This document shows positions 1 to 56,290 of a DNA stretch of 56,290 bases, piece by piece; within the stretch, counting starts at the first letter, position 1, and every line of letters starts with the position of its first letter. The position numbers and the translations under genes were made by a program. The notes under the pieces are model-generated. The model made no database searches. It saw only the letters and a list, made by a program, of their open reading frames with translations, and was not told the DNA's origin. Source of the stretch: Actinomycetota bacterium (GTDB lineage Bacteria; Actinomycetota; Actinomycetes; S36-B12); contig JAUXRN010000191.1 in assembly GCA_030681835.1 (NCBI GenBank), positions 1-56,290 of the forward strand. The letters run 5' to 3'.

Positions 1-1517
1 AGGCCCTGCTCCGCGAGCTCCTGGTTCGCGGCCACGATGGCGTCGCGCCGGTCGCCCAGCGGCGCGAGGGCCCCGTCAGCCCAATCGTGGGTGCAGCGGG
101 CCAGAACCACGTCAGGCGCACCCTTGACGAGCGCCATCAGCATCAGCGGCCCACCGTCCTCCAGCGCAGTCTCGTGGAAGGTGGCCATGAACTTGTAGGC
201 GGAGTCGAACGGAACCTCGCCGAGCCTGGGGTACTCGCGCCGCGACTGCCCTGCGTCGACCCCCATCTTCGCGGCGAGGACGACCAGGGCCGCCTCGGTC
301 GGGTCCCCGACCACCGCGCCGCCGTCGTCGACGGTCGCGTCGCCGCTGAGGGACAGGCCGTAACCGAGCATGGTGAAGTCCGGTTCCTGCTGGCCGGCCA
401 CGTGCAGGATCGCGCCGCGCTTGCCGTAGCCCGAGCCCTCGATCGAGAACCACTGTCCGGCGGTGAACATCCGCGTCGCGGTCATCATGTCCATCGTCAG
501 CGTGCCGGTCTTGTCGCTGTTGATGGCGGTCGTGCTGCCGAGGGTCTCGACGTCGTTGAGGTTCTTGACGATCGCATTGGCCTTCGCGAGCCGTTGCGCC
601 CCGAAGGACAGCATCCCGGTGAGGAACGTCGGCAGCCCCGACGGGATCGACGCGATGGCCGTGGTGATGCCGAGTAGGAGGACCGCGTCGGCGTCGAGCC
701 CGCGCACGAGGCCGAGCGCGACGATGATGGCAACCGCGATCCACGAGACGATCGCGAGCCTGATGGTCAGGGACCCGATCTCGCGCTGGAGCGGGGACTT
801 CTCCGGCTCAACCGCGCCGAGCATCCCGGCGATCTTGCCCATCTCGGTGGCCATCCCGGTGGACGTGACGATGAGGGTTGCCGTCCCGCGCGTGACGGTC
901 GTGTTCTGGAAGAGCATGCACGCACGGTCGCCGAGCGCGGTCGACTCGTCGTGGATGGCATCGGAATCTTTGCCCACGGGGGCGCTCTCGCCGGTGAGCG
1001 CGCTCTCGGCCGCCTCGAGCCGGGCACTCGTGGCGATTCGGCCGTCGGCCGGCACGAGGTCGCCGGCCTCCAGCAGCACGACGTCGCCGGGAACGAGGTC
1101 AAGCGCCGGGACCTCGGCGAGGTCGCCTCCGCGGCGCGCGCGGGCCGTCGGCAGGTGCAGTGAAGCCAGCGCGTCGACGCTCGCCCTGGCCTTGATCTCC
1201 TGCCGTGCCCCGAGGGTCACGTTGAGCAGCACGAGGCCGGTCACCAATAGGCCGGTCTGGACCTGCTCGATGAGGAAGGAGACCACGGCGACGGCCGTGA
1301 GCATGATGTTCATGGGACTGAGCCACTGCGCGAGGGCGATCGTGGCCGCGGAGCGACGCGCAGGCGCGGGCAGGGCGTTGCTCCCGAACTCCGCTTTGCG
1401 GTTGGCGGCTTCGGTGAGTGTCAGCCCGTCGTCGACGGAAGTGCCGAGTTCGCGGGCGACCTCGTCGACACCCATGGTGAACCAGGGTCGCGGTTCCTGC
1501 GGGCGAGTCCGGTTCAT
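1..1517 (-). CDS. P-type cation-transporting ATPase (P2-like), 3' end beyond window
   Basis: N-terminal 505 codons of an ATP-driven membrane cation pump that runs off the left edge. In order I see a cation-ATPase N-terminal region, the actuator sequence LVPGDVVLLEAGDLVPADG, the TGES dephosphorylation loop at residues 175-178, and the phosphorylation motif SDKTGTLT with the acceptor Asp at residue 335. The start ATG at 1517 follows an AGAGGA ribosome site. The M4 helix reads IPSGLPT where calcium pumps have PEGLP, so the cation is unlikely to be handled as in SERCA. Family is secure; substrate is unknown. The gene diverges from the acetyltransferase gene across only 49 bp. Confidence 0.93.
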   Translation of the reverse strand, partial: MNRTRPQEPRPWFTMGVDEVARELGTSVDDGLTLTEAANRKAEFGSNALPAPARRSAATIALAQWLSPMNIMLTAVAVVSFLIEQVQTGLLVTGLVLLNVTLGARQEIKARASVDALASLHLPTARARRGGDLAEVPALDLVPGDVVLLEAGDLVPADGRIATSARLEAAESALTGESAPVGKDSDAIHDESTALGDRACMLFQNTTVTRGTATLIVTSTGMATEMGKIAGMLGAVEPEKSPLQREIGSLTIRLAIVSWIAVAIIVALGLVRGLDADAVLLLGITTAIASIPSGLPTFLTGMLSFGAQRLAKANAIVKNLNDVETLGSTTAINSDKTGTLTMDMMTATRMFTAGQWFSIEGSGYGKRGAILHVAGQQEPDFTMLGYGLSLSGDATVDDGGAVVGDPTEAALVVLAAKMGVDAGQSRREYPRLGEVPFDSAYKFMATFHETALEDGGPLMLMALVKGAPDVVLARCTHDWADGALAPLGDRRDAIVAANQELAEQG

Positions 1518-1554
1518 CGGCGCATCCTCTCAGGTGGACGGGGTGGCCATCGGG

Positions 1555-1566
1555 CAGAATCGGGGG
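1555..1566 (+). promoter_or_regulatory. Candidate -10 element for a leaderless acetyltransferase mRNA
   Basis: CAGAAT at 1555-1560 ends 7 nt before the ATG at 1567, and no ribosome site is visible in front of that ATG. The -35 region is weak. The spacing matches other leaderless candidates in this window. Confidence 0.4.
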
Positions 1567-2367
1567 ATGCTTGCACCCGAGGACCTCGCGGGTCAGCTTC
1601 GGCTGCTCGGCGTGCGGTCCGGTGACGTGGTGTTCGTGCACGCGTCCCTGCGTCGGCTGGGCCCCGTCGAGGGAGGTGCCGCCGGCGTCGTCGCGGCCGT
1701 GCAGCAGGCGGTGGGTCCCGAAGGCACGCTGATGATGATCCTCGGCGCGCGGAACGACGACGACTGGGTCAACCGCCATCCGGAGGCGGTGCGTGCCGCC
1801 CTGCTCGCCGATGCGGTGCCCTTCGTCTCCGCGACCACTCCCGTGCTGCCCGAGGTGGGCGTGCTTGCCGAGGTGATGCGCACGCTGCCAGGGACCGTCG
1901 TCAACGACCACCCCGAGGGCCGCTTCGCTGCGCGCGGACGGCTCGCTCACCACCTGCTCGACGACCTGCCTTGGGATGACTACTACGGCCCGGGCTCGGC
2001 GCTCGACCGCTTCGTCACTGCCGGTGGCCGGGTGCTTCGGCTTGGTGCCAACCCGGACACGGTCACGGTCCTCCACTACGCCGAGTACTGCGCCGATGTC
2101 CCCGACACCGTCCGGGTGCGCCGGCACCGGAAGGTGAACGGGCCTGACGGCCCGCGGATCGTGGTCGTGGAGTGCCTGGACGACGAGAACGGGATCGTGC
2201 CCGACGACCGCCAGCCGGCGGAGGACTACTTCGCGATCATCCTGCGTGAGTACGTGGCCACCGGGCGCGCGCTGGTCGGGACGGTCGGGGGTGCGAACGC
2301 CGAACTGATCGAGTCGGCGGACATCGTGGAGTTCGGGTCGCAATGGATGAGCGTCAATCTCCGTTGA
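1567..2367 (+). CDS. AAC(3)-family aminoglycoside N-acetyltransferase-like protein
   Basis: 266 aa, the normal length for the AAC(3) antibiotic acetyltransferase family (acetyl-CoA-dependent N-acetylation). The N-terminus carries the family pattern GDVVFVHASLRRLG. The middle has NDHPEGRFAARG, which holds the His-Pro motif seen near the active site, followed by GPGSALDRFVTAGGRVLRLG. The open frame extends upstream to 463, antisense to the ATPase, but homology-like sequence begins only at the ATG at 1567. Many chromosomal members in actinobacteria have no proven resistance role, so the substrate is open. A leaderless start is likely. Confidence 0.85.
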   Translation: MLAPEDLAGQLRLLGVRSGDVVFVHASLRRLGPVEGGAAGVVAAVQQAVGPEGTLMMILGARNDDDWVNRHPEAVRAALLADAVPFVSATTPVLPEVGVLAEVMRTLPGTVVNDHPEGRFAARGRLAHHLLDDLPWDDYYGPGSALDRFVTAGGRVLRLGANPDTVTVLHYAEYCADVPDTVRVRRHRKVNGPDGPRIVVVECLDDENGIVPDDRQPAEDYFAIILREYVATGRALVGTVGGANAELIESADIVEFGSQWMSVNLR

Positions 2368-2392
2368 CAGACGGCAATATGTAGTAGATTAT
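2364..2392 (+). promoter_or_regulatory. Promoter of the ArsR-type operon, predicted leaderless
   Basis: A perfect -35 TTGACA at 2364-2369 is followed after 17 bp by GATTAT at 2387-2392 (or ATTATT one base on). The start codon A at 2400 lies 8 nt after the -10 and no Shine-Dalgarno is present, so transcription probably begins at the ATG. The AT-rich GTAGTAGATTATTTAC stretch over the -10 is a likely repressor target. Confidence 0.65.
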
Positions 2393-2399
2393 TTACGTA

Positions 2400-2777
2400 A
2401 TGACTCCATTACCTGACGGTGAGGACGCGGTGTGGCGGGCCCTGGCCCACGCCACCCGCAGGCAGGTGCTGGACGTGCTGGTGGAGTCGCCGCGGACGAC
2501 CGGGCAAGTCGTCGCCGCGCTAGGCCTCGACCGGCACGTGGTGATGGCGCACCTTGCGGTGCTGCGCGACGCGGGCCTCGTGCTCAGCGAGAGGAGGGGC
2601 CGGGTGCGGATGAACTTCCTGAACGCGGTTCCCATCCAGGAGATCCACCATCGGTGGGTGACCCCGGCCAGCGGGCCGTGGGCCTCGGCCCTCATCGCCG
2701 TGCGCGACGGGGCCGAGGCGCAGCAGGAGGGACCGGGGATCCCCGGGCTCGTTGACGACAGGAGGATCAGTGGCTGA
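2400..2777 (+). CDS. ArsR-family winged-helix transcriptional regulator
   Basis: 125 aa. A compact ArsR-type HTH spans residues 10-70: WRALAHATRR, then the recognition region TGQVVAALGLDRHVVMAHLA and the wing sequence GLVLSERRGRVRMN. No metal-binding ELCV-type motif is visible, so this is probably not a metal sensor. It overlaps the next gene by 8 bp. The pairing of a small ArsR protein with an SRPBCC (AHSA1-like) protein is common in bacteria, the regulator usually controlling its own operon. The ligand is unknown. Confidence 0.85.
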   Translation: MTPLPDGEDAVWRALAHATRRQVLDVLVESPRTTGQVVAALGLDRHVVMAHLAVLRDAGLVLSERRGRVRMNFLNAVPIQEIHHRWVTPASGPWASALIAVRDGAEAQQEGPGIPGLVDDRRISG

Positions 2778-3279
2778 GCAGGAGATCCGGCATTCGATAA
2801 CCATTGCTGCGCCGATAGACCGCGTCTGGGCGGAGATCACCAAGGTTGGCTCTCGGCAGCGGGCCCAGCTCGACTCGGTGCTCGAGACGAGCTTCGTCCC
2901 TGGCGATCCGCTCTACTACAAGTCCGAGGACGGATCCCGGATCTTCATGGTCGGCCGGGTCGTTGCTTGCGAACCGCCGACGACGTTCAGTCACACGCAG
3001 GTCCTCACCATGCGCGACGATCCGCTCACCGTGGTGACGTGGACGCTTGAGCCTGTCCCGGAGGGCACACGGGTCACGCTCATCAACAGCGGATGGCCGG
3101 CCGACGCCAAGATGGAGAAGGTCGATTCGACGTGGAAGGGCATCCTCGCGTCGCTGAAGACGGTCGTGGAGACGGGTGACGTCAGCGGGCGGCAGAAGGT
3201 GACTCTCCTCCTCATGCGCACCTTCATGTTCATGATGCCCGCGAAGACCAAGGCCGATCGCGTGCGAGTCCCGGACTGA
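2770..3279 (+). CDS. SRPBCC (AHSA1/START-like) domain protein
   Basis: 169 aa from the GTG at 2770, chosen because AGGAGG at 2760-2765 lies just upstream; an in-frame TTG at 2752 is less likely. The N-terminus IRHSITIAAPIDRVWAEITK is the classic first strand and helix of the SRPBCC hydrophobic-ligand fold, and the protein continues with a TMRDDPLTVVTWTLEPVPEGTR strand block (written here only as a landmark). Such proteins bind small hydrophobic ligands or act as cyclases, so no reaction can be named. It is translationally coupled to the ArsR gene, which may sense the same molecule. Confidence 0.85.
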   Translation: MAEQEIRHSITIAAPIDRVWAEITKVGSRQRAQLDSVLETSFVPGDPLYYKSEDGSRIFMVGRVVACEPPTTFSHTQVLTMRDDPLTVVTWTLEPVPEGTRVTLINSGWPADAKMEKVDSTWKGILASLKTVVETGDVSGRQKVTLLLMRTFMFMMPAKTKADRVRVPD

Positions 3280-3280
3280 C

Positions 3281-3730
3281 ATGCCGGCCGGGATCCACGT
3301 CGGGGCTGCCGTCGCGGGGCTCGTCCTCGGGGCTCTCGTCATCGCGATGCGCAAGGGCACGACGAGGCATCGCGTCGCCGGAGGTTGCTACGCCGTGCTG
3401 CTCCTCGTGGTGAACGTCGCCGCGTTGGCGATCCCCCGGTCGGTGTCCGGGATGGGGGCGTTCCATGTGCTCGCGGTCTTCAGCCTGGCGACCCTCGTGG
3501 CCGGTCTCGTGCCGATGTGGGTGCGTCCGCGGACGGAGGGGATCGTCGCCGTGCACGGCATCACGATGTGCTTCTCGTATGCCGGGCTGGTCGCGGCAGG
3601 CCTCTCGCAGGCCGCGGCCGAGCGCTTCCCCGAGCAGGCGGCAGTCGCCGTGATGATCACGTCGGCGGTTACCTTCGCGGTGGCCTCGGTCGCGATCTAC
3701 ACCAGGGTTCCGCGGGCGCTCGCGAGATAG
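3281..3730 (+). CDS. DUF2306-like integral membrane protein
   Basis: 149 aa with four hydrophobic segments. The cytoplasmic-loop pattern RKGTTRHRVAGGCYAVLL matches the KGT-x-H-R signature of DUF2306 membrane proteins, whose function is unknown. The ATG begins one base after the SRPBCC stop, so the three genes 2400-3730 form one operon. Its 3' end overlaps the convergent spermidine-synthase-like gene by 34 bp. Confidence 0.75.
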   Translation: MPAGIHVGAAVAGLVLGALVIAMRKGTTRHRVAGGCYAVLLLVVNVAALAIPRSVSGMGAFHVLAVFSLATLVAGLVPMWVRPRTEGIVAVHGITMCFSYAGLVAAGLSQAAAERFPEQAAVAVMITSAVTFAVASVAIYTRVPRALAR

Positions 3731-4422
3731 ACCGTGTTGGTGGACTCGCGTCCCTGGAGCGGGTTGTCGAAGGCCACCACTTCGGCCCGAGCGCTCTCGA
3801 ACACGGTGTCGAGGACGTGCTGGTAGTCCTGGTCGGGAGGGTCGTTCGACCACAGTGCGAAGGCACCCGCCGGGAGCAGGTGCTCGGCAAGGCGACGGGT
3901 TCCTGGCTGGCCGTAGAAGTCGGCGTGGCTGGGATGAAGCACGTGGCGCGGCGAGTGGTCTATGTCCAGGACCACGGCGTGGAAGCGTCGCTGGGGCTGG
4001 GCGGGATCGAAACCGCGGCCGGACGCCATGGCGAAGAAGTCGCCGTGCACGAACTGCATCCGCGGGTCACTCGTCAATGCGGTGGACGACGGCAGCAGCC
4101 CCCTCACATGCCAGTCGATGACCCGGTCATGCGCCTCGACCACGGTGAGCGACGCGACCCGTGGATCCGCCAGCACCTCGACCGCGGTGTAGCCCAGGCC
4201 GAGCCCGCCGACGACCACGTCGAGCGGCTGGTTCGGGAGGAGCGAGAGGGCCAGCCGCGCCATGGCGATCTCGGCGACCGTGAACAGGCTCGACATCAAG
4301 AAGTCGTCGCCGAGCTTCACCTCGTACACGTCGACGCCCACGACTGGGTCGAGTCGTCGCCGCAGGCTGAGGTCGCCCATGGGCGTTGTGCACCAGTCGA
4401 GCTCCTCGACCTTGGTGCTCAT
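3697..4422 (-). CDS. Spermidine-synthase-like class I methyltransferase-fold protein
   Basis: 241 aa with a Rossmann-type core: DVVVGGLGLGYTAVEVL is the nucleotide-binding loop, TVVEAHDRVIDWH the acidic second strand, and FHAVVLDIDHSP the region where spermidine synthases place catalytic acids. It lacks the N-terminal beta-barrel domain of true SpeE, so aminopropyl transfer is doubtful; many such actinobacterial proteins are unassigned. The start overlaps the TetR stop by 4 bp (ATGA), giving a two-gene operon under the twin operators at 5140-5207. Confidence 0.75.
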   Translation of the reverse strand: MSTKVEELDWCTTPMGDLSLRRRLDPVVGVDVYEVKLGDDFLMSSLFTVAEIAMARLALSLLPNQPLDVVVGGLGLGYTAVEVLADPRVASLTVVEAHDRVIDWHVRGLLPSSTALTSDPRMQFVHGDFFAMASGRGFDPAQPQRRFHAVVLDIDHSPRHVLHPSHADFYGQPGTRRLAEHLLPAGAFALWSNDPPDQDYQHVLDTVFESARAEVVAFDNPLQGRESTNTVYLASARGTLV

Positions 4423-5087
4423 CGTGGCTGGGGCGCAAGCGCGGGAAGAAGGATGTCGAGGCCCCGCTCGAGCTCGGCTTCGCCGTCGTAGGTCGCGAGC
4501 ACCGGTGCGAGTCCGCGCAGGAGCGGGAACTCTCTCGCCGGCAGGTTGTGCAGCCCGAGCCGAAGGAGCGCATCGGTCTCGTCGGCATTGTCGACGATCG
4601 CCTGGAGCTCGTTCAGGATGTGCCCGTTGAGGAAAGCGCTGTAGATGCGATAGGCCGCAAGGGCGGCCGAATCGGTGAATCCCGCGCGGGTGAGCAGTTC
4701 CAGGCAGTCCTCGAACGGCCTCAGCGTGCTCGGTGCCCTCAGGGCGAGGGGAGTGACCAGCGGCCGGGTAACGATCAGCGGGACGACCTTGGGATGGTCA
4801 AGCGCCATCTGCCGGAAGGAGCGCGCGGCCTTGCGCAGCTGCCCGGCCCAGTCGTCGTCGGTTGCGTCGATGGTCAGCTGGCTCATCACCAGCTCGACCA
4901 CGCCGTCGAGGAGCGCGGGCTTGCCCTTGGCGTAGCGGTACAGGGTCATAGGGTCACGCCCGAGCGCCTGGGCCAGCCGGCGCAGCGACAGCCCGTCGAC
5001 GCCGTCGCGGTCGATGATCGCCAGCGCCGTCGTGAGGACGAGTTGCCGGCTCATGGGGGCGTTGGTCTCCCGCCCGGTGTCGGTCAT
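4419..5087 (-). CDS. TetR-family transcriptional regulator
   Basis: 222 aa. The N-terminal HTH (about residues 15-60) contains LSLRRLAQALGRDPMTLYRY, the TetR recognition helix. The remainder is a helical ligand domain resembling the tetracycline-repressor C-terminal type. It is the first gene of a minus-strand operon with the spermidine-synthase-like gene and is divergent from the Ig-repeat protein. Two related inverted repeats in the shared promoter region indicate autoregulation and control of the divergent gene (inference). Inducer unknown. Confidence 0.9.
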   Translation of the reverse strand: MTDTGRETNAPMSRQLVLTTALAIIDRDGVDGLSLRRLAQALGRDPMTLYRYAKGKPALLDGVVELVMSQLTIDATDDDWAGQLRKAARSFRQMALDHPKVVPLIVTRPLVTPLALRAPSTLRPFEDCLELLTRAGFTDSAALAAYRIYSAFLNGHILNELQAIVDNADETDALLRLGLHNLPAREFPLLRGLAPVLATYDGEAELERGLDILLPALAPQPR

Positions 5088-5139
5088 CGTCGATCCCCCT
5101 TCCGCCGGCCACGATCACAGGTGGGCCTTCGCCTCTACA

Positions 5140-5207
5140 GTGTAGGTCTACGGCTTGACATGAGCATCTCGAAGCCGTTAACTGGAATATACACCGTAGA
5201 CCTACGG
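5140..5207 (+). promoter_or_regulatory. Twin TetR-type operators flanking a consensus promoter
   Basis: Site 1 (5140-5153) GTGTAGGTCTACGG and site 2 (5194-5207) CCGTAGACCTACGG are near-identical inverted repeats, the second a perfect CCGTAG/CTACGG with a 2-nt centre. Between them are TTGACA at 5155-5160 and, 17 bp on, TTAACT at 5178-5183, reading toward the Ig-repeat gene. Site 2 would cover the transcription start. Binding by the adjacent TetR protein is inferred. Confidence 0.75.
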
Positions 5208-5253
5208 CAAAGAGCACGTGCTGGGCGGATGCCGCCCGAAACGAGGTACTGCC

Positions 5254-6762
5254 ATGAACCGACCTTCCACCCGGGGTCGCCCGGTCCGCCTGGGGCTGGC
5301 CTTCGCCCTCGCTGTCGGCCTGGCCGCCACCGGCCTGATCGCGACCAGTGCTCCCGCCAGCGCTGCAGTGAACGTCGACCTCGCCGTGGCCGACGGCACC
5401 GTCGGGGTCAGTGAGACGGTCACGGCGACAATCGCCTCCACGAGCACCGGCATCCCGGCCGGCGTCGTAACCTTCACGGCCGGCAGCCAGGAGATCGGCG
5501 CGCGCGCCGTGGGAGGGGCGCTCGGCAGCAAGGCGCAACTGTCCTGGACTCCGTCCTCCGCTGGCGCGGCCACCGTCGTCGCGGCCTTCAAGGCCGACGA
5601 CGGGCAGTCTGCGTCCGACAGCGCCGTCGCCCAGATCGCGAAGGTCGACACGGCCTCGACGATGGTGACGCCGGGCACGGCGGCAACGTCGGCGAAGGTC
5701 CAGCTCACCGCCACCGTGCTGAGCCGCGTGGGTCAATACGTCCCGACCGGGAAGGTGACATTCCTGCTGAGCGACAACACGGTGATCGGCACCGCGACGT
5801 TGGACGCCGCAGGCCACGCCTCGGTCACGTACACGGTTCCCGCGTCCAGCGGCACCGTGACCGTCCTTGCCTCCTACGGCGGTGACGCGAATGCGAACGC
5901 CTCCAAGACGGCCAAGGACACGATCAAGGTCACCGCTGCGAACTCATCCGTGTCTCTGGTCGTTCCGCAGACGAACTATGTGAACACCTCCGTCGTTCTC
6001 AAGGCGACCATCACGCCCACGACGGCGACCGGCACGGTTGACTTCGCCGCGAACGGCACGTACCTCGGTACCGGCAAGGTTGACAAGGGGTCCGCGACAC
6101 TCACGTGGGTGCCCAATGCGCTCGGATCCTTCACCATGACGGCCAAGTACAGCGGCGGCGGTGGAGTCAATGCGGGCAACGCGACGAACACCGTCGTTGT
6201 CGTGCCGCAACTCAAGGTCGACCAGATAACCCTCGTCCAGGCCGGCACGCCGGGCGCTTGGGTTCCCGGCAGGACGACCACCCTTGCCAACGGGTCCAAC
6301 GTCTCGCTTACGGCCACGTCGGCCTCAGGGCAGTCCGTCCAGCTTGCGGTCGTGGGACCGTGCTCGCTCTCCGGGAACGTCCTGCGCGTTGACGGCGTTG
6401 GCGGCACGTGCACGCTGACCGCAAGTACCAAGGGCGGCAGCGGCTATGCGCCGGCGTCGCAGAAGTACACCGTGCAGACCGCTGCGGGTGTGCAGACCGC
6501 GAGGATCGTCGCGCCCAAGTCGGGTACCTACGCACGGGGCATGAAGCTCAGGCTCAGCCGGGTGAGTGCCATGACGAACGTCGGCCAGAGCGTGCGGTGG
6601 AGGGTCACCCGCGGGACGGCCAATTGCAAGATCGTGACCAGGAATGGCTTCTACAAGGTCAAGCTGGTCAGGGTCGGCAAGTGCACCGTGCGGGCATACG
6701 CCCCGCCGCTCGCCGGCCAGTGGGCGGCCTTCAAGGCGGTGCGTTTCTACCGCATCAGGTAG
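5254..6762 (+). CDS. Secreted protein with three Ig-like (Big_3-type) repeats
   Basis: 502 aa from the ATG at 5254, preceded by ACGAGG. A Sec signal peptide (Arg-rich start, hydrophobic LGLAFALAVGLAATGLIATS, then APASAA) is followed by three bacterial Ig-like domains at about residues 33-125, 126-225 and 226-320, each with the pattern G-x-V-x-F plus a Y-G-G-D-like end strand. The C-terminal 170 residues are Lys/Arg-rich and end in a beta-rich module without an LPXTG anchor. Such proteins are usually surface adhesins or matrix proteins. The promoter carries TetR-type sites, so expression is probably conditional. Confidence 0.85.
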   Translation: MNRPSTRGRPVRLGLAFALAVGLAATGLIATSAPASAAVNVDLAVADGTVGVSETVTATIASTSTGIPAGVVTFTAGSQEIGARAVGGALGSKAQLSWTPSSAGAATVVAAFKADDGQSASDSAVAQIAKVDTASTMVTPGTAATSAKVQLTATVLSRVGQYVPTGKVTFLLSDNTVIGTATLDAAGHASVTYTVPASSGTVTVLASYGGDANANASKTAKDTIKVTAANSSVSLVVPQTNYVNTSVVLKATITPTTATGTVDFAANGTYLGTGKVDKGSATLTWVPNALGSFTMTAKYSGGGGVNAGNATNTVVVVPQLKVDQITLVQAGTPGAWVPGRTTTLANGSNVSLTATSASGQSVQLAVVGPCSLSGNVLRVDGVGGTCTLTASTKGGSGYAPASQKYTVQTAAGVQTARIVAPKSGTYARGMKLRLSRVSAMTNVGQSVRWRVTRGTANCKIVTRNGFYKVKLVRVGKCTVRAYAPPLAGQWAAFKAVRFYRIR

Positions 6763-6779
6763 GCGCGAGCAGGATGCCC

Positions 6780-6816
6780 AGGCCCGGCGTCGATGCTAGC
6801 CATCGACGCCGGGCCT
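6780..6816. terminator. Bidirectional hairpin terminator
   Basis: A perfect 16-bp stem, AGGCCCGGCGTCGATG (6780-6795) and its complement (6801-6816), with a 5-nt CTAGC loop, lies between the 3' ends of the Ig-repeat gene and arsM. There is no U-tract, as is usual in actinobacteria. Confidence 0.8.
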
Positions 6817-6834
6817 GCGCCGTGCGTCTGACAA

Positions 6835-7677
6835 TCAGCTACCACCGGCGGCTGTTGGCTTGGTGCCGCGGATGAAGGCCGACCGGATCACGCCGTCGAG
6901 CTGGCTGATCGCATCCTCGACGACGAGACCCGCAGGGATGTCCTCGGGCTTGAGGTCCGCCGCGAGCCCCTCGAGTTCCGAGCGGCCGAACACGTTGGTC
7001 GGCTCGATGCTCGCGTCCGTGAAGCCTGCGGCACGCATGCGCTCCACGCAGTCGTCCTGGGTGAGCGCCCCCGCGATGCAACCGGTCCATAGCGCCATGA
7101 CCCCGGTGAGCTCGGCAGGCAGTGCGCGGGCCAGCACGATGTCGGATATGGCGAGGCGGCCCCCGGGCTTCAGGACCCGGAACGCCTCGCGGAACACCGC
7201 GTCCTTGTCGGCGGACAGGTTGACGACGCAGTTCGAGATGATCACGTCGACGGAGTTGTCCGGCAGCGGGATGGCCTCGATGCTGCCGAGGAGGAACTCG
7301 ACATTCTCGACACCGGACCTTGTCTTGTTTGCCTCCGCCAAGGCGAGCATCTCCGGTGTCATGTCGAGCCCGTAGGCCCTGCCGCCTGGCGCGACCCTGC
7401 GGGCCGAGAGCAGCACGTCGATACCGCCCCCCGACCCGAGATCGAGGACGACGTCGCCCGGAGCGAGCTCGGCGAGCATCGTGGGGTTGCCGCAGCCCAG
7501 GGACGCGACGAGCGCCTCTTCAGGGATGAGGGCACGGTCCGCCTCGTCGTACTGGCCCTGGCCAAAGGGATCGAGCGACGAGGCTGCCGGACCGCAGCAG
7601 GATGAGGCCGTCAGGGCGAGCCCGGCGTAGTGATCCCGGACCGCAGTGCGGATCTCGTCGGCTTCGTGGATTGTCAT
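6835..7677 (-). CDS. arsM: Arsenite S-adenosylmethionine methyltransferase
   Basis: 280 aa. SAM-dependent methylation of As(III) to volatile or exportable methylarsenicals in the cytoplasm. The SAM-binding core is VLDLGSGGGIDVLLSARRV. The family cysteines are present: Cys27-Cys28 (SSCCGP), Cys150 (ISNCVVNLS) and Cys200 (WTGCIAGAL), the last two matching the arsenic-binding pair. The start is the ATG at 7677, with AAGGAG upstream; the frame extends further into arsR but without support. It lies 10 bp downstream of arsR in the same operon. Confidence 0.93.
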   Translation of the reverse strand: MTIHEADEIRTAVRDHYAGLALTASSCCGPAASSLDPFGQGQYDEADRALIPEEALVASLGCGNPTMLAELAPGDVVLDLGSGGGIDVLLSARRVAPGGRAYGLDMTPEMLALAEANKTRSGVENVEFLLGSIEAIPLPDNSVDVIISNCVVNLSADKDAVFREAFRVLKPGGRLAISDIVLARALPAELTGVMALWTGCIAGALTQDDCVERMRAAGFTDASIEPTNVFGRSELEGLAADLKPEDIPAGLVVEDAISQLDGVIRSAFIRGTKPTAAGGS

Positions 7678-7687
7678 GGCAGCTCCT

Positions 7688-8008
7688 TCAGGCAGGGCAG
7701 TCATCGGCAGTGGCGAGCATGGACAGCAAGGCGATCGGCTCGGCGATCGCTTCGCAGCAGAGGGAGTACACATTGCTGCGGCCGACCGGTGTGGCGATCA
7801 CCAGACCGTTGTCGCGCAGGCTCTTCAGGTGATGGCTGACGAGGGTCTGCGACAAGCCGGTGGCTGCCGTCAGCTCGGTCACCGATGATCGGCGGTCGGC
7901 CACCGCGAGCAGGATCGTCAGCCGGTTCTCATCCGAGAGGGCCTTCAGTACAGGGGCGATCCTCTTGGCCCGGGCCGCGAGCGCGACACCTGTGGTGGCG
8001 CTAGGCAT
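7688..8008 (-). CDS. arsR: ArsR/SmtB-family repressor of the arsM operon
   Basis: 106 aa winged-helix protein. The HTH is SVTELTAATGLSQTLVSHHL and the wing is DNGLVIATPVGRSNVYSL. The C-terminus has a Cys (SLCCEA, plus DDCPA at the end) that could bind arsenite, although the classic ELCVCDL motif in helix alpha-3 is absent; As(III) sensing by an alternative Cys arrangement is inferred from the arsM partner. The start ATG at 8008 is preceded by GAGGAGG. Its promoter is at 8041-8070. Confidence 0.88.
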   Translation of the reverse strand: MPSATTGVALAARAKRIAPVLKALSDENRLTILLAVADRRSSVTELTAATGLSQTLVSHHLKSLRDNGLVIATPVGRSNVYSLCCEAIAEPIALLSMLATADDCPA

Positions 8009-8040
8009 GGCCTGCCTCCTCGAGCGTGGTTGGTGGGATC

Positions 8041-8070
8041 AGAATATTCACCTGCACCTACTGGTGTCAA
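8041..8070 (-). promoter_or_regulatory. Promoter of arsR-arsM
   Basis: On the minus strand, TTGACA (8070-8065) is followed after 18 bp by TATTCT (8046-8041). The leader of about 30 nt contains the arsR ribosome site. The CACCAGTAGGTGCAGGTGAA spacer has imperfect CACC/GGTG dyads that could be the repressor site. Confidence 0.7.
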
Positions 8071-8172
8071 CAGCAGAGACTGTTGAAAAGCCCAAGCTGG
8101 CAGCCGTGCCCATGCCGAAGAGCGGAGCGCTACCCTCGGGCAGCACGGCGGTCGGCCAACGCGGGAGTGAAC

Positions 8173-9744
8173 ATGACGGTCCGGGACCAAGGCTCCGCTT
8201 CCGTCGAGGACGTCGTGACGCGGGACCTTGCACCCCGGCGGGGGGCGGGGGTCGCCAGGTCCTCCGCCCGTAAGCCCGTGCCCCACCCGACGGTCGCCGA
8301 ACGCAAGGCCAAGGGCCGGACCGCGCGGGAGACGGTCCCGCGTGAGCAGCTTGCGGCGTGGCAGGCACCGGCAGACCGGACGAATCCCGTGACACTGCTG
8401 GTGGCCCAGGAGAAGTCCCGGGTGCAGGAGCTTGTCCCGGTTCGGCATGCGCGCATGTCGACCAGTGCGTTCGCCTTCTACCGGGGCTCGGCAGCGGTGA
8501 TGGCTGCTGATCTGGCCGCAATGCCGCGCAGCGGCCTTGACGCCCAGCTCTGTGGCGACGCCCACCTGGCGAATTTCGGCCTGTTCGCGGCACCGGACCG
8601 GTCGGTCGTCTTCGACGTCAACGACTTCGACGAGACGCTCCCGGGGCCATTCGAATGGGACGTCAAGCGGCTGGCCACGTCGTTCGTGCTGGCTGCGCGG
8701 GACAACGGCCTGCCTGCGCGGGTGGGTGAGGACGCCGCCGAGGCCGCGTGCGCGGCCTATCGCGAGGCGATGTCGGTCTTCGCTGGACTGCGCGAGGTCG
8801 ACATCTGGTACGACCGGATCGACGTCACCGCCCTCACCCCCGCGCTGACTCAGACGGCTGGCGGGGGGAAGTCGAAGACCGGCAAGGAGCGTGCCCGCGA
8901 GGAGGCGGTCATCGAAGGCGCCCTGGCGAAGGCGAGGTCGCGAGACGCCTGGTCGGCCATCGCCAAGATCACGGAGGTCGTCGACGGGCAGCGACGGTTC
9001 CGCGACCAGCCACCGTTGCTGACTCGGCTCGCCGTCACCGATGACGTCCGGGCAACAATCAACGACCTGTTCCGGGACTACCGCGCCACCCTTCAGGACG
9101 ACCGGCAGGACCTGCTCAAGCGCTACGCGATCATCGACATGGGCCACAAGGTCGTCGGGGTCGGGAGCGTCGGCCTGCTCGCCTTCGTCCTCCTCCTGCG
9201 CGGCCGGGACGAGGACGACCTGATGGTCCTGCAGGTGAAGCAGGCCCAGGCCAGCGTGCTCGAGGCCTACACCCGCAAATCGGTCTACCGCAAGCACGGC
9301 CATCGCGTGGTGACCGGCCAGCGCCTCATGCAGGCGGCGAGCGATTCCTTCCTCGGCTGGCTTGACGCGCCCGGCGGGCGCAGCTTCTACGTGCGCCAGT
9401 TGAGGGACATGAAGTGGTCGCCGGAGCCGGCGTCGCTCACTGCTCGCTCGCTGCCGAAGTACGCGCGGCTGTGCGGCCACACACTGGCGCGAGGCCACGC
9501 TCGCTCAGGCGATGCGGTCGCTCTCGCTGCTTACCTTGGCAAGGGCAGGGCGTTCGACAAGGCGGTGGCCGCCTTCTCGGCCGCCTATGCAGATCAGGTC
9601 GAGGCCGATTTCGATACGTTCACCGCTGCGCTTGCCGACGGCACGATCGTGGCGCACGAGGACGAATCAGGAGCGGAGGGACGCACGGCGGCCCGGCTCA
9701 TTGCCGCGCCAGACCTCACCGCACAAGTCAACAGGGAGAAGTGA
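8173..9744 (+). CDS. DUF2252 family protein, first copy
   Basis: 523 aa from the ATG at 8173, preceded by GGGAG. DUF2252 proteins are uncharacterised, but the central motif LCGDAHLANFG followed by VFDVNDFDETLPGPFEWD resembles the catalytic GDxHxxN and metal-binding D-F-D motifs of aminoglycoside-phosphotransferase-like kinases, so phosphotransfer is a reasonable guess. The Lys-Arg-rich first 90 residues are variable. The C-terminus has RLCGHTLARGHARSGD, also found in the next protein. Its stop overlaps the next start (TGATG), so the two are co-translated. Confidence 0.88.
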   Translation: MTVRDQGSASVEDVVTRDLAPRRGAGVARSSARKPVPHPTVAERKAKGRTARETVPREQLAAWQAPADRTNPVTLLVAQEKSRVQELVPVRHARMSTSAFAFYRGSAAVMAADLAAMPRSGLDAQLCGDAHLANFGLFAAPDRSVVFDVNDFDETLPGPFEWDVKRLATSFVLAARDNGLPARVGEDAAEAACAAYREAMSVFAGLREVDIWYDRIDVTALTPALTQTAGGGKSKTGKERAREEAVIEGALAKARSRDAWSAIAKITEVVDGQRRFRDQPPLLTRLAVTDDVRATINDLFRDYRATLQDDRQDLLKRYAIIDMGHKVVGVGSVGLLAFVLLLRGRDEDDLMVLQVKQAQASVLEAYTRKSVYRKHGHRVVTGQRLMQAASDSFLGWLDAPGGRSFYVRQLRDMKWSPEPASLTARSLPKYARLCGHTLARGHARSGDAVALAAYLGKGRAFDKAVAAFSAAYADQVEADFDTFTAALADGTIVAHEDESGAEGRTAARLIAAPDLTAQVNREK

Positions 9745-11201
9745 TGGCCAAGGAACGCATGACCGCCGTGAAGGTGCGCGAACCAGCGCGCCGCCGCCAA
9801 GAAGCGGTCGAGCAGTCGGCCGAGTACAACATCCGGGAGGCCCGCGGCAAGGAAGCCCGCTCGGTGACGCCGTTGGCCGATCATGCTGTCTTCGCCCCGA
9901 CGTCCTTGCGGGCTGAGCCGGTCGAGCTGCTCCAGCGGCAGGGGCCGTCGCGCGTGGCCGACCTGCTGCCGATCCGTTACGGCCGCATGGTCTCGTCGCC
10001 GTTCGCCTTCTACCGCGGCGCGGCCCTCGTCATGGCTGCAGACCTGGCCACGACCCCGAACTCCGGGCTGCGCGTGCAGCTGTGCGGGGACGCCCACCTG
10101 AGCAACTTCGGCTTCTACGCGTCGCCCGAGCGAAACCTGGTATTCGACCTCAACGACTTCGACGAGACCCTGCCCGGCCCCTTCGAGTGGGACGTGAAGC
10201 GTCTGGCGGCCAGCGTGGAGATCGCGGCCCGCAGCCAGTCCTTCAAGGGCAAGGAGACGCGGGCGATGGTCCTACAGGCGGTGCGCTCCTACCGCGAGTC
10301 GATGCGCGAGTTCGCCGAGATGCCGAACCAGGCGGTGTGGTACGCCCGGCTTGACGCCGATCGGTTCCTGGCCCGCCTGCGCGAGGTGGTCCCGGCCGAC
10401 CGGGCGCGCAAGGCCGAGGCCCTTGTCGCGACGGCCCGCACGAAGGACAGCATGCAGGCATTCAAGAAGCTCGCCCGGACCATCGACGGCCAGCCGCGAA
10501 TCATCTCCGATCCGCCGCTCATCGTGCCGGTCGAGGAGCTGTTCCCGGGCCAGGCCGGCGACTTCCTGCAGAACCAGATGGCCGGCCTGCTTGCCGCTTA
10601 TCGCGAGAGCCTCGTGTCGGACCGCCGGCACCTGTTCGACCAGTACCGGTTCGTCGACATGGCTCGGAAAGTCGTGGGCGTGGGCAGCGTCGGCACCCGC
10701 GCCTGGATCCTGTTGTTCGAGGGCGTCAATTCCGGCGATCCGCTGTTCCTGCAGGCCAAGGAGGCGCAGTCCTCCGTCCTGGAGCAGTACGCCGGCGTCA
10801 GCGAGTACACCAATCACGGCGAACGGGTCGTTGCCGGCCAGCGACTCATGCAGGCGGCGAGCGACATCTTCCTCGGCTGGCAGCGCACGAACGGCATCGA
10901 CGGGATCGAGCGGGACTACTACCTGAGGCAGCTTCGCGACTGGAAGGCCTCGGTCGAGGTGCAAGGCGCACTTCCGCAAGGCATGGCGGTCTACGCGCAG
11001 GCCTGCGGATGGACCCTCGCCCGCGCGCACGCCCGCTCCGGCGACCGGGTGGCCATCGCGGCCTACCTCGGCAAGTCCGACACCTTCGACGAGGCTGTCG
11101 CCGACTTCGCCTACACGTACGCCCACCAGAACGATACGGACTATTCCGCGTTGCGCGCGGCGATCGATGCCGGCCGTGTTGAGGCGGTCGAGGGCGTCTA
11201 G
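9744..11201 (+). CDS. DUF2252 family protein, second copy
   Basis: 485 aa, a paralogue of the preceding gene: LCGDAHLSNFGFYASPERN, then FDLNDFDETLPGPFEWDVKR and the C-terminal ACGWTLARAHARSGDRVAIA are nearly the same in both, whereas the N-termini differ. Start ATG at 9744 overlaps the previous stop by one base, with AGGGAGAAG as ribosome site. The pair arose by tandem duplication and has diverged, which suggests heteromer formation or different substrates. Function unknown; the kinase-like motifs are present in both copies, so neither looks inactive. Confidence 0.88.
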   Translation: MAKERMTAVKVREPARRRQEAVEQSAEYNIREARGKEARSVTPLADHAVFAPTSLRAEPVELLQRQGPSRVADLLPIRYGRMVSSPFAFYRGAALVMAADLATTPNSGLRVQLCGDAHLSNFGFYASPERNLVFDLNDFDETLPGPFEWDVKRLAASVEIAARSQSFKGKETRAMVLQAVRSYRESMREFAEMPNQAVWYARLDADRFLARLREVVPADRARKAEALVATARTKDSMQAFKKLARTIDGQPRIISDPPLIVPVEELFPGQAGDFLQNQMAGLLAAYRESLVSDRRHLFDQYRFVDMARKVVGVGSVGTRAWILLFEGVNSGDPLFLQAKEAQSSVLEQYAGVSEYTNHGERVVAGQRLMQAASDIFLGWQRTNGIDGIERDYYLRQLRDWKASVEVQGALPQGMAVYAQACGWTLARAHARSGDRVAIAAYLGKSDTFDEAVADFAYTYAHQNDTDYSALRAAIDAGRVEAVEGV

Positions 11202-11232
11202 ATTGCGGGGGACCTCAAGGAAGGATGCGCAC

Positions 11233-13284
11233 GTGGGACCAATACTGGGCTTGAGCGAAGAACGTCGCCGTGCCATCTATTCGGGTGGCCTTGACGTCTC
11301 CGCCCGCACCGGCTTCCTGCTCGGTGCGTTCTACACAGGACTGTCCTACCAGCCAAACCTGCTCTCCCGTGGCACGCGCGACCAGGCCATCGTCAGCGGA
11401 GTTGCCGCCGCCGTCGGCTACGGATGGGGCGTCACGGTCCATTCGTTCCTCCGGACGACGGCCAACCGGATCCCGGCCGCGCGTTCCTCCCGCGGCAGCC
11501 GCATAGCATCGGGCGTCGCCATGGATGCCGTTGCTGCCGCTACTGGGGTTGCCGTTGCACGTGCCTTCCCTCAACAGGAGCATGAACCGCCGCGGCGCGC
11601 GCTCATGCGACTGGGCGGGTTGGGCCTGGCCGCGGCGGGCACGTCGGGCGTCGCGGCCGACGGGCTCGAGGCGGCGAGGGGCCGGCCGGGGTTCCGGGGC
11701 GCTTCGGTCCTAGTGGCGCTCGGCGCGGTCGCGGCAGGTTACGCCTTGACCCGGCCCGGCACTGCTACCCGGGGGTCGCTTGGTCCCGGTGAGACCGTGG
11801 CGCGCGAGGACGTGGTGCGAACGGTTTCGGTACCCAAGGCACTTGCGTCCGGCGTCGGCGTCACCGCTCTGCTCCTGGCAGTAGCGCGTGGCGAGTCGAT
11901 GCTGAGCGGCGCCGTGGCCCGCGGAGCGGCGCGTGCCCTAGGTGGCGAGGCCGCCGATCACCGCGCCCTGGGGCGACTCGCCGCAACCGGTGCGCTGGCG
12001 GGGTTCGGCTGGGCGGCAGTCACCGCCGCCAACCACGTGCTTACCAAGGCTGGTGTCGGCGCCGATCTGGCCCATGCCCAGCCGCCCGACCTACCCGACG
12101 TGACCGGCGGCCCCGGCTCGCGAATTCCGTGGCAGGACCAGACGCGCGAGTCCCGACGCTGGCTGTCGATGGTGCTTCGGCAGGACGTCATCGCCGACGT
12201 CATGGGCGAGGCCGCCATGCAGCCGATCCGGGTCTACGCCTCCCTCGAGTGCGCGACGACGCCTCAGGAGCGCGCCGACCTGCTGCTCGCGGAGATCGAC
12301 CGCACGGGCGCCCTCGATCGGTCGGTATTCGCCCTCTTCTCCCCTACGGGATCGGGATACGTCAACTACGTCGCGAGCGAGACCCTCGAGTACCTAACCC
12401 GCGGGGACTGCGCCTCCGCCTGCATCCAGTACTCGGTGCTGCCGTCCGCCCTCTCGCTCACGAAGGTCGGCTACGCGACGGCCCAGACCCGGTTGCTGGT
12501 CAACGGCATCGTCCAGCGCCTCATGGCCATGCCGGCCGAGCGCAGACCCAGTTTCCTGCTCTTCGGGGAGAGCCTGGGTTCGCAGGTAAGCGAGGAGATG
12601 TTCCGCGGGCAGGGCACCACCGGGCCGGACGGCATCGGACTGGATGCGGCTCTGTGGATCGGAACTCCGGCGTCCACGGTGTGCCGCGCGGAGCTATGGG
12701 GGACCCGCACGGTGACCGCGCCACCCTCGATAGGCCCGGGCGACTTCTACCTCCCGCGGGCGATCCGGGACTGGCAGGCAACCCCGAAAGACGAACGGAC
12801 CGGGGTGAGGTTCCTGCTGCTGCAGAACGGGGACGATCCGGTACCCAAGTTCGGCACTCCGTTGATCTGGAAGCAACCCGACTGGCTCGGCCCCACGGAG
12901 TCCCGCCCGCCGGGGTCCCCGCTGCACACACGGTGGCTCCCAGTCGTGTCATTCGTGACCACGTTCATCGACATGCAGAACGCGCTCGTCCCGACACCCG
13001 GCACCTTTGATGAGGGAGGGCACGACTACCGCCGCGAGATCCCTGAGGCCGTGCGCACCGTCTTCCGGCTCAATGCCAGCGATGAGCAGATGCAGCGGGT
13101 CCAGCAGGCGCTTCGAGAGCGGGAACTAGCGTGGGAGGTCCGCCGGCGCTGGGCGAAGGCCGAAGCCGAGCCGACTCCCAAGCGCAGCGGTGCTGAGGCC
13201 GGAGTCCTGGCCGACGTGTCGAAATGGACGGGCCGGGCTGTTGACCGTGACGAGGTGCTGCGCATCATCGACGCGCCGTTGTGA
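11233..13284 (+). CDS. Membrane-anchored alpha/beta hydrolase (Abhydrolase_9 type)
   Basis: 683 aa from the GTG at 11233, chosen for AAGGAAGGA placed 8 nt upstream. The N-terminal 300 residues hold several hydrophobic helices (for example GFLLGAFYTGLSYQPNLL and the 'VGYGWGVTVHS' segment). The C-terminal half is a serine hydrolase domain with nucleophile elbow FGESLGSQ, a downstream LQNGDDPVPKFG (likely acid) and GGHDYRREIP (likely His). Family members are called alpha/beta-hydrolase membrane proteins without known substrate. It lies 31 bp after the DUF2252 pair and its stop overlaps the start of the broken gene at 13281. Confidence 0.85.
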   Translation: MGPILGLSEERRRAIYSGGLDVSARTGFLLGAFYTGLSYQPNLLSRGTRDQAIVSGVAAAVGYGWGVTVHSFLRTTANRIPAARSSRGSRIASGVAMDAVAAATGVAVARAFPQQEHEPPRRALMRLGGLGLAAAGTSGVAADGLEAARGRPGFRGASVLVALGAVAAGYALTRPGTATRGSLGPGETVAREDVVRTVSVPKALASGVGVTALLLAVARGESMLSGAVARGAARALGGEAADHRALGRLAATGALAGFGWAAVTAANHVLTKAGVGADLAHAQPPDLPDVTGGPGSRIPWQDQTRESRRWLSMVLRQDVIADVMGEAAMQPIRVYASLECATTPQERADLLLAEIDRTGALDRSVFALFSPTGSGYVNYVASETLEYLTRGDCASACIQYSVLPSALSLTKVGYATAQTRLLVNGIVQRLMAMPAERRPSFLLFGESLGSQVSEEMFRGQGTTGPDGIGLDAALWIGTPASTVCRAELWGTRTVTAPPSIGPGDFYLPRAIRDWQATPKDERTGVRFLLLQNGDDPVPKFGTPLIWKQPDWLGPTESRPPGSPLHTRWLPVVSFVTTFIDMQNALVPTPGTFDEGGHDYRREIPEAVRTVFRLNASDEQMQRVQQALRERELAWEVRRRWAKAEAEPTPKRSGAEAGVLADVSKWTGRAVDRDEVLRIIDAPL

Positions 13285-13650
13285 CGTCCCAGGATCGCGC
13301 GCCTCGGCAAGGGGAACGGCGACTGCCCATGGCGACCGCGGTGCTCGCCGCCGGACTGCTCTACTAGTTCATCCCCGAGGACTTCCGGATCTCCGAAGCC
13401 ACGCACTACCTTTACCCGTCGCTCCTGCTGGTGTTCCTGGCAGTGCTGGCGATCGGGGACCCGGGCCGCATCGATCGGCAGAGCCGCTGGCTGCGCATCG
13501 TCACAGGCCTGCTGATCATCACCATCACCATCGCCACGGCTGCCTCGGCCGTGCGGCTGGTCGTCGGGATCCTCCAGAAGGCCGACTTCACCAGCCCCGG
13601 GCAACTCCTGACGATCGGCGCCGTCGTCTGGATCACGAACGCGGCCACGC
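13281..13650 (+). pseudogene. Broken membrane-protein gene (in-frame TAG, 3' end lost)
   Basis: Translation from the GTG at 13281, which overlaps the hydrolase stop, gives 28 codons up to an in-frame TAG at 13365-13367. The same frame then continues with credible membrane-protein sequence: PSLLLVFLAVLAIGDPGRID, WLRIVTGLLIITITIATAAS and LLTIGAVVWITN. The conserved DPGRID-x-R-S-R-W-L-R loop is a pattern I associate with a family of actinobacterial integral membrane proteins. After ITNAAT the resemblance ends at the junction with the next fragment. A CAG-to-TAG change plus a deletion explains both defects. Sequence error is possible for the stop but not for the junction. Confidence 0.7.
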
Positions 13651-13654
13651 CTAG

Positions 13655-13915
13655 GCCGACACACTGCCCGCCTACTGCCGGGAGTGCGACGTGCGCTTCG
13701 CCTGCAACGGAGGCTGCCCCAAGGACCGGTTCCTGACCACGCCCGACGGCGAGCCAGGCCTGCACTACCTCTGCGAGGGCTACCAGGCGTTCTTCCGGCA
13801 CGTCGACCAGCCGATGAAGGTCATGGCCGGGCTGCTGCGCAGGGGTGCGGACGCCACCGGTGTTCGCGACTGGTACGCCGCGGCCGACGGAAAGCGGGCG
13901 TCAGAAGGCAGGTAG
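13655..13915 (+). pseudogene. C-terminal remnant of an anaerobic sulfatase-maturating (radical SAM/SPASM) enzyme
   Basis: 86 codons reading ADTLPAYCRECDVRFACNGG, then CPKDRF and LHYLCEGYQAFFRHVDQPM. The Cys spacing C-x2-C-x5-C-x3-C plus a later Cys is the SPASM auxiliary iron-sulfur domain typical of the end of sulfatase-maturating enzymes. The radical SAM core with CxxxCxxC is missing and the fragment has no credible start, so this is a deletion remnant. No sulfatase gene lies in the window. It suggests that a whole sulfatase locus was lost here. Confidence 0.8.
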
Positions 13916-13944
13916 ATGCGGCCGGTGAGTGCAACGATGGGCTC

Positions 13945-14874
13945 GTGACAGCGGCCACGACGGCTCGCCTGCGCCGGGTGGCGCAATGCGTTGGTGCGCT
14001 CGCGGCGATCACGATCACCGCGGGGTGTGGCGCCTCCGGAGGCGCTGGCGTCGCGTCTTCGACCGCCACCGAAAGCATCGCCGCGTCGGAGCTGACATCC
14101 GCCGAGACTTCGACCCCGGGCGCCCCCGTCACCGCGGACTACCTGCCTGGTCTGGCGGCGACGGTCCGCGCGCCGGACAGCCCCGGACCCGCACCACTCG
14201 TTGTGCTGGTCCCCGGTGGCGGCTGGTCCAGCGCCGACCCCAACGGGCTCGTGCCGCTGGCCGAGTTGCTGACCGCGTCAGGGGCGACCACGTCCCTGAT
14301 CACCTACAGCACAACAACCATGGGTGCGGTGTTCCCGCAGCCCGTCGATGACGTGGCGTGCGCCGTGCGCTGGTCCGCGGAGCAGGCCACCGCGATGGGT
14401 CATCCGCCGAGCAGAGTCGTGCTGGTGGGTCACTCGGCCGGGGGGCACTTGGCCACGCTCGTCGCGCTTTCCGGTGACAAGTTCGGGGGCGACTGCGCAC
14501 CGCCCGTCGTCGCGGTGGATGGCGTCGCTGGCCTGGCCGGGGTGTACGACACGACGTGGCCCGTCGGTGCCCTGAACGCGTTCTTCGGCGGGGTGTACTC
14601 AGTGGACGGGCGGGCCAAGGGGAGCCCACTCGAATGGGCGAAGACGGGAGCCGCGCCCGCGGGGCTGCGCGTCCTGCTGGTCCACGGGGATGAGGACTAC
14701 CAGGTCCCGCTGGAGCAGACCGCGCTCCTGGCTGAGGCGCTGGAAGCCGCAGAGGTCGACCTCACCCTTGAGGTGCTCGCGGGGGAGGACCACATGACCG
14801 TCTTCGACGCGGCGGTTGCCGGCCCGATCATCACGCGGTGGCTGGCTGCATTTCCTAGTGCCCCGGAGGAGTGA
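13945..14874 (+). CDS. Exported alpha/beta hydrolase, probable lipoprotein
   Basis: 309 aa from the GTG at 13945. The signal sequence ends in ITAGCGAS, an acceptable though not ideal lipobox, followed by a Ser/Thr/Ala-rich linker. The catalytic domain shows VLVPGGGW (oxyanion region), the nucleophile elbow GHSAGGHLA, LVHGDEDYQVP (acid) and GEDHMTV (His), the esterase/lipase layout of alpha/beta hydrolases. It probably sits on the outer face of the membrane. The ribosome site is weak (GATGGG). It is followed closely by a small membrane protein gene. Confidence 0.82.
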   Translation: MTAATTARLRRVAQCVGALAAITITAGCGASGGAGVASSTATESIAASELTSAETSTPGAPVTADYLPGLAATVRAPDSPGPAPLVVLVPGGGWSSADPNGLVPLAELLTASGATTSLITYSTTTMGAVFPQPVDDVACAVRWSAEQATAMGHPPSRVVLVGHSAGGHLATLVALSGDKFGGDCAPPVVAVDGVAGLAGVYDTTWPVGALNAFFGGVYSVDGRAKGSPLEWAKTGAAPAGLRVLLVHGDEDYQVPLEQTALLAEALEAAEVDLTLEVLAGEDHMTVFDAAVAGPIITRWLAAFPSAPEE

Positions 14875-14879
14875 TCGCC

Positions 14880-15308
14880 ATGCCTGATGCCCTCGCCGTT
14901 CCCAACACGGCGCCGGGGTCACCGCATCCGCACCGGATGATGTTCGTCGTCGCCGAGTCGCTCATTGCCGTGGGCGGTGTGGCGGGGGCAGTCCAGTTGA
15001 TCACGGACACGGCGACGCCGCCGGTGTCGGACATCGAACCGCTGGGCTTGACCAGCTGGGTCGTGCCCGGCGTGTGGCTCTTCGCCTCGGTCGGAGTGCC
15101 GGCCGGAACCGCGGCCTGGCTGGCCTGGCGCCGCTCGCCCAACGCGCCCGTGGCAGTCCTCGTCGCCAGTGGTCTGCTCGGAGTCGAGTTGGCTGTGCAG
15201 ATCCCGTTCATCGGACCGAGCGTCCTGCAGGCGGTGTTCGGAACGGCGGCCATCGGGATGGCCGGACTGGCCATCCATGCGCGCCATCGCGGCTGGCGCC
15301 GCGCCTAG
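14880..15308 (+). CDS. Small integral membrane protein of unknown family
   Basis: 142 aa, start ATG at 14880 with GGAGGAG 9 nt upstream; an in-frame GTG at 14871 abuts that ribosome site and is unlikely. Four hydrophobic helices are visible, around [58 protein letters not shown] and [19 protein letters not shown] do not recognise the family. It is in the same transcription unit as the lipoprotein hydrolase. Its TAG stop is part of a CTAG shared with the convergent VOC gene. Confidence 0.75.
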
Positions 15309-15676
15309 CGGTGCTGGTCGATGAGGACCGGGTTGCCGTCCGGGTCATTGACGATGAATGAGGCGGGCCCCGACGAGCCCTCGTCGGCCTCCTGCTCAAG
15401 TGCCAGGCCCTGCTCCTTCAGTTGTCGTTGGAGGTCCCGCACGTCGGTGAAGGACTCCACCGGCCTGGCGTGGGAGTCCCACCCCGGGTTGAAGGTAAGG
15501 ATGTTCCGCTCGAACATGCCCTGGAACAGGCCGATGAGGGCATCGCCGTTGCGCATGATCAGATAGTTCTGGGCGGGGTCGCCAGCGAATACGGTGAAGC
15601 CAAGGTGCTCGTAGAAGTCTCGCGATACCGCGAGGTCCTGGACCGCCAGGCTTACGGAGAAGGCACCTAGTTCCAA
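15305..15676 (-). CDS. VOC-superfamily (glyoxalase/bleomycin-resistance-like) protein
   Basis: 123 aa from the TTG at 15676, which has GGAGG six bases upstream; no ATG or GTG fits. The single-module VOC fold starts [19 protein letters not shown] and ends [17 protein letters not shown], where the last acidic region and the N-terminal strand usually provide metal ligands. Typical roles are lyase, dioxygenase or antibiotic sequestration; the substrate is unknown. Convergent with the membrane protein gene, sharing CTAG. Confidence 0.83.
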
Positions 15677-15692
15677 GGCGGCCTCCTCAGGG

Positions 15693-16226
15693 TCAACTCG
15701 TGATGGGGAACAGTAGGCACGTCGAGGTCGCATGGGCAAGCAGCCGGCCGTCATCGTCCGTGAGGTGCGCTTCCGCCAAAGCGGTGCGCGCGCCGCGGGA
15801 CTTCACGGTGCCGGTGACGACGACGCGGCCGGTGTCGGCCGTCACGGGGCGCAGGAACTTCGCGGTCAGGTCCACCGAGGTATAGCCGACCCCGGCGGGA
15901 AGCACGGAGTGGACGGCGCACCCTGCCGCCGAGTCCAGCAACGTGGCGATGACACCGCCATGCACGCTGCCCAGGGGGTTGTAGTGCATCTCATGCGGGG
16001 TGAGCGCGAATTGCACGTGCCCCGCGCTGAACGCGACTGCCTCGATGCCCAGGGTGGACATCACGGGCGGCGGCGGCAGTTCTCCGGCCAGCATCGAGGC
16101 CAGGATGTCCATTCCGGCGGCACCGGGGAGTGCGGCGAACGTGGCCGCGGGATCGGCCCACGAGTAGGTGCGGGTCCTGGCCCGGTCGAGCTGCTGAGTC
16201 GGGTCGAGTTGCTGAGTCTGGGTCAT
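15693..16226 (-). CDS. PaaI-type hotdog-fold acyl-CoA thioesterase
   Basis: 177 aa. The hotdog signature [17 protein letters not shown] is present, with [14 protein letters not shown] and [20 protein letters not shown] as the later strands, as in PaaI/YbgC-like thioesterases that hydrolyse acyl-CoA esters. The Gln-rich N-terminus ([13 protein letters not shown]) is a local duplication of TQQLD. The predicted promoter places transcription start at the ATG. Divergent from the HxlR regulator across 54 bp, which probably controls it. Confidence 0.87.
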
Positions 16227-16232
16227 GGATGC

Positions 16233-16274
16233 AGCATTCCCGCCCTTGCTGGATCTGTCAAGTAGACCTAGCCT
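16233..16274. promoter_or_regulatory. Divergent pair of leaderless promoters (thioesterase / HxlR)
   Basis: Minus strand: TTGACA (16261-16256), 17 bp, AATGCT (16238-16233), then 7 nt to the ATG at 16226. Plus strand: TTGCTG (16246-16251), 17 bp, TAGCCT (16269-16274), then 7 nt to the GTG at 16281. Neither gene has a ribosome site. CCTAGCCTAGG around the plus -10 is a dyad that the HxlR protein may bind. Confidence 0.65.
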
Positions 16275-16280
16275 AGGGGC

Positions 16281-16760
16281 GTGACGCGACCCGAAGCCCT
16301 GGACTGGTCCATTGACAACTGCACGATCCAGCGAGCCTTGGCCGTTCTCGGGGATCGATGGTCCTTCGTCGTCCTGCGCGAGGTCTTCAACGGCGTACGG
16401 CGGTTCGAGGACATGCGCACGCGCACGGCGATCCCCAGGCAGGTGCTGGCCGACCGGCTGGTGATGCTCGTCGACGAGGGACTCCTGCGACGCGAGCCCT
16501 ACCGCGAGGTGGGCCAGCGGGAGCGCCATGAGTACCGGCTGAGCCAGAAGGGACTGGACCTTTATCCCGTGCTGGTGGCGCTCAACGAGTGGGGCACGGC
16601 GTACTACGCCGATTCGTCGGGCTCCCCGCTGGCGTTCGAGCACCGCGACTGCGGCGGCGCGGTCCACGTCACGCTGGGGTGCACGTCCGGGCACGAGGTG
16701 GCCGGACCGCGCGACGTCGTCCCGCGTCCCGGCCCCGGGGCCCGCCGACTTGCGGTCTGA
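16281..16760 (+). CDS. HxlR-family winged-helix regulator
   Basis: 159 aa. The HxlR core is unmistakable: NCTIQRALAVLGDRWSFVVL, FNGVRRFEDMRTRTAIPRQV, and RHEYRLSQKGLDLYPVLVAL. The C-terminal extension after residue 110 carries the cysteines of EHRDCGG and LGCTSGH, which could bind metal or sense redox (inference). The GTG at 16281 sits at the predicted transcription start. Likely regulates the divergent thioesterase gene and itself. Confidence 0.88.
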   Translation: MTRPEALDWSIDNCTIQRALAVLGDRWSFVVLREVFNGVRRFEDMRTRTAIPRQVLADRLVMLVDEGLLRREPYREVGQRERHEYRLSQKGLDLYPVLVALNEWGTAYYADSSGSPLAFEHRDCGGAVHVTLGCTSGHEVAGPRDVVPRPGPGARRLAV

Positions 16761-16778
16761 ATTTATATTGGGCACAAT
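16750..16778 (+). promoter_or_regulatory. gpx-ohrR promoter with overlapping palindromic operator
   Basis: TTGCGG (16750-16755), 17 bp, CACAAT (16773-16778), then 7 nt to the ATG at 16785, so leaderless. ATTGGGCACAAT (16767-16778) is an ATTG/CAAT dyad lying exactly on the -10, the placement expected for an OhrR-type repressor site. Confidence 0.6.
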
Positions 16779-16784
16779 CTAATC

Positions 16785-17285
16785 ATGTCCAATGAGAATT
16801 CCCTCTATGCCCTGTCCTTCACCGACAACCGGGGCCAGGAGGTGTCGCTGTCGCAGTTCGAGGGCCAGCCGATCCTCGTGGTCAACACCGCGAGCAAGTG
16901 CGGCTTCACCCCGCAGTACGACGGCCTGCAGAAGCTGCACGAGGAGTTCAAGGATCGCGGCCTTGTCGTGCTGGGCTTCCCGTGCGACCAGTTCGGGCAC
17001 CAGGAGCCGGGTGACGACGAGCAGATCGACGAGTTCTGCCGGATCAACTTCGGCGTCGACTTCCCGCTGTCCACCAAGATCGACGTCAACGGGTCCGACA
17101 CGCACCCCGTCTTCGCCTTCCTCAAGGATCACACCAGCGGCCTGCTCGGCTCGTCCATCAAGTGGAACTTCACCAAGTTCCTCGTCGCCCCGGACGGCAC
17201 GACGGTGACCCGCTTCAACCCCCAGACCTCGCCCGAGGCACTCGAGCCCGACATCGAGGCCCTGCTCGCGCAGCCTGTGCAATGA
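16785..17285 (+). CDS. Glutathione peroxidase family (thioredoxin-type) peroxidase
   Basis: 166 aa. Reduces hydroperoxides. The peroxidatic Cys39 lies in NTASKCGFTPQY; Gln73 (GFPCDQFGHQEPG) and the Trp of KWNFTKFLV complete the catalytic triad. Cys85 in DEFCRINFGVDFP corresponds to the resolving Cys of atypical two-Cys, thioredoxin-dependent members, so the reductant is probably thioredoxin, since actinobacteria usually lack glutathione. The stop overlaps the ohrR-like start (ATGA). Confidence 0.93.
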   Translation: MSNENSLYALSFTDNRGQEVSLSQFEGQPILVVNTASKCGFTPQYDGLQKLHEEFKDRGLVVLGFPCDQFGHQEPGDDEQIDEFCRINFGVDFPLSTKIDVNGSDTHPVFAFLKDHTSGLLGSSIKWNFTKFLVAPDGTTVTRFNPQTSPEALEPDIEALLAQPVQ

Positions 17286-17737
17286 CCGGGCGAGGCAGGG
17301 TCGACGAGTCCTTGCTGCTCGACAACCAACTGTGCTTCCTGGTGTACCGGCTGCATCGGGGCATCACGGACCTGTACCGGCCGGTCCTTGCCGAGCTCGG
17401 TCTCACCTACCCGCAGTACCTCGTCATGCTCGTTCTGTGGGAGTCCGATCCGCTCACGGTGGGCCAGATAGGGGGCCGGCTGCACCTGGACAGCGGCACG
17501 TTATCCCCACTCCTCAAGCGGCTGGAGACGGCCGGACTGATCGCGCGCACCCGAGCCGCGTCAGATGAGCGCTCGGTCGAGGTCTCCCTCACGGTCCACG
17601 GGCGCGCCCTGCGCGAGCAGGCGGCCACCGTTCCAGCAGCGGTCGGCGGGTGCCTATCGGCCTCGGTTGACGAGTATCGCCAGACGCGGGAGCTCGTCAG
17701 TGACCTGCTTGCCCGCGTGGACGCTGCGAGCCGCTGA
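17282..17737 (+). CDS. ohrR: OhrR-type MarR-family peroxide-sensing repressor
   Basis: 151 aa. The sequence SLLLDNQLCFLVYRLHRGI contains Cys18, in the position of the OhrR reactive cysteine that is oxidised by organic peroxides, and LAELGLTYPQYLVMLVLWE and LDSGTLSPLLKRLETAGL are near-canonical OhrR/MarR DNA-binding sequence. Usually OhrR sits beside ohr; here the partner is a glutathione peroxidase gene that it overlaps by 4 bp. It probably represses the operon through the ATTGGGCACAAT dyad. Its 3' end overlaps the convergent YrdB-like gene by 41 bp. Confidence 0.88.
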   Translation: MTGRGRVDESLLLDNQLCFLVYRLHRGITDLYRPVLAELGLTYPQYLVMLVLWESDPLTVGQIGGRLHLDSGTLSPLLKRLETAGLIARTRAASDERSVEVSLTVHGRALREQAATVPAAVGGCLSASVDEYRQTRELVSDLLARVDAASR

Positions 17738-18086
17738 CCCCCACGTCGCTGCCCGGCGGATGGCCCACCGCGAACAGGGCGAGCACCACCACCGCCTCGG
17801 CCACCAGTAGCGCGAGACCCCACACTGCGCGCCCCTGAGCGGCGAGCCCGGCGGCCGCTGCCGCGAAGAGAAGCAACTCGACACCTACTCGGGCGGCGAG
17901 CGGCAGGTCGACGGGACGGCGCGGGGACAGCAGGACGCCCCACAGTGCCGCGGTGATCAGGGAAAGCGAGAGGGCGCTCAGGAACCGCACGAGCGGCTGG
18001 TCGAACGCCGCCCAGCCCACGAGAGCCATGGCGGCGACCAAGCACAGCTCGAGCAGGAAGCGCAGGCCGAACAGAAGCGCGATCAC
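17697..18086 (-). CDS. YrdB/DUF2568-like membrane protein
   Basis: 129 aa from the GTG at 18086 with GGAGGT six bases upstream. Four hydrophobic helices; the loop WGVLLSPRRPVDLPLAARVG matches the WG-x-F/L-x-SP-K/R-x-P pattern of the small YrdB family, of unknown function. The C-terminal 25 residues are hydrophilic and extend antisense into the end of the ohrR-like gene. Confidence 0.75.
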   Translation of the reverse strand: MIALLFGLRFLLELCLVAAMALVGWAAFDQPLVRFLSALSLSLITAALWGVLLSPRRPVDLPLAARVGVELLLFAAAAAGLAAQGRAVWGLALLVAEAVVVLALFAVGHPPGSDVGVSGSQRPRGQAGH

Positions 18087-18139
18087 CTGGGCACCTCCAT
18101 CCGGGACATGGAACGATCGCCCCGAGCATAGGAGTGCCC

Positions 18140-19111
18140 ATGAGAGCAGGACTCGTCATCGGGGCCGGGGTCGCTGCTGCGGTCGCGGGCGCGGCCGTCG
18201 CGACGAAGTCGGCGCAGGGCCGCGCCCATCGAATCCAGACTGCCGCCGACCCTTACCCGTACGACGTGCTGCGGCGGGACCCTGTGGGGGAGGAGCGCGT
18301 CGTTGAGCGCCCCGACGGCACCCGGATCCGTGTCGTGGTGGCTGGCGATGGGCCGACGGTCGTCCTTGCCCATGGCTTCGCCGTCGCCATGGTCGAGTGG
18401 AACCTCGTCTGGGACGACCTGCTGGCTCGGGGCTACCGGGTAGTCGCGTTCGACCAGCGCGGCCACGGCCAGTCGACCATCGGCGAGGACGGCATCGGGT
18501 CGCTGCCGATGGCGGGCGATTACCTGGCGGTCTTCGAGCAGTTGGGCATTGACACCGCGGTGCTGGTGGGGCATTCGATGGGCGGCTTCCTCGCCATCAC
18601 CGCCATGCTCGACGTCCCCGGCTTCGCGCAGCGGGTGAGCGGGCTCGTGCTGTTCGCCACGTTCTCCGGCGACATCACGCGGGACGCCCCGCAGAACAAG
18701 GTGCAAATCCCGTTGTTGCGCTCGGGGCTCCTGCAGAAGGCGGTCACGAACGACACCGTCGGAACGTTGTTCGGGGCATCGTTGATGGGCGAGACTCCCT
18801 CACCCGCAATGGTGCGGGTCTTCCTGGAGACCTTCCGGGCCCAGGACCACGTGGCCCTGCTTCCCATCCTGGTCGCGTTCGCCGAGGAGGACCGCGCGGA
18901 TCGCCTCGGCGAGATCGCCGTGCCGACCATCGTCATCTGCGGGCGCATGGACAAGACCACGCCGCCTTGGCAGTCGGAGCGGCTCGCCGCTGCGATCCCC
19001 GGTGCCCGGATGTCGTGGGTCGAGGGTGCGGGGCACATGGTCAACTGGGAGGCGCCGGAATCCTTGGTGGCCGCGGTCGAGGAACTCAGCCCCGTCGCTC
19101 GTCCTGGCTAG
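18140..19111 (+). CDS. Alpha/beta hydrolase with N-terminal membrane helix
   Basis: 323 aa from the ATG at 18140 (AGGAG five bases upstream). The N-terminal LVIGAGVAAAVAGAAVA is an uncleaved anchor or signal. The catalytic core has VVLAHGFAV (oxyanion hole), FDQRGHGQST, nucleophile elbow VGHSMGGFLA, an acid in ICGRMDKTTPP and His in EGAGHMVNWEAPE. Typical of hydrolases near haloperoxidases and esterases; substrate unknown. Shares its CTAG stop with the convergent vsr gene. Confidence 0.87.
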   Translation: MRAGLVIGAGVAAAVAGAAVATKSAQGRAHRIQTAADPYPYDVLRRDPVGEERVVERPDGTRIRVVVAGDGPTVVLAHGFAVAMVEWNLVWDDLLARGYRVVAFDQRGHGQSTIGEDGIGSLPMAGDYLAVFEQLGIDTAVLVGHSMGGFLAITAMLDVPGFAQRVSGLVLFATFSGDITRDAPQNKVQIPLLRSGLLQKAVTNDTVGTLFGASLMGETPSPAMVRVFLETFRAQDHVALLPILVAFAEEDRADRLGEIAVPTIVICGRMDKTTPPWQSERLAAAIPGARMSWVEGAGHMVNWEAPESLVAAVEELSPVARPG

Positions 19112-19587
19112 GGCCGCCCGATTCGCCGGTCTCGTGCCGCGCTCGATCGGGCGGCCAGCAACCGTGCCCTGCGCCGGCGGACGATGCGAGCCACGCGTCG
19201 CGCGGCCACGACGGCATCCTCGTGCTCCCATACCCGCACACTGACCCAGCCGGCCTGCGCGAGCAGTGCATCGGTCTCGCGGTCGCGTTCGACGTTCCGG
19301 TCGAGCTTCGGCGTCCAGTAGTCGACGTTCGTGCGGGGCTCGGTGGCGTGCTCAGGGCAGCGGTGCCAGAAGCATCCGTCGACGAAGATGGCGACGCGGG
19401 CCGGACCGAACACGAGGTCGGCTCGGCGGCGGATGCCCGGCAGCGGCGGGCTGTCGACGCGGTACCGCAAGCCCCGGGCGTGCAAGAGTCGCCGGAGGGC
19501 GAGTTCCGGTGCTGTGTCGCGACCTCGAATCGCCTGCATGATCCGGCGCCGCTCCGGGGACGACGCCCAACTGTGCTGTGCGACCAC
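19108..19587 (-). CDS. vsr: Very short patch repair (Vsr) mismatch endonuclease
   Basis: 159 aa from the GTG at 19587; the start is uncertain because an ATG (MQAIRGRDT) lies 16 codons further in. The motif WASSPERRRIMQAIRGRDT opens the family, and the catalytic core is VAIFVDGCFWHRCPEH with NVERDRETDALLAQAGW after it, holding the zinc- and magnesium-binding residues. Vsr nicks 5' of T:G mismatches produced by 5-methylcytosine deamination. No cytosine methyltransferase is present in the window, so its partner must be elsewhere or lost. Confidence 0.9.
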   Translation of the reverse strand: MVAQHSWASSPERRRIMQAIRGRDTAPELALRRLLHARGLRYRVDSPPLPGIRRRADLVFGPARVAIFVDGCFWHRCPEHATEPRTNVDYWTPKLDRNVERDRETDALLAQAGWVSVRVWEHEDAVVAARRVARIVRRRRARLLAARSSAARDRRIGRP

Positions 19588-19658
19588 CCGACAAGGCTGC
19601 CCTACCGGGCCGCGACGTGGCACGCTGCCGTCATAGAAGGCCGAGGTGACGAGGGCGG

Positions 19659-20423
19659 ATGCGGATCGCGGTAGCCGGCGGCACCGGGACGGCCGGGCGC
19701 TACGTCGTGGGTGCGACCAAGGCCGCGGGGCACGAGGTCGTGGTCTTGAGCCGCGCCGCAGGTGTTGACCTGACGGGGGACGACGGCCTCGAGGAGGCCC
19801 TGGCCGGTGTGGAGGCGATCGTCGATGCGACGAGCCCGCCGTCGACGCGAGCCTCGACCGCTCAGTCCTTCTTCGAGGACGTCGCGGCAAGGCTGCAGCG
19901 CGTCGGCCACCGCAGCGGTGTCCAGCGCCTCGTCGTGCTGTCCATCGTGGGGATTGACCGCGTGCCGGGCTTCGGGTACTACGCGGCGAAAGTGCGCCAA
20001 GAGGCCGTGGCAAGAGATGGACCGCTGTCGGTGACGACCGTCCGGGCAACGCAGTTCCACGAGTTCGCCGCGCAAGTGGTCGCCCAGACCCGCAAGGGCT
20101 CCTTCGCGGTCGTCCCCGTCATGCGCTCTCAGCCCGTCGCAGCCCGGGCGCTCGGCGAGGTACTGGCGGACGTCGCTACGCGTCCACCGCAGGACGCGAT
20201 GTTCGAGGTGGCCGGACCGCGTGAGGAGGACATCGTGGCCCTGGCGCGAACGGTCATCCGGTCCCGCGGCAGGCGCATCATGGTGTCCCCCCTGCATCTC
20301 CCGGGGGCGACGGGCCGCGCCTTTCGCGACGGAGCACTCCTGCCCGATGCCGGTGCGCGAATCGTCGGCCCCGCGTACTCGGACTGGCTCGCCACGGCGG
20401 ATTCGGCGTGGCCGCCTCTGTGA
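19659..20423 (+). CDS. NmrA/NAD(P)-binding atypical SDR protein
   Basis: 254 aa. The Rossmann motif VAGGTGTAGRYVV is at the N-terminus, and IVDATSPPST and LVVLSIVGIDRVPGFGYYAA hold the position of the SDR Ser/Tyr region (Y-Y-x-x-K: YYAAK). Such proteins act as NAD(P)H-dependent reductases or redox sensors. The ATG at 19659 follows GAGGGCGG. Stand-alone gene, divergent from vsr, convergent with the glycine-rich protein gene 16 bp away. Confidence 0.83.
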   Translation: MRIAVAGGTGTAGRYVVGATKAAGHEVVVLSRAAGVDLTGDDGLEEALAGVEAIVDATSPPSTRASTAQSFFEDVAARLQRVGHRSGVQRLVVLSIVGIDRVPGFGYYAAKVRQEAVARDGPLSVTTVRATQFHEFAAQVVAQTRKGSFAVVPVMRSQPVAARALGEVLADVATRPPQDAMFEVAGPREEDIVALARTVIRSRGRRIMVSPLHLPGATGRAFRDGALLPDAGARIVGPAYSDWLATADSAWPPL

Positions 20424-20439
20424 GGTGCGGGTCAGAGTG

Positions 20440-21711
20440 CTACGGAACCGTGTACGGGATCTCGGCTGTCATCTGGCCCAGGCTCGTCGCCGTACGCGCG
20501 AACACGCGGATGTTGTAGGTCGTGCCGCTCACGAGGTCACCCCTGCCGAGGACGCACGTCCAACCCGGGTTGGCGGTGCCGCACGACGCCAGGGTTAGCG
20601 CGCTGAGGTCGATGCTGGTGCTGGTGGAACCGCGCGCGTAGATGCCGCCGTCGGACGATGACCCTTGGGCCGCGTAGGTCACGGTGTACGACGTGATGGG
20701 GTCACCCGCCGGCACGTAGACCGGCGCCCCCCACGACAACGTGGCACTGCCGAGGGCCGCGGAGGTCGGAGGAGAGGGGGTGAGGCAGTAGCGGGGGTAC
20801 CGGATGATGACCACACCGCTACCTCCGGCGCCGCCATCCTTGTTCCCTGACGTGGTGTTGGAGGCGCCACCGCCGCCACCGCCGCGGTTGGGTGTCGCGG
20901 CGAGGCCGTTCCCCGTCGTCGTGCCGGCGCCGCCGTTGCCCGAGCCACCGGTCCCGCCCGTCGTCCGCGCGCCACCGCCACCTCCGCCTCCATAGGTGAC
21001 CGATGTGCCCGTGATCGTGCTAGCGGATCCCGTTCCCCCGGCGCCGCCCGTGCCGCTGGAGCCGGGACTTCCGCTCCCGCCGGGTCCTCCGCCGCCGCCG
21101 CCGGCCCGGTTCGCGGCCGTCGCGTCGAAGTGGGCGTCGCCGCCAGCGTTGCCCGCGGTCGCGCTTCCGCCGGTTCCCGCGACGCCGCTCGTCGCTGCTC
21201 CGCCGCCACCGGACGCGCCCGGGTCGCCAGTGCGGTTGCTGGGGTTGCCCGCGCCAGCGCCGCCGCCGCCGCCGCCAGCCGCGCTCACGAGGCTCGCGAT
21301 GCTGCTAGCCGCCCCCAGGCCTCCGATGGTGTTGCGGTTGCCCGCGCTTCCGCCAGCCCCCACCGTGATTGATTGGCCGGTTGCGCCGATGACGAGGCCC
21401 GTGCCCGTGGCAAGTTCACCCGATCCGCCACCGCCCCCGGCGTTGTCTCCGTTGGCCCCGCCGCCGCCGCCTCCGCCCCCGAGGACCAAGTAGTCCGCGT
21501 TGACCGACTGCGCCGGGGTGAACGTCCCGTTGCCGGTGAAGGTGACCACGTTGTAGCGGATGCCGCCGATCACCGTCGTGACGGTGGTGCCTCCGGTGGA
21601 TGTGCAAACGATCGGCCCTGCAGCCGACGCGGGCGGGGCCGGTGCAAGCACTAAGGCGGATGCAGCGACCGCGGATGCAGCGATCGCAGCGGCGATGGGA
21701 GCGGATCGCAC
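20440..21711 (-). CDS. Secreted glycine-rich protein with C-terminal fibronectin type III-like domain
   Basis: 423 aa from the GTG at 21711 (AGAGGAGCC upstream). A signal peptide ends APPASAA. After VVTFTGNGTFTPAQSV comes a 220-residue region with many poly-Gly runs and GGAGG turns, the 'glycine-rich domain' layout found in cell-surface and phage-like fibres, ending GGSGVVIIRYP. The last 110 residues form an Fn3-like fold (ITSYTVTYAAQ, TTYNIRVFARTATSLGQ) with a possible disulfide between SCGTA and WTCVL. No cell-wall anchor. It lies next to the two-component system and has the same direct repeat upstream as the Vgb-like gene. Confidence 0.82.
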   Translation of the reverse strand: MRSAPIAAAIAASAVAASALVLAPAPPASAAGPIVCTSTGGTTVTTVIGGIRYNVVTFTGNGTFTPAQSVNADYLVLGGGGGGGGANGDNAGGGGGSGELATGTGLVIGATGQSITVGAGGSAGNRNTIGGLGAASSIASLVSAAGGGGGGAGAGNPSNRTGDPGASGGGGAATSGVAGTGGSATAGNAGGDAHFDATAANRAGGGGGGPGGSGSPGSSGTGGAGGTGSASTITGTSVTYGGGGGGGARTTGGTGGSGNGGAGTTTGNGLAATPNRGGGGGGASNTTSGNKDGGAGGSGVVIIRYPRYCLTPSPPTSAALGSATLSWGAPVYVPAGDPITSYTVTYAAQGSSSDGGIYARGSTSTSIDLSALTLASCGTANPGWTCVLGRGDLVSGTTYNIRVFARTATSLGQMTAEIPYTVP

Positions 21712-21806
21712 GCGGAGGCTCCTCTCATCTGCATTGAGGGACGGTCCATACGAGTGTCAGGCGGCTTCGCGCTGCGGCCAACCGGATACGACAGTCGCGG
21801 CCGACG

Positions 21807-21825
21807 TGCGACACGATTGCGACAC
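21807..21825. promoter_or_regulatory. Direct repeat, candidate response-regulator box upstream of the glycine-rich gene
   Basis: TGCGACAC at 21807-21814 and again at 21818-21825, an 11-bp period as expected for a tandem OmpR-type dimer. It lies about 95 bp upstream of the GTG at 21711, and the rest of the 21712-21854 gap shows no gene. The same element recurs at 24137-24155. Confidence 0.6.
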
Positions 21826-21854
21826 AGGTGATGGTCCGGCGACGTACCGACGCC

Positions 21855-22004
21855 TTACGGGGCGGGCGTGCTGGCAGATGGCGCGAAGGCCGTCCCCACG
21901 ACATCGTTCGGAAGCGGTTCGGGGTCGTTCTGCACTGGTACTCCGCATCCGCTGATGCATGTGACGACGAACAGGCCCGCAACCAGCAGTCGTGCCCCGT
22001 TCAT
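21855..22004 (-). CDS. 49-residue lipoprotein, possibly a truncated GerMN-type lipoprotein
   Basis: Start ATG at 22004 (GGAGGA upstream; a GTG at 22013 overlaps the kinase stop). The signal sequence LLVAGLFVVTCISGC has a good lipobox Cys, followed by GVPVQNDPEPLPNDVV and a short Ser/Pro tail before TAA. In other actinobacteria the gene after an MtrB-like kinase encodes a long lipoprotein (LpqB/GerMN type) whose mature part begins in the same way (GCGVP...). Here nothing resembling the GerMN domain follows the stop. It is either a relic or a minimal accessory lipoprotein of the kinase. Confidence 0.6.
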   Translation of the reverse strand: MNGARLLVAGLFVVTCISGCGVPVQNDPEPLPNDVVGTAFAPSASTPAP

Positions 22005-22009
22005 CGCGG

Positions 22010-23344
22010 TCACGTGGATTCCTCCGTGACCGGAAGGCGTGCGGTGAACCGGGCACCGCCTTGAGGCGACGCCTCGACGATGACCGTGCCGCCGAGCGCA
22101 CCTGCCTGCTCGCGGACGATGGCCAGTCCCAGGCCGGCCCCCGCCGTGGGCTCCGCGGACGAGCCGCGGGCGAACGGCTCGAACAACCGCTCGCGCACGT
22201 CGTCCTCGATACCGGGACCGGCGTCGTCAACGTAGATGGCGGCGTCCCGGCTCGTCGCGACGATGCCGACCTGCACCACCCCGTGACCGTGGCGTTCCGC
22301 GTTGTCGACCAGATTCCCGACGATCCGCTCCAGCCTTCGGGCGTCCGTCCGCAGCAGCGGCTGCGCCCCAACGACGAGGGACTCGGCCAGGCCCCGGTGG
22401 GCCAGGACCTCGCGGCACAAGGACGCCACGTCGACCATCTCCCATTCGGCGGGATCGTCCCCCTGAATCCGGCTGATCTCGAGCAGGTCCAGCAGCATCT
22501 GGGACAGCCGGCGGACCTGGTCGCCCAGGACAACCACGAGGCTTCGCTCGCGATCCGGGAGCCGGTCACCGCGTGACTCGAGCAATTCGGCGGTCCCCTG
22601 GATCGCTGTCAGCGGAGACCGCAGTTCGTGGCTGACATTTCCGCTGAACCGCTGCTCGCGCTCGATCCGCTCCTCCACCGCGTGCGCCATCTCATTGAAT
22701 GATGAGGCGATCGGGTCAAGGTCGGGGTCGCCAGTGAGGGGGATCCGGGTGTCGAGCTGGCCGTCGGCGATGAGGCGTGCGCCGCCACCCAGCCGGCGCA
22801 CTGGACCCAGGATGCGGCCGAAGGCAACGCGTCCGATCACCCATCCGACGCCAGCGGCGAACAGGCTCATGGCGACCAGCACCCAGGCGACCCCGCGCAA
22901 GATGGCGTCGAGGTCCCGCAACGGGAAGACCTCGACGTACATGCCCGGTCCCGCCGGGATTGCGACCGCGAACCACGGAGTCCCGGCGACGGCGATTCTT
23001 TGCGATGCGCCAGCGGGTCGTGCTTGCGTGAGCAGGGCCTCGGGGAGGAGGTCGGGGACCATCTCGTTGGTTGGCCCGAACCACTCCCCGTCGACAGTCA
23101 GCAGTTGCACCGAGGTACCGACGGAGGGGACAAGTGCCAGTGCGGCCTCCGGGGAGGCACCGCTCGCGAGGCCGTTGGCTGCGGCTCGCGCATCGAGAAC
23201 GGCACGCGTCAGGGCGGCATTCTGCCGCTGGCCGATGAGGTAGTCGCTGGCGTAGAGGTAGAGGATCGCGGAGATGACGCTGGCGATGAGGAACGAGAGC
23301 AAGGCGAATGACAGCGCAATACGCGTGCGCAGCCGCAGCCTCAT
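22010..23344 (-). CDS. Two-component sensor histidine kinase (system 1)
   Basis: 444 aa. TM1 at about residues 8-32, an extracellular sensor of about 115 residues, TM2 at 150-172, a HAMP region to about 225, then the phospho-accepting His239 in SGNVSHELRSPLTAIQG. The ATPase domain has the N-box VGNLVDNAERHG, the G1 box VDDAGPGI and the G2 region AGAGLGLAIVREQ. It phosphorylates the response regulator encoded 31 bp upstream. The layout regulator-kinase-lipoprotein resembles MtrA-MtrB-LpqB, but the sensor domain here is short. Confidence 0.93.
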   Translation of the reverse strand: MRLRLRTRIALSFALLSFLIASVISAILYLYASDYLIGQRQNAALTRAVLDARAAANGLASGASPEAALALVPSVGTSVQLLTVDGEWFGPTNEMVPDLLPEALLTQARPAGASQRIAVAGTPWFAVAIPAGPGMYVEVFPLRDLDAILRGVAWVLVAMSLFAAGVGWVIGRVAFGRILGPVRRLGGGARLIADGQLDTRIPLTGDPDLDPIASSFNEMAHAVEERIEREQRFSGNVSHELRSPLTAIQGTAELLESRGDRLPDRERSLVVVLGDQVRRLSQMLLDLLEISRIQGDDPAEWEMVDVASLCREVLAHRGLAESLVVGAQPLLRTDARRLERIVGNLVDNAERHGHGVVQVGIVATSRDAAIYVDDAGPGIEDDVRERLFEPFARGSSAEPTAGAGLGLAIVREQAGALGGTVIVEASPQGGARFTARLPVTEEST

Positions 23345-23375
23345 CGGGGAGCAAGCCCCGGGCCGCGCCGCATGA

Positions 23376-24056
23376 CTAGTCCGTCATCCGGTAGCCGAAG
23401 CCGCGCACGGTCCGCAGCAGGGTCGGGTGGCCCGGGTCGGCCTCGATCTTGCTGCGCAAGCGGTAGATGAGGTTGTCGACGACTCGTCCGTCGCCGGCGC
23501 TGCTGTAACCCCAGACCTTGCGCAGGAGGTAGTCGCGGCTGAGCACCGTGCCCCGCGCTCCGATCAACTCTTCGAGGACGTGGAACTCGATGCGAGAGAC
23601 CGTGATCGGTGTGCCATCGCGGAACACCTCCGCGGTGCTCGGCCGCAGCTCGATGGGTCCGCAGGTCAGAGTCGACGGGTCCTCGGGGCCTTGGGTGGAT
23701 CGACGAAGCACCGTGCGGATCCTGGCGGTGAGCTCCTTCGCGACGAACGGCTTGGTGACGTAGTCATCAGCACCCGCCTCGAGCCCGGCGACGACGTCGT
23801 GGCTGTCGGTCTGCGCGGTGACGATGAGGATGGGCACCTGGCTGCTTGCCCGCAGGTTGCGGATCAGGTCGAGGCCGTGGATCCCGGGGAGCCTGAGGTC
23901 GACCAGCACGATGTCCATGGCCGAGTCCGAGGCGACGAGCAGCGCCTGCTCGCCCGTCTCGGCCTCGAGGACCAGGTACCCCTCGTCCTCGAGGGTGGTC
24001 CGCAGGACCAGCCGGATTGCGGGGTCGTCCTCGACGACGAGCGCTGAACGTGCCAT
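23376..24056 (-). CDS. OmpR-family response regulator (system 1)
   Basis: 226 aa from the ATG at 24056; a TTG at 24068 would add four residues and sits too close to GAGG. The receiver domain has the acidic pocket VVEDD, Asp53 (VLVDLRLPG), Thr (LIVTAQT) and Lys (YVTKPF). The C-terminal winged helix has RDYLLRKVWGYSSAGDGRVV and RTVRGFGYRM. It probably binds the TGCGACA direct repeats at 21807-21825 and 24137-24155, thereby controlling both flanking secreted-protein genes and itself. Confidence 0.93.
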   Translation of the reverse strand: MARSALVVEDDPAIRLVLRTTLEDEGYLVLEAETGEQALLVASDSAMDIVLVDLRLPGIHGLDLIRNLRASSQVPILIVTAQTDSHDVVAGLEAGADDYVTKPFVAKELTARIRTVLRRSTQGPEDPSTLTCGPIELRPSTAEVFRDGTPITVSRIEFHVLEELIGARGTVLSRDYLLRKVWGYSSAGDGRVVDNLIYRLRSKIEADPGHPTLLRTVRGFGYRMTD

Positions 24057-24136
24057 GAGGCCATTCAATCCTCGTCACGGGGGCTTCGTCCAAACCCGTG
24101 AGGCAAACCATGCGGCAATCCGGTCACAGACGGGCC

Positions 24137-24161
24137 TGCGACATTCCTGCGACATGTCGCA
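24137..24161. promoter_or_regulatory. Direct repeat, candidate response-regulator box between regulator and Vgb-like gene
   Basis: TGCGACAT at 24137-24144 and 24148-24155, 11-bp period, plus an overlapping inverted copy ATGTCGCA at 24154-24161. It sits about 65 bp before the Vgb-like start and in the same gap as the regulator's own promoter, so it could serve both directions. Confidence 0.6.
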
Positions 24162-24224
24162 TCGGGGACCGCAATGCCGGGGGGACGAGAGTGGTGGTGT
24201 TCCCCGATTTGTAGGAGGCCCGCT

Positions 24225-25883
24225 GTGGATTCCGTTCGATACCTGCGCCTCGGTGCCTTCGTCGCCGTGTCGTCCACGCTCCTGGCATCGGGTGTGGTGG
24301 GTGCACCCTGGTCAGTGGCGGCCACGGGCGATGTCCGGGAATTCGCCTTCGGCGATGCCGCGATGCAGCCTCACTCCATCGCTGCGGACGCCGACGGCGC
24401 ACTGTGGATCACGTTGAGGGGCGGCGCGCGACTGGCCAAGTCGTCGCTCGATGGCACGCTTGCGACGATCCTGTCCGGCGGTTCGCCGAGCACCGGACCG
24501 GCCGGGATCGCGCTTGGTCCGGACCAACGCATGTGGTTCGCGGAGGAGACCGCCAACCGGATCACCGCCGTGACCACCTCGACCGGGGCCGCTGTCGGCT
24601 ACGACCTGCCCAAGGCCGGGTCGCAGCCCCGGTCCATCACGGCCGGACCGGACGGAGCCCTCTGGTTCACGGAGTTTGCGGGCAACCGGATCGGCCGCAT
24701 CACGACGGCAGGGGCTGTCACGGAGTTCGACCTTGCCGCCGGAGCCGGGCCGGACTCGATCACGAGCGGCCCTGACGGGGCCTTGTGGTTCACGCTGCGG
24801 TCGGCGAACGCCATTGGCCGCATCACGACCGCCGGAACGATCACCAGCTACCCGCTTCCGGCCGCCGATTCGGCCCCGGCGGGCATCGTTGCCGGCCCGG
24901 ACGGAAACCTGTGGTTCACCGAGTCGCTCGGCAACCGCATCGGGAGGATCTCCCCTGCGGGGCTCATCTCCGAGTTCGGCCTGCCCACGGCAGGAAGCAA
25001 CCCGGCGCAGATCGTGACCGGCCCGGACCGCAACCTGTGGTTCACCGAGCCAGGCGCGAACAAGGTGTCGCGGATCACCGTGTCCGGCGTGATCACGCAG
25101 TACCCCGTCCCGACGCCCGGCAGTACGCCGACCGGCATCACCGTGGCGGCCGACGGCAACATCTGGTTCACCGAGACGGCGGGCAACCGGGTGGGCCGGG
25201 TGCTGACCGGGGTCGTGCCGGCGTCGACCGCCGTGCCGGTGATCACGTCATCGGGAACCAAGGTGGGCCAGCCGTTGACCGCGAGCGCGGGATCATGGTC
25301 CGGACGCCCCTCCGCGTACACGTACCAGTGGCAGCGCTGCAGTACGAGCGAAGCATCGTCGTGCGCTGACATCGCGGGCGCCACGGCGGCCACCTACGCG
25401 ATCGTCGCGGCCGATGCCAGCCTGCGGCTGCGGGTGCTGGTCCGAGCGACCAACCTCAACGGGACAGCCAGCACCGCCGCATCGAGTGCGCTGGTGGCCA
25501 TAGACGCCCTTCCCGCGGTGCCCGTGCCGCCGGCGGTCAGTGGCGGTCAGGTGGTCACGGTCGCAGCGGGCGTGACGGCCACCCTGCGCAGTCCCGTCCG
25601 GGTCCGGCGCGGGGCGGTCCGCACCTACGCCGTGCGGTTCACCAGCACGGCCGTGCTCGGGACGGTGCGGATTGTCCTCGTCAACTCGGCGGGGCAGCAG
25701 GTCCGGGTCGTCGCGGCGGGCAAGCGGATCAATCGCAACGGCGTTGCCCGCCGGATGTGGAGGCTCCCGTACGGCGTGCTGCCCGGCGTCTATACCGTCA
25801 CCGCGGTGTTCACCCCCCGCGCGGAGCAGTCGACCGCCTATGCCGTGGCCACGTTGACGAAGACCATCACGGTGCGGAGGTAG
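24225..25883 (+). CDS. Secreted Vgb-like beta-propeller protein
   Basis: 552 aa from the GTG at 24225 with AGGAGG six bases upstream. Signal peptide (LGAFVAVSSTLLASGVVGAP), then seven copies of a roughly 42-residue blade with the pattern GPDGxLWFTExxGNRIGRIT, the virginiamycin-B-lyase/streptogramin-lyase propeller. Residues 330-430 form an Ig-like module (YTYQWQRC...C), followed by a beta-rich tail. Secretion and the appended domains make antibiotic cleavage unlikely; ligand or polymer binding outside the cell is more plausible. Probably under the adjacent two-component system. Confidence 0.85.
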   Translation: MDSVRYLRLGAFVAVSSTLLASGVVGAPWSVAATGDVREFAFGDAAMQPHSIAADADGALWITLRGGARLAKSSLDGTLATILSGGSPSTGPAGIALGPDQRMWFAEETANRITAVTTSTGAAVGYDLPKAGSQPRSITAGPDGALWFTEFAGNRIGRITTAGAVTEFDLAAGAGPDSITSGPDGALWFTLRSANAIGRITTAGTITSYPLPAADSAPAGIVAGPDGNLWFTESLGNRIGRISPAGLISEFGLPTAGSNPAQIVTGPDRNLWFTEPGANKVSRITVSGVITQYPVPTPGSTPTGITVAADGNIWFTETAGNRVGRVLTGVVPASTAVPVITSSGTKVGQPLTASAGSWSGRPSAYTYQWQRCSTSEASSCADIAGATAATYAIVAADASLRLRVLVRATNLNGTASTAASSALVAIDALPAVPVPPAVSGGQVVTVAAGVTATLRSPVRVRRGAVRTYAVRFTSTAVLGTVRIVLVNSAGQQVRVVAAGKRINRNGVARRMWRLPYGVLPGVYTVTAVFTPRAEQSTAYAVATLTKTITVRR

Positions 25884-26628
25884 CGATGCAGGCGGTGCCG
25901 ACGCGGACGAAGCCGATGCGCTCGTAGACGCGGGCGACGCTGTCGTCCTGCGCCGACATGAAGATCGTCGTCACGCCACGAGCGAGCGCATCCTGGGTGA
26001 GGTGGGCGGTGAGCGCGGCGCCGATGCCTCGTCGACGTGCTCGCGGGATGACGCCGATGCCGGTGAGTTCCGTGGTCGTGCCGCGCGGGGAGTGCGATCC
26101 TCCGCCGACGGCCCCGATGTCGTCGAACGCCCCGACCTTGATCACGAGTCCCGACGCGATCCGCGTCGGCCAGGACCCGGTATCCCGTGGGAGCCACGTG
26201 TCCTCGTTCGCGAAGGCTGCCGCGACCGCGCCGACGGCGCCGGCGAGGTCAGGCGAGTCGGCCGCGAGGGTCTCGATCCGCATGGGGCTCGATGGCGAAG
26301 GCGCGGCGATGCGGGTGCCCGGGGGAAGTGCGAGGAGGGGGCATAGTTCAACGTTGAGGCCGCTTGCCCGGACCACCGGGAGGAGGCCGGGCGTGACCTC
26401 GTCCACCCACTCGAAGGACTCCGGCATGCCGAGATCTCGCTGGCGCCGCTGGATCGCAGATACATCCTCGACGGTGAAGGCCCCACCCCAGTCGATCCGG
26501 GGCCGGGCGTAGTAGGGCCAGCCGGCCGGATCCGTGCTGACGAACAGGGTGAACGGACCGATGTCCTCGGCTGCCGCTAGCGGGCGCGGGACAGCGTCGT
26601 AGTACTCCTCGATCGTCCGCAGGACCAT
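25867..26628 (-). CDS. GNAT-family N-acetyltransferase
   Basis: 253 aa. The catalytic GNAT half is C-terminal: TELTGIGVIPRARRRGIGAA is the acetyl-CoA pyrophosphate loop (R-x-x-G-x-G/A) and SVARVYERIGFVRVG the final strand-helix. The N-terminal half (FTLFVSTDPAGWPYYARP) is a second, degenerate module seen in larger GNAT proteins. Substrate unknown. Its ribosome-binding region lies inside the 3' arm of the hairpin at 26632-26676. The 3' end overlaps the propeller gene by 17 bp. Confidence 0.83.
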   Translation of the reverse strand: MVLRTIEEYYDAVPRPLAAAEDIGPFTLFVSTDPAGWPYYARPRIDWGGAFTVEDVSAIQRRQRDLGMPESFEWVDEVTPGLLPVVRASGLNVELCPLLALPPGTRIAAPSPSSPMRIETLAADSPDLAGAVGAVAAAFANEDTWLPRDTGSWPTRIASGLVIKVGAFDDIGAVGGGSHSPRGTTTELTGIGVIPRARRRGIGAALTAHLTQDALARGVTTIFMSAQDDSVARVYERIGFVRVGTACIATSAP

Positions 26629-26631
26629 GCC

Positions 26632-26676
26632 GAGGAGGCTCCCACATGGACCTCGCGATCGCGTGGGAGCCTCCTC
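26632..26676 (-). terminator. Hairpin between the DUF2202 and GNAT genes (terminator or leader structure)
   Basis: GAGGAGGCTCCCAC (26632-26645) pairs perfectly with GTGGGAGCCTCCTC (26663-26676) over 14 bp, with a 17-nt loop. It follows the DUF2202 stop by 11 bp and ends 3 bp before the GNAT start, so it can end one transcript and also occlude the GNAT ribosome site. Confidence 0.7.
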
Positions 26677-26687
26677 AAGCGGTGCCG

Positions 26688-27374
26688 TTACCCGCCGAAT
26701 GCGGCCAGATGGTGCTGTGAAGCGGTGCGCAGGTTCGTGTAGACCTGCACGACGTCCGGCGCAGTGACGGTCGACAGGGCGGTCGTGAGGTCGGCGATGT
26801 CCGCCTTCTCCACCGCGATGCCGGCCGCGAGGGCCGAGGCCGTTGTCGTGGCGCTGGCGAGCAGGCTGTCGTACATCGCCTGGAAGGTGCTGGACGCGAA
26901 GTCGCCTTCAGCGCGGCCTGCGGTCGGATCGGTGATCCCGTACCTGGTCATGAGGACACGGACCGCATTCAGGTGCGCCGTCTCGGCGCGCGCAACGCGG
27001 CTGAACTGGTAGGCCGTCGGGAACTTGGCCGCGAGTGCCACGTACAGGTCATGGGCGAGCTTCTCCTCCTCTGCCATGGCTGCCACCTCCGTGCGCTGGC
27101 TGGCCGTGAGGGTGCCGGATGGCGCCGCGACCCAGCCGGCCGTGCCAGCACCCTGGCCCATCCCGCCCTGGCCGGTTCCGTTCTGGCCCATCCCGCCCTG
27201 GCCCATCCCGCCTTGGCCCATCCCGCCCTGGCCGACTCCGTACTGCGACGCGCCGTTCGGACCGTTGCCATCGGGCGGGCACGCTGCGGTGGCGGCGAGG
27301 GCCGGGGTTGCGGCGACGGCGAGCGCCGTGACGCCGGCGGCCGCCAGGCCGATGATCGTTCGGGTGCGGATCAT
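26688..27374 (-). CDS. Secreted DUF2202 (ferritin-like) protein with Met-Gly-Gln repeat
   Basis: 228 aa. The signal peptide ends ATPALAA. A low-complexity stretch of five-residue GMGQG-type units (about residues 45-75) precedes the DUF2202 domain, whose helical bundle has EEEKLAHDLYVALAAKFP and RAETAHLNAVRVLM, with Glu/His residues spaced like ferritin-like iron ligands. Function of DUF2202 is unknown. AAGGAG precedes the ATG at 27374. It is divergent from the second two-component system, which probably regulates it. Confidence 0.87.
   Translation of the reverse strand: MIRTRTIIGLAAAGVTALAVAATPALAATAACPPDGNGPNGASQYGVGQGGMGQGGMGQGGMGQNGTGQGGMGQGAGTAGWVAAPSGTLTASQRTEVAAMAEEEKLAHDLYVALAAKFPTAYQFSRVARAETAHLNAVRVLMTRYGITDPTAGRAEGDFASSTFQAMYDSLLASATTTASALAAGIAVEKADIADLTTALSTVTAPDVVQVYTNLRTASQHHLAAFGG
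27153..27242 (-). repeat. In-frame 15-bp tandem repeat coding for Met-Gly-Gln units
   Basis: Six consecutive 15-bp units of the type CTGGCCCATCCCGCC (plus-strand reading), four near-perfect and two diverged, encode the GMGQG repeats in the DUF2202 protein. The exactness of the copies suggests recent slippage expansion. Confidence 0.85.
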
Positions 27375-27533
27375 GGTGTTCTCCTTGCTCGGTCCAGCTC
27401 AGTGCTGGGTGCGGTCTTCCGTCACTTCGCAGGATGTGCCGGTCGGGTGGGGACGGAATGTGTCGCGCATGGAGGTCGTGTGGAGATTCCGGTGCGGGCT
27501 GCGTCGCGCGCTGTCGCTGGGCAGGATGGGCAG

Positions 27534-28220
27534 GTGCCCACCGTGCTGGTCGTCGAGGACGAGCGCGACATCCGGGACCTTCTGCGCCGGTACCTGGAGC
27601 GGGCCGACTACGCGGTGCTGAGCTCCGGAACGGGCGCCGAGGCGCTGGCCTACCTTGGGAGCGATGCGCCGGACCTGGTCCTGCTGGACCTCGGGCTGCC
27701 GGACATCGATGGCTTCGAGGTCCTGGCATTCGCTGCGGCGATCGGCATACCCGTGATCGCACTCACGGCGCGCAGTGCAGTCGAGGACCGGATCCGGGGC
27801 CTTGAGCGTGGCGCGGACGACTACGTCACGAAACCCTTCAGCCCTCAGGAGGTCGTCCTGCGCGTGGGTGCCGTCCTTGGCCGGCATGCGACCGAGCGGC
27901 CTGGCCAGGAGACGCAGTCGTTCGGGGACGGGCGGCTGCGCATCGACACCCGTCGGCACGAGGCATGGGTGGGTAGCCGCGCAATCGGCCTGACGCCCTC
28001 GGAATGGGGAGTGCTCACCGCACTTGCCAGCGCCCCCGGGCGGGTGTTCTCCCGAAGCGAATTGGTCAACCGCGTTCGGGGCTACGAGTTCTCCGGCTAC
28101 GAGCGGACGATCGACTCGCACGTCAAGAACCTCCGCCACAAGCTCGGGGCGGACGGCGCTACCGTCGTCGAGACGGTGCTGGGGATGGGCTACCGGATGG
28201 GGCTCGACCGTGACACGTGA
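27534..28220 (+). CDS. OmpR-family response regulator (system 2)
   Basis: 228 aa from the GTG at 27534; the frame is open far upstream but antisense to DUF2202. Receiver pocket VVEDERD, Asp52 (VLLDLGLPDIDG), Thr (IALTARS), Lys (YVTKPF). The winged helix ends FSRSELVNRVRGYEFSGYER and LGMGYRMG. It overlaps the kinase gene by 11 bp. It is a separate lineage from system 1, since the DNA-binding region differs, and no TGCGACA repeat occurs in its promoter gap (27375-27533), where I see no other clear operator. Confidence 0.92.
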   Translation: MPTVLVVEDERDIRDLLRRYLERADYAVLSSGTGAEALAYLGSDAPDLVLLDLGLPDIDGFEVLAFAAAIGIPVIALTARSAVEDRIRGLERGADDYVTKPFSPQEVVLRVGAVLGRHATERPGQETQSFGDGRLRIDTRRHEAWVGSRAIGLTPSEWGVLTALASAPGRVFSRSELVNRVRGYEFSGYERTIDSHVKNLRHKLGADGATVVETVLGMGYRMGLDRDT

Positions 28221-29595
28221 GCCGGGTTCCGGCCTAGGCCCCCTCGGACGACGGCTGCTGGCCGCCTTCGTGCTGGTCGCCCTATCGTCTGTGATCGTCC
28301 TGACCGTCGCCGCCCTGATCGGCACCGCGCGCGGCCTGACGGCGGGGGAGGACGACCAGCGCACGGCGGCCGCGCAGGCCACGGCCAGCGCCGCGGCACT
28401 GGCGTATGGGGCAGCCGGAGGCTGGGTCGGCGCCGACATGAGCGGACCGGTTGCCATTGCCGGCGCGGCCGGTGCTGGCCTGCAGGTATGGGACGCGGCG
28501 GGTGACCCGGTGGCCATGCCGGAGGCAATAGCCACGGAATCGATGATGCAGGGGATGGGGCGCGGCACTCAGGGGCGCGGCGGCGTCACCGCAACGGTGG
28601 TGGTCGATGGCGCAACCGTGGGCACGGTACGACTGGGTTTCGGCGCTCCCAGCACCTCGACGGCGCAGACCATCGCCTGGGCCTGGATCCTCGCCGCCGC
28701 CGTCGCCGCGCGGTTGGTCGCCTTCGCTATGGCGTGGTACGTGTCGGGGCGGATTTCGCGTCCCCTGGTGCGCCTGTCCGCAGCATCACGGGCATTCGCG
28801 GCCGGCGACCGTACAGCCCGTTCGCTGCCGGCCGACTCGTCTGCCCCGGGCGAACTCGGCGCACTGGCCCGTGCCTTTGATGCCACGGCCGACGACGTGG
28901 TGCGCTCAGAGGAGGCAAGGCGTCGGATGTCCGCGGACATCGCTCACGAGCTTCGAACACCGCTCGCCGCGCTGCAGGCCGGGCTGGAGGAGTTGCGTGA
29001 CGGGCTTGTCGTGCCCGACGCCGACCGCATCGCCGCGCTGCACGCCCAGTCGGTGAGGCTGGGCAGGGTTGTGGGGGACCTCGCTGAACTCTCGTCTGCT
29101 GAGTCGGCTGCCATGTCGCTTCGGCGGGTGCCGATCGATATCGGTCGCCTGGTGGAGGATGCCGCCCGTTCTGCCCGGCCTTCGTTCGACGCTGCCGGCA
29201 TTGCCCTCGACTGTGACGCTGCGCCGCACGTGCTCGTGAATGCGGACGCCGATCGCCTGCACCAGGCGGTGGGCAACCTGCTCGCGAACGCCGTCCGCTA
29301 CTGCCGCCCCGGAGACTCCGTCCTGCTTCGGGTCACGGCCAACGACGGCTCGGCCCGGGTGACGGTCTCAGACACCGGGCCAGGGATCGCCGCTGCCGAT
29401 TTGCCGCACGTCTTCGAGCGGCTGTGGCGTGGTGTTGCGGACCGGGGCGAGGCCGGCTCGGGAATCGGGCTCGCCGTGGTGCGCGAGCTGGTGGCCGCCC
29501 ACGGAGGAAGCGTGTCGGTGGCCTCCGATGGCGCCAGCGGAGCGACATTCACCGTCCTGCTGCCCACTGTCGATGCGGCCGTCAGGGGCGACTAG
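28210..29595 (+). CDS. Two-component sensor histidine kinase (system 2)
   Basis: 461 aa from the GTG at 28210. TM1 at about 14-38, an extracellular sensor to about 150, TM2 at 153-175, HAMP to about 230, His246 in SADIAHELRTPLAALQAG, then VGNLLANAVRYCRPGDS (N box), SDTGPGIAAADLPHVFERLW and GSGIGLAVVRELV. The sensor contains the Met-Gly-rich ESMMQGMGRGTQG (residues 110-122), resembling the repeat in the neighbouring DUF2202 protein; a shared ligand such as a soft metal is a speculation. Its 3' end overlaps the convergent transporter by 14 bp. Confidence 0.92.
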   Translation: MTREPGSGLGPLGRRLLAAFVLVALSSVIVLTVAALIGTARGLTAGEDDQRTAAAQATASAAALAYGAAGGWVGADMSGPVAIAGAAGAGLQVWDAAGDPVAMPEAIATESMMQGMGRGTQGRGGVTATVVVDGATVGTVRLGFGAPSTSTAQTIAWAWILAAAVAARLVAFAMAWYVSGRISRPLVRLSAASRAFAAGDRTARSLPADSSAPGELGALARAFDATADDVVRSEEARRRMSADIAHELRTPLAALQAGLEELRDGLVVPDADRIAALHAQSVRLGRVVGDLAELSSAESAAMSLRRVPIDIGRLVEDAARSARPSFDAAGIALDCDAAPHVLVNADADRLHQAVGNLLANAVRYCRPGDSVLLRVTANDGSARVTVSDTGPGIAAADLPHVFERLWRGVADRGEAGSGIGLAVVRELVAAHGGSVSVASDGASGATFTVLLPTVDAAVRGD

Positions 29596-30628
29596 TCCGG
29601 CCCAGCATCCGGATGGTGCGCACCGCGACGTAGCACCAGAGCACGACCAGCGCGGCCGTGGCCAGCAGCCCTACGGCTTCGACCAGCCAGACGTCAGTCG
29701 CTGCGCCCACCGCCGTGATCGACAGCGCCATGGCGGCGACCGGGAACACGAAGCCCCACCAGCCGGGGTGGACCGGCACGCCCCCGCCACGACGGATGCG
29801 GCGGAGTTCCCATCCGGCGAATGCGGCCCACCACAGCCCGAAGCCGATCCCCATCGCCGCCACCGGGATAGCTGCCGAAGGACTGGGCAATCCGCTGACA
29901 CCGGCCTCGGCAGCCGCCTGGAGGAGTCGAAGCAGCGCCAGGCCAAGCACCCCTGCCGGCGCGAGGGGGATCCACAGTGACGCGGCCATGCCGGCGGGCA
30001 TGGGATCGCGCAGAGCGAGCCGGGCGACGAGGAGCGTGAGGATGGCTAGGAAGAGGATCGCGCCCGCGCCGTAGAACGCGAAGCCGATCAGCACGAGCAG
30101 CGGTGCGGCCGTCGGGATGGCCACGATCAGGGGAGCGAGGGCCAGCGGAACCAGCAGGTTCATGACGGGCGGGATGAGCCAGCCGCCGTTTACTGCCTCG
30201 AGGCCCTGCGTACCGCGCAGCATCGAGGCAGACCAGCCCAGCCCGATGGCCAGGGCAAGGACGACGCCGGCGACGAGCAGGACTCCGGCCGTCCAGACGG
30301 CAACCTGCTCCGGCACGAGGGTCGGCCCGATCCGGCCCCAGCCAGCCGCGAGCACAAGCAGGCCCGCGGGAAGGGTGGCCAGCATGGCGCCGTGACCGGG
30401 GTCGGCAAGCTCGGCCCGGAGGCCACCGCCGTCGGCCAGCCGAGTGGCATAGCGGGGCAGCAAGAGGAGGGCAAGGCCGCTTGCCAGTGCGAGCGTCGCC
30501 TGGCCGAGGGTGTTCGCCCACGCCCATCCCCAGGTGGCCGCCTGCGCGGACAGCGCCAGCGCCAGCGCGCCGGTTCCCATGACCGACCCGAACCAGGCCG
30601 GATGCCGGTAGGGCGACGTTGCCGTCAC
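29582..30628 (-). CDS. TDT-family (TehA/Ssu1-like) transporter
   Basis: 348 aa from the GTG at 30628. About ten hydrophobic helices in the tellurite-resistance/dicarboxylate transporter layout: HPAWFGSVMGTGALALAL at the start is the TDT signature, with GGWLIPPVMNLLVPLALAP and WWAAFAGWELRRIRRGG further on. Family members export sulfite, C4-dicarboxylates or act as anion channels; which one here cannot be told. It is 15 bp downstream of the Cys-rich mini-protein gene and probably transcribed with it from the CsoR-like promoter. Confidence 0.85.
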   Translation of the reverse strand: MTATSPYRHPAWFGSVMGTGALALALSAQAATWGWAWANTLGQATLALASGLALLLLPRYATRLADGGGLRAELADPGHGAMLATLPAGLLVLAAGWGRIGPTLVPEQVAVWTAGVLLVAGVVLALAIGLGWSASMLRGTQGLEAVNGGWLIPPVMNLLVPLALAPLIVAIPTAAPLLVLIGFAFYGAGAILFLAILTLLVARLALRDPMPAGMAASLWIPLAPAGVLGLALLRLLQAAAEAGVSGLPSPSAAIPVAAMGIGFGLWWAAFAGWELRRIRRGGGVPVHPGWWGFVFPVAAMALSITAVGAATDVWLVEAVGLLATAALVVLWCYVAVRTIRMLGRTSRP

Positions 30629-30643
30629 GACGACTTCCGGTGG

Positions 30644-30814
30644 TTAGCTGCCGAACAGGCGGGAGAAGAAGCCGCCCTTGGCGGCGGCTCGCTCAGCCGG
30701 CGTGCACGAGCACCGTTGGCTCTTCGGGATCCCGCGGAGAACGTCGTTCTGGTGTCGGCCGCACCCTGCCCAGGTGGCCTTCTTGCACGCCCGGCAGGAG
30801 GTTTGGTGGCACAT
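30644..30814 (-). CDS. Small six-cysteine protein
   Basis: 56 aa from the ATG at 30814 (AAGGGATC upstream). MCHQTSCRACKKATWAGCGR carries C-x4-C-x2-C-x7-C, and SQRCSC adds two more, with His3 and a CG-x-H pair; this pattern could bind zinc or copper. The tail AAAKGGFFSRLFGS is amphipathic. I recall similar Cys-rich mini-proteins in other actinobacteria but no function. First gene after the perfect palindrome at 30851-30868, and upstream of the TDT transporter. Confidence 0.75.
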   Translation of the reverse strand: MCHQTSCRACKKATWAGCGRHQNDVLRGIPKSQRCSCTPAERAAAKGGFFSRLFGS

Positions 30815-30848
30815 GAGGATCCCTTCACGCACGAGGACTGGTGTCGCA

Positions 30849-30868
30849 ACTATACCCCTAGGGGTATA
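30849..30868. promoter_or_regulatory. Perfect 18-bp CsoR/CstR-like palindrome with overlapping -10
   Basis: TATACCCCTAGGGGTATA (30851-30868) is perfectly self-complementary and matches the G/C-tract palindromes bound by CsoR-family copper or persulfide sensors. On the minus strand TATAGT (30854-30849), a good -10 for the Cys-rich gene, overlaps it. No csoR-like gene is in the window. Confidence 0.7.
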
Positions 30869-30978
30869 TGAGCCGACCCGGATCCGCCGGGTGGCCTCCG
30901 TGCGGGCTGGCTCCTACCCTGAGAGTGGCCGGGGCACGCGTGCGCGGCACCCGCCGATCGGCCAGAGGGGACATGGCC

Positions 30979-31746
30979 ATGAGCATCAACATGGGCCTGG
31001 ACAAGGCCAGCGTCATCGTCACCGGTGGGGGCTCGGGCATCGGCCGTGCGGCCGCCCTTCAGTTCGCCGCCATGGGCGCGAAGGTTCTCGTTGCGGACCT
31101 GAACGCCGACACTGCGAACGCCGTGGTCGAGGAGATCAAGGCGTCGGGCGGCGAGGCGGTCGTGGTGGCGGGGGACCTCAGCCTGCAGGAGACCGTCGAT
31201 CGCGTGGTGTCGACCGCAGTCGACGTCCATGGTGGAATCGACGTCCTCATCAACAACGCCGGGATCATGGACGCCATGACGGGCCCTGACGAGGTGACCG
31301 ACGCGGAGTGGGAGCGGGTCCTCGGAGTCAACCTCACCGGGCCGTTCATGCTCACCCGGGCGGTCGTCCCATACATGCTCGCCCAGGGCAAGGGCGCGAT
31401 CGTCAACACCTGCTCGGAGGCCGGACTTCGTGGCAGCGCTGCGGGCACCGCCTACACCGTGTCCAAGCACGGCATCGTCGGGCTCACCAAGTCGTCCGCG
31501 ATCATGTACCGCAATCGCGGCATCCGGGTCAACGCGGTGGCCCCGGGCGGCACCGCCACGAGCATCGTCGTTCCCTCGGTCGAGGGAAGCCTGGGCCCCG
31601 CGGCCCTCGGCCCGTACTTCGTCGGGGTGGGGCGGATTGCCGAAGCGGACGAAGTGGCTGCCGCGATCGTGTTCCTCGCGTCCGACGCCGCAAGCAACAT
31701 CAGTGGCGCGATCCTCCCGACCGACAGCGGCTGGTCCGCGGTGTAG
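30979..31746 (+). CDS. Classical SDR oxidoreductase
   Basis: 255 aa from the ATG at 30979, preferred over the ATG at 30973 because GAGGGGA then has proper spacing. TGGGSGIGRAAALQ is the cofactor loop, VADLNAD an acidic second strand favouring NAD(H), INNAG the structural motif, and YTVSK the catalytic Tyr-Lys pair. TDSGWSAV closes the fold. Substrate unknown. Divergent from the Cys-rich/TDT pair, with the palindrome roughly 110 bp upstream. Confidence 0.88.
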   Translation: MSINMGLDKASVIVTGGGSGIGRAAALQFAAMGAKVLVADLNADTANAVVEEIKASGGEAVVVAGDLSLQETVDRVVSTAVDVHGGIDVLINNAGIMDAMTGPDEVTDAEWERVLGVNLTGPFMLTRAVVPYMLAQGKGAIVNTCSEAGLRGSAAGTAYTVSKHGIVGLTKSSAIMYRNRGIRVNAVAPGGTATSIVVPSVEGSLGPAALGPYFVGVGRIAEADEVAAAIVFLASDAASNISGAILPTDSGWSAV

Positions 31747-31779
31747 CCGACGCCTCAGTCCTCGCAATGAGGTGATTTG

Positions 31780-33069
31780 GTGAAACCGCCCGACTGGCGG
31801 AGCATGGGGGAGGTGAAGCGCCCCATGGCGGGCATGGTCTCCGTCGCACTCCCGATAGTCCTGCTATCCGGCGTGGCCTTCGCACCCAACATTCTGGCGA
31901 CCGAACCCGACCACGCAGCCGGTTCGGCAAGGGTGATGAACGCACTGATCGAGCACCGACTTGACGATCCGCGCATCGGAGACAACGTTTCCCTGATCGT
32001 CATCGATGGGGAGTCCGGAGAGGTGCTCTCCGCTCACGCACCCAACCGACCCATGCGGGCAGCATCCAACATGAAGATCGTCACGGCCGCGACAGCCTTG
32101 GCGACGATGGACCGGCGCACGCGATTCACCACGAAGGTCCTTGCGGGCGCGCGGCCGGGCCACGTCATCCTGCAAGGGGCCGGGGATCCCCTGCTGTCAG
32201 CGGCGGATATCGCCGGACTGGCTAGCCAGACAGCGCGCGAAGTGGGCTCCGCGGGAGCAGTGGTCGTGCATGTCGACGGCGACCTGTTCCCGGCGCCATC
32301 CTCGGGTCCCGGGTGGACGGATGGCTACGACCGCTATCGACTCGCGGCTGTTCAGGCTCTGGCGATTCGCGGCGACATCAGTGAGCATCCGAGTCTCAAC
32401 GCTGCACTCCGGTTTGCCGCGGCCCTGCGCTCCCTAGGCCTGAATGCACGCGTGGGATCGAACGAGGACGCGCAGGCGGGGGCGCGGGTCCTCGCACGAT
32501 CGTCCGGCCACACGGTTGGCCAGGCGGTCCACGTCATGCTGCGCGAATCGGAGAGCAATGTGGCCGAGGTGCTGTTCCGCCAGGTTGCGCTGGCCTCGGG
32601 CCTCGAGGGAAGCTGGGAGGGGGGCATCGCAGCCGCGTACCAGGCCCTCGCCGCCCTCGGCGTGGACACCACGGGGGTCAGCATTCTGGACGGAAGCGGC
32701 CTGTCGCGCAAGGACCGGCTCACCACGGCCTTCCTCGCCGCTCTCCTGCGGGTCGTTCGGATCGCGCAGCATGAGCGCTTCACCGCCATGTTCGCCGCGA
32801 ACGCGATGCCGATCGCCGGTGTCAGCGGAACCCTGACGACGGCCTATGGCCGCTATGACACCTGGCCCTCTCGGTGCGCTTCCGGCCGGATCCAGGCCAA
32901 GACGGGGACCCTCTACGACGTCATCGCCCTGTCCGGCATCGCGATGCCGGATGCAGGTCCCAAGCTGATCTTCTCGATGATCGTCAACGAACCTCCGACG
33001 GCCTACTCCAAACTGGCAACCCGTCGCGCGCTCGACGGTCTCGCCGCCACGATGGTCGGCTGCTGGTAG
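31780..33069 (+). CDS. dacB: D-alanyl-D-alanine carboxypeptidase / endopeptidase (PBP4 type)
   Basis: 429 aa from the GTG at 31780 (GAGGTGA upstream). N-terminal export signal VSVALPIVLLSGVAFAP, then the penicillin-binding-protein motifs S-x-x-K (AASNMKIVTA), S-x-N (RESESNVAEV) and K-T-G (QAKTGTLYD), spaced as in class C PBPs such as DacB, with a domain inserted between the first two. It trims the terminal D-Ala of peptidoglycan stems outside the cell. Alone in its transcription unit; convergent with the next gene. Confidence 0.9.
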   Translation: MKPPDWRSMGEVKRPMAGMVSVALPIVLLSGVAFAPNILATEPDHAAGSARVMNALIEHRLDDPRIGDNVSLIVIDGESGEVLSAHAPNRPMRAASNMKIVTAATALATMDRRTRFTTKVLAGARPGHVILQGAGDPLLSAADIAGLASQTAREVGSAGAVVVHVDGDLFPAPSSGPGWTDGYDRYRLAAVQALAIRGDISEHPSLNAALRFAAALRSLGLNARVGSNEDAQAGARVLARSSGHTVGQAVHVMLRESESNVAEVLFRQVALASGLEGSWEGGIAAAYQALAALGVDTTGVSILDGSGLSRKDRLTTAFLAALLRVVRIAQHERFTAMFAANAMPIAGVSGTLTTAYGRYDTWPSRCASGRIQAKTGTLYDVIALSGIAMPDAGPKLIFSMIVNEPPTAYSKLATRRALDGLAATMVGCW

Positions 33070-33075
33070 CGGCTC

Positions 33076-33843
33076 TCAGAACGGAACGATCGTGGCGAGG
33101 AGGCCCTCGCCCCGTTCGCGGCCGGCCAGCACCCGGCAGAACTCGACCGCGTCGAGGACAACCGGCTCGTCCGTGCCGCCCCCGGCGGTGAAGCGCCCCC
33201 CGGCTGCCCCGGTCAGCTCGAGGGTGACCGGGCGTCCGTGGCGCCGCGCCCATTCCGCCGCGACGTCAGCGACGATGCGGCCGTCGTGAGAGGCCGTGAG
33301 CACGAGCGGAACTCCCGTCGCCCGCGATGCATCGACGCGGTGCATCCACGCATCGCGCAGGTAGATGACGTCGACGAGGTAGCCGAGCGTCCACTTCTCC
33401 GCGACGGGCCCGTCGACGCTGAGGCTGGCCCGGCGCAGCAGGCTCGGCAGCCGGGTGCGCGTGCGCACGGCCCTGGGCGCGACTGCGCCGAAGCGGGCGA
33501 TGAGCTCGTCGGGGGACAGATCGAGTCGCTCAGCCACCTGGACCGACGACAGCGCCGCCTCTTGCGGACCGCCGTTCGCCTTCTGGAAGGCACGCGCCGC
33601 GCGCAGCTGATGGAGCAACTCGCGGATCGACGCCCCGGACTCGCATGCCCCAAGGACGTGCAGGTAGAGCAGGCGCACATCCCAGGCCGGGCAGTCGGTG
33701 GGCTTGGACCAGTCCTGTTCGTCGAGGCCGCGCATGAGGTCCAGGTTGCGTCGGAGTTCGACCGCGAACAGGGCCATGCCGTCGTCATGGCCGATCGGGG
33801 CCAGATGGCCAAGGTCGGTGACACGTCGGTCAGTGGTGGTCAT
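33076..33843 (-). CDS. Maleylpyruvate-isomerase-family mycothiol-dependent enzyme (DinB-like)
   Basis: 255 aa from the ATG at 33843 with GGAGGA upstream. DEQDWSKPTDCPAWDVRLLY is the hallmark of the mycothiol-dependent DinB-like four-helix bundle; the His of LHVLG and the pair in YLRDAWMHRVD are the expected metal ligands. The C-terminus is a small sterol-carrier-like MDMPI domain (LELTGAAGGRF). Reactions in the family include isomerisation and thiol transfer; the substrate is unknown. Co-transcribed with the TetR gene by a 4-bp overlap. Confidence 0.85.
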   Translation of the reverse strand: MTTTDRRVTDLGHLAPIGHDDGMALFAVELRRNLDLMRGLDEQDWSKPTDCPAWDVRLLYLHVLGACESGASIRELLHQLRAARAFQKANGGPQEAALSSVQVAERLDLSPDELIARFGAVAPRAVRTRTRLPSLLRRASLSVDGPVAEKWTLGYLVDVIYLRDAWMHRVDASRATGVPLVLTASHDGRIVADVAAEWARRHGRPVTLELTGAAGGRFTAGGGTDEPVVLDAVEFCRVLAGRERGEGLLATIVPF

Positions 33844-34499
33844 GGCGTCCTCCGCACTCGAGTGGTGGGCTTGTCGGGCTTGGCTAGCAGGTGGGGTGCG
33901 ATCTCGCGGATCAGCATCGTCACGGCGCGATCGACGAGACGTTCCCACCGCATGCCGCCCGGATCATTCGAGAGCTGCTGGCTGGTCAACCCGGTCAGGA
34001 CGGCGGTCGCCAGGTCGGCCGCAGCGGGGTCGGTGATGCCGGCCTGGGCGAAGCCGGCGTGCATCTGCTCCAGTGCCGCCAACGCCACCGCATAGCTGGC
34101 GGCCGAGGGCTCGAACCCGGGGAGCGTGCGCTGGAAGAGGAGTTGATACCGCACCGGATCCGCTGTGCAGAACGCGAAGAAGCGATGGGCCATCACGCGC
34201 AGTCGGGTGGCTGGATCCTCAAAACCACCGGCGGCCTCCTCGTCGTCCGCCATCCAGGCCAACTGTTCCTCGTATCCCTGCCGGAACATCGCGTCGTAGA
34301 TGTCGTCCTTGGAGTCGAAGTACGAGTAGACGGACTGTGCGCGCATGCCCACGCGATCACCGAGGTCCCTCATCGACAGCCCGGCCAGGCCCTCCTCGCG
34401 GACGAGCAGCCAGGCCGCCTCGACGATCTCCGCTCGTGACGCGGCGCGACGAGTGGCTCGCCGGTCCAGAAGGCTGACAGCGTTCGTTTTACCTGACAT
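33840..34499 (-). CDS. TetR-family regulator with WHG-type C-terminus
   Basis: 219 aa. The HTH is GLSMRDLGDRVGMRAQSVYS, followed by a helical ligand domain with RLRVMAHRFFAFCTADPVRY typical of the 'WHG' TetR class. A palindrome, CCTGAC-ATA-GTCAGG (34492-34506), lies over its own start codon, and the promoter predicts a leaderless mRNA, so the protein probably represses itself and the isomerase gene. Confidence 0.88.
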   Translation of the reverse strand: MSGKTNAVSLLDRRATRRAASRAEIVEAAWLLVREEGLAGLSMRDLGDRVGMRAQSVYSYFDSKDDIYDAMFRQGYEEQLAWMADDEEAAGGFEDPATRLRVMAHRFFAFCTADPVRYQLLFQRTLPGFEPSAASYAVALAALEQMHAGFAQAGITDPAAADLATAVLTGLTSQQLSNDPGGMRWERLVDRAVTMLIREIAPHLLAKPDKPTTRVRRTP

Positions 34500-34535
34500 A
34501 GTCAGGAGGATAGCCCGATGGGGGCTTAGTGTCCA
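34492..34535 (-). promoter_or_regulatory. Leaderless promoter plus start-codon palindrome of the TetR gene
   Basis: Minus strand: TGGACA (34535-34530), 17 bp, TATCCT (34512-34507), then 7 nt to the ATG at 34499. CCTGAC/GTCAGG arms (34501-34506 and 34492-34497) flank a 3-nt centre that contains part of the start codon, so a bound repressor would block the initiation site itself. Confidence 0.65.
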
Positions 34536-34596
34536 GAGGGACCGAGCGATAGCGTGCGGACCGCCAGCGAGTTGCCATCCTTGGGGAGGCCCACCC

Positions 34597-35496
34597 ATGC
34601 TCTCGGTCCTGCTCCCGTCTGACATGCGGCCCGCGGATGTCGATGTGCGCATGGATGACGTGGACTTCGACGGAGTGAGGCCCCATGTGGACCTCACGCA
34701 GGTCGGCTTCTACGTGGCGCCATACCTAGGCCCGCCATCCACTCTCGACCTCATTCGCAGGATGCCTAACCTGCAGGTCGTCCAGCTCCTGACCGCGGGC
34801 TTCGATGCTGCCCTTCCGATCGTGCCCCCGAACGTCGTGCTGTGCAACGCCGCGGGCGTACACGATGCCAGCACGGCTGAGTTGGCCGTCGGTCTGATTC
34901 TTGCGTCCCTGCGCGGGATTGATGACTTCGCGCGGGCGATGCCGGACGGAACCTGGCTTCACGCGCGGCGCCCCTCGCTGGCGGACCGTCGCATCCTGAT
35001 CCTGGGAGTGGGTGGTGTGGGTCGGGCCATCGCAGCCCGTCTCGAGCCGTTCGAGACCGACCTGATCCTCATGGGCCGGACGGCCCGGCCCGGCATCCGC
35101 GGAGCCGAGGAGCTTGATGACCTCTTGCCCTGGGCGGACATCGTTGTCGTGGCGGTCCCCCTCAATTCCGAGACCACTTTGCTCGTCGATGACGCCTTCC
35201 TCGGCCGAATGCGCGACACAGCTCTCTTGGTGAACATGGCCCGGGGCAGTGTCGTCGACACGAACGCCCTGCTGCACCACGTGCAAAGTGGTCGACTGCG
35301 TGCCGCGATGGACGTGACCGATCCTGAGCCCCTGCCGGCGGACCATCCGCTGTGGCGAACTCCCGGCGTCCTTGTCAGCCCTCACGTGGGGGGTGATACG
35401 TCGGCTTTCGTGCCGCGTGCTCGGCTCTTGGTTGAGGCGCAGATCCGCCGCTGGCTGAATGGCGAGCAGTTGGGTTTCGTGGTCAACACGCCCTAG
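34597..35496 (+). CDS. D-2-hydroxyacid dehydrogenase (NAD-dependent)
   Basis: 299 aa from the ATG at 34597 (GGGGAGG upstream). ILILGVGGVGRAIAARLEPF is the cofactor loop. The three catalytic residues are present: Arg in NMARGSVVDT, Glu in DVTDPEPLPADHPLW and His in SPHVGGD. It reduces a 2-oxo acid or oxidises the D-hydroxy acid. The N-terminal catalytic domain is short, about 90 residues. It is the first gene of the catabolic island and shares CTAG with the convergent dehydrogenase gene. Confidence 0.9.
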   Translation: MLSVLLPSDMRPADVDVRMDDVDFDGVRPHVDLTQVGFYVAPYLGPPSTLDLIRRMPNLQVVQLLTAGFDAALPIVPPNVVLCNAAGVHDASTAELAVGLILASLRGIDDFARAMPDGTWLHARRPSLADRRILILGVGGVGRAIAARLEPFETDLILMGRTARPGIRGAEELDDLLPWADIVVVAVPLNSETTLLVDDAFLGRMRDTALLVNMARGSVVDTNALLHHVQSGRLRAAMDVTDPEPLPADHPLWRTPGVLVSPHVGGDTSAFVPRARLLVEAQIRRWLNGEQLGFVVNTP

Positions 35497-36374
35497 TTCT
35501 GTAGCCGGCCTTCCTCAGCAGTTAGGACGATTGCGCTGTGGTCGAGGTCGGCCCGACCAGAGTCTGCATGACGCTCGTACAGACCTGTCACGACCGATGT
35601 AAGCGGAAGCGGGCATCCAAGGCTTGATGCGGCATCAAGCGCGATGCGGAGGTCCTTGAGCTGGTTGGCCGAACTGCCGCCCGGAGTGAAGTCGCCGGAA
35701 AGGTACTTCTCGCGCTTGATCTCCATGGCACGCGATCCGGCCATGCCTGCGCCCAGGACATCCAGCAGCTGATCAGTGCGAAGCCCTGCGGCGCGGCCGA
35801 TCGTCAGCGCCTCGCCGATCGCGGCCAGGGTCGCACCAACGATGACCTGGTTGCATGCCTTGGCCATCTGCCCGGTTCCCAGTGCACCCATGTGCTCGAT
35901 TCTGCTGCCGATGGATTCGAGTACGGAACGGCACCGCTCAAGGTCCTCGGCCGCCCCGCCCACCATGATGGACAACGTGCCTTGTTGGGCCCCGACGTCT
36001 CCGCCGCTGACGGGAGCATCGACCACGTGGACTCCAGCAGCGGCCAGGCGGGCGGCAAGTCGAGTCATCGCCGCTGGTGACACCGTGCTCATCACCACGA
36101 GCACGTCCCCATGGCGCAGGGCCGTCTCCAGCCCGGCCGTCAGCACTTCGTCGAGCTGGGAAGCATCGGGAAGGACGCTCAGGACGATCGGCGCGTCGAT
36201 GTCACTGGGGCTGTCGGCGAGGATGGCTCCGGCGTGGACCGCCGCAGCGGTGCGCGGCGCATTGCGATTCCACACCTGCACTCGAAAACCAGCCATCGCG
36301 GCGTTGATGGCCACGGGCAGCCCAATGGCGCCGAGTCCGATGACAGCGACGTCCGCCCTGGGCGCGGTCATCAT
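35493..36374 (-). CDS. 3-hydroxyisobutyrate/tartronate-semialdehyde-type dehydrogenase
   Basis: 293 aa beta-hydroxyacid dehydrogenase. N-terminal VAVIGLGAIGLPVAINAAMA binds NAD(P); DAPVSGGDVGAQQGTLSIMV is the substrate-binding loop; GQMAKACNQ holds the catalytic Lys. Typical substrates are 3-hydroxyisobutyrate, tartronate semialdehyde or related short beta-hydroxy acids. Last gene of the operon transketolase-quinone reductase-this gene, joined to the previous by a 4-bp overlap. Confidence 0.88.
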   Translation of the reverse strand: MMTAPRADVAVIGLGAIGLPVAINAAMAGFRVQVWNRNAPRTAAAVHAGAILADSPSDIDAPIVLSVLPDASQLDEVLTAGLETALRHGDVLVVMSTVSPAAMTRLAARLAAAGVHVVDAPVSGGDVGAQQGTLSIMVGGAAEDLERCRSVLESIGSRIEHMGALGTGQMAKACNQVIVGATLAAIGEALTIGRAAGLRTDQLLDVLGAGMAGSRAMEIKREKYLSGDFTPGGSSANQLKDLRIALDAASSLGCPLPLTSVVTGLYERHADSGRADLDHSAIVLTAEEGRLQN

Positions 36375-37348
36375 GAGGACCGCACGTCCACCAGCACGCG
36401 TCCGAAGGTCCCCGTCTCCACCGCCTCGTGGGCCAACGCGATCTGTTCGAGCGGGTAGACGACGGTCGGCAGGGACGTGATCAGGCCCTCCCCCAGGGCC
36501 TGGCTGATGTCCGCCGTAGCTGCCTGGATCCGATCCTGGGGAAGCGTGTAGACCAGCAGGAACCGCACCTGTGCGTTGAGCGTCATGAGCGCTCGTGCCG
36601 GCAGGACCGGGTCCGTCGCCTCGGAGGCGTAGGCAACAATCACGGCTCCTGGCCTCAAGACTGCCTGGGACGCGGCGATATTGGCACCGAGGGCGACCTC
36701 GACGATCCGGTCGACGCCCATCGGCGCCGTGGCCCTCAAGTCCGTCAGGTAGTCGGGGCTCCGGTAGTCCAGGACCGCCCTGGCTCCTGCGGCACGGGCG
36801 ACCTGGGCCTTCTCAGGGGTACTGGCCGACGCTATGACGTCTGCGCCCAGGAATGCCCCGAGCTCGATTGCCGCATGCCCCACTGCCCCGCCACCTCCGG
36901 TGACCAGCACGGTCGCGTCGGCAATGTCGCCGTCGTAGGTGAGGGCGGCGTGCGCCGTGATGTACGGGATGCCGAGGGAGGCGCCCAGTTCCATGGACAC
37001 GCCCTCCGGCAGCGTCACCGCCTGGGCTCCCGGGACGCACACGTAGCCGGCTGCCGTGCCCCCGGGGCGATTCCATGCTGCATGGAACACCCATACCCGC
37101 TCGCCGAGGCGCTGGGTCGACACGCCGGCCCCCACGGCGTCAATGATCCCCGCGCCGTCTTGGTTGGGTATCTGGGCAGGCCCGGGGGCGAGCGGACCTG
37201 CGGTCCGTCGCTTCCAGTCCGTCGGGTTTACACCCGAGAACGAGACTTCGACTCGCACCTCGCCAGGTCCGGGCTCGGGGTCGTCGAGCTCCACGATCGA
37301 CAGGACGTCGGCGGCCGGCCCGAGCCGGTCGTACTGAGCCGCTCTCAT
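36371..37348 (-). CDS. Zinc-free quinone-oxidoreductase-like MDR protein
   Basis: 325 aa medium-chain reductase. ATVLVTGGGGAVGHAAIELG is the NADPH-binding loop, FSGVNPTDWKRR the substrate domain signature of quinone oxidoreductases, and no zinc ligands of alcohol dehydrogenases are seen. It reduces quinones or enones/enoyl compounds with NADPH. It overlaps the transketolase-like gene upstream and the dehydrogenase downstream by 4 bp each, so all three act in one pathway. Confidence 0.87.
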   Translation of the reverse strand: MRAAQYDRLGPAADVLSIVELDDPEPGPGEVRVEVSFSGVNPTDWKRRTAGPLAPGPAQIPNQDGAGIIDAVGAGVSTQRLGERVWVFHAAWNRPGGTAAGYVCVPGAQAVTLPEGVSMELGASLGIPYITAHAALTYDGDIADATVLVTGGGGAVGHAAIELGAFLGADVIASASTPEKAQVARAAGARAVLDYRSPDYLTDLRATAPMGVDRIVEVALGANIAASQAVLRPGAVIVAYASEATDPVLPARALMTLNAQVRFLLVYTLPQDRIQAATADISQALGEGLITSLPTVVYPLEQIALAHEAVETGTFGRVLVDVRSS

Positions 37349-39717
37349 GCCAGGCTCAGGGATGCGAGCGCAGCGTTGACGATGGCTCCGGATTCGAGGG
37401 CATGGGCTTGGTACAAGTCGGCTATGCGACCGGACTGGCCGAACGAGTCGACTCCGAGGCTCACGCAAGGAACGCCGAGGGCGGACCCGACCCACGCCAG
37501 GTGGTGCGAGGAACCGTCATGGACCGTAACCACCGGAGCCCGAAACGGCATGGCCGCCCGCAGTACTCCTGGGGTTGAGGGGGTGCTGGCGGTGCGGACG
37601 GCCACGTGAATGGTGCGCTGCCAGGCCTTGAAGACCCGGTCCGACGAGGTGAACTCGACCACGTTTGCCGCGATGCCCTCGTCGGCCAGCTCGACAGCGG
37701 CTGCCAGCGCCTCAGGGACGACCGCGCCGACCGCGACGATGTGCACCCGGGGCGCGGGCGGGCCGTCGGGGATCCCGGTGCCGACAGGGCCAGGTTCGTA
37801 AAGCCGATAGGCGCCGGCAAGGACCTGGCGACGCAAGACCGCCTCGCCGAGCCGCGCCCTCGCTGCCTCGAAGGGGGCCTGGTCGATGGGGCGCGTGGTG
37901 AGGCGGAAGTAGTAGGAACCCTGCTCCCCGGCCTCGGCCGCTCGGGCGGCGCCTCCCCCGACGTTCGCGAGTGCATCGCAGAGCAGCCAGTCCAATGCGG
38001 ACGCGTAAGCCGGCTCGATGAACGTCAATCCGGGCATCTCCAGGCCGACCGACGGCGTGATGGTGGACTGGTGCGCGCCACCCTCGGGTGCGAGTGTCAC
38101 CCCGGACGGCGTGCCGGCCAGGACGAAGCGGGCGCCGGAGTAGACCGAGTACACGAACGCGTCCAGTCCGCGCAGCACGAATGGGTCGTAGACGGTGCCG
38201 ATCCCCAACAGGGGTTGGTCGGATAGGTCCCACGACAGGCCCAGCTGGCCGAGGAGCAGGAACAGGTTCATCTCCGAGATTCCCAGCTCAATGTGCTGGC
38301 CGGTCGGTCCCTCGGCCCACTTCAGAACGGGGTCCGCGTTCCACGCTCGCCGCGGTTCCGGGCTGAAGACGCCGACTCTGTTGATGAACCCGGCCAGGTT
38401 GGTGGACGTCGCCACATCCGGTGCCGTCGTGACCAAGTAGGGCGCGACGTTCTCGAGGCGGGAGAGATCGACGAGGATTCTCCCGAACGCCTCCTGCGTT
38501 GAGATGGCGCGCATCGGAGAGCGCTCCATGGTCGAACCCGGCACCGAGATGGCGTCCGCCTGCGATGTTCCTGGGCGGGTCAGCTCCTCGCGGCGTCGTG
38601 CGCAGAGGATGCCCTCGGCGGATGAAGGATCGAAGCGATCCCACTCCGCTTCAATGCCGAGTCCCGATACCTCACGTAGCCGATCGATCTGCTCGGCCGA
38701 GAGGAGTGATGAGTGGTTGCGGGGATCACCAGCCATGGGCAGGCCCCACCCTTTCACCGTATAGGCGAACACGACCGATGGGCGGTCCTTGACCGCATCG
38801 CACTCGCCGAAGGCCTCGAGCAGCGCCCGCATGTCGTGGCCGCCGAGGTCCGTCACGACCGTGCGCAGGTCGTCGTCGTCGTACCGGGAGATGACGGAAC
38901 CGACCTCGAGTGGGGCCCCATCGACGAAGCGCTCCCGGAGATCCGTGCCGCTGAGCGCGAACAGGGATTGGTACTGCTCATTCGGCATCTGGTCGATCCA
39001 CTCACGCAGGACCTCGCCCCCCCCTAGGGAGAATGCCTCGCGCATCCGGTACCCGTACTTGACCTCGCGAACGTGCCAGCCATGTGCCTCGAATTGGGCT
39101 CTCCACTGCTGGATCCGGATCCCGGGGATCACCCGGTCCAGCGACTGCCGGTTGAAGTCGACGACCCACATGACGTTGCCGAGACCCTGCGTCGCCGGAT
39201 CCGCCACGGATTCCCATACGCTGCCCTCGTCCAGCTCGGCGTCACCGATAAGCGAGATGAAGCGAGAGCGGGGTCGCGCTCCGAAGTGGGCATCCACGTA
39301 ACTGCGCACGAGCCCGGCGAACAGGGGCGCGGACGCTCCGAGGCCCACTGACCCCGTGGAGAAGTCGATGACATCGGGATCCTTGGTCCGCGACGGGTAG
39401 GCCTGCAAGCCGCCGAACTCCCGTAGCCGAGTCAGGTAGGAGCGGTCCAGATTGCCGAGGAGGTACTGAATTGCATGGAAGGCGGGGGAGGCGTGTGGCT
39501 TGACCGCCACCCGGTCGGCCGGTCCGAGATGGTGGAACCACAAGGCGGTCATCAGGCTGATCATGGACGCGGAGGAGGCCTGGTGACCGCCCACCTTGAT
39601 GTCGTCCTTGCGGTCCTGATCGGTGTTCGCTGCATCCACCATCCGCACCGCAAGCCACAATGCCCGGGTGGCCACCCGGTCCAGAAGGTCGGCCGAGGGT
39701 GGGGCGAACGTATCCAT
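37345..39717 (-). CDS. Transketolase / pyruvate-dehydrogenase-E1-like thiamine enzyme
   Basis: 790 aa with fused alpha and beta parts. The thiamine-diphosphate site is GDAELDEGSVWESV ending in VVDFNRQ; the N-terminus GHQASSASMISLMTALWFHH is like homodimeric E1 (AceE) and transketolase. The Pyr domain has LGISEMNLFLLLGQLGLSWD (catalytic Glu) and the C-terminal domain is complete. AceE is about 100 residues longer, so this is a distinct subgroup, possibly acting on a hydroxylated 2-oxo acid or sugar-derived donor. GGAGGACC precedes the ATG. First gene of the minus operon, facing the ABC importer. Confidence 0.85.
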   Translation of the reverse strand: MDTFAPPSADLLDRVATRALWLAVRMVDAANTDQDRKDDIKVGGHQASSASMISLMTALWFHHLGPADRVAVKPHASPAFHAIQYLLGNLDRSYLTRLREFGGLQAYPSRTKDPDVIDFSTGSVGLGASAPLFAGLVRSYVDAHFGARPRSRFISLIGDAELDEGSVWESVADPATQGLGNVMWVVDFNRQSLDRVIPGIRIQQWRAQFEAHGWHVREVKYGYRMREAFSLGGGEVLREWIDQMPNEQYQSLFALSGTDLRERFVDGAPLEVGSVISRYDDDDLRTVVTDLGGHDMRALLEAFGECDAVKDRPSVVFAYTVKGWGLPMAGDPRNHSSLLSAEQIDRLREVSGLGIEAEWDRFDPSSAEGILCARRREELTRPGTSQADAISVPGSTMERSPMRAISTQEAFGRILVDLSRLENVAPYLVTTAPDVATSTNLAGFINRVGVFSPEPRRAWNADPVLKWAEGPTGQHIELGISEMNLFLLLGQLGLSWDLSDQPLLGIGTVYDPFVLRGLDAFVYSVYSGARFVLAGTPSGVTLAPEGGAHQSTITPSVGLEMPGLTFIEPAYASALDWLLCDALANVGGGAARAAEAGEQGSYYFRLTTRPIDQAPFEAARARLGEAVLRRQVLAGAYRLYEPGPVGTGIPDGPPAPRVHIVAVGAVVPEALAAAVELADEGIAANVVEFTSSDRVFKAWQRTIHVAVRTASTPSTPGVLRAAMPFRAPVVTVHDGSSHHLAWVGSALGVPCVSLGVDSFGQSGRIADLYQAHALESGAIVNAALASLSLA

Positions 39718-39772
39718 GACGGGGTCCTCCAGCTGAGATCGAACGGTTCAAATCTGGTGCGTCGATCTGGGT

Positions 39773-39845
39773 ATTGCATACGAAATCGGGCCCGTTAGCC
39801 GACTGAAACCAAAATGTAACCTCATTTCACGAAATCTTGTATACC
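39773..39845. promoter_or_regulatory. Divergent control region: two GntR-type half-palindromes and a repeated ACGAAATC
   Basis: TTGCATACGAA (core 39776-39781) and CTTGTATACCTG (core 39839-39844) match the element in the other island promoters. ACGAAATC occurs at 39780-39787 and 39829-39836. ATTTCACGAAAT (39824-39835) is a dyad. TATACC (39840-39845) may be the -10 for the ABC operon. The remaining gap up to 39912 holds no gene. Confidence 0.6.
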
Positions 39846-39912
39846 TGAGGCCCCTCATTGGGCTACCGTTTCGCCCAACCCACCGTGGGGGTCAACGAAG
39901 CAAGGAGTGTCT

Positions 39913-41118
39913 ATGTATACATCTCGGAGGCTCTGGCCCGCGGCCGTGCTCGCCGCTGGCGCGCTGACGCTGGCCGCCTGCTCGAGCAGCGGGTCCAGTT
40001 CTGAGTCCTCGGCCGCGCCCGCGTCCAGCGAGGCGGCGGCAGCCAGCGAGGCCCCGGCGAGCGAGGCCCCGGCCGATGCGGCCGTGTCCGCCGACGTCAT
40101 CGCCAATGTCGAGGCGGCGAAGGCGCTGCCGGCGTTCACAGCGCCCGGTGCTGCCTTCGACATCACGGATGTGGCGGGCAAGAAGATCTTCGAGATCCCC
40201 TCGGTGCCAAACCCCTTCCTCCAGAGCATCTCGGATTCGATGAAGCAGGCTGCCGAGGCAGCCGGCGCGATCTACACCGTGTGCGACAACCAGGCCGAGG
40301 TCTCGCAGTGGGTGGCGTGCATGGACCAGGCGGTCAACTCCGACCAGGACATCATCCTGCTGAACGGCGCTCCGGACCCGCGGGCACTTCAGCCGCAGAT
40401 CCAGGCTGCCAAGGACGCCGGGATCCCCGTTACCGTGATCCACTTCCATGACGACTCGAACCCGGCTCCGCCCACGTGCGAGGGCTGCGAGAACGTCACT
40501 GCGGTCGTCACGGCCCCGTTCAACGTCGCCGGCAAGGCTGCGGCGGACTGGATCATCGCGGACTCGGGCGGCACGGCGAACACCCTGATCGTCGGTGGAT
40601 CGGACATCCTGCCCAGCCCCGCGACGATCGACACCATGACCAAGGAGTTCGACGAGAACTGCGCTGGATGCGAGTACACGGTCATCAACATCCCCGTGGC
40701 GGACTGGAACACCAAGACCCAGACTGAGATCCAGGCTGCCCTGCAGGCGAACCCGGACATCAACTATGTCTACGTGCTCTACGACGCGATGGTCGCGGGC
40801 GCCGTACCGGCGGTCGAGACCCTTGGTCGCACGGACGTCAAGATCGGCAGCTACAACGGCTCGCCGTTCGCTCTCGACTTCATCGCCCAGGGTGACACCG
40901 TTGCGTTCAACGTCGGCGAGGACACCCCAGGGATCGGGTATGCCGCCATCGATCAGGCGTTCCGCATCCTGACCGGCAACGAGGTCGTGCAGACGCGCAC
41001 GCCCATCCGCATCTGGGATGACACCAACGTGGCCGAGGCAGGCACTCCGGCGCAGCCGGGTGCGGGCTACGGCGACGCGTACGTGGCGGGCTACCAGTCC
41101 CTCTGGACGACTTCGTAG
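39913..41118 (+). CDS. Sugar-type ABC transporter substrate-binding lipoprotein
   Basis: 401 aa from the ATG at 39913 (AAGGAG seven bases upstream). Lipobox LTLAAC, a Ser/Ala-rich linker of about 45 residues, then a periplasmic-binding-protein type 1 (RbsB-like) fold: FEIPSVPNPFLQSISDSMKQ, LLNGAPDPRALQPQIQAAKD and IGYAAIDQAFRILTGNE. The four Cys (CDNQ, WVACM, CEGC) suggest disulfides. It captures a sugar or sugar acid for the ATPase and permease encoded downstream. A strong hairpin after the stop should raise its relative expression. Confidence 0.9.
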   Translation: MYTSRRLWPAAVLAAGALTLAACSSSGSSSESSAAPASSEAAAASEAPASEAPADAAVSADVIANVEAAKALPAFTAPGAAFDITDVAGKKIFEIPSVPNPFLQSISDSMKQAAEAAGAIYTVCDNQAEVSQWVACMDQAVNSDQDIILLNGAPDPRALQPQIQAAKDAGIPVTVIHFHDDSNPAPPTCEGCENVTAVVTAPFNVAGKAAADWIIADSGGTANTLIVGGSDILPSPATIDTMTKEFDENCAGCEYTVINIPVADWNTKTQTEIQAALQANPDINYVYVLYDAMVAGAVPAVETLGRTDVKIGSYNGSPFALDFIAQGDTVAFNVGEDTPGIGYAAIDQAFRILTGNEVVQTRTPIRIWDDTNVAEAGTPAQPGAGYGDAYVAGYQSLWTTS

Positions 41119-41132
41119 ATCCAGCCAGCGCC

Positions 41133-41174
41133 GCCCCGCCCCATGCCGTCCAAACGGACGGCATGGGGCGGGGC
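41133..41174 (+). terminator. Strong 19-bp hairpin after the binding-protein gene
   Basis: GCCCCGCCCCATGCCGTCC (41133-41151) pairs perfectly with 41156-41174 around an AAAC loop; no U-tract follows. It lies inside the operon, so it acts as a partial terminator or as a 3' stabiliser favouring the binding protein over the ATPase. Confidence 0.8.
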
Positions 41175-41219
41175 CGGTGTTAGTACTGTTACGTCTCCCC
41201 GGCGCACGGAGGACTGCCC

Positions 41220-42836
41220 GTGAACAACGAAACGCCGCTGCTGAAGATCACCGACCTCACCAAGGTGTTCGGCGGCCAGAAGGCCCTCGACCGGGTGAAC
41301 CTGACGGTGATGCCAGGTGAGGTCCACGGACTACTGGGAGAGAACGGGTCGGGGAAGTCCACCCTGATCAAGATCCTGTCGGGCTTCTACGAGCCCGAGG
41401 CGGGAAGCCTCGAGGTCAATGGCACCAATGTGCCGTTGCCGCTTCTCCCCGGCCAGTACCGCAGCCTCGGCTTTGAGTTCGTGCACCAGGACCTGGGCCT
41501 GCTGCCCAGCCTCACGGTGACGGAGAACCTGTTTATGGGCCGCGTCGCGGGGTCTCGCGCCAAGTTCCTGTCGTGGCGGTCCGCGCGTCGTGAGGCCGCC
41601 CGTGTGTTCGATGCCTACGACGTCAAGCTTGACCCGGCGGCGCCGGTGGATGAGATACGTCCCGTACAGCGCGCCGTCCTCGCGATCATCCGTGCAGTGG
41701 AAGGCCTCAAGGCATCGCGGGCCTCCGTGGGTAGCAGCGGCGAGCCAAATCTGCTGGTGCTCGATGAGCCGACCGTCTTCCTCCCGCGCCAGGAGGTCGG
41801 TGTCCTCTTCGACCTGGTTCGTGGCATCGTCGCCGACGGCAACAGCGTCTTGTTCGTGTCGCACGACCTCGATGAGGTGCGCCAGATAACGAAGTCAGTC
41901 AGCGTCCTGCGCGACGGGCGCTCTGTCGGCACTTTGGAGACCGCGACGTCCACCAAGCGCGAGCTGGTGAAGCTGATCGTGGGCCGTGACCTCGCTGAAG
42001 CAGACGCGGATGCTCCTGTCACGGCATTGTCCGAGGACATCATCCTCACCGTGAGTGACCTCAACTCCTCACTGGTGCGCGAGGTTTCCTTCGAGCTTCG
42101 GCAGGGGGAGATTCTTGGACTCGCGGGGCTGGTCGGATCGGGATATGAGGACCCCGTCTACTCCCTGTTCGGCGCGGATGCTTCCGCAACGGGTTCCTTC
42201 CAGCTCGGAGATCGGGTTGTCAGCTTCTCGGGCCATCGCGAACGAGACGCGGTACGCATGGGAATGGCGCTCGTGCCCGCTGATCGCAAGATCTTCGGCA
42301 GCATTCCGGACCTGCCAATGGCGGACAACATCAACGTGACCGTTCTGGACCGGTTCTTCTCTAGCGGTCGGCTGAAGCACGGGAAGCTCCGCGATAATGC
42401 GCGATCTCTGCTGAAGGAGTTCGACGTGCGGCCGCCGTTGCCGAGCATGGACTACGGGTTCTTCTCGGGGGGCAATCAGCAGAAGGCGATGATGGCGAAG
42501 TGGCTCCAGTTGCCACCGACCATCCTGCTGCTGCACGAGCCGACCCAGGGGGTCGACATCGGTGCTCGAGAACAGATCTATCAGGTCATCCGTGCAAATG
42601 CGGGGACGATGTCGACCATCGTGGCCAGCTCTGACTACGAGGAGTTGGCGACCCTGTGCGATCGGGTGGGAATATTCGTCAAGGGCCAGCTCCTGGGCTT
42701 CCTCACGGGCGACGAGGTAACTCACGCCAGGATCGCCGAGATGTGTATGGGCCAGGTGGCCGAGGTACGCGAAGCCGTGAGTTCACTGTCCGATTCCCCG
42801 ACTGACGACCTACCCCGGAACGGAGCAGCCACATGA
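41220..42836 (+). CDS. Sugar ABC transporter ATP-binding protein (RbsA/MglA type, two cassettes)
   Basis: 538 aa from the GTG at 41220 with GGAGG upstream. Cassette 1: Walker A GENGSGKST, Walker B NLLVLDEPTVF, H-loop LFVSHDLDEV; its signature is degenerate (RPVQRAVLAIIRAV). Cassette 2: GLAGLVGSGYEDPV (Walker A weak, usual in the family), signature FFSGGNQQKAMMAKW and Walker B ILLLHEPTQGVDIGARE, with His where Asp is usual. It energises uptake through the downstream permease. The stop overlaps the permease start (ATGA). Confidence 0.92.
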   Translation: MNNETPLLKITDLTKVFGGQKALDRVNLTVMPGEVHGLLGENGSGKSTLIKILSGFYEPEAGSLEVNGTNVPLPLLPGQYRSLGFEFVHQDLGLLPSLTVTENLFMGRVAGSRAKFLSWRSARREAARVFDAYDVKLDPAAPVDEIRPVQRAVLAIIRAVEGLKASRASVGSSGEPNLLVLDEPTVFLPRQEVGVLFDLVRGIVADGNSVLFVSHDLDEVRQITKSVSVLRDGRSVGTLETATSTKRELVKLIVGRDLAEADADAPVTALSEDIILTVSDLNSSLVREVSFELRQGEILGLAGLVGSGYEDPVYSLFGADASATGSFQLGDRVVSFSGHRERDAVRMGMALVPADRKIFGSIPDLPMADNINVTVLDRFFSSGRLKHGKLRDNARSLLKEFDVRPPLPSMDYGFFSGGNQQKAMMAKWLQLPPTILLLHEPTQGVDIGAREQIYQVIRANAGTMSTIVASSDYEELATLCDRVGIFVKGQLLGFLTGDEVTHARIAEMCMGQVAEVREAVSSLSDSPTDDLPRNGAAT

Positions 42837-43870
42837 CGACCACCTCGCCATCCGGAATGCCATCAGGCGGACCGCTGGAGAAGAGCGTCACCGTCGAGGT
42901 ACCAGGCTCCCAGCGACGGCTGGCCGGCGCCTTGGAGGCCTATGCGTTGCCGATCGCCTGGGTCGCCATCATCATCATCTTCAGTTTCGTCAAGCCAGAG
43001 ACGTTTGCCCAGTGGTCCAATGTCTCATCCATCCTGTCGTCGAACGCGGTTCTGGTCGTCATCACGCTGGCGCTCATCATTCCGCTCACCACAGGCGACT
43101 TCGACCTCTCAGTGGCCGCCGTGGCGGGCTTGAGCGCGGTCACCGTCGCTCATCTGAATGTGAATGTGGGCTGGCCGCTCTTTGCCTCGATTCTTGCCGC
43201 CCTGGCTGTCGCATTTCTCATCGGTTTGATCAATGGGGGGCTGATCGTCCTGCTGGGAATCGAGAGCCTCATTGTCACCCTTGGCATGAGCACGATCGTC
43301 ACGGGCGTCATGCTCTGGGTTACCGATGCCCGCACGGTGACCGGAGTGGATCAAACGCTCGTGGACATGGTGATCAGGGGACGTTTCCTGGGTATCCCCT
43401 ACCTGTTCTTCTACGCCCTCGTATTGACCATCATCATCTGGTACGTCTTTCAGTTCACGCCCCTAGGCCAGCGCATGCTCGTCGCGGGGCGAAACCGCGA
43501 TGTGGCTCGGCTCGCTGGCATGCGTGTGGGCCTGCTGCGCTGGGGAGCGATGATCGCTGCGTCCCTCATCGCCGCTATCGGAGGGATCCTCATCGTTGGC
43601 CTCTCCAGCTCCGCTGGGCCCTCGACAGGTGTGGACTACCTGCTGCCTGCGTTCGCGGCCGCGTTCCTGGGGTCGACCACTATTCGACCCGGTCGGTTCA
43701 ATGCGTGGGGAACGTTCATCGCCGTCTACTTCCTGGTTACCGGGATCACGGCCCTCCAACTGCTGGGCGCAAAGACATTCGTGCAGTACCTCTTCTACGG
43801 AACGGCCCTGATTCTCGCGGTCGCGCTGTCTCAGCACATCAAGCGACGCAGGCTGAAGCAGGGCTTCTAG
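42833..43870 (+). CDS. Sugar ABC transporter permease (RbsC type)
   Basis: 345 aa, ATG in a 4-bp overlap with the ATPase gene. Eight to ten membrane helices of the branched-sugar permease family: ALIIPLTTGDFDLSVAAVAG is the conserved TGGIDLS-like motif, LIVTLGMSTIVTGVMLWVTD and GRNRDVARLAGMRVGLLRWG (the EAA-like cytoplasmic loop) follow. Only one permease gene is present, consistent with a homodimer. Confidence 0.92.
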   Translation: MTTTSPSGMPSGGPLEKSVTVEVPGSQRRLAGALEAYALPIAWVAIIIIFSFVKPETFAQWSNVSSILSSNAVLVVITLALIIPLTTGDFDLSVAAVAGLSAVTVAHLNVNVGWPLFASILAALAVAFLIGLINGGLIVLLGIESLIVTLGMSTIVTGVMLWVTDARTVTGVDQTLVDMVIRGRFLGIPYLFFYALVLTIIIWYVFQFTPLGQRMLVAGRNRDVARLAGMRVGLLRWGAMIAASLIAAIGGILIVGLSSSAGPSTGVDYLLPAFAAAFLGSTTIRPGRFNAWGTFIAVYFLVTGITALQLLGAKTFVQYLFYGTALILAVALSQHIKRRRLKQGF

Positions 43871-43874
43871 CCCG

Positions 43875-44564
43875 ATGATGCCGGGGGCCGATCATCTGGC
43901 GTCCGTACTGGCGCGCGCGAGGAGCACGGTGACCCCGGTGGACGGGACGACCGAACCCTGGCCGGATATGGACGCATCGTTGGCCGCGGAGGTCGGCGCT
44001 GCCCTGTGCCGACTGATTGGGGCTGAGGGTTCGCCGTACTGGAAGCTGGGCGCAACGGACGTCGCGACCCAAACGCGCTTGGGCGTTCCCGGCCCTCTGT
44101 TTGCCCCGCTTGACCCGGCGTCGGTGCGGAGAGACGTGGTGGCCGCGACGCTTGACCGATCCACGATGATCGCACCCCGCTTCGAGCCAGAGATCGGCGT
44201 GATGTCGGTCGACGGCGTCATCTTCGCCAGCCCCTGCGTGGAGATCGCTGACTGCCGCTTCTCCGGCTGGCGGCTGCCGCCTTGGGGCGTGGTGGCGGAC
44301 GCGACTCTTCAAGGCGAGATGCTCTTTGGACCGCCTGTAGCACCTCAGGACGACGTTGAGGTCACGGTCCGATTCGATGGTCGCGAGGTTGGGCGCGGCC
44401 ACGGTACGTGGCGGGACGCGGTGGCGCGACTGGACCTGCTGCCTCAAGAAGCATCCGCCGCTCTTGTGGCCACGGGGTCGCTGACCTCGCTGTTCGACTG
44501 CGAGCCAGGTGTGTGGACTTTCGACTTCGGCCCGCTGGGCGTACTGACCGTTTCCGTCGTCTAG
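43875..44564 (+). CDS. 2-keto-4-pentenoate-hydratase/FAH-like protein
   Basis: 229 aa. The MhpD-like core is visible: SPYWKLGATDVATQTRLGVP, GPLFAPL and PRFEPEIGVM, where the E-x-E/H metal and catalytic residues lie, and a WRDAVARLDLLP region near the end. Normal members are about 260 aa, so this one is short. Likely hydrates or cleaves a keto-enol acid derived from the imported compound. It starts 4 bp after the permease stop. Confidence 0.78.
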   Translation: MMPGADHLASVLARARSTVTPVDGTTEPWPDMDASLAAEVGAALCRLIGAEGSPYWKLGATDVATQTRLGVPGPLFAPLDPASVRRDVVAATLDRSTMIAPRFEPEIGVMSVDGVIFASPCVEIADCRFSGWRLPPWGVVADATLQGEMLFGPPVAPQDDVEVTVRFDGREVGRGHGTWRDAVARLDLLPQEASAALVATGSLTSLFDCEPGVWTFDFGPLGVLTVSVV

Positions 44565-44577
44565 CCAGCCCTCTGAT

Positions 44578-45816
44578 ATGTCCCCACTCATGGCATCCTC
44601 CCGTCGGCCTCGATCGATGGGCGAGGGGATCTTCGCGTCAGTACTCGTCCTCGCCGCGGGAAGCTTCACGATCATTGGCGCCTCCGCCAACGCTCCCCTG
44701 ATCAGCCAGTCGCTGAACCTCAGCGAAGTCGGAGTTGGTGCTATCGCCTCTGTTGCCTACCTCGGTGCCCTGGTGACAGCCCCCATGAGTGGCCGGCTGA
44801 CCGATCGCTCCGGTCCTGCGCCGGTCATCCTTGTCGGCCTGCTGTCCCTTGCGCTGGGGAGCGTTCTGGCGGGGCTGTCATGGACGGCCGCGGTGTTCTA
44901 CCTCGGCATTCTGGTGGCCGGGTTCGGCTACGGGGCCGTGAACCCGGCCACCACGGTTCTCGCCAACCCGGCAACCGCACGCCGCCGCGGCCTGGTCATG
45001 AGTATCAAGCAGTCGGGCGTTCCGGTAGGCGGCATTGTGGCTGGAGCCGTGCTCCCGACGCTCGGTCTGGCCCTCGGCTGGCGTTGGGCATTCGCGCTGA
45101 CCTCGGCGGTCTGCCTCGCGATCGGACTGGGCATCTTCGTGCGAGGCGGGTACCAGGCGCAGACGACCAAGCCGCAGGGGGTGGCACATCTTTCGCACAG
45201 GCGGATGCGCCTGCCCTACGGTCTCGTGTTCGGCTTGATCATCGCCGGCATCCAAGTGAGCTTGTTCGCCTTCACCGCCATCTACCTAGTACAGGCGCGT
45301 GGCTTCTCCGCCTCCGCGGCCGGACTCGGCGTATCGACGTTGCTTCTGGGCGGGTTGATCGGTCGCCCATTCTGGGGTTGGCTGTCGGACCTTGTCACCC
45401 GGCACCGCCTCATGGTCCTCGAGGGCATCGGCCTGCTGGGGGCCGCGTTCATCGTCGCCTTGGCGCTGGTACCCGATGAGCTCGTCCTGGCGACCCTCGT
45501 CCTCCTCGGGGTGTGCTCTGTCGGGTGGAACGGTGTCTACATCGCCGTTGTGGCCGAGTCCACCGAGCCAGGGAGCGTGGGCAGATCGACGGGCACGTCG
45601 TTGGCGTTGATCAATGCGGGCGCGATTGCCTTTCCCGTGATCATCGGGACCATCGTGGGCTGGTCGGACAGCTGGGTCGTGGGCCTGCTCGTGCTTGGTG
45701 GACTGAGTCTGGCGGCAACACTGGTCGCGGTGGCAACCAGCGAGCGGGTGCCTGATCCCGCGGCGGTGCTGCCGGGGACGGATCGATGGGACCTGACTGA
45801 AGGAGGACGGACATGA
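44578..45816 (+). CDS. Major facilitator superfamily transporter (island copy 1)
   Basis: 412 aa with twelve helices. The loop 2-3 motif GRLTDRSGPAPVILVG is the MFS signature, and VNPATTVLANPATARRRGLV with SIKQSGVPVGG is typical of the CynX/NimT-like (organic anion) group. It likely moves an organic acid in or out. It follows the hydratase gene by 13 bp and overlaps the aldo-keto reductase gene by 4 bp. Confidence 0.88.
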   Translation: MSPLMASSRRPRSMGEGIFASVLVLAAGSFTIIGASANAPLISQSLNLSEVGVGAIASVAYLGALVTAPMSGRLTDRSGPAPVILVGLLSLALGSVLAGLSWTAAVFYLGILVAGFGYGAVNPATTVLANPATARRRGLVMSIKQSGVPVGGIVAGAVLPTLGLALGWRWAFALTSAVCLAIGLGIFVRGGYQAQTTKPQGVAHLSHRRMRLPYGLVFGLIIAGIQVSLFAFTAIYLVQARGFSASAAGLGVSTLLLGGLIGRPFWGWLSDLVTRHRLMVLEGIGLLGAAFIVALALVPDELVLATLVLLGVCSVGWNGVYIAVVAESTEPGSVGRSTGTSLALINAGAIAFPVIIGTIVGWSDSWVVGLLVLGGLSLAATLVAVATSERVPDPAAVLPGTDRWDLTEGGRT

Positions 45817-46814
45817 CCTCGATGAGCCATGTTCAGCTCGGGACGACCGGGATGCCCGTATCGCGCCTGGCGCTGGGGACAGCGACCTTCGGCGGACAGT
45901 GTGACGAGGAGCTCTCATTTCGGATACTTGACTACGCTCATGAGCTGGGAATCACGCTCTTGGATACGGCCGACAAGTATCCCCTCGGTAGTTCGTTCGA
46001 GTCGGCCGGCATTTCTGAGGCGATCGTAGGGAGGTGGATCAGCAGTCGGAAGGCAAGTGTCGTCATCGCGACCAAGGTGCACGGCCAGACTGGGCCGCAT
46101 CCATGGGATCAAGGACTAGGTCGCCGTCACATCAGGGAGGCGGTGGAAGCGTCACTGCGCCGGCTGCAGGTCGACGCTATCGACCTCTACCAACTCCATC
46201 GTCCCGATCCGTCCACGCCGATCGAGGAGACGCTCGAGGTTCTCACCGACCTTGTCCGAGAGGGCAAGGTGCGCTACGTGGGTTGCTCGAACTTCTTGGC
46301 GTATCAGGTAGCCCGTGCATTGGGGCGGAGTGAGGCGAAGGGCCTGGTGTCCTTTGCTTCGGTGCAACCGCGCTACAACCTGCTCTTTCGCCAGCATGAG
46401 CGGGAGTTGATGCCCTTGTGCACTGAGGCGGGTCTGGGTGTCCTCCCGTACAACCTCCTGGCGGGCGGATTGCTCAGCGGCAAGCACACCAGGGGCTTGC
46501 CTCCGGCAGCTTCGACGCGGTTCGCGTCGACCGGTGCCGCGGAGCTGTACCGCGAGCGGTACTGGAACGATGCCGCTTTCGATGCAGTGGAGCAGATCAC
46601 GGTCGCGGCGACCGACCTCGGGCTGACGCTTCCGGTTCTGGCAGCGGCCTGGGTGCTGCACCAACCAGTCGTGACCTCAGCGATCGTTGGAGTGACCCGA
46701 CCCGAGCACCTTGATGCACCGTACGCGGCCTTGCAGGTCCACCTGGAGCCGAGCACACTCGCGCGCCTGGACCTGATCACACGGGCGTTTCGCGAGGGCG
46801 ACGCGGTCCAGTAG
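45813..46814 (+). CDS. Aldo/keto reductase
   Basis: 333 aa NADPH-dependent TIM-barrel reductase. The catalytic tetrad is Asp and Tyr in LLDTADKYPLG, Lys in VIATKVHG and His in LYQLHRPDP. VGCSNFLAYQVARAL and TSAIVGVTRPEHLD (cofactor phosphate loop) are canonical. It interconverts aldehydes or ketones and alcohols. Last gene of the plus-strand operon starting with the binding protein. Confidence 0.92.
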   Translation: MTSMSHVQLGTTGMPVSRLALGTATFGGQCDEELSFRILDYAHELGITLLDTADKYPLGSSFESAGISEAIVGRWISSRKASVVIATKVHGQTGPHPWDQGLGRRHIREAVEASLRRLQVDAIDLYQLHRPDPSTPIEETLEVLTDLVREGKVRYVGCSNFLAYQVARALGRSEAKGLVSFASVQPRYNLLFRQHERELMPLCTEAGLGVLPYNLLAGGLLSGKHTRGLPPAASTRFASTGAAELYRERYWNDAAFDAVEQITVAATDLGLTLPVLAAAWVLHQPVVTSAIVGVTRPEHLDAPYAALQVHLEPSTLARLDLITRAFREGDAVQ

Positions 46815-46825
46815 CACGGGACCTA

Positions 46826-48055
46826 TCACACCCGCTCGCCTCCGCTCATGACGAGGATCTTGCGATCCTGGTCCTGGAGGCACTGAGGTGAACGCAGCGG
46901 GTCGTCGCGCAGGGCCAGGAGGTCCGCTCGCTTGCCTACGTCAATGGTGCCCACGGTGTCACTGACTCCAAGGAGGCGCGCGATGTTCACGGTGATGGTC
47001 CTGAGCGCCTCCTTGGGTGACATGCCGACGATCTCGATGTACGAAACCACTTCCTCGGCGCAACTGCCCTGCGGAAAGTGCGTCAGGCCAGCATCGCCAC
47101 CGGCAACGATCGGGACCCCGGCCTCATGTGCGCGCCGCACGCTAGCGGCGTGGCGCTCGTGGGTGCGCTTGTGCTGGTCGACGATCACCGACGGGATCCC
47201 CATGCTGCCTCCCCGGACCGCGAAGGCTCGATACATCGAGAGAGTGGGCGACAGCGTCACGTTGTTGCGGACCATGAGTTCCAGCGACTCGTCGTCGATG
47301 TAGATCCCATGCTCGATCGTCTGGGCGCCGTGGAACGCAGCGGCGCGAACCGACTCAGCGGACTCAGCGTGGGCCGCGACGGGAACCCCTTGGTACTTCG
47401 CCTCTGACATCACGGCCGCGAACTCCTGCTCGGACAGGCCGTTGCGCTCAGCAGGGCACAGGGGATTGAAGCCGGTCCCGCTCACGCCGACCTTGATCCA
47501 GGCCACCCCGTCCTTGAGCTGGCGTCGAATGGTGGCCCGTGCCTCGTGCGGACCGATGACTTGCACGCCGAGGCCGTATCGGTAGGGGCGGTCTTCGAAT
47601 ACATGCGTGGGATGGAAGTCGGCTAGTCCGCCGGGTCCGGACAGGATCTGCCCCGCCGGATGGATGCTTGGCCCCCGCGCGTCCCCACGTGCGACCGCAT
47701 TGCGGACCTCCACTCCTATGTTGCCGCGGCTTCCGACGTCCCGGACAGTCGTGAAGCCCGCTCGCAGCAGGATCTCGGCGTTGACGACGGCGTCGATGGT
47801 TGCCTCGGGAATCGACTTGCGCAACTCGATGTCGTAGGGGTCGGCGACATCGCGGTAGATGAGGTGGCAGTGGGCATCCATCAGTCCGGGGATCACATGG
47901 CCACCCTCCAGGTCGATCGTGTCGTCGCCCGGCTGCGCAGCCACCATGTCACCCATCTCGGAGATGACACCGCCATCAATTGCGAGGGAGCCCGAGCTGG
48001 CTTCGAAGTCTTCGCCTGTGTAGAAGGTGGCGTTGGTCAGGATTGTTCGAGTCAT
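46826..48055 (-). CDS. Metal-dependent amidohydrolase (imidazolonepropionase/prolidase-like)
   Basis: 409 aa from the ATG at 48055 with GGGAG upstream. The metal ligands are HxH in DAHCHLIYRD, Lys in WIKVGVSG, His in AAHAES and IEHGIY, and Asp in GGDAGLTHF. ARLLGVSDTVGTIDVGKRAD closes the barrel. It hydrolyses a cyclic or linear amide, for instance a dipeptide, lactam or N-acyl compound. Last gene of the operon CoA-transferase, DehI-like, lyase-like, amidohydrolase. Confidence 0.9.
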   Translation of the reverse strand: MTRTILTNATFYTGEDFEASSGSLAIDGGVISEMGDMVAAQPGDDTIDLEGGHVIPGLMDAHCHLIYRDVADPYDIELRKSIPEATIDAVVNAEILLRAGFTTVRDVGSRGNIGVEVRNAVARGDARGPSIHPAGQILSGPGGLADFHPTHVFEDRPYRYGLGVQVIGPHEARATIRRQLKDGVAWIKVGVSGTGFNPLCPAERNGLSEQEFAAVMSEAKYQGVPVAAHAESAESVRAAAFHGAQTIEHGIYIDDESLELMVRNNVTLSPTLSMYRAFAVRGGSMGIPSVIVDQHKRTHERHAASVRRAHEAGVPIVAGGDAGLTHFPQGSCAEEVVSYIEIVGMSPKEALRTITVNIARLLGVSDTVGTIDVGKRADLLALRDDPLRSPQCLQDQDRKILVMSGGERV

Positions 48056-48082
48056 GTCCACTCCCAGATCGATCAGCGGGTG

Positions 48083-49033
48083 TCAGCGATACTGCTGGGC
48101 AAAGGCTTGGAACTCGTCGTAGGTCCCATACTGAGCCACCTTCGCCACGGATGGGACCCCGAGCAACGCGCCGACATGTGCGCTGATGCGGCGGATCGCG
48201 TCGAGGTCCACTCCTGTGTCGACGCCCATTTCTCGGAACAGGTGGACGACGTCCTCGGTGGGCACGTTGCCCATGCCGAGCACCGAAACCGGCATCGCGA
48301 TCCCACCTCCGTAGCCGCCAATGCAGGACTCGAAGGAGGTCGCGCCGTTCTGATATGCGGCGACGACATTCGCAAGAGCCATCCCTGTGCGTTCATGCAG
48401 ATGGACGCCGAGAGCGATGTCGGGGAATCGGGTGGTGATGGCCTTGACTCGGTCCCCGACTGCACGTGGGTTCGACATGCCGATGCTGTCGGCAATGCTC
48501 ACTTCGCGCACTCCGAAGCCGTAGAAGGTATCGATGAGTCCGAGAAGCCGATCCTCGGGGACCGGACCCTCGTATGGGCAGAGGAAGCAGATCCCCATAC
48601 CGACGTCAATATGGACTCCGTTTGCCAGGGCAAGCTCGGTTATCAACCTGATCTGCTCGACGTTCTCGGCAATGGACATGTTGGAGTTCTTCTTGCTGTA
48701 CGTCTCCGACGCCACGATGAGCGCCGAGATCTTGGTGCATCCGGCGTCGATAGCGCGTTGCGCCCCCCTCAGGTTGGGGACCAGCGCGCGGTAGGTGACA
48801 CCCTCCCGAATCGGGAGCGACCGCACGAGGTCATCAGCATCGGCCAGCATGGGGATGACCTTCGGATGGACGAAGCCGGTGACCTCGATCTCCGGGACCC
48901 CGGCATCGGCGATCATGCTGATCAGGTCGAGCTTCTCGTCGGTCGTGGGCACGTGCCATCCGGACTCGTGCACCATCGTCTGCAACCCGTCCCGCAGCAG
49001 CACTTCGACGATGCGTACCTCAGGCTGGCTCAT
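48083..49033 (-). CDS. HMG-CoA-lyase-like aldolase (copy 1), lacking the canonical loop Cys
   Basis: 316 aa from the ATG at 49033 (GGAAGGA upstream). TIM barrel of the HMGL family: Arg14-Asp15 and Gln18 in LLRDGLQTM, His211 and His213 in LGVHLHERTG are the catalytic and metal residues. The loop that in true HMG-CoA lyase reads GLGGC-P here reads ESCIGGYGGGIAMP, so the catalytic Cys is Gly, though Cys237 lies nearby. Retro-aldol cleavage of a 3-hydroxyacyl-CoA is likely but the substrate differs. It overlaps the DehI-like gene by 14 bp. Confidence 0.87.
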   Translation of the reverse strand: MSQPEVRIVEVLLRDGLQTMVHESGWHVPTTDEKLDLISMIADAGVPEIEVTGFVHPKVIPMLADADDLVRSLPIREGVTYRALVPNLRGAQRAIDAGCTKISALIVASETYSKKNSNMSIAENVEQIRLITELALANGVHIDVGMGICFLCPYEGPVPEDRLLGLIDTFYGFGVREVSIADSIGMSNPRAVGDRVKAITTRFPDIALGVHLHERTGMALANVVAAYQNGATSFESCIGGYGGGIAMPVSVLGMGNVPTEDVVHLFREMGVDTGVDLDAIRRISAHVGALLGVPSVAKVAQYGTYDEFQAFAQQYR

Positions 49034-49787
49034 GGGCGATCCTTCCGTTGTGGGTGTGAGGGCTATTCGTGAGTTGGTCAAGGAATTCACCCTCGGCGAT
49101 CATGCTGGCCACGCCGACGGGGAACCAGCTGAACTCCATAGCGGCATCCGGTGGCAAGCTGTCGAGGACACCACCGTCCCGCGTCCCCAGGCCCGCGTCG
49201 GACAAGAGGTCTTGGGCTGCAGCCAGGACGGGCTGGCGCGCGGCGAGTATGTCGCCGCCGTCCGCTGCGAGACGCGTTTGTCGCCAGAGTTGGCGGAGTT
49301 CGTCGGGCCAGGGGGCCAGGTCCCGCCACAGCCCCGGGACAATGGGGCCGCCGTGGCAGCCACGGATGTCCTGCCATATGTCCGCGCATGGAGGTGGCAG
49401 TGGGGGTGCCATAACGCCAGGCTGCCAGGTCGTCGTCGGGCTCGAGATGGCCAGGCTGAACAGCAAGTTGGTCGGATTGGCGGCGCGGTATCGCCCAATG
49501 GCCTTGCTGACTCCTGCGGCACGAGGCCCCTGCCCCTGGGCCCTGGCCGGAAGGGCGGCCACGGCCAGTGAGCGAGCCTTTTCGGGGAATCCGGACGTGT
49601 TGCCCAGGTCGACGACGGCTGCGAGCCGGTCGACCGCGAGCGCGAAGGCGTCCGGGTATGGCGCGAGCCTGCGATACACCGTCGGCACGAAGGTGGACCC
49701 CAACAGGCCTCGGATGCGTGCGTACCCTGCCGCGATCTCGGGTGTCGCCTGATCTTCCGGCACCTCGTCCGACACGACCCGGATCAT
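49020..49787 (-). CDS. DehI-like protein (haloacid-dehalogenase family, AhpD-related fold)
   Basis: 255 aa. Two internal repeats, each of the form 'GYARIRGLLGSTFVPTVYRR-LAPYPDAF' (first) and 'DIWQDIRG...VPGLWRDLAPWPDEL' (second), match the pseudo-symmetric halves of DehI (halocarboxylic acid dehalogenase) and related carboxymuconolactone-decarboxylase-like bundles. Whether it dehalogenates is not shown: the family also holds proteins of unknown activity. The ATG at 49787 overlaps the CoA-transferase stop by 4 bp. Confidence 0.65.
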   Translation of the reverse strand: MIRVVSDEVPEDQATPEIAAGYARIRGLLGSTFVPTVYRRLAPYPDAFALAVDRLAAVVDLGNTSGFPEKARSLAVAALPARAQGQGPRAAGVSKAIGRYRAANPTNLLFSLAISSPTTTWQPGVMAPPLPPPCADIWQDIRGCHGGPIVPGLWRDLAPWPDELRQLWRQTRLAADGGDILAARQPVLAAAQDLLSDAGLGTRDGGVLDSLPPDAAMEFSWFPVGVASMIAEGEFLDQLTNSPHTHNGRIAHEPA

Positions 49788-51001
49788 CGGGATCCTTGGG
49801 CCGACGTGATCTCCGATGCGGAGAGTCCGAGCATGCCGGCCAGCACCTCGTCGGTGTGCTCGCCAAGAGCGGGACCGGCCCAGCGAATGCTGCCCGGCGT
49901 GCGGGAGGCCCGTGGGAAGACGTTCTGCATCGTCACGGAGCCGAGCACGGGGTGAGGGACCTTGACGATGGCCTCGCGAGCCATGAAATGTGGATCCTCA
50001 AGCATGTCCGGGGCGCGGTAGATGGGTCCCGCTGGGACCCCAGCCTTCGCCAGCAACTCAAGGAGATCTGCGGAGGGCACGGTCGCCGTCCACGCAGACA
50101 CGAGGGCATCGAGTTCCCGCTGGCGCTCTCCGCGGGCCGTGTGAGTCGCGTAGCGCGGATCGTCAGCCAGGTGTTCGGCGCCCATGACCTCAGTGAGTCG
50201 ACGGAAGACGCTGTCCTGGTTTCCAGCGATCAACACGTCACGGCCGTCAAGGGTGGGGTACACGTTGGACGGTGCTACTCCGGGGAGGGTTGCCCCGGTT
50301 CGCGGACGGATCCATCCCTCGGTGACGTAGTCGGGGATCAAGGACTCCATGAAGGCAAGGACGGATTCGTAGAGCGCCACGTCAAGTACCTGGCCCTGCC
50401 CCGAGGTGCGTCGCTCGAGGAGGGCCGCGACCGCACCAAGTGCCCCGAGCGCGCCGGAGAGGGCGTCACCGATGGCGATCCCCGTACGAACTGGGGGCCT
50501 ATCGGCGTCCCCGACCACCGCTCGCAGCCCGCCCATCGCCTCGCCGATCGCTCCGAAGCCGGCTCGATCGGTGTACGGGCCCGTTTGCCCGAAGCCGCTC
50601 ACGCGCACCACGACGATGCCCGGGTTGACCTGCCGGAGCGCTTCGTAGGACAAGCCCCACTTCTCCAGGGTGCCCGGACGGAAGTTCTCAATGAGGACGT
50701 CGGCCAAGGCCACCAGTCGCAGTACCGCGGCCCGGCCGCCTTCGGTTCGAACGTCCAGGGTGACCGACTTCTTGTTCCGGCCAATGACCGACCACCACAG
50801 CGATTCCCCTTCAGGTGTCAGCTGCCCCCATTGCCGCATCGGATCCCCGGTTCCGGGCAATTCGATCTTGACAACCTCGGCACCCAGGTCGCCTAGCAAC
50901 TGACCGGCGAATGGTCCCGCGATCAGCTGGCCCAGTTCGATCACCACGACTCCGGCCAGCGGCCCGACAGGCGCGACACCTGGGTCGCTCGATGGCTGCA
51001 T
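49784..51001 (-). CDS. Class III CoA-transferase (CaiB/BaiF/Frc), copy 1
   Basis: 405 aa. VVVIELGQLIAGPFAGQLLG opens the family; EVVKIELPGTGDPMRQWG, NKKSVTLDVRT, LIENFRPGTLEKWG and SGFGQTGPY follow, and Asp in RTGIAIGDALSG corresponds to the catalytic aspartate that carries the acyl group. It activates a carboxylic acid to its CoA ester. First gene of the operon with the lyase-like gene; promoter TTGACC-17-TATGCT lies upstream with a GTATAC element next to it. Confidence 0.92.
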   Translation of the reverse strand: MQPSSDPGVAPVGPLAGVVVIELGQLIAGPFAGQLLGDLGAEVVKIELPGTGDPMRQWGQLTPEGESLWWSVIGRNKKSVTLDVRTEGGRAAVLRLVALADVLIENFRPGTLEKWGLSYEALRQVNPGIVVVRVSGFGQTGPYTDRAGFGAIGEAMGGLRAVVGDADRPPVRTGIAIGDALSGALGALGAVAALLERRTSGQGQVLDVALYESVLAFMESLIPDYVTEGWIRPRTGATLPGVAPSNVYPTLDGRDVLIAGNQDSVFRRLTEVMGAEHLADDPRYATHTARGERQRELDALVSAWTATVPSADLLELLAKAGVPAGPIYRAPDMLEDPHFMAREAIVKVPHPVLGSVTMQNVFPRASRTPGSIRWAGPALGEHTDEVLAGMLGLSASEITSAQGSR

Positions 51002-51033
51002 GGACGTCCTCTGGCCGGGGGCGGACTCTTGCG

Positions 51034-51078
51034 AGCATAGGGAAGGCTCAGGAATTGGTCAATCAGTTTGTATACGTT
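51034..51078 (-). promoter_or_regulatory. Promoter of the CoA-transferase operon with a GTATAC element
   Basis: Minus strand: TTGACC (51062-51057), 17 bp, TATGCT (51039-51034), leader of about 26 nt with AGAGGA before the ATG at 51001. TTTGTATACGTTC, core GTATAC at 51070-51075, abuts the -35 on its upstream side. Confidence 0.65.
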
Positions 51079-51140
51079 CGGACGGTTTGCGCTGGGCAGC
51101 GAAGCGTGGGAACTGCGAATTGCGGCAGTATTAGTGCTAG

Positions 51141-51157
51141 GTCGCATACAATTTGGC
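51141..51157 (+). promoter_or_regulatory. GCATAC element over the -10 of the MFS gene
   Basis: GTCGCATACAATTTGG has core GCATAC at 51144-51149 and TACAAT (51147-51152) as a good -10, six bases before the GTG at 51158. The -35 is weak. Leaderless transcription is likely. Confidence 0.55.
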
Positions 51158-52324
51158 GTGGCCACGCCGTCCTTCACCCGGGTCATCATCGCCACCACCA
51201 GCGCGTCGACTGCTGGGTCGATCCCGGTATTCCTCCTCGGGGCCATGGGCCCGTTCGTGCGCGCGGACCTGTCCTTTAGCGAGACCCAGTTGGGTATAGC
51301 CATCTCGACCTTCTGGTTGTTCATGGCCGCCGGGGGGATCACCGGTGGGCGCGTGGGCCAGCGGCTTGGGGCGACCCTCACCACGAGACTCGGCGTGGCC
51401 GGATCCGTCGCCGCCATCGTCGGCATGGCGTTGGCTCCGACCTGGTCGATGGTCGTCCTCTTCATGGCATGCGCGGGAGCGGCCAACGCGCTTTCCCAGC
51501 CCGCCGTGGACCTGGCGCTGTTCGAGGCGGTTCCGCGAGCTCGACTGAGCCTCGCGTTCGGGATCAAGCAAACGGCCCTGCCCGGGGCAGCCCTCGTGGC
51601 CGGCATGGGGATCCCGATCCTTGCCAGCTCGGTTGGCTGGCGCTGGGCATTCATCGTGTGCGCGATGGTTGCGCTCCCGGCCCTCGTAGCAATGCCGCGA
51701 CTGCGCTCCGGCCATCGGCGGGACGCCGAGGCCCACGTTGCTTCCCAAGCCAGACTCTCGGGGGTCTACGCCCTTGCTGCCGTGTTCACCCTCGCCATGA
51801 TCGCGGTGTCCGCCACCGGGGCGTTCTATGTTGAGTCCGCGATCAGCGGCGGTAGCACGGCGAATGCGGCCGGGGTCTTCTTCGCCATCGGCGGTGCGTG
51901 CGGTATCGCCGGACGCTTCGTCTTCGCATGGAAGCTGGGAACGGTGGCGAGGCCACTGATGGCGACGAGCGTGATCATGCTGGTCGGAGGAACTGGCGTG
52001 ACCTGCCTGTCGGTCGCGCCCCCAGGGTTGACCCTGCTCATGGTGACCATCGTCGCAATCGGCGCGGGGTGGGGGTGGAACGGCCTGCTCACGCTCGCGG
52101 TGGTGAGCAGGTACCCGCAGGCACCCGCCCGTGCGTCGGGGTACATCGTTCTCGGCGCCGGGGCCGGGGGAGTCCTGGGGCCAGTGCTGTTCGGCTTGAC
52201 CGTCCAGCACCTTGGGTTCTCCATCGCGTGGCTGGCCGCGGGCCTGTGCTTCTTCGCGGCCGCAGCGATGCTCGTGCGCCTGTCGCGAAGGCAGGCGCCA
52301 ATTCCCCGGAGGGCGTCGGACTAG
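51158..52324 (+). CDS. Major facilitator superfamily transporter (island copy 2)
   Basis: 388 aa from the GTG at 51158, chosen because VATPSFTRVIIATTSASTAG begins the first membrane region; an upstream TTG at 51068 would lie inside the operator. Twelve helices; GGRVGQRLGATLTTRLG is the loop 2-3 motif and FGIKQTALPGAALVAGMGIP resembles the other island transporter. Probably carries the organic acid or amide handled by the island. Shares CTAG with the convergent GntR gene. Confidence 0.85.
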   Translation: MATPSFTRVIIATTSASTAGSIPVFLLGAMGPFVRADLSFSETQLGIAISTFWLFMAAGGITGGRVGQRLGATLTTRLGVAGSVAAIVGMALAPTWSMVVLFMACAGAANALSQPAVDLALFEAVPRARLSLAFGIKQTALPGAALVAGMGIPILASSVGWRWAFIVCAMVALPALVAMPRLRSGHRRDAEAHVASQARLSGVYALAAVFTLAMIAVSATGAFYVESAISGGSTANAAGVFFAIGGACGIAGRFVFAWKLGTVARPLMATSVIMLVGGTGVTCLSVAPPGLTLLMVTIVAIGAGWGWNGLLTLAVVSRYPQAPARASGYIVLGAGAGGVLGPVLFGLTVQHLGFSIAWLAAGLCFFAAAAMLVRLSRRQAPIPRRASD

Positions 52325-53010
52325 GTCGACGTCTCCTGCGGCGCCGGGTGCCTCAGTTGGGCCATGAGGCTGGACTTCGACGAAAGCACATGCGTACGCA
52401 TGACATGCTCTGCCCAGTCTGGGTCTTTCGCCCGGAACGCGTCGAGCAGTTCGCGGTGGTTGTTGTTGCTGCGGGTGTAGCCCATAGGTGCGTAATTGTG
52501 CACCGCCTGAAGGATGACTGGCAGGACGACGAGGACGTTGCGCGCCGGCAGTGCGTAACTGGCGTCGGCGCCCTGCGCGACCGAGCCGTGAAACTCGGCG
52601 TTCAACTCCGTGAAAGCCGTCACGGTTTCGGGGTCACCCGCACGCCCTTCCCTGGCCACGGTCTCCATCCGGTCGCACAATGCCGAAAGGCCCTGAATCT
52701 GATCTTCTGACAGACGCGTAGCGGCTCTGCGCGCCACGAAGGCTTCCACGGCCGCTCGTAGGTCGTACATGCCCTCCACGTCGTAGGAGTGCCAGTCAAC
52801 GACACGGGCGCCCCTGTGCGGGATGACCTCGACGAGGCCTTCGGCCTGCAGGCGGCGCAGGCTCTCACGAATGGGAGTTCGGCTCAGTCCGTACTGCTCA
52901 GCTAGTTCGGTCTCCGCCAGGTGCCGGCCACCTGTGAGGATGCCCGCAACAATGTCGTTGCGCAGTAACTGATAGGCCCGGTCGGCTGCCCGCTCCAGAT
53001 TGACGTTCAC
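52321..53010 (-). CDS. GntR-family regulator, FCD (FadR C-terminal) subfamily
   Basis: 229 aa from the GTG at 53010. The winged helix contains LAEQYGLSRTPIRESLRRL (the GntR recognition motif) and HRGARVVDW. The FCD ligand domain has the metal-coordinating pattern DLRAAVE, His in ELNAEFHGSV, and His in NNNHRELLDAF and EHVMRTHV, used to bind carboxylate effectors. It is 28 bp downstream of the second lyase-like gene, in the same operon. It is the only regulator in the island, so it is the likely reader of the GTATAC/GCATAC sites. Confidence 0.92.
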   Translation of the reverse strand: MNVNLERAADRAYQLLRNDIVAGILTGGRHLAETELAEQYGLSRTPIRESLRRLQAEGLVEVIPHRGARVVDWHSYDVEGMYDLRAAVEAFVARRAATRLSEDQIQGLSALCDRMETVAREGRAGDPETVTAFTELNAEFHGSVAQGADASYALPARNVLVVLPVILQAVHNYAPMGYTRSNNNHRELLDAFRAKDPDWAEHVMRTHVLSSKSSLMAQLRHPAPQETST

Positions 53011-53038
53011 GGCCGCAGATTAGTGCCTGAGGACATGG

Positions 53039-54031
53039 CTACTCCGATGTCGAAGGGATTTCCTTGCCCGGCTGGGCCAGGATCTCAGACCACACGATGT
53101 TCTCCATCTCGGTTCGCGCACCACCGCGCGTGAAGTGGCCGAAAGCGGGGCTGCCGGTGAGGCTTGAGGCTAGGGCGACCGTCTCGCCATAGCGATTCAG
53201 GTCGATGCCTGTTGCGATACCCATGTACTGGAGCATGGCCGCGAGGTCCTCCGTGGGGGTATTGCCCAACACGTCTACGTCTCCGGGCAGCCAAAGATCG
53301 CCCCCGAGTCCGCAGAAGGCCCCTTCGACCCAATCGACGCCTGCCTGCAAAGCGGCCAACGTGTTGGCGAGGGCGAAGCCCCCCCTCGTGTGGAGATGCA
53401 CGCCGACGGCCAGGTCCGGATAGGCGGTCTTGATCCGGCGGACGGCGCGGTAGACCTGTTGCGGGTCGGCGAGGCCGGCAGAGTCAGCCACGTAGATGCT
53501 CGACGCACCGGCGTCCACGATGCGCTTGACGAAAGCGTCCAGTCGCTCGGGAGACACGATCCCGGTTCCGTACGCGAAGAAGGACATGACGATGGCAACC
53601 GTCACAGGTGTGTCGCCGGATGACTCGAGGATCTCGTCGAGTTCGTCCCACATCTGGGGGTGCGTGCGGCGCTGGTTGATCATCGTCACATCTGGGTCGG
53701 TGCACGTCAGTGCCACGATCTCGTTGACCCCTGCATCCAGGGCACGCCTCGCGCCGCGGGCGTTGGGGACGAGGCCGCGGTAGCGGACACCGGGTTCCCG
53801 AGGAACCACGGCGAGCAGGGCCTCGGCGTCGGCAAGCTGCGGCAGGACCTTGGGGTGGGCGAAGGAAGCGACCTCAACTTCCGTGATACCCGAGGCCAGG
53901 ATGCTTTCCACCAGCCGGAGCTTGTCCTTGGTGGGGATGGTTGCTCGGACAGCCTGAAGGCCATCACGCATCCCCACTTCCACCACGCGCATGGCCCGAG
54001 GGAGCGGTAGGGAATCGTCGACACCCGCCAC
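53039..54031 (-). CDS. HMG-CoA-lyase-like aldolase (copy 2), lacking the canonical loop Cys
   Basis: 330 aa from the GTG at 54031. Arg22-Asp23 and Gln26 (GMRDGLQAV), His212 and His214 (GVHLHTRGG) are in place, as in copy 1. The active-site loop reads AFCGLGGDLWLPG, so the Cys of the HMGL signature is Asp245 and another Cys (240) lies five residues earlier. It is about 35% similar by eye to copy 1, so a diverged paralogue. Expected to cleave a hydroxyacyl-CoA formed by a CoA-transferase of the island. Confidence 0.87.
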   Translation of the reverse strand: MAGVDDSLPLPRAMRVVEVGMRDGLQAVRATIPTKDKLRLVESILASGITEVEVASFAHPKVLPQLADAEALLAVVPREPGVRYRGLVPNARGARRALDAGVNEIVALTCTDPDVTMINQRRTHPQMWDELDEILESSGDTPVTVAIVMSFFAYGTGIVSPERLDAFVKRIVDAGASSIYVADSAGLADPQQVYRAVRRIKTAYPDLAVGVHLHTRGGFALANTLAALQAGVDWVEGAFCGLGGDLWLPGDVDVLGNTPTEDLAAMLQYMGIATGIDLNRYGETVALASSLTGSPAFGHFTRGGARTEMENIVWSEILAQPGKEIPSTSE

Positions 54032-54054
54032 GTCTGCCTCCCTGGTCCGAGGGA

Positions 54055-54079
54055 AGCATAGCCGAAATTGTGTACATAT
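54055..54079 (-). promoter_or_regulatory. Operator-containing promoter of the second lyase-gntR operon
   Basis: TATGCT (54060-54055, minus strand) is a -10 candidate with TTGTGTACATAT (core 54070-54075) in the spacer. The -35 is poor, consistent with a controlled promoter. Confidence 0.5.
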
Positions 54080-54178
54080 CTGGTGGTCGCCAGGTTGAGA
54101 ATCGGAAGGGAACCGCGGTTATAGGAGGTCGATCCCCCTTACCCTGGGGCGGCGGCCGTGCCAGCCGAGCCAAAGTCG

Positions 54179-54207
54179 TTGACGCCGTGGCCGCAGTTGC
54201 ATACAGT
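54179..54207 (+). promoter_or_regulatory. Amidase promoter with GCATAC operator on the -10
   Basis: TTGACG (54179-54184), exactly 17 bp, TACAGT (54202-54207). TTGCATACAGT, core GCATAC at 54199-54204, overlaps the -10, a classic repression position. The leader of about 20 nt contains GGAGGAGG before the GTG at 54235. Confidence 0.7.
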
Positions 54208-54234
54208 CTTGCCAGCATCGGAGGAGGTAGGGGC

Positions 54235-55602
54235 GTGGCCACATCGGCGGTGAACTGCGTCGAGCGGTGGGATGCGGCCCACGCCCGTTTCGTGGCCCTG
54301 GACGGCAAGGTCAAGTCGGTCATCACCTGGATTGACGGTTCCCGCGAGCGCGCTGTGGAGCTGGACGAGATCGCTGCTGCCGGCGGGTCCGCCGGCTCCT
54401 TGCACGGCCTGCTTGTCGGGCTCAAAGACAACATCGACACCGCTGGGGTCCCGACCACTGCCGGTGCGGGGTTCCTGGCCGACAACGTCCCGATCGTGGA
54501 CGCTGCCTGCGTCGAGCGCGCGTGCGACCACGGCGCGGTCATCGTGGCGAAACTGAACATGGCCGAGTTGGCGTGGGGCGCGACGACGCAGAACGCGACC
54601 TACGGTGCCTGCCGGAACCCGTGGGACCTGGATCGGATACCCGGCGGCTCGAGTGGCGGATCTGGCGCTGCCCTGGCAGCGCGCCTGTGTGAGGCGTCCT
54701 TGGGGACTGACACGGGAGCGTCCGTCCGAGTCCCCGCCGCACTGAATGGAGTGGTCGGCCTGCGGCCTACCACCGGAGCGATCTCGAACCGGGGCGTCTA
54801 CCCGGTTGCCTACAGTCAAGACACGGTCGGACCGATGGCCCCCCTTGCCCAGGACGTCGCGAGACTGACCGAAGCCGTCATGGGCTTCGATATCGATGAT
54901 CCGTACTCCGTCGAGGCAACCCATACTCCCCCAACCGCTCTGATCGGCCAGCCGGTCGCCGGCCTGCGAATCGGGGTACCCGAGACCTTCTTCTTCGACG
55001 ACCTGGATCCCGCGATCGCCACCCGCCTCGACGCCTTCATCGAGTGGTTGCGCGACCGGGGAGCAGCGATTGTTCCGGTGGCGGACTTCGGGCAGGGAGA
55101 GGCTTTCGAGCACTGGACTCGGATAGTCCAATGCGAGGGCGCCGAACTGCACCGCGAGCGGCTCCTGGAGCGTCCCGGCGATTTCTCTGCCGACGTGCTC
55201 GGGCGCATTTCCGTCGGCTTGGAGGTCGCGGCCACCGAGTTGGCGCGGTCACTTGACTGGCGTCAGCGTTACCGGCGCCGCCTCGATCGCATCTTCGCCG
55301 AGGTCGACCTCATTCTCACGCCGGTCGTGCCGATCGACGTGCCAGCCGCGGAGGGCTATGACTCCCGTGCGCAGACGCAGTTGCTCGGCAGAATCACCTA
55401 TCCCTGGGCACTGCATGCGGGACCCACGATGAGCCTGCCCATCGGCTTCCACGGGGGGTCAGGATTGCCGGTGAGTGCTGCCCTCTCGGCTGGTCGCTGG
55501 GGCGAGGCGACGCTGTTCCGGGTCGCGACCGCATACCAATGTGACACCCAGTGGCACGAGGTCTTGCCCCCGCTTCTCGCCACGTTGGAGGAGAACCTGT
55601 GA
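54235..55602 (+). CDS. Amidase-signature family amidase
   Basis: 455 aa from the GTG at 54235 (GGAGGAGG upstream). The Ser-cisSer-Lys triad is present: Lys64 (VGLKDNIDTAG), cis-Ser139/140 in PGGSSGGSGAALAA and the nucleophile Ser163 in GTDTGASVRVPAA. It hydrolyses an amide to acid and ammonia, or acts like the GatA-related hydrolases. Its stop overlaps the next CoA-transferase gene (GTGA), which suggests that the acid released is passed on for CoA activation. The frame extends upstream to 53941 but that part is antisense. Confidence 0.92.
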   Translation: MATSAVNCVERWDAAHARFVALDGKVKSVITWIDGSRERAVELDEIAAAGGSAGSLHGLLVGLKDNIDTAGVPTTAGAGFLADNVPIVDAACVERACDHGAVIVAKLNMAELAWGATTQNATYGACRNPWDLDRIPGGSSGGSGAALAARLCEASLGTDTGASVRVPAALNGVVGLRPTTGAISNRGVYPVAYSQDTVGPMAPLAQDVARLTEAVMGFDIDDPYSVEATHTPPTALIGQPVAGLRIGVPETFFFDDLDPAIATRLDAFIEWLRDRGAAIVPVADFGQGEAFEHWTRIVQCEGAELHRERLLERPGDFSADVLGRISVGLEVAATELARSLDWRQRYRRRLDRIFAEVDLILTPVVPIDVPAAEGYDSRAQTQLLGRITYPWALHAGPTMSLPIGFHGGSGLPVSAALSAGRWGEATLFRVATAYQCDTQWHEVLPPLLATLEENL

Positions 55603-56290
55603 CTGAGCACCCCGGGCTGGACCCCCGGACCCTGCAACCGGCGTCCATGGGCCTCGGTGCACTCGAGGGACTTCGAGTCCTCGACGTAGCGACCATGATG
55701 GCTGGTCCATGGGCGGCCACCTACCTTGCCGACTTCGGAGCAGATGTCGTCAAGGCGGAACTGCCGGTCAAGGGTGATCCCGTGCGCCTCTGGGGGAGCC
55801 AGGTCGAAGGAACGGCCCTGGCCTGGAAGGGACTCTCGCGCAACAAGCGGCTCGTCACCCTGGCACTCAACACACCCGAGGGGCAGCAGATGCTGCTTCG
55901 GCTGGTCAAGGATTTCGACGTACTCGTCGAGAACTACCGCCCAGGTGTCATGGAACGATGGGGGCTCAGCCCAGAGCGACTTCTCGAGGTCAATCCACGA
56001 CTGATCATCCTCCGGACGTCGGGATATGGGCAGGATGGCCCCTACGCGACAAAGCCTGGGTTCGGGACTCTTGCAGAGGCATTCTCGGGCCTGTCCTACA
56101 TCACCGGGGCCGAGGATCGACCCCCAGTCCTGTCTGGCTATCCGTTGGCCGATGGAGTGACCGCGCTCGCCGGAGCGATGGCCATCCTCGCCGCGCTCTA
56201 CTGGCGCGATGTCAAAGGAGGCACCGGTCAGGTCATCGACAACGCGATCATCGAAGCCAACTATCGCCTCATCGACTACACCATGCTGGA
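55599..56290 (+). CDS. Class III CoA-transferase, copy 2 (3' end beyond window)
   Basis: At least 230 codons from the GTG at 55599 (GGAGGAG five bases upstream). RVLDVATMMAGPWAATYLAD, DVVKAELPVKGDPVRLWG, LVENYRPGVMERWG and TSGYGQDGPYATKPG are family blocks; Asp in YPLADGVTALAG matches the catalytic aspartate. The visible part is intact. It is a paralogue of the gene at 49784-51001 and is translationally coupled to the amidase. Confidence 0.92.
   Translation, partial: MTEHPGLDPRTLQPASMGLGALEGLRVLDVATMMAGPWAATYLADFGADVVKAELPVKGDPVRLWGSQVEGTALAWKGLSRNKRLVTLALNTPEGQQMLLRLVKDFDVLVENYRPGVMERWGLSPERLLEVNPRLIILRTSGYGQDGPYATKPGFGTLAEAFSGLSYITGAEDRPPVLSGYPLADGVTALAGAMAILAALYWRDVKGGTGQVIDNAIIEANYRLIDYTML

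Follow-up and report, generated by a model that had tools for sequence, protein, structure and literature searches.

Candidate operators of a GntR/FCD regulator in three divergent intergenic regions of an actinobacterial catabolic island

Genes of the island and its regulator

The window is the whole 56,290-nucleotide stretch of Actinomycetota DNA analyzed here, and the catabolic island occupies its right-hand part. The minus strand carries a 3-hydroxyisobutyrate-type dehydrogenase (35493-36374), a zinc alcohol dehydrogenase (36371-37495), and an AceE/transketolase-like thiamine-diphosphate enzyme (37345-39717). Both dehydrogenase genes are co-directional with the third gene and probably share its operon. 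The thiamine-diphosphate enzyme, identified by domain scan and comparison, is closer to the AceE-type pyruvate dehydrogenase E1, and the label "transketolase" given in an earlier sequence-only reading of this DNA is replaced accordingly.

On the plus strand, domain scans identified an ABC substrate-binding protein (Peripla_BP_4; 39907-41118), an ABC ATPase (41220-42836), an ABC permease (42833-43870), a major facilitator superfamily (MFS) transporter (44578-45816), and an aldo/keto reductase (45813-46814). Between the permease and the transporter is a weak relative of 2-oxo-3-hexenedioate decarboxylase (43875-44564; NCBIfam 30.9 bits, far under the cut-off of 350.55). The minus strand then holds an amidohydrolase (46826-48061, domain scan), HMGL-like lyase 1 (48083-49090), whose nearest solved relatives are HMG-CoA lyases, and a gene without assigned function (49087-49866). 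The product of the latter has no Pfam or NCBIfam match, and a second open frame (49020-49787) overlaps the gene. A family III CoA-transferase (49784-51001, minus strand; Pfam 420 bits) follows.

A second MFS transporter (51158-52324, plus strand) has an inferred start, near or at the transcript start. It is followed by gntR (52321-53010, minus strand) and HMGL-like lyase 2 (53039-54031, minus strand; Pfam scan), the first gene of the predicted gntR operon. The amidase (54235-55602, plus strand) has an inferred GTG start after GGAGGAGGT. The last open frame (55551-56288, plus strand; start uncertain) is cut by the contig end and is assigned by homology to a second CoA-transferase, as the region past the amidase in L036, L039, L040, and L041 matches the first CoA-transferase at 37-39%.

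The gntR product, the proposed binder of the sites described below, is 229 amino acids long. It has an N-terminal GntR winged helix (PF00392, 69 bits, cut-off 27) and a C-terminal FCD ligand domain (PF07729, 75.7 bits, cut-off 24.3). His141, His185, and His207, candidates for the three metal-binding histidines of FCD domains, are invariant in 10 aligned sequences. Their spacing is 44 + 22, versus 40 + 22 for His134, 174, and 196 of TM0439 in the accessible description of that protein, a comparison of spacing only. The two best NCBIfam matches, phnR_burk and CsiR, are nearly full length and fall far under their curated cut-offs (96.7 bits against 271.5 for phnR_burk, 73 against 218 for CsiR), and assignment as a Burkholderia-type PhnR or a CsiR equivalog is not supported. 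By sequence, the closest solved relative is the FCD protein 7xp0/7xp1 (80.6 bits), which is remote nonetheless and which we take to be PmiR. The gntR product was described earlier as the only regulator of the island. This holds among the 17 island proteins scanned, with a TetR gene 0.8 kb past the left end. The genome encodes four further FCD regulators, for a total of five FCD genes.

Six candidate sites and their promoters

Three divergent intergenic regions (IG1, IG2, and IG3) contain two copies each of a short element, and all six copies claimed by the sequence-only reading were located. IG1, between 37345-39717 (minus) and 39907 (plus), reads TTGCATAC at 39774 and TTGTATAC at 39837. Candidate site IG1a (TTGCATACGA, 39774-39783, plus strand) is upstream of the minus-strand AceE/transketolase-like operon, and IG1b (TTGTATACCT, 39837-39846, plus strand) is upstream of the ABC importer operon. 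IG2, between 49784-51001 (minus) and the inferred start near 51158 (plus), reads TTTGTATAC at 51067 and CGCATACAAT at 51143. Site IG2a (TTTGTATACGT, 51067-51077, plus strand) directly precedes the predicted -35 of the minus-strand CoA-transferase gene, and IG2b (TTGTATGCGA, 51142-51151, minus strand; TCGCATACAA on the plus strand) lies over TACAAT, which is presumed to be the -10 of the MFS gene. IG3, between 53039-54031 (minus) and the inferred start near 54235 (plus), reads TTGTGTAC at 54068 and TTGCATAC at 54197. Site IG3a (TTGTGTACAT, 54068-54077, plus strand) is upstream of the minus-strand lyase-gntR operon, and IG3b (TTGCATACAG, 54197-54206, plus strand) overlaps the -10 of a promoter-like sequence of the amidase.

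The recognizable motif is the FadR-type palindrome TTGT-AT-ACAA. The window sites match it imperfectly, each with two mismatches to TTGTATACAA. This 10-mer was first recognized in other genomes and then applied to the window. With up to two mismatches it occurs seven times in the window, all within the island, and 0 of 100 shuffles reach seven. These are the six sites and ATGTATACAT (39913-39922, plus strand), found where the binding-protein gene has its start codon. This seventh copy is not kept in genome G002 and is probably incidental.

Shorter forms of the element are less distinctive. TTGYRTAC occurs five times in the window, all inside the three gaps (0.93 expected; 1 of 100 shuffles reached five), and GYATAC alone is at chance level (14 versus 13.5 expected). 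Genome-wide, TTGYRTAC is not enriched (51 versus 59 for the reversed control), and the majority of its matches are TTGCGTAC. Neither form exceeds its controls, and both were rejected as genome-wide markers. The narrower TTGYATAC has 10 genome matches, of which four are window sites, five are within ORFs (chosen by length and GC3), and one is outside. Its counts in G080, G104, G105, and G002 (12, 50, 30, and 21) are below those of the reversed control (16, 91, 47, and 42), so by itself the 8-mer lacks specificity. Places that differ from TTGTATACAA at no more than two positions number 50 in the whole genome, versus 41 for the control. Seven of the 50 fall in 14.4 kb, where about 0.19 would be expected; the other 43 were counted together, with promoter and coding places unsorted.

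Promoter-like sequences were identified by consensus match. TTGACC-17-TATGCT (51034-51062, minus strand) precedes the CoA-transferase operon and has counterparts in G080, G104, and G105 (TTGAC[AC]-17-TATGCT) and in G002 (TTGACA-17-TAACCT). TTGACG-17-TACAGT (54179-54207, plus strand) precedes the amidase operon, with TTGACA-17-TACAGT in G105 and G104 and TTGACG-18-TACAAT in G002. Site IG3b (54197) covers the predicted -10 of the second, and site IG2a (51068) abuts the predicted -35 of the first. The sequence-only reading had such overlap or contact "in several cases"; by consensus it holds at these two sites, and the promoters at the other four are presumed. The two sequences are among three promoter-like sites in 14.8 kb; shuffles average 1.8, so the number of such sites is no more than chance.

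The elements could themselves be -10-type core promoter sequences without a specific regulator, since TACAGT, TACAAT, and TATACC are readable as -10 hexamers and TTGTATAC includes TATAC. This is very improbable, as the conserved block is longer than a hexamer (TTGCATACGAAA, TTTGTATAC), the 51068 site lies outside the predicted promoter, and the 10-mer is associated with a regulator subfamily across the order (see below).

Conservation and linkage to the regulator subfamily

Syntenic islands in four other genomes retain every element that could be checked. Their GntR proteins are 98, 67, 67, and 61% identical to that of the window, and gntR is inside the island in all four. For IG1 the comparison covers G080 and G002 only; IG1a is identical in both through TTGCATACGAAA, and both retain TTGTATAC of IG1b. 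Five of five genomes, window included, retain TTTGTATAC of IG2a, TTGTGTAC of IG3a, and GTTGCATACA of IG3b. At IG2b, the sequence is TCG[CA]ATACAAT in G105, G104, and G002 and TCGCATACAATG in G080. At IG3a, the five-way alignment sets the window and G080 out of register with G104, G105, and G002. As would be expected of a single regulon, sites are present at every divergent promoter and kept between species, with IG1 judged from G080 and G002.

Pairwise alignment with G002 gives 18/20, 8/20, and 12/20 identical site columns for IG1, IG2, and IG3, versus 85/169, 58/136, and 88/181 in the rest of the gaps. IG2b and IG3a are out of register in this alignment; for G002, conservation of IG2b rests on the five-way alignment and that of IG3a on a motif near the same gene. 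With G104, the sites of IG2 and IG3 are identical in 18/20 and 19/20 columns, versus 57/136 and 74/181 elsewhere.

A matrix built from 14 sites in G002, G104, and G105, which were found through the earlier pattern or its neighborhood, gives the six sites the top six ranks (1-6) within the window. G080 was omitted as nearly identical, as were six TTGYRTAC matches, all in coding matches (L039 1508; L040 239, 3971, and 7499; L041 15075 and 16494). That the elements are chance short matches picked by eye would fit the chance level of GYATAC and the genome-wide counts of TTGYRTAC, but it is contradicted by these ranks and by the conservation in other genomes, and we give it practically no credence. 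Two findings that would have spoken against the regulon, absence from related islands and an abundance of comparable matches at unrelated promoters, were not seen; for the second this holds as far as the matrix ranks and the 7/50 clustering reach.

In a sample of 394 genomes of the class, searched for closer regulators with E up to 1e-50, G000, G002, and G276 matched. In clusters further removed, whose GntR/FCD protein is 35-41% identical, the matching promoters contain the fuller palindrome TTGTATACAA. The divergent region between CoA-transferase and lyase is present in sequence in 15 of these distant clusters, and each of the 15 has two sites there. Some TTGYRTAC sites of the distant clusters are intragenic; L063 7903 and L065 13291, for instance, fall in the CoA-transferase.

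Among 166 genomes of the order, TTGTATACAA is present in 17 of the 20 with a 35-41% regulator and in 21 of the 146 others (Fisher p 3e-10), a test that counts related genomes because the 20 belong to only three genera. The set of 20 was cut at E 1.7e-37, chosen after the list was inspected, and G164, which has two palindromes on a small contig, was counted among the others. In the 17 genomes, 22 of 35 TTGTATACAA places are within 20 kb of gntR. In 15 stretches of other genomes remote from the gntR loci, 12 of 16 palindromes are inside a longest-ORF call (mechanical ORFs) and four are outside (L080, L083, L084, and L089 3848).

The perfect TTGTATACAA was not found in the five window-type genomes (G000, G080, G104, G105, and G002). 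Relative to TKGT-N2/3-ACMA, the distant clusters have the full palindrome and the window copies are imperfect. A symmetric matrix from 87 distant-cluster sites, gathered with the pattern TTGTATAC with coding and intergenic sites unsorted, ranks the start-codon palindrome at 39913 first and 54197 only ninth, which marks the window sites as a local, less symmetric version.

The sites could also be real operators of another FCD regulator, given the five FCD genes of the genome and the likeness of FadR-type motifs between regulators. We consider this improbable. The island gntR is present in all four syntenic islands and near sites in the distant clusters, and the contigs of the other FCD genes offer little: on C97 and C266 nothing comes within two mismatches of TTGTATACAA, the single such place on C85 falls in an ORF and is about 5 kb from the FCD gene, and the two on C165 both read TTGGATACAA.

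Proposed regulation and its meaning

The conservation of the sites and their linkage to the regulator subfamily support the earlier proposal of one GntR/FCD regulon across the island. The six elements are very probably operators of the protein encoded at 52321-53010, which would block the promoters until an inducer is bound. In the three divergent regions, a GntR dimer would occupy a TTGT-AT-ACAA-like palindrome at each promoter. Without inducer, RNA polymerase would be blocked at the promoters of the AceE-like operon, the ABC importer operon, and the MFS gene, and likewise at the predicted amidase/CoA-transferase operon and the regulator's own lyase-gntR operon. The predicted CoA-transferase-lyase-amidohydrolase operon would be controlled from the site that adjoins its -35 on the upstream side. 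Release of GntR may then come from a carboxylate-like compound, either substrate or intermediate, in the FCD pocket. The likeliest mechanism is an autoregulated, metabolite-responsive repressor, perhaps acting as an activator at one promoter.

The protein might instead be mainly an activator, or an activator at some promoters (the CoA-transferase operon) and a repressor elsewhere. The regulon would be the same and the sign is the sole difference, so the two explanations overlap. The 51068 site adjoins the -35 of TTGACC-17-TATGCT, an activator-like place; five genomes share the order GTATACAAA, four bases, TTGAC; and CitO, an activator of the FCD type, has binding sites upstream of -35 regions (accessible text of PMC6608401). 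Repression is better suited by the 54197 site over a -10 and by the lyase site in four of the five distant clusters inspected, which by eye lies in the 18-nucleotide spacer from GTGGAC to CACAAT, CACACT, or AATAAT. We consider predominant or partial activation unlikely.

The proposed repressor resembles known systems. In the accessible portion of PMC4494728, FadR-subfamily operators have TKGT/ACMA halves, a 2-nucleotide spacer, and two-site divergons, and the FCD groups with this spacer are GntR, HpxS, HypR, MdcY, PrpR, and UxuR. Like those regulons, the island combines GntR and FCD domains, two sites per divergent region, and catabolic genes; its sites resemble TKGT-N2-ACMA imperfectly, with a degenerate right half. 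The set of AceE-like enzyme, family III CoA-transferases, HMGL-like lyases, and amidase is not mentioned in that portion. HypR of Streptomyces coelicolor is likewise an actinobacterial FCD regulator that represses a catabolic operon and itself, but its reported motif is CTNTGC(A/C)ATGTCAC rather than TTGTATACAA and its genes are for hydroxyproline (accessible text of PMC6608401).

Among the matches listed, the 10-mer TTGTATACAA was not found in the GntR/FCD literature. Literature pairing TTGTATAC with GntR was phage work only, judged by title. For an actinobacterial GntR/CoA-transferase/ABC transporter regulon, the closest matches were without HMG-CoA lyase, and a search for GntR regulons in Acidimicrobiia (class name guessed) found none.

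Because the same signals recur beside GntR relatives in other bacteria, the regulon prediction is sound but familiar in kind: the regulon is new, and the mechanism is ordinary and of a known type. Across the order, regulator subfamily, operator, and gene set are more strongly associated than the sequence-only reading could know. Tentatively, the regulon may mark an undescribed catabolic pathway that several genera of a single actinobacterial order share. Its substrate would be a branched acid containing nitrogen, which is imported, opened by amidases or monooxygenases, and activated by a family III CoA-transferase. HMG-CoA-lyase-like enzymes would then cleave the product and a free-standing AceE-like enzyme would complete the pathway, with one dual-acting FCD regulator in control of all steps. 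The regulon prediction joins a loosely annotated row of genes from uncultured Actinomycetota into a coherent unit that can be tested, and the operator sequence can be used to find further genes of the pathway.

Paired elements in three divergent regions

Three divergent control regions lie in the island. From gene calls and family scans, the first (IG1) separates an AceE/transketolase-like enzyme and alcohol and hydroxyisobutyrate-type dehydrogenases on the reverse strand from a row of ABC importer, MFS and aldo/keto reductase genes on the forward strand. The second (IG2) likewise separates a family III CoA-transferase, an unassigned gene, an HMGL-like lyase and an amidohydrolase (reverse) from an MFS gene (forward). 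In the third (IG3), a second lyase followed by gntR (52321-53010) on the reverse strand diverges from an amidase and a second CoA-transferase, the latter truncated at the contig end. Elsewhere in the window (22010-29595), two histidine kinase/response regulator pairs flank a protein of the Vgb_lyase (virginiamycin B lyase) family.

As the sequence-only reading described, a TTGYRTAC-like element occurs twice in each region, at 39774 and 39837 (IG1), 51067/51068 and 51142/51143 (IG2), and 54068 and 54197 (IG3). Taken alone, the element is weak evidence. GYATAC occurs in the window at chance frequency, and TTGYRTAC shows no genome-wide enrichment (51 matches vs. 59 for a reversed-pattern control). 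TTGYATAC has only 10 matches in the genome: four island sites, five in ORFs and one outside the picked ORFs. The consensus TTGTATACAA, first noticed in other genomes, was then applied to the window with at most two mismatches. It has seven matches, all in the island, namely the six sites and the binding-protein start codon; 0 of 100 shuffled windows reached seven. At this threshold the whole genome has 50 places against 41 for the control. Six or seven places in 14.4 kb, where 0.19 is expected from the remaining genome (Poisson 6e-8 and 1e-9), are unlikely to have clustered by chance.

Conservation in close and distant relatives

Among the order's 166 genomes (own included), a close regulator is present in four others: G080 (98% identical), G104 and G105 (67%), and G002 (61%), which belongs to a different family. 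Their islands are syntenic to the extent of the contigs, and conservation of the sites, on which the proposal had been staked beforehand, is seen in them. Counting the window, TTTGTATAC in IG2, TTGTGTAC and GTTGCATACA in IG3, and an ATACAA element upstream of the MFS gene are each present in five of five genomes; the IG1 pair is present in all three whose sequence covers that region. The first IG3 site of the window aligns out of register with G104, G105 and G002. With a matrix of 14 relatives' sites, excluding the window and G080, the six window sites take the top six ranks in the window. The matrix's training sites were found with the original pattern (those of the second IG2 site via an aligned string), which makes it a test of rank there and not of motif choice.

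A 35-41% identical GntR is found in twenty genomes spread over three genera. The surrounding stretch, examined in all 20, contains at least one TTGYRTAC site in each. The CoA-transferase/lyase divergent region, covered in 15 stretches, has two sites in all 15 (in L072, one touches the lyase match end), and the importer promoter, covered in 12, has one or two in each. Some additional sites fall within genes. Seventeen of the 20 genomes contain TTGTATACAA, as do 21 of the 146 others; the Fisher p of 3e-10 is too small because the genomes are related. It occurs at 35 places in those 17, and 22 of these are less than 20 kb from gntR. No perfect TTGTATACAA was found in the five window-type genomes.

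About 11 kb past the importer site of the distant cluster, TTGTATACAA occurs at 4525 of L084 (G045), intergenic and near isochorismatase-like, acyl-CoA dehydrogenase and MmgE/PrpD genes. A similar place at 5910 of L085 (G047) is inside an ORF called mechanically, and that ORF may in fact begin further downstream. Both may extend the distant-cluster regulon. In L075 (G276, 9985-10160), a 43% identical GntR adjoins the same CoA-transferase and lyase pair, and the gntR-lyase gap contains TTGTTCACAA and TTGCATGCAA, a related palindrome that is not identical.

The probable regulator and the promoters

The island-encoded protein combines a GntR domain with an FCD domain. PMC4494728 gives the FadR-subfamily operator as TKGT/ACMA, with a 2-nucleotide spacer in several groups, and reports seemingly separate-acting sites in 71 of 100 FadR-type divergent operons having a regulator gene and two sites. 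The palindrome TTGT-AT-ACAA, from which each window site departs at two positions, fits this operator. Linkage and motif class point to the island GntR as the probable binder. Three histidines are invariant across ten aligned GntR sequences, which would be compatible with an FCD pocket that contains a metal and takes a carboxylate.

Of the genome's other four FCD loci, one (contig C165) carries near-matches whose sequence differs (TTGGATACAA), placed ahead of the regulator gene and at its end. A C165 stretch (L090) carries perfect GGATTGGATACAATCC copies with six-base arms at 1179 and 3025. One is just 5' of a CoA-transferase gene, and the other sits where an FCD regulator gene other than the island gntR ends, shortly before an acyl-CoA dehydrogenase gene. 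This pair is probably a second, different FCD regulon of this genome.

Elements had also been described as overlapping a -10 or abutting a -35, and a consensus scan places promoter-like sequences at two sites. The scan of 14.8 kb returned three such sequences vs. 1.8 expected, two of them belonging to island sites: site 54197 overlaps TTGACG-17-TACAGT of the amidase operon, and site 51068 is immediately upstream of TTGACC-17-TATGCT of the CoA-transferase operon. The other genomes show both arrangements too, G002 with an 18-nucleotide amidase spacer. Read by eye, the lyase site is inside an 18-nucleotide spacer of promoter-like hexamers in four of five distant clusters printed. The simplest reading is that GntR would occlude polymerase at the promoters and ligand would relieve it; the CoA-transferase promoter may be activated instead. 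Since gntR begins 28 bases downstream of the lyase gene, it is probably autoregulated. The presumed -10 TACAAT of the MFS gene is five bases from its GTG (51147-51160), which suggests a leaderless transcript.

The proposed pathway

The core common to window-type and distant clusters is a CoA-transferase, an HMGL-like lyase and an ABC importer, joined by an AceE-like enzyme in three of the distant clusters examined (L052-L054). Scanned distant clusters (L052, L065 and, further along, L084) add a luciferase-like monooxygenase, FMN reductases, a nitrilase-like hydrolase and acyl-CoA dehydrogenases. The pathway may take a branched acid as its substrate, activating it by transfer of CoA and splitting it with the lyase. 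The elements are real and conserved and, as far as sequence can show, the interpretation of the island as one regulon is correct; it would be a new FCD regulon of a well-known kind.
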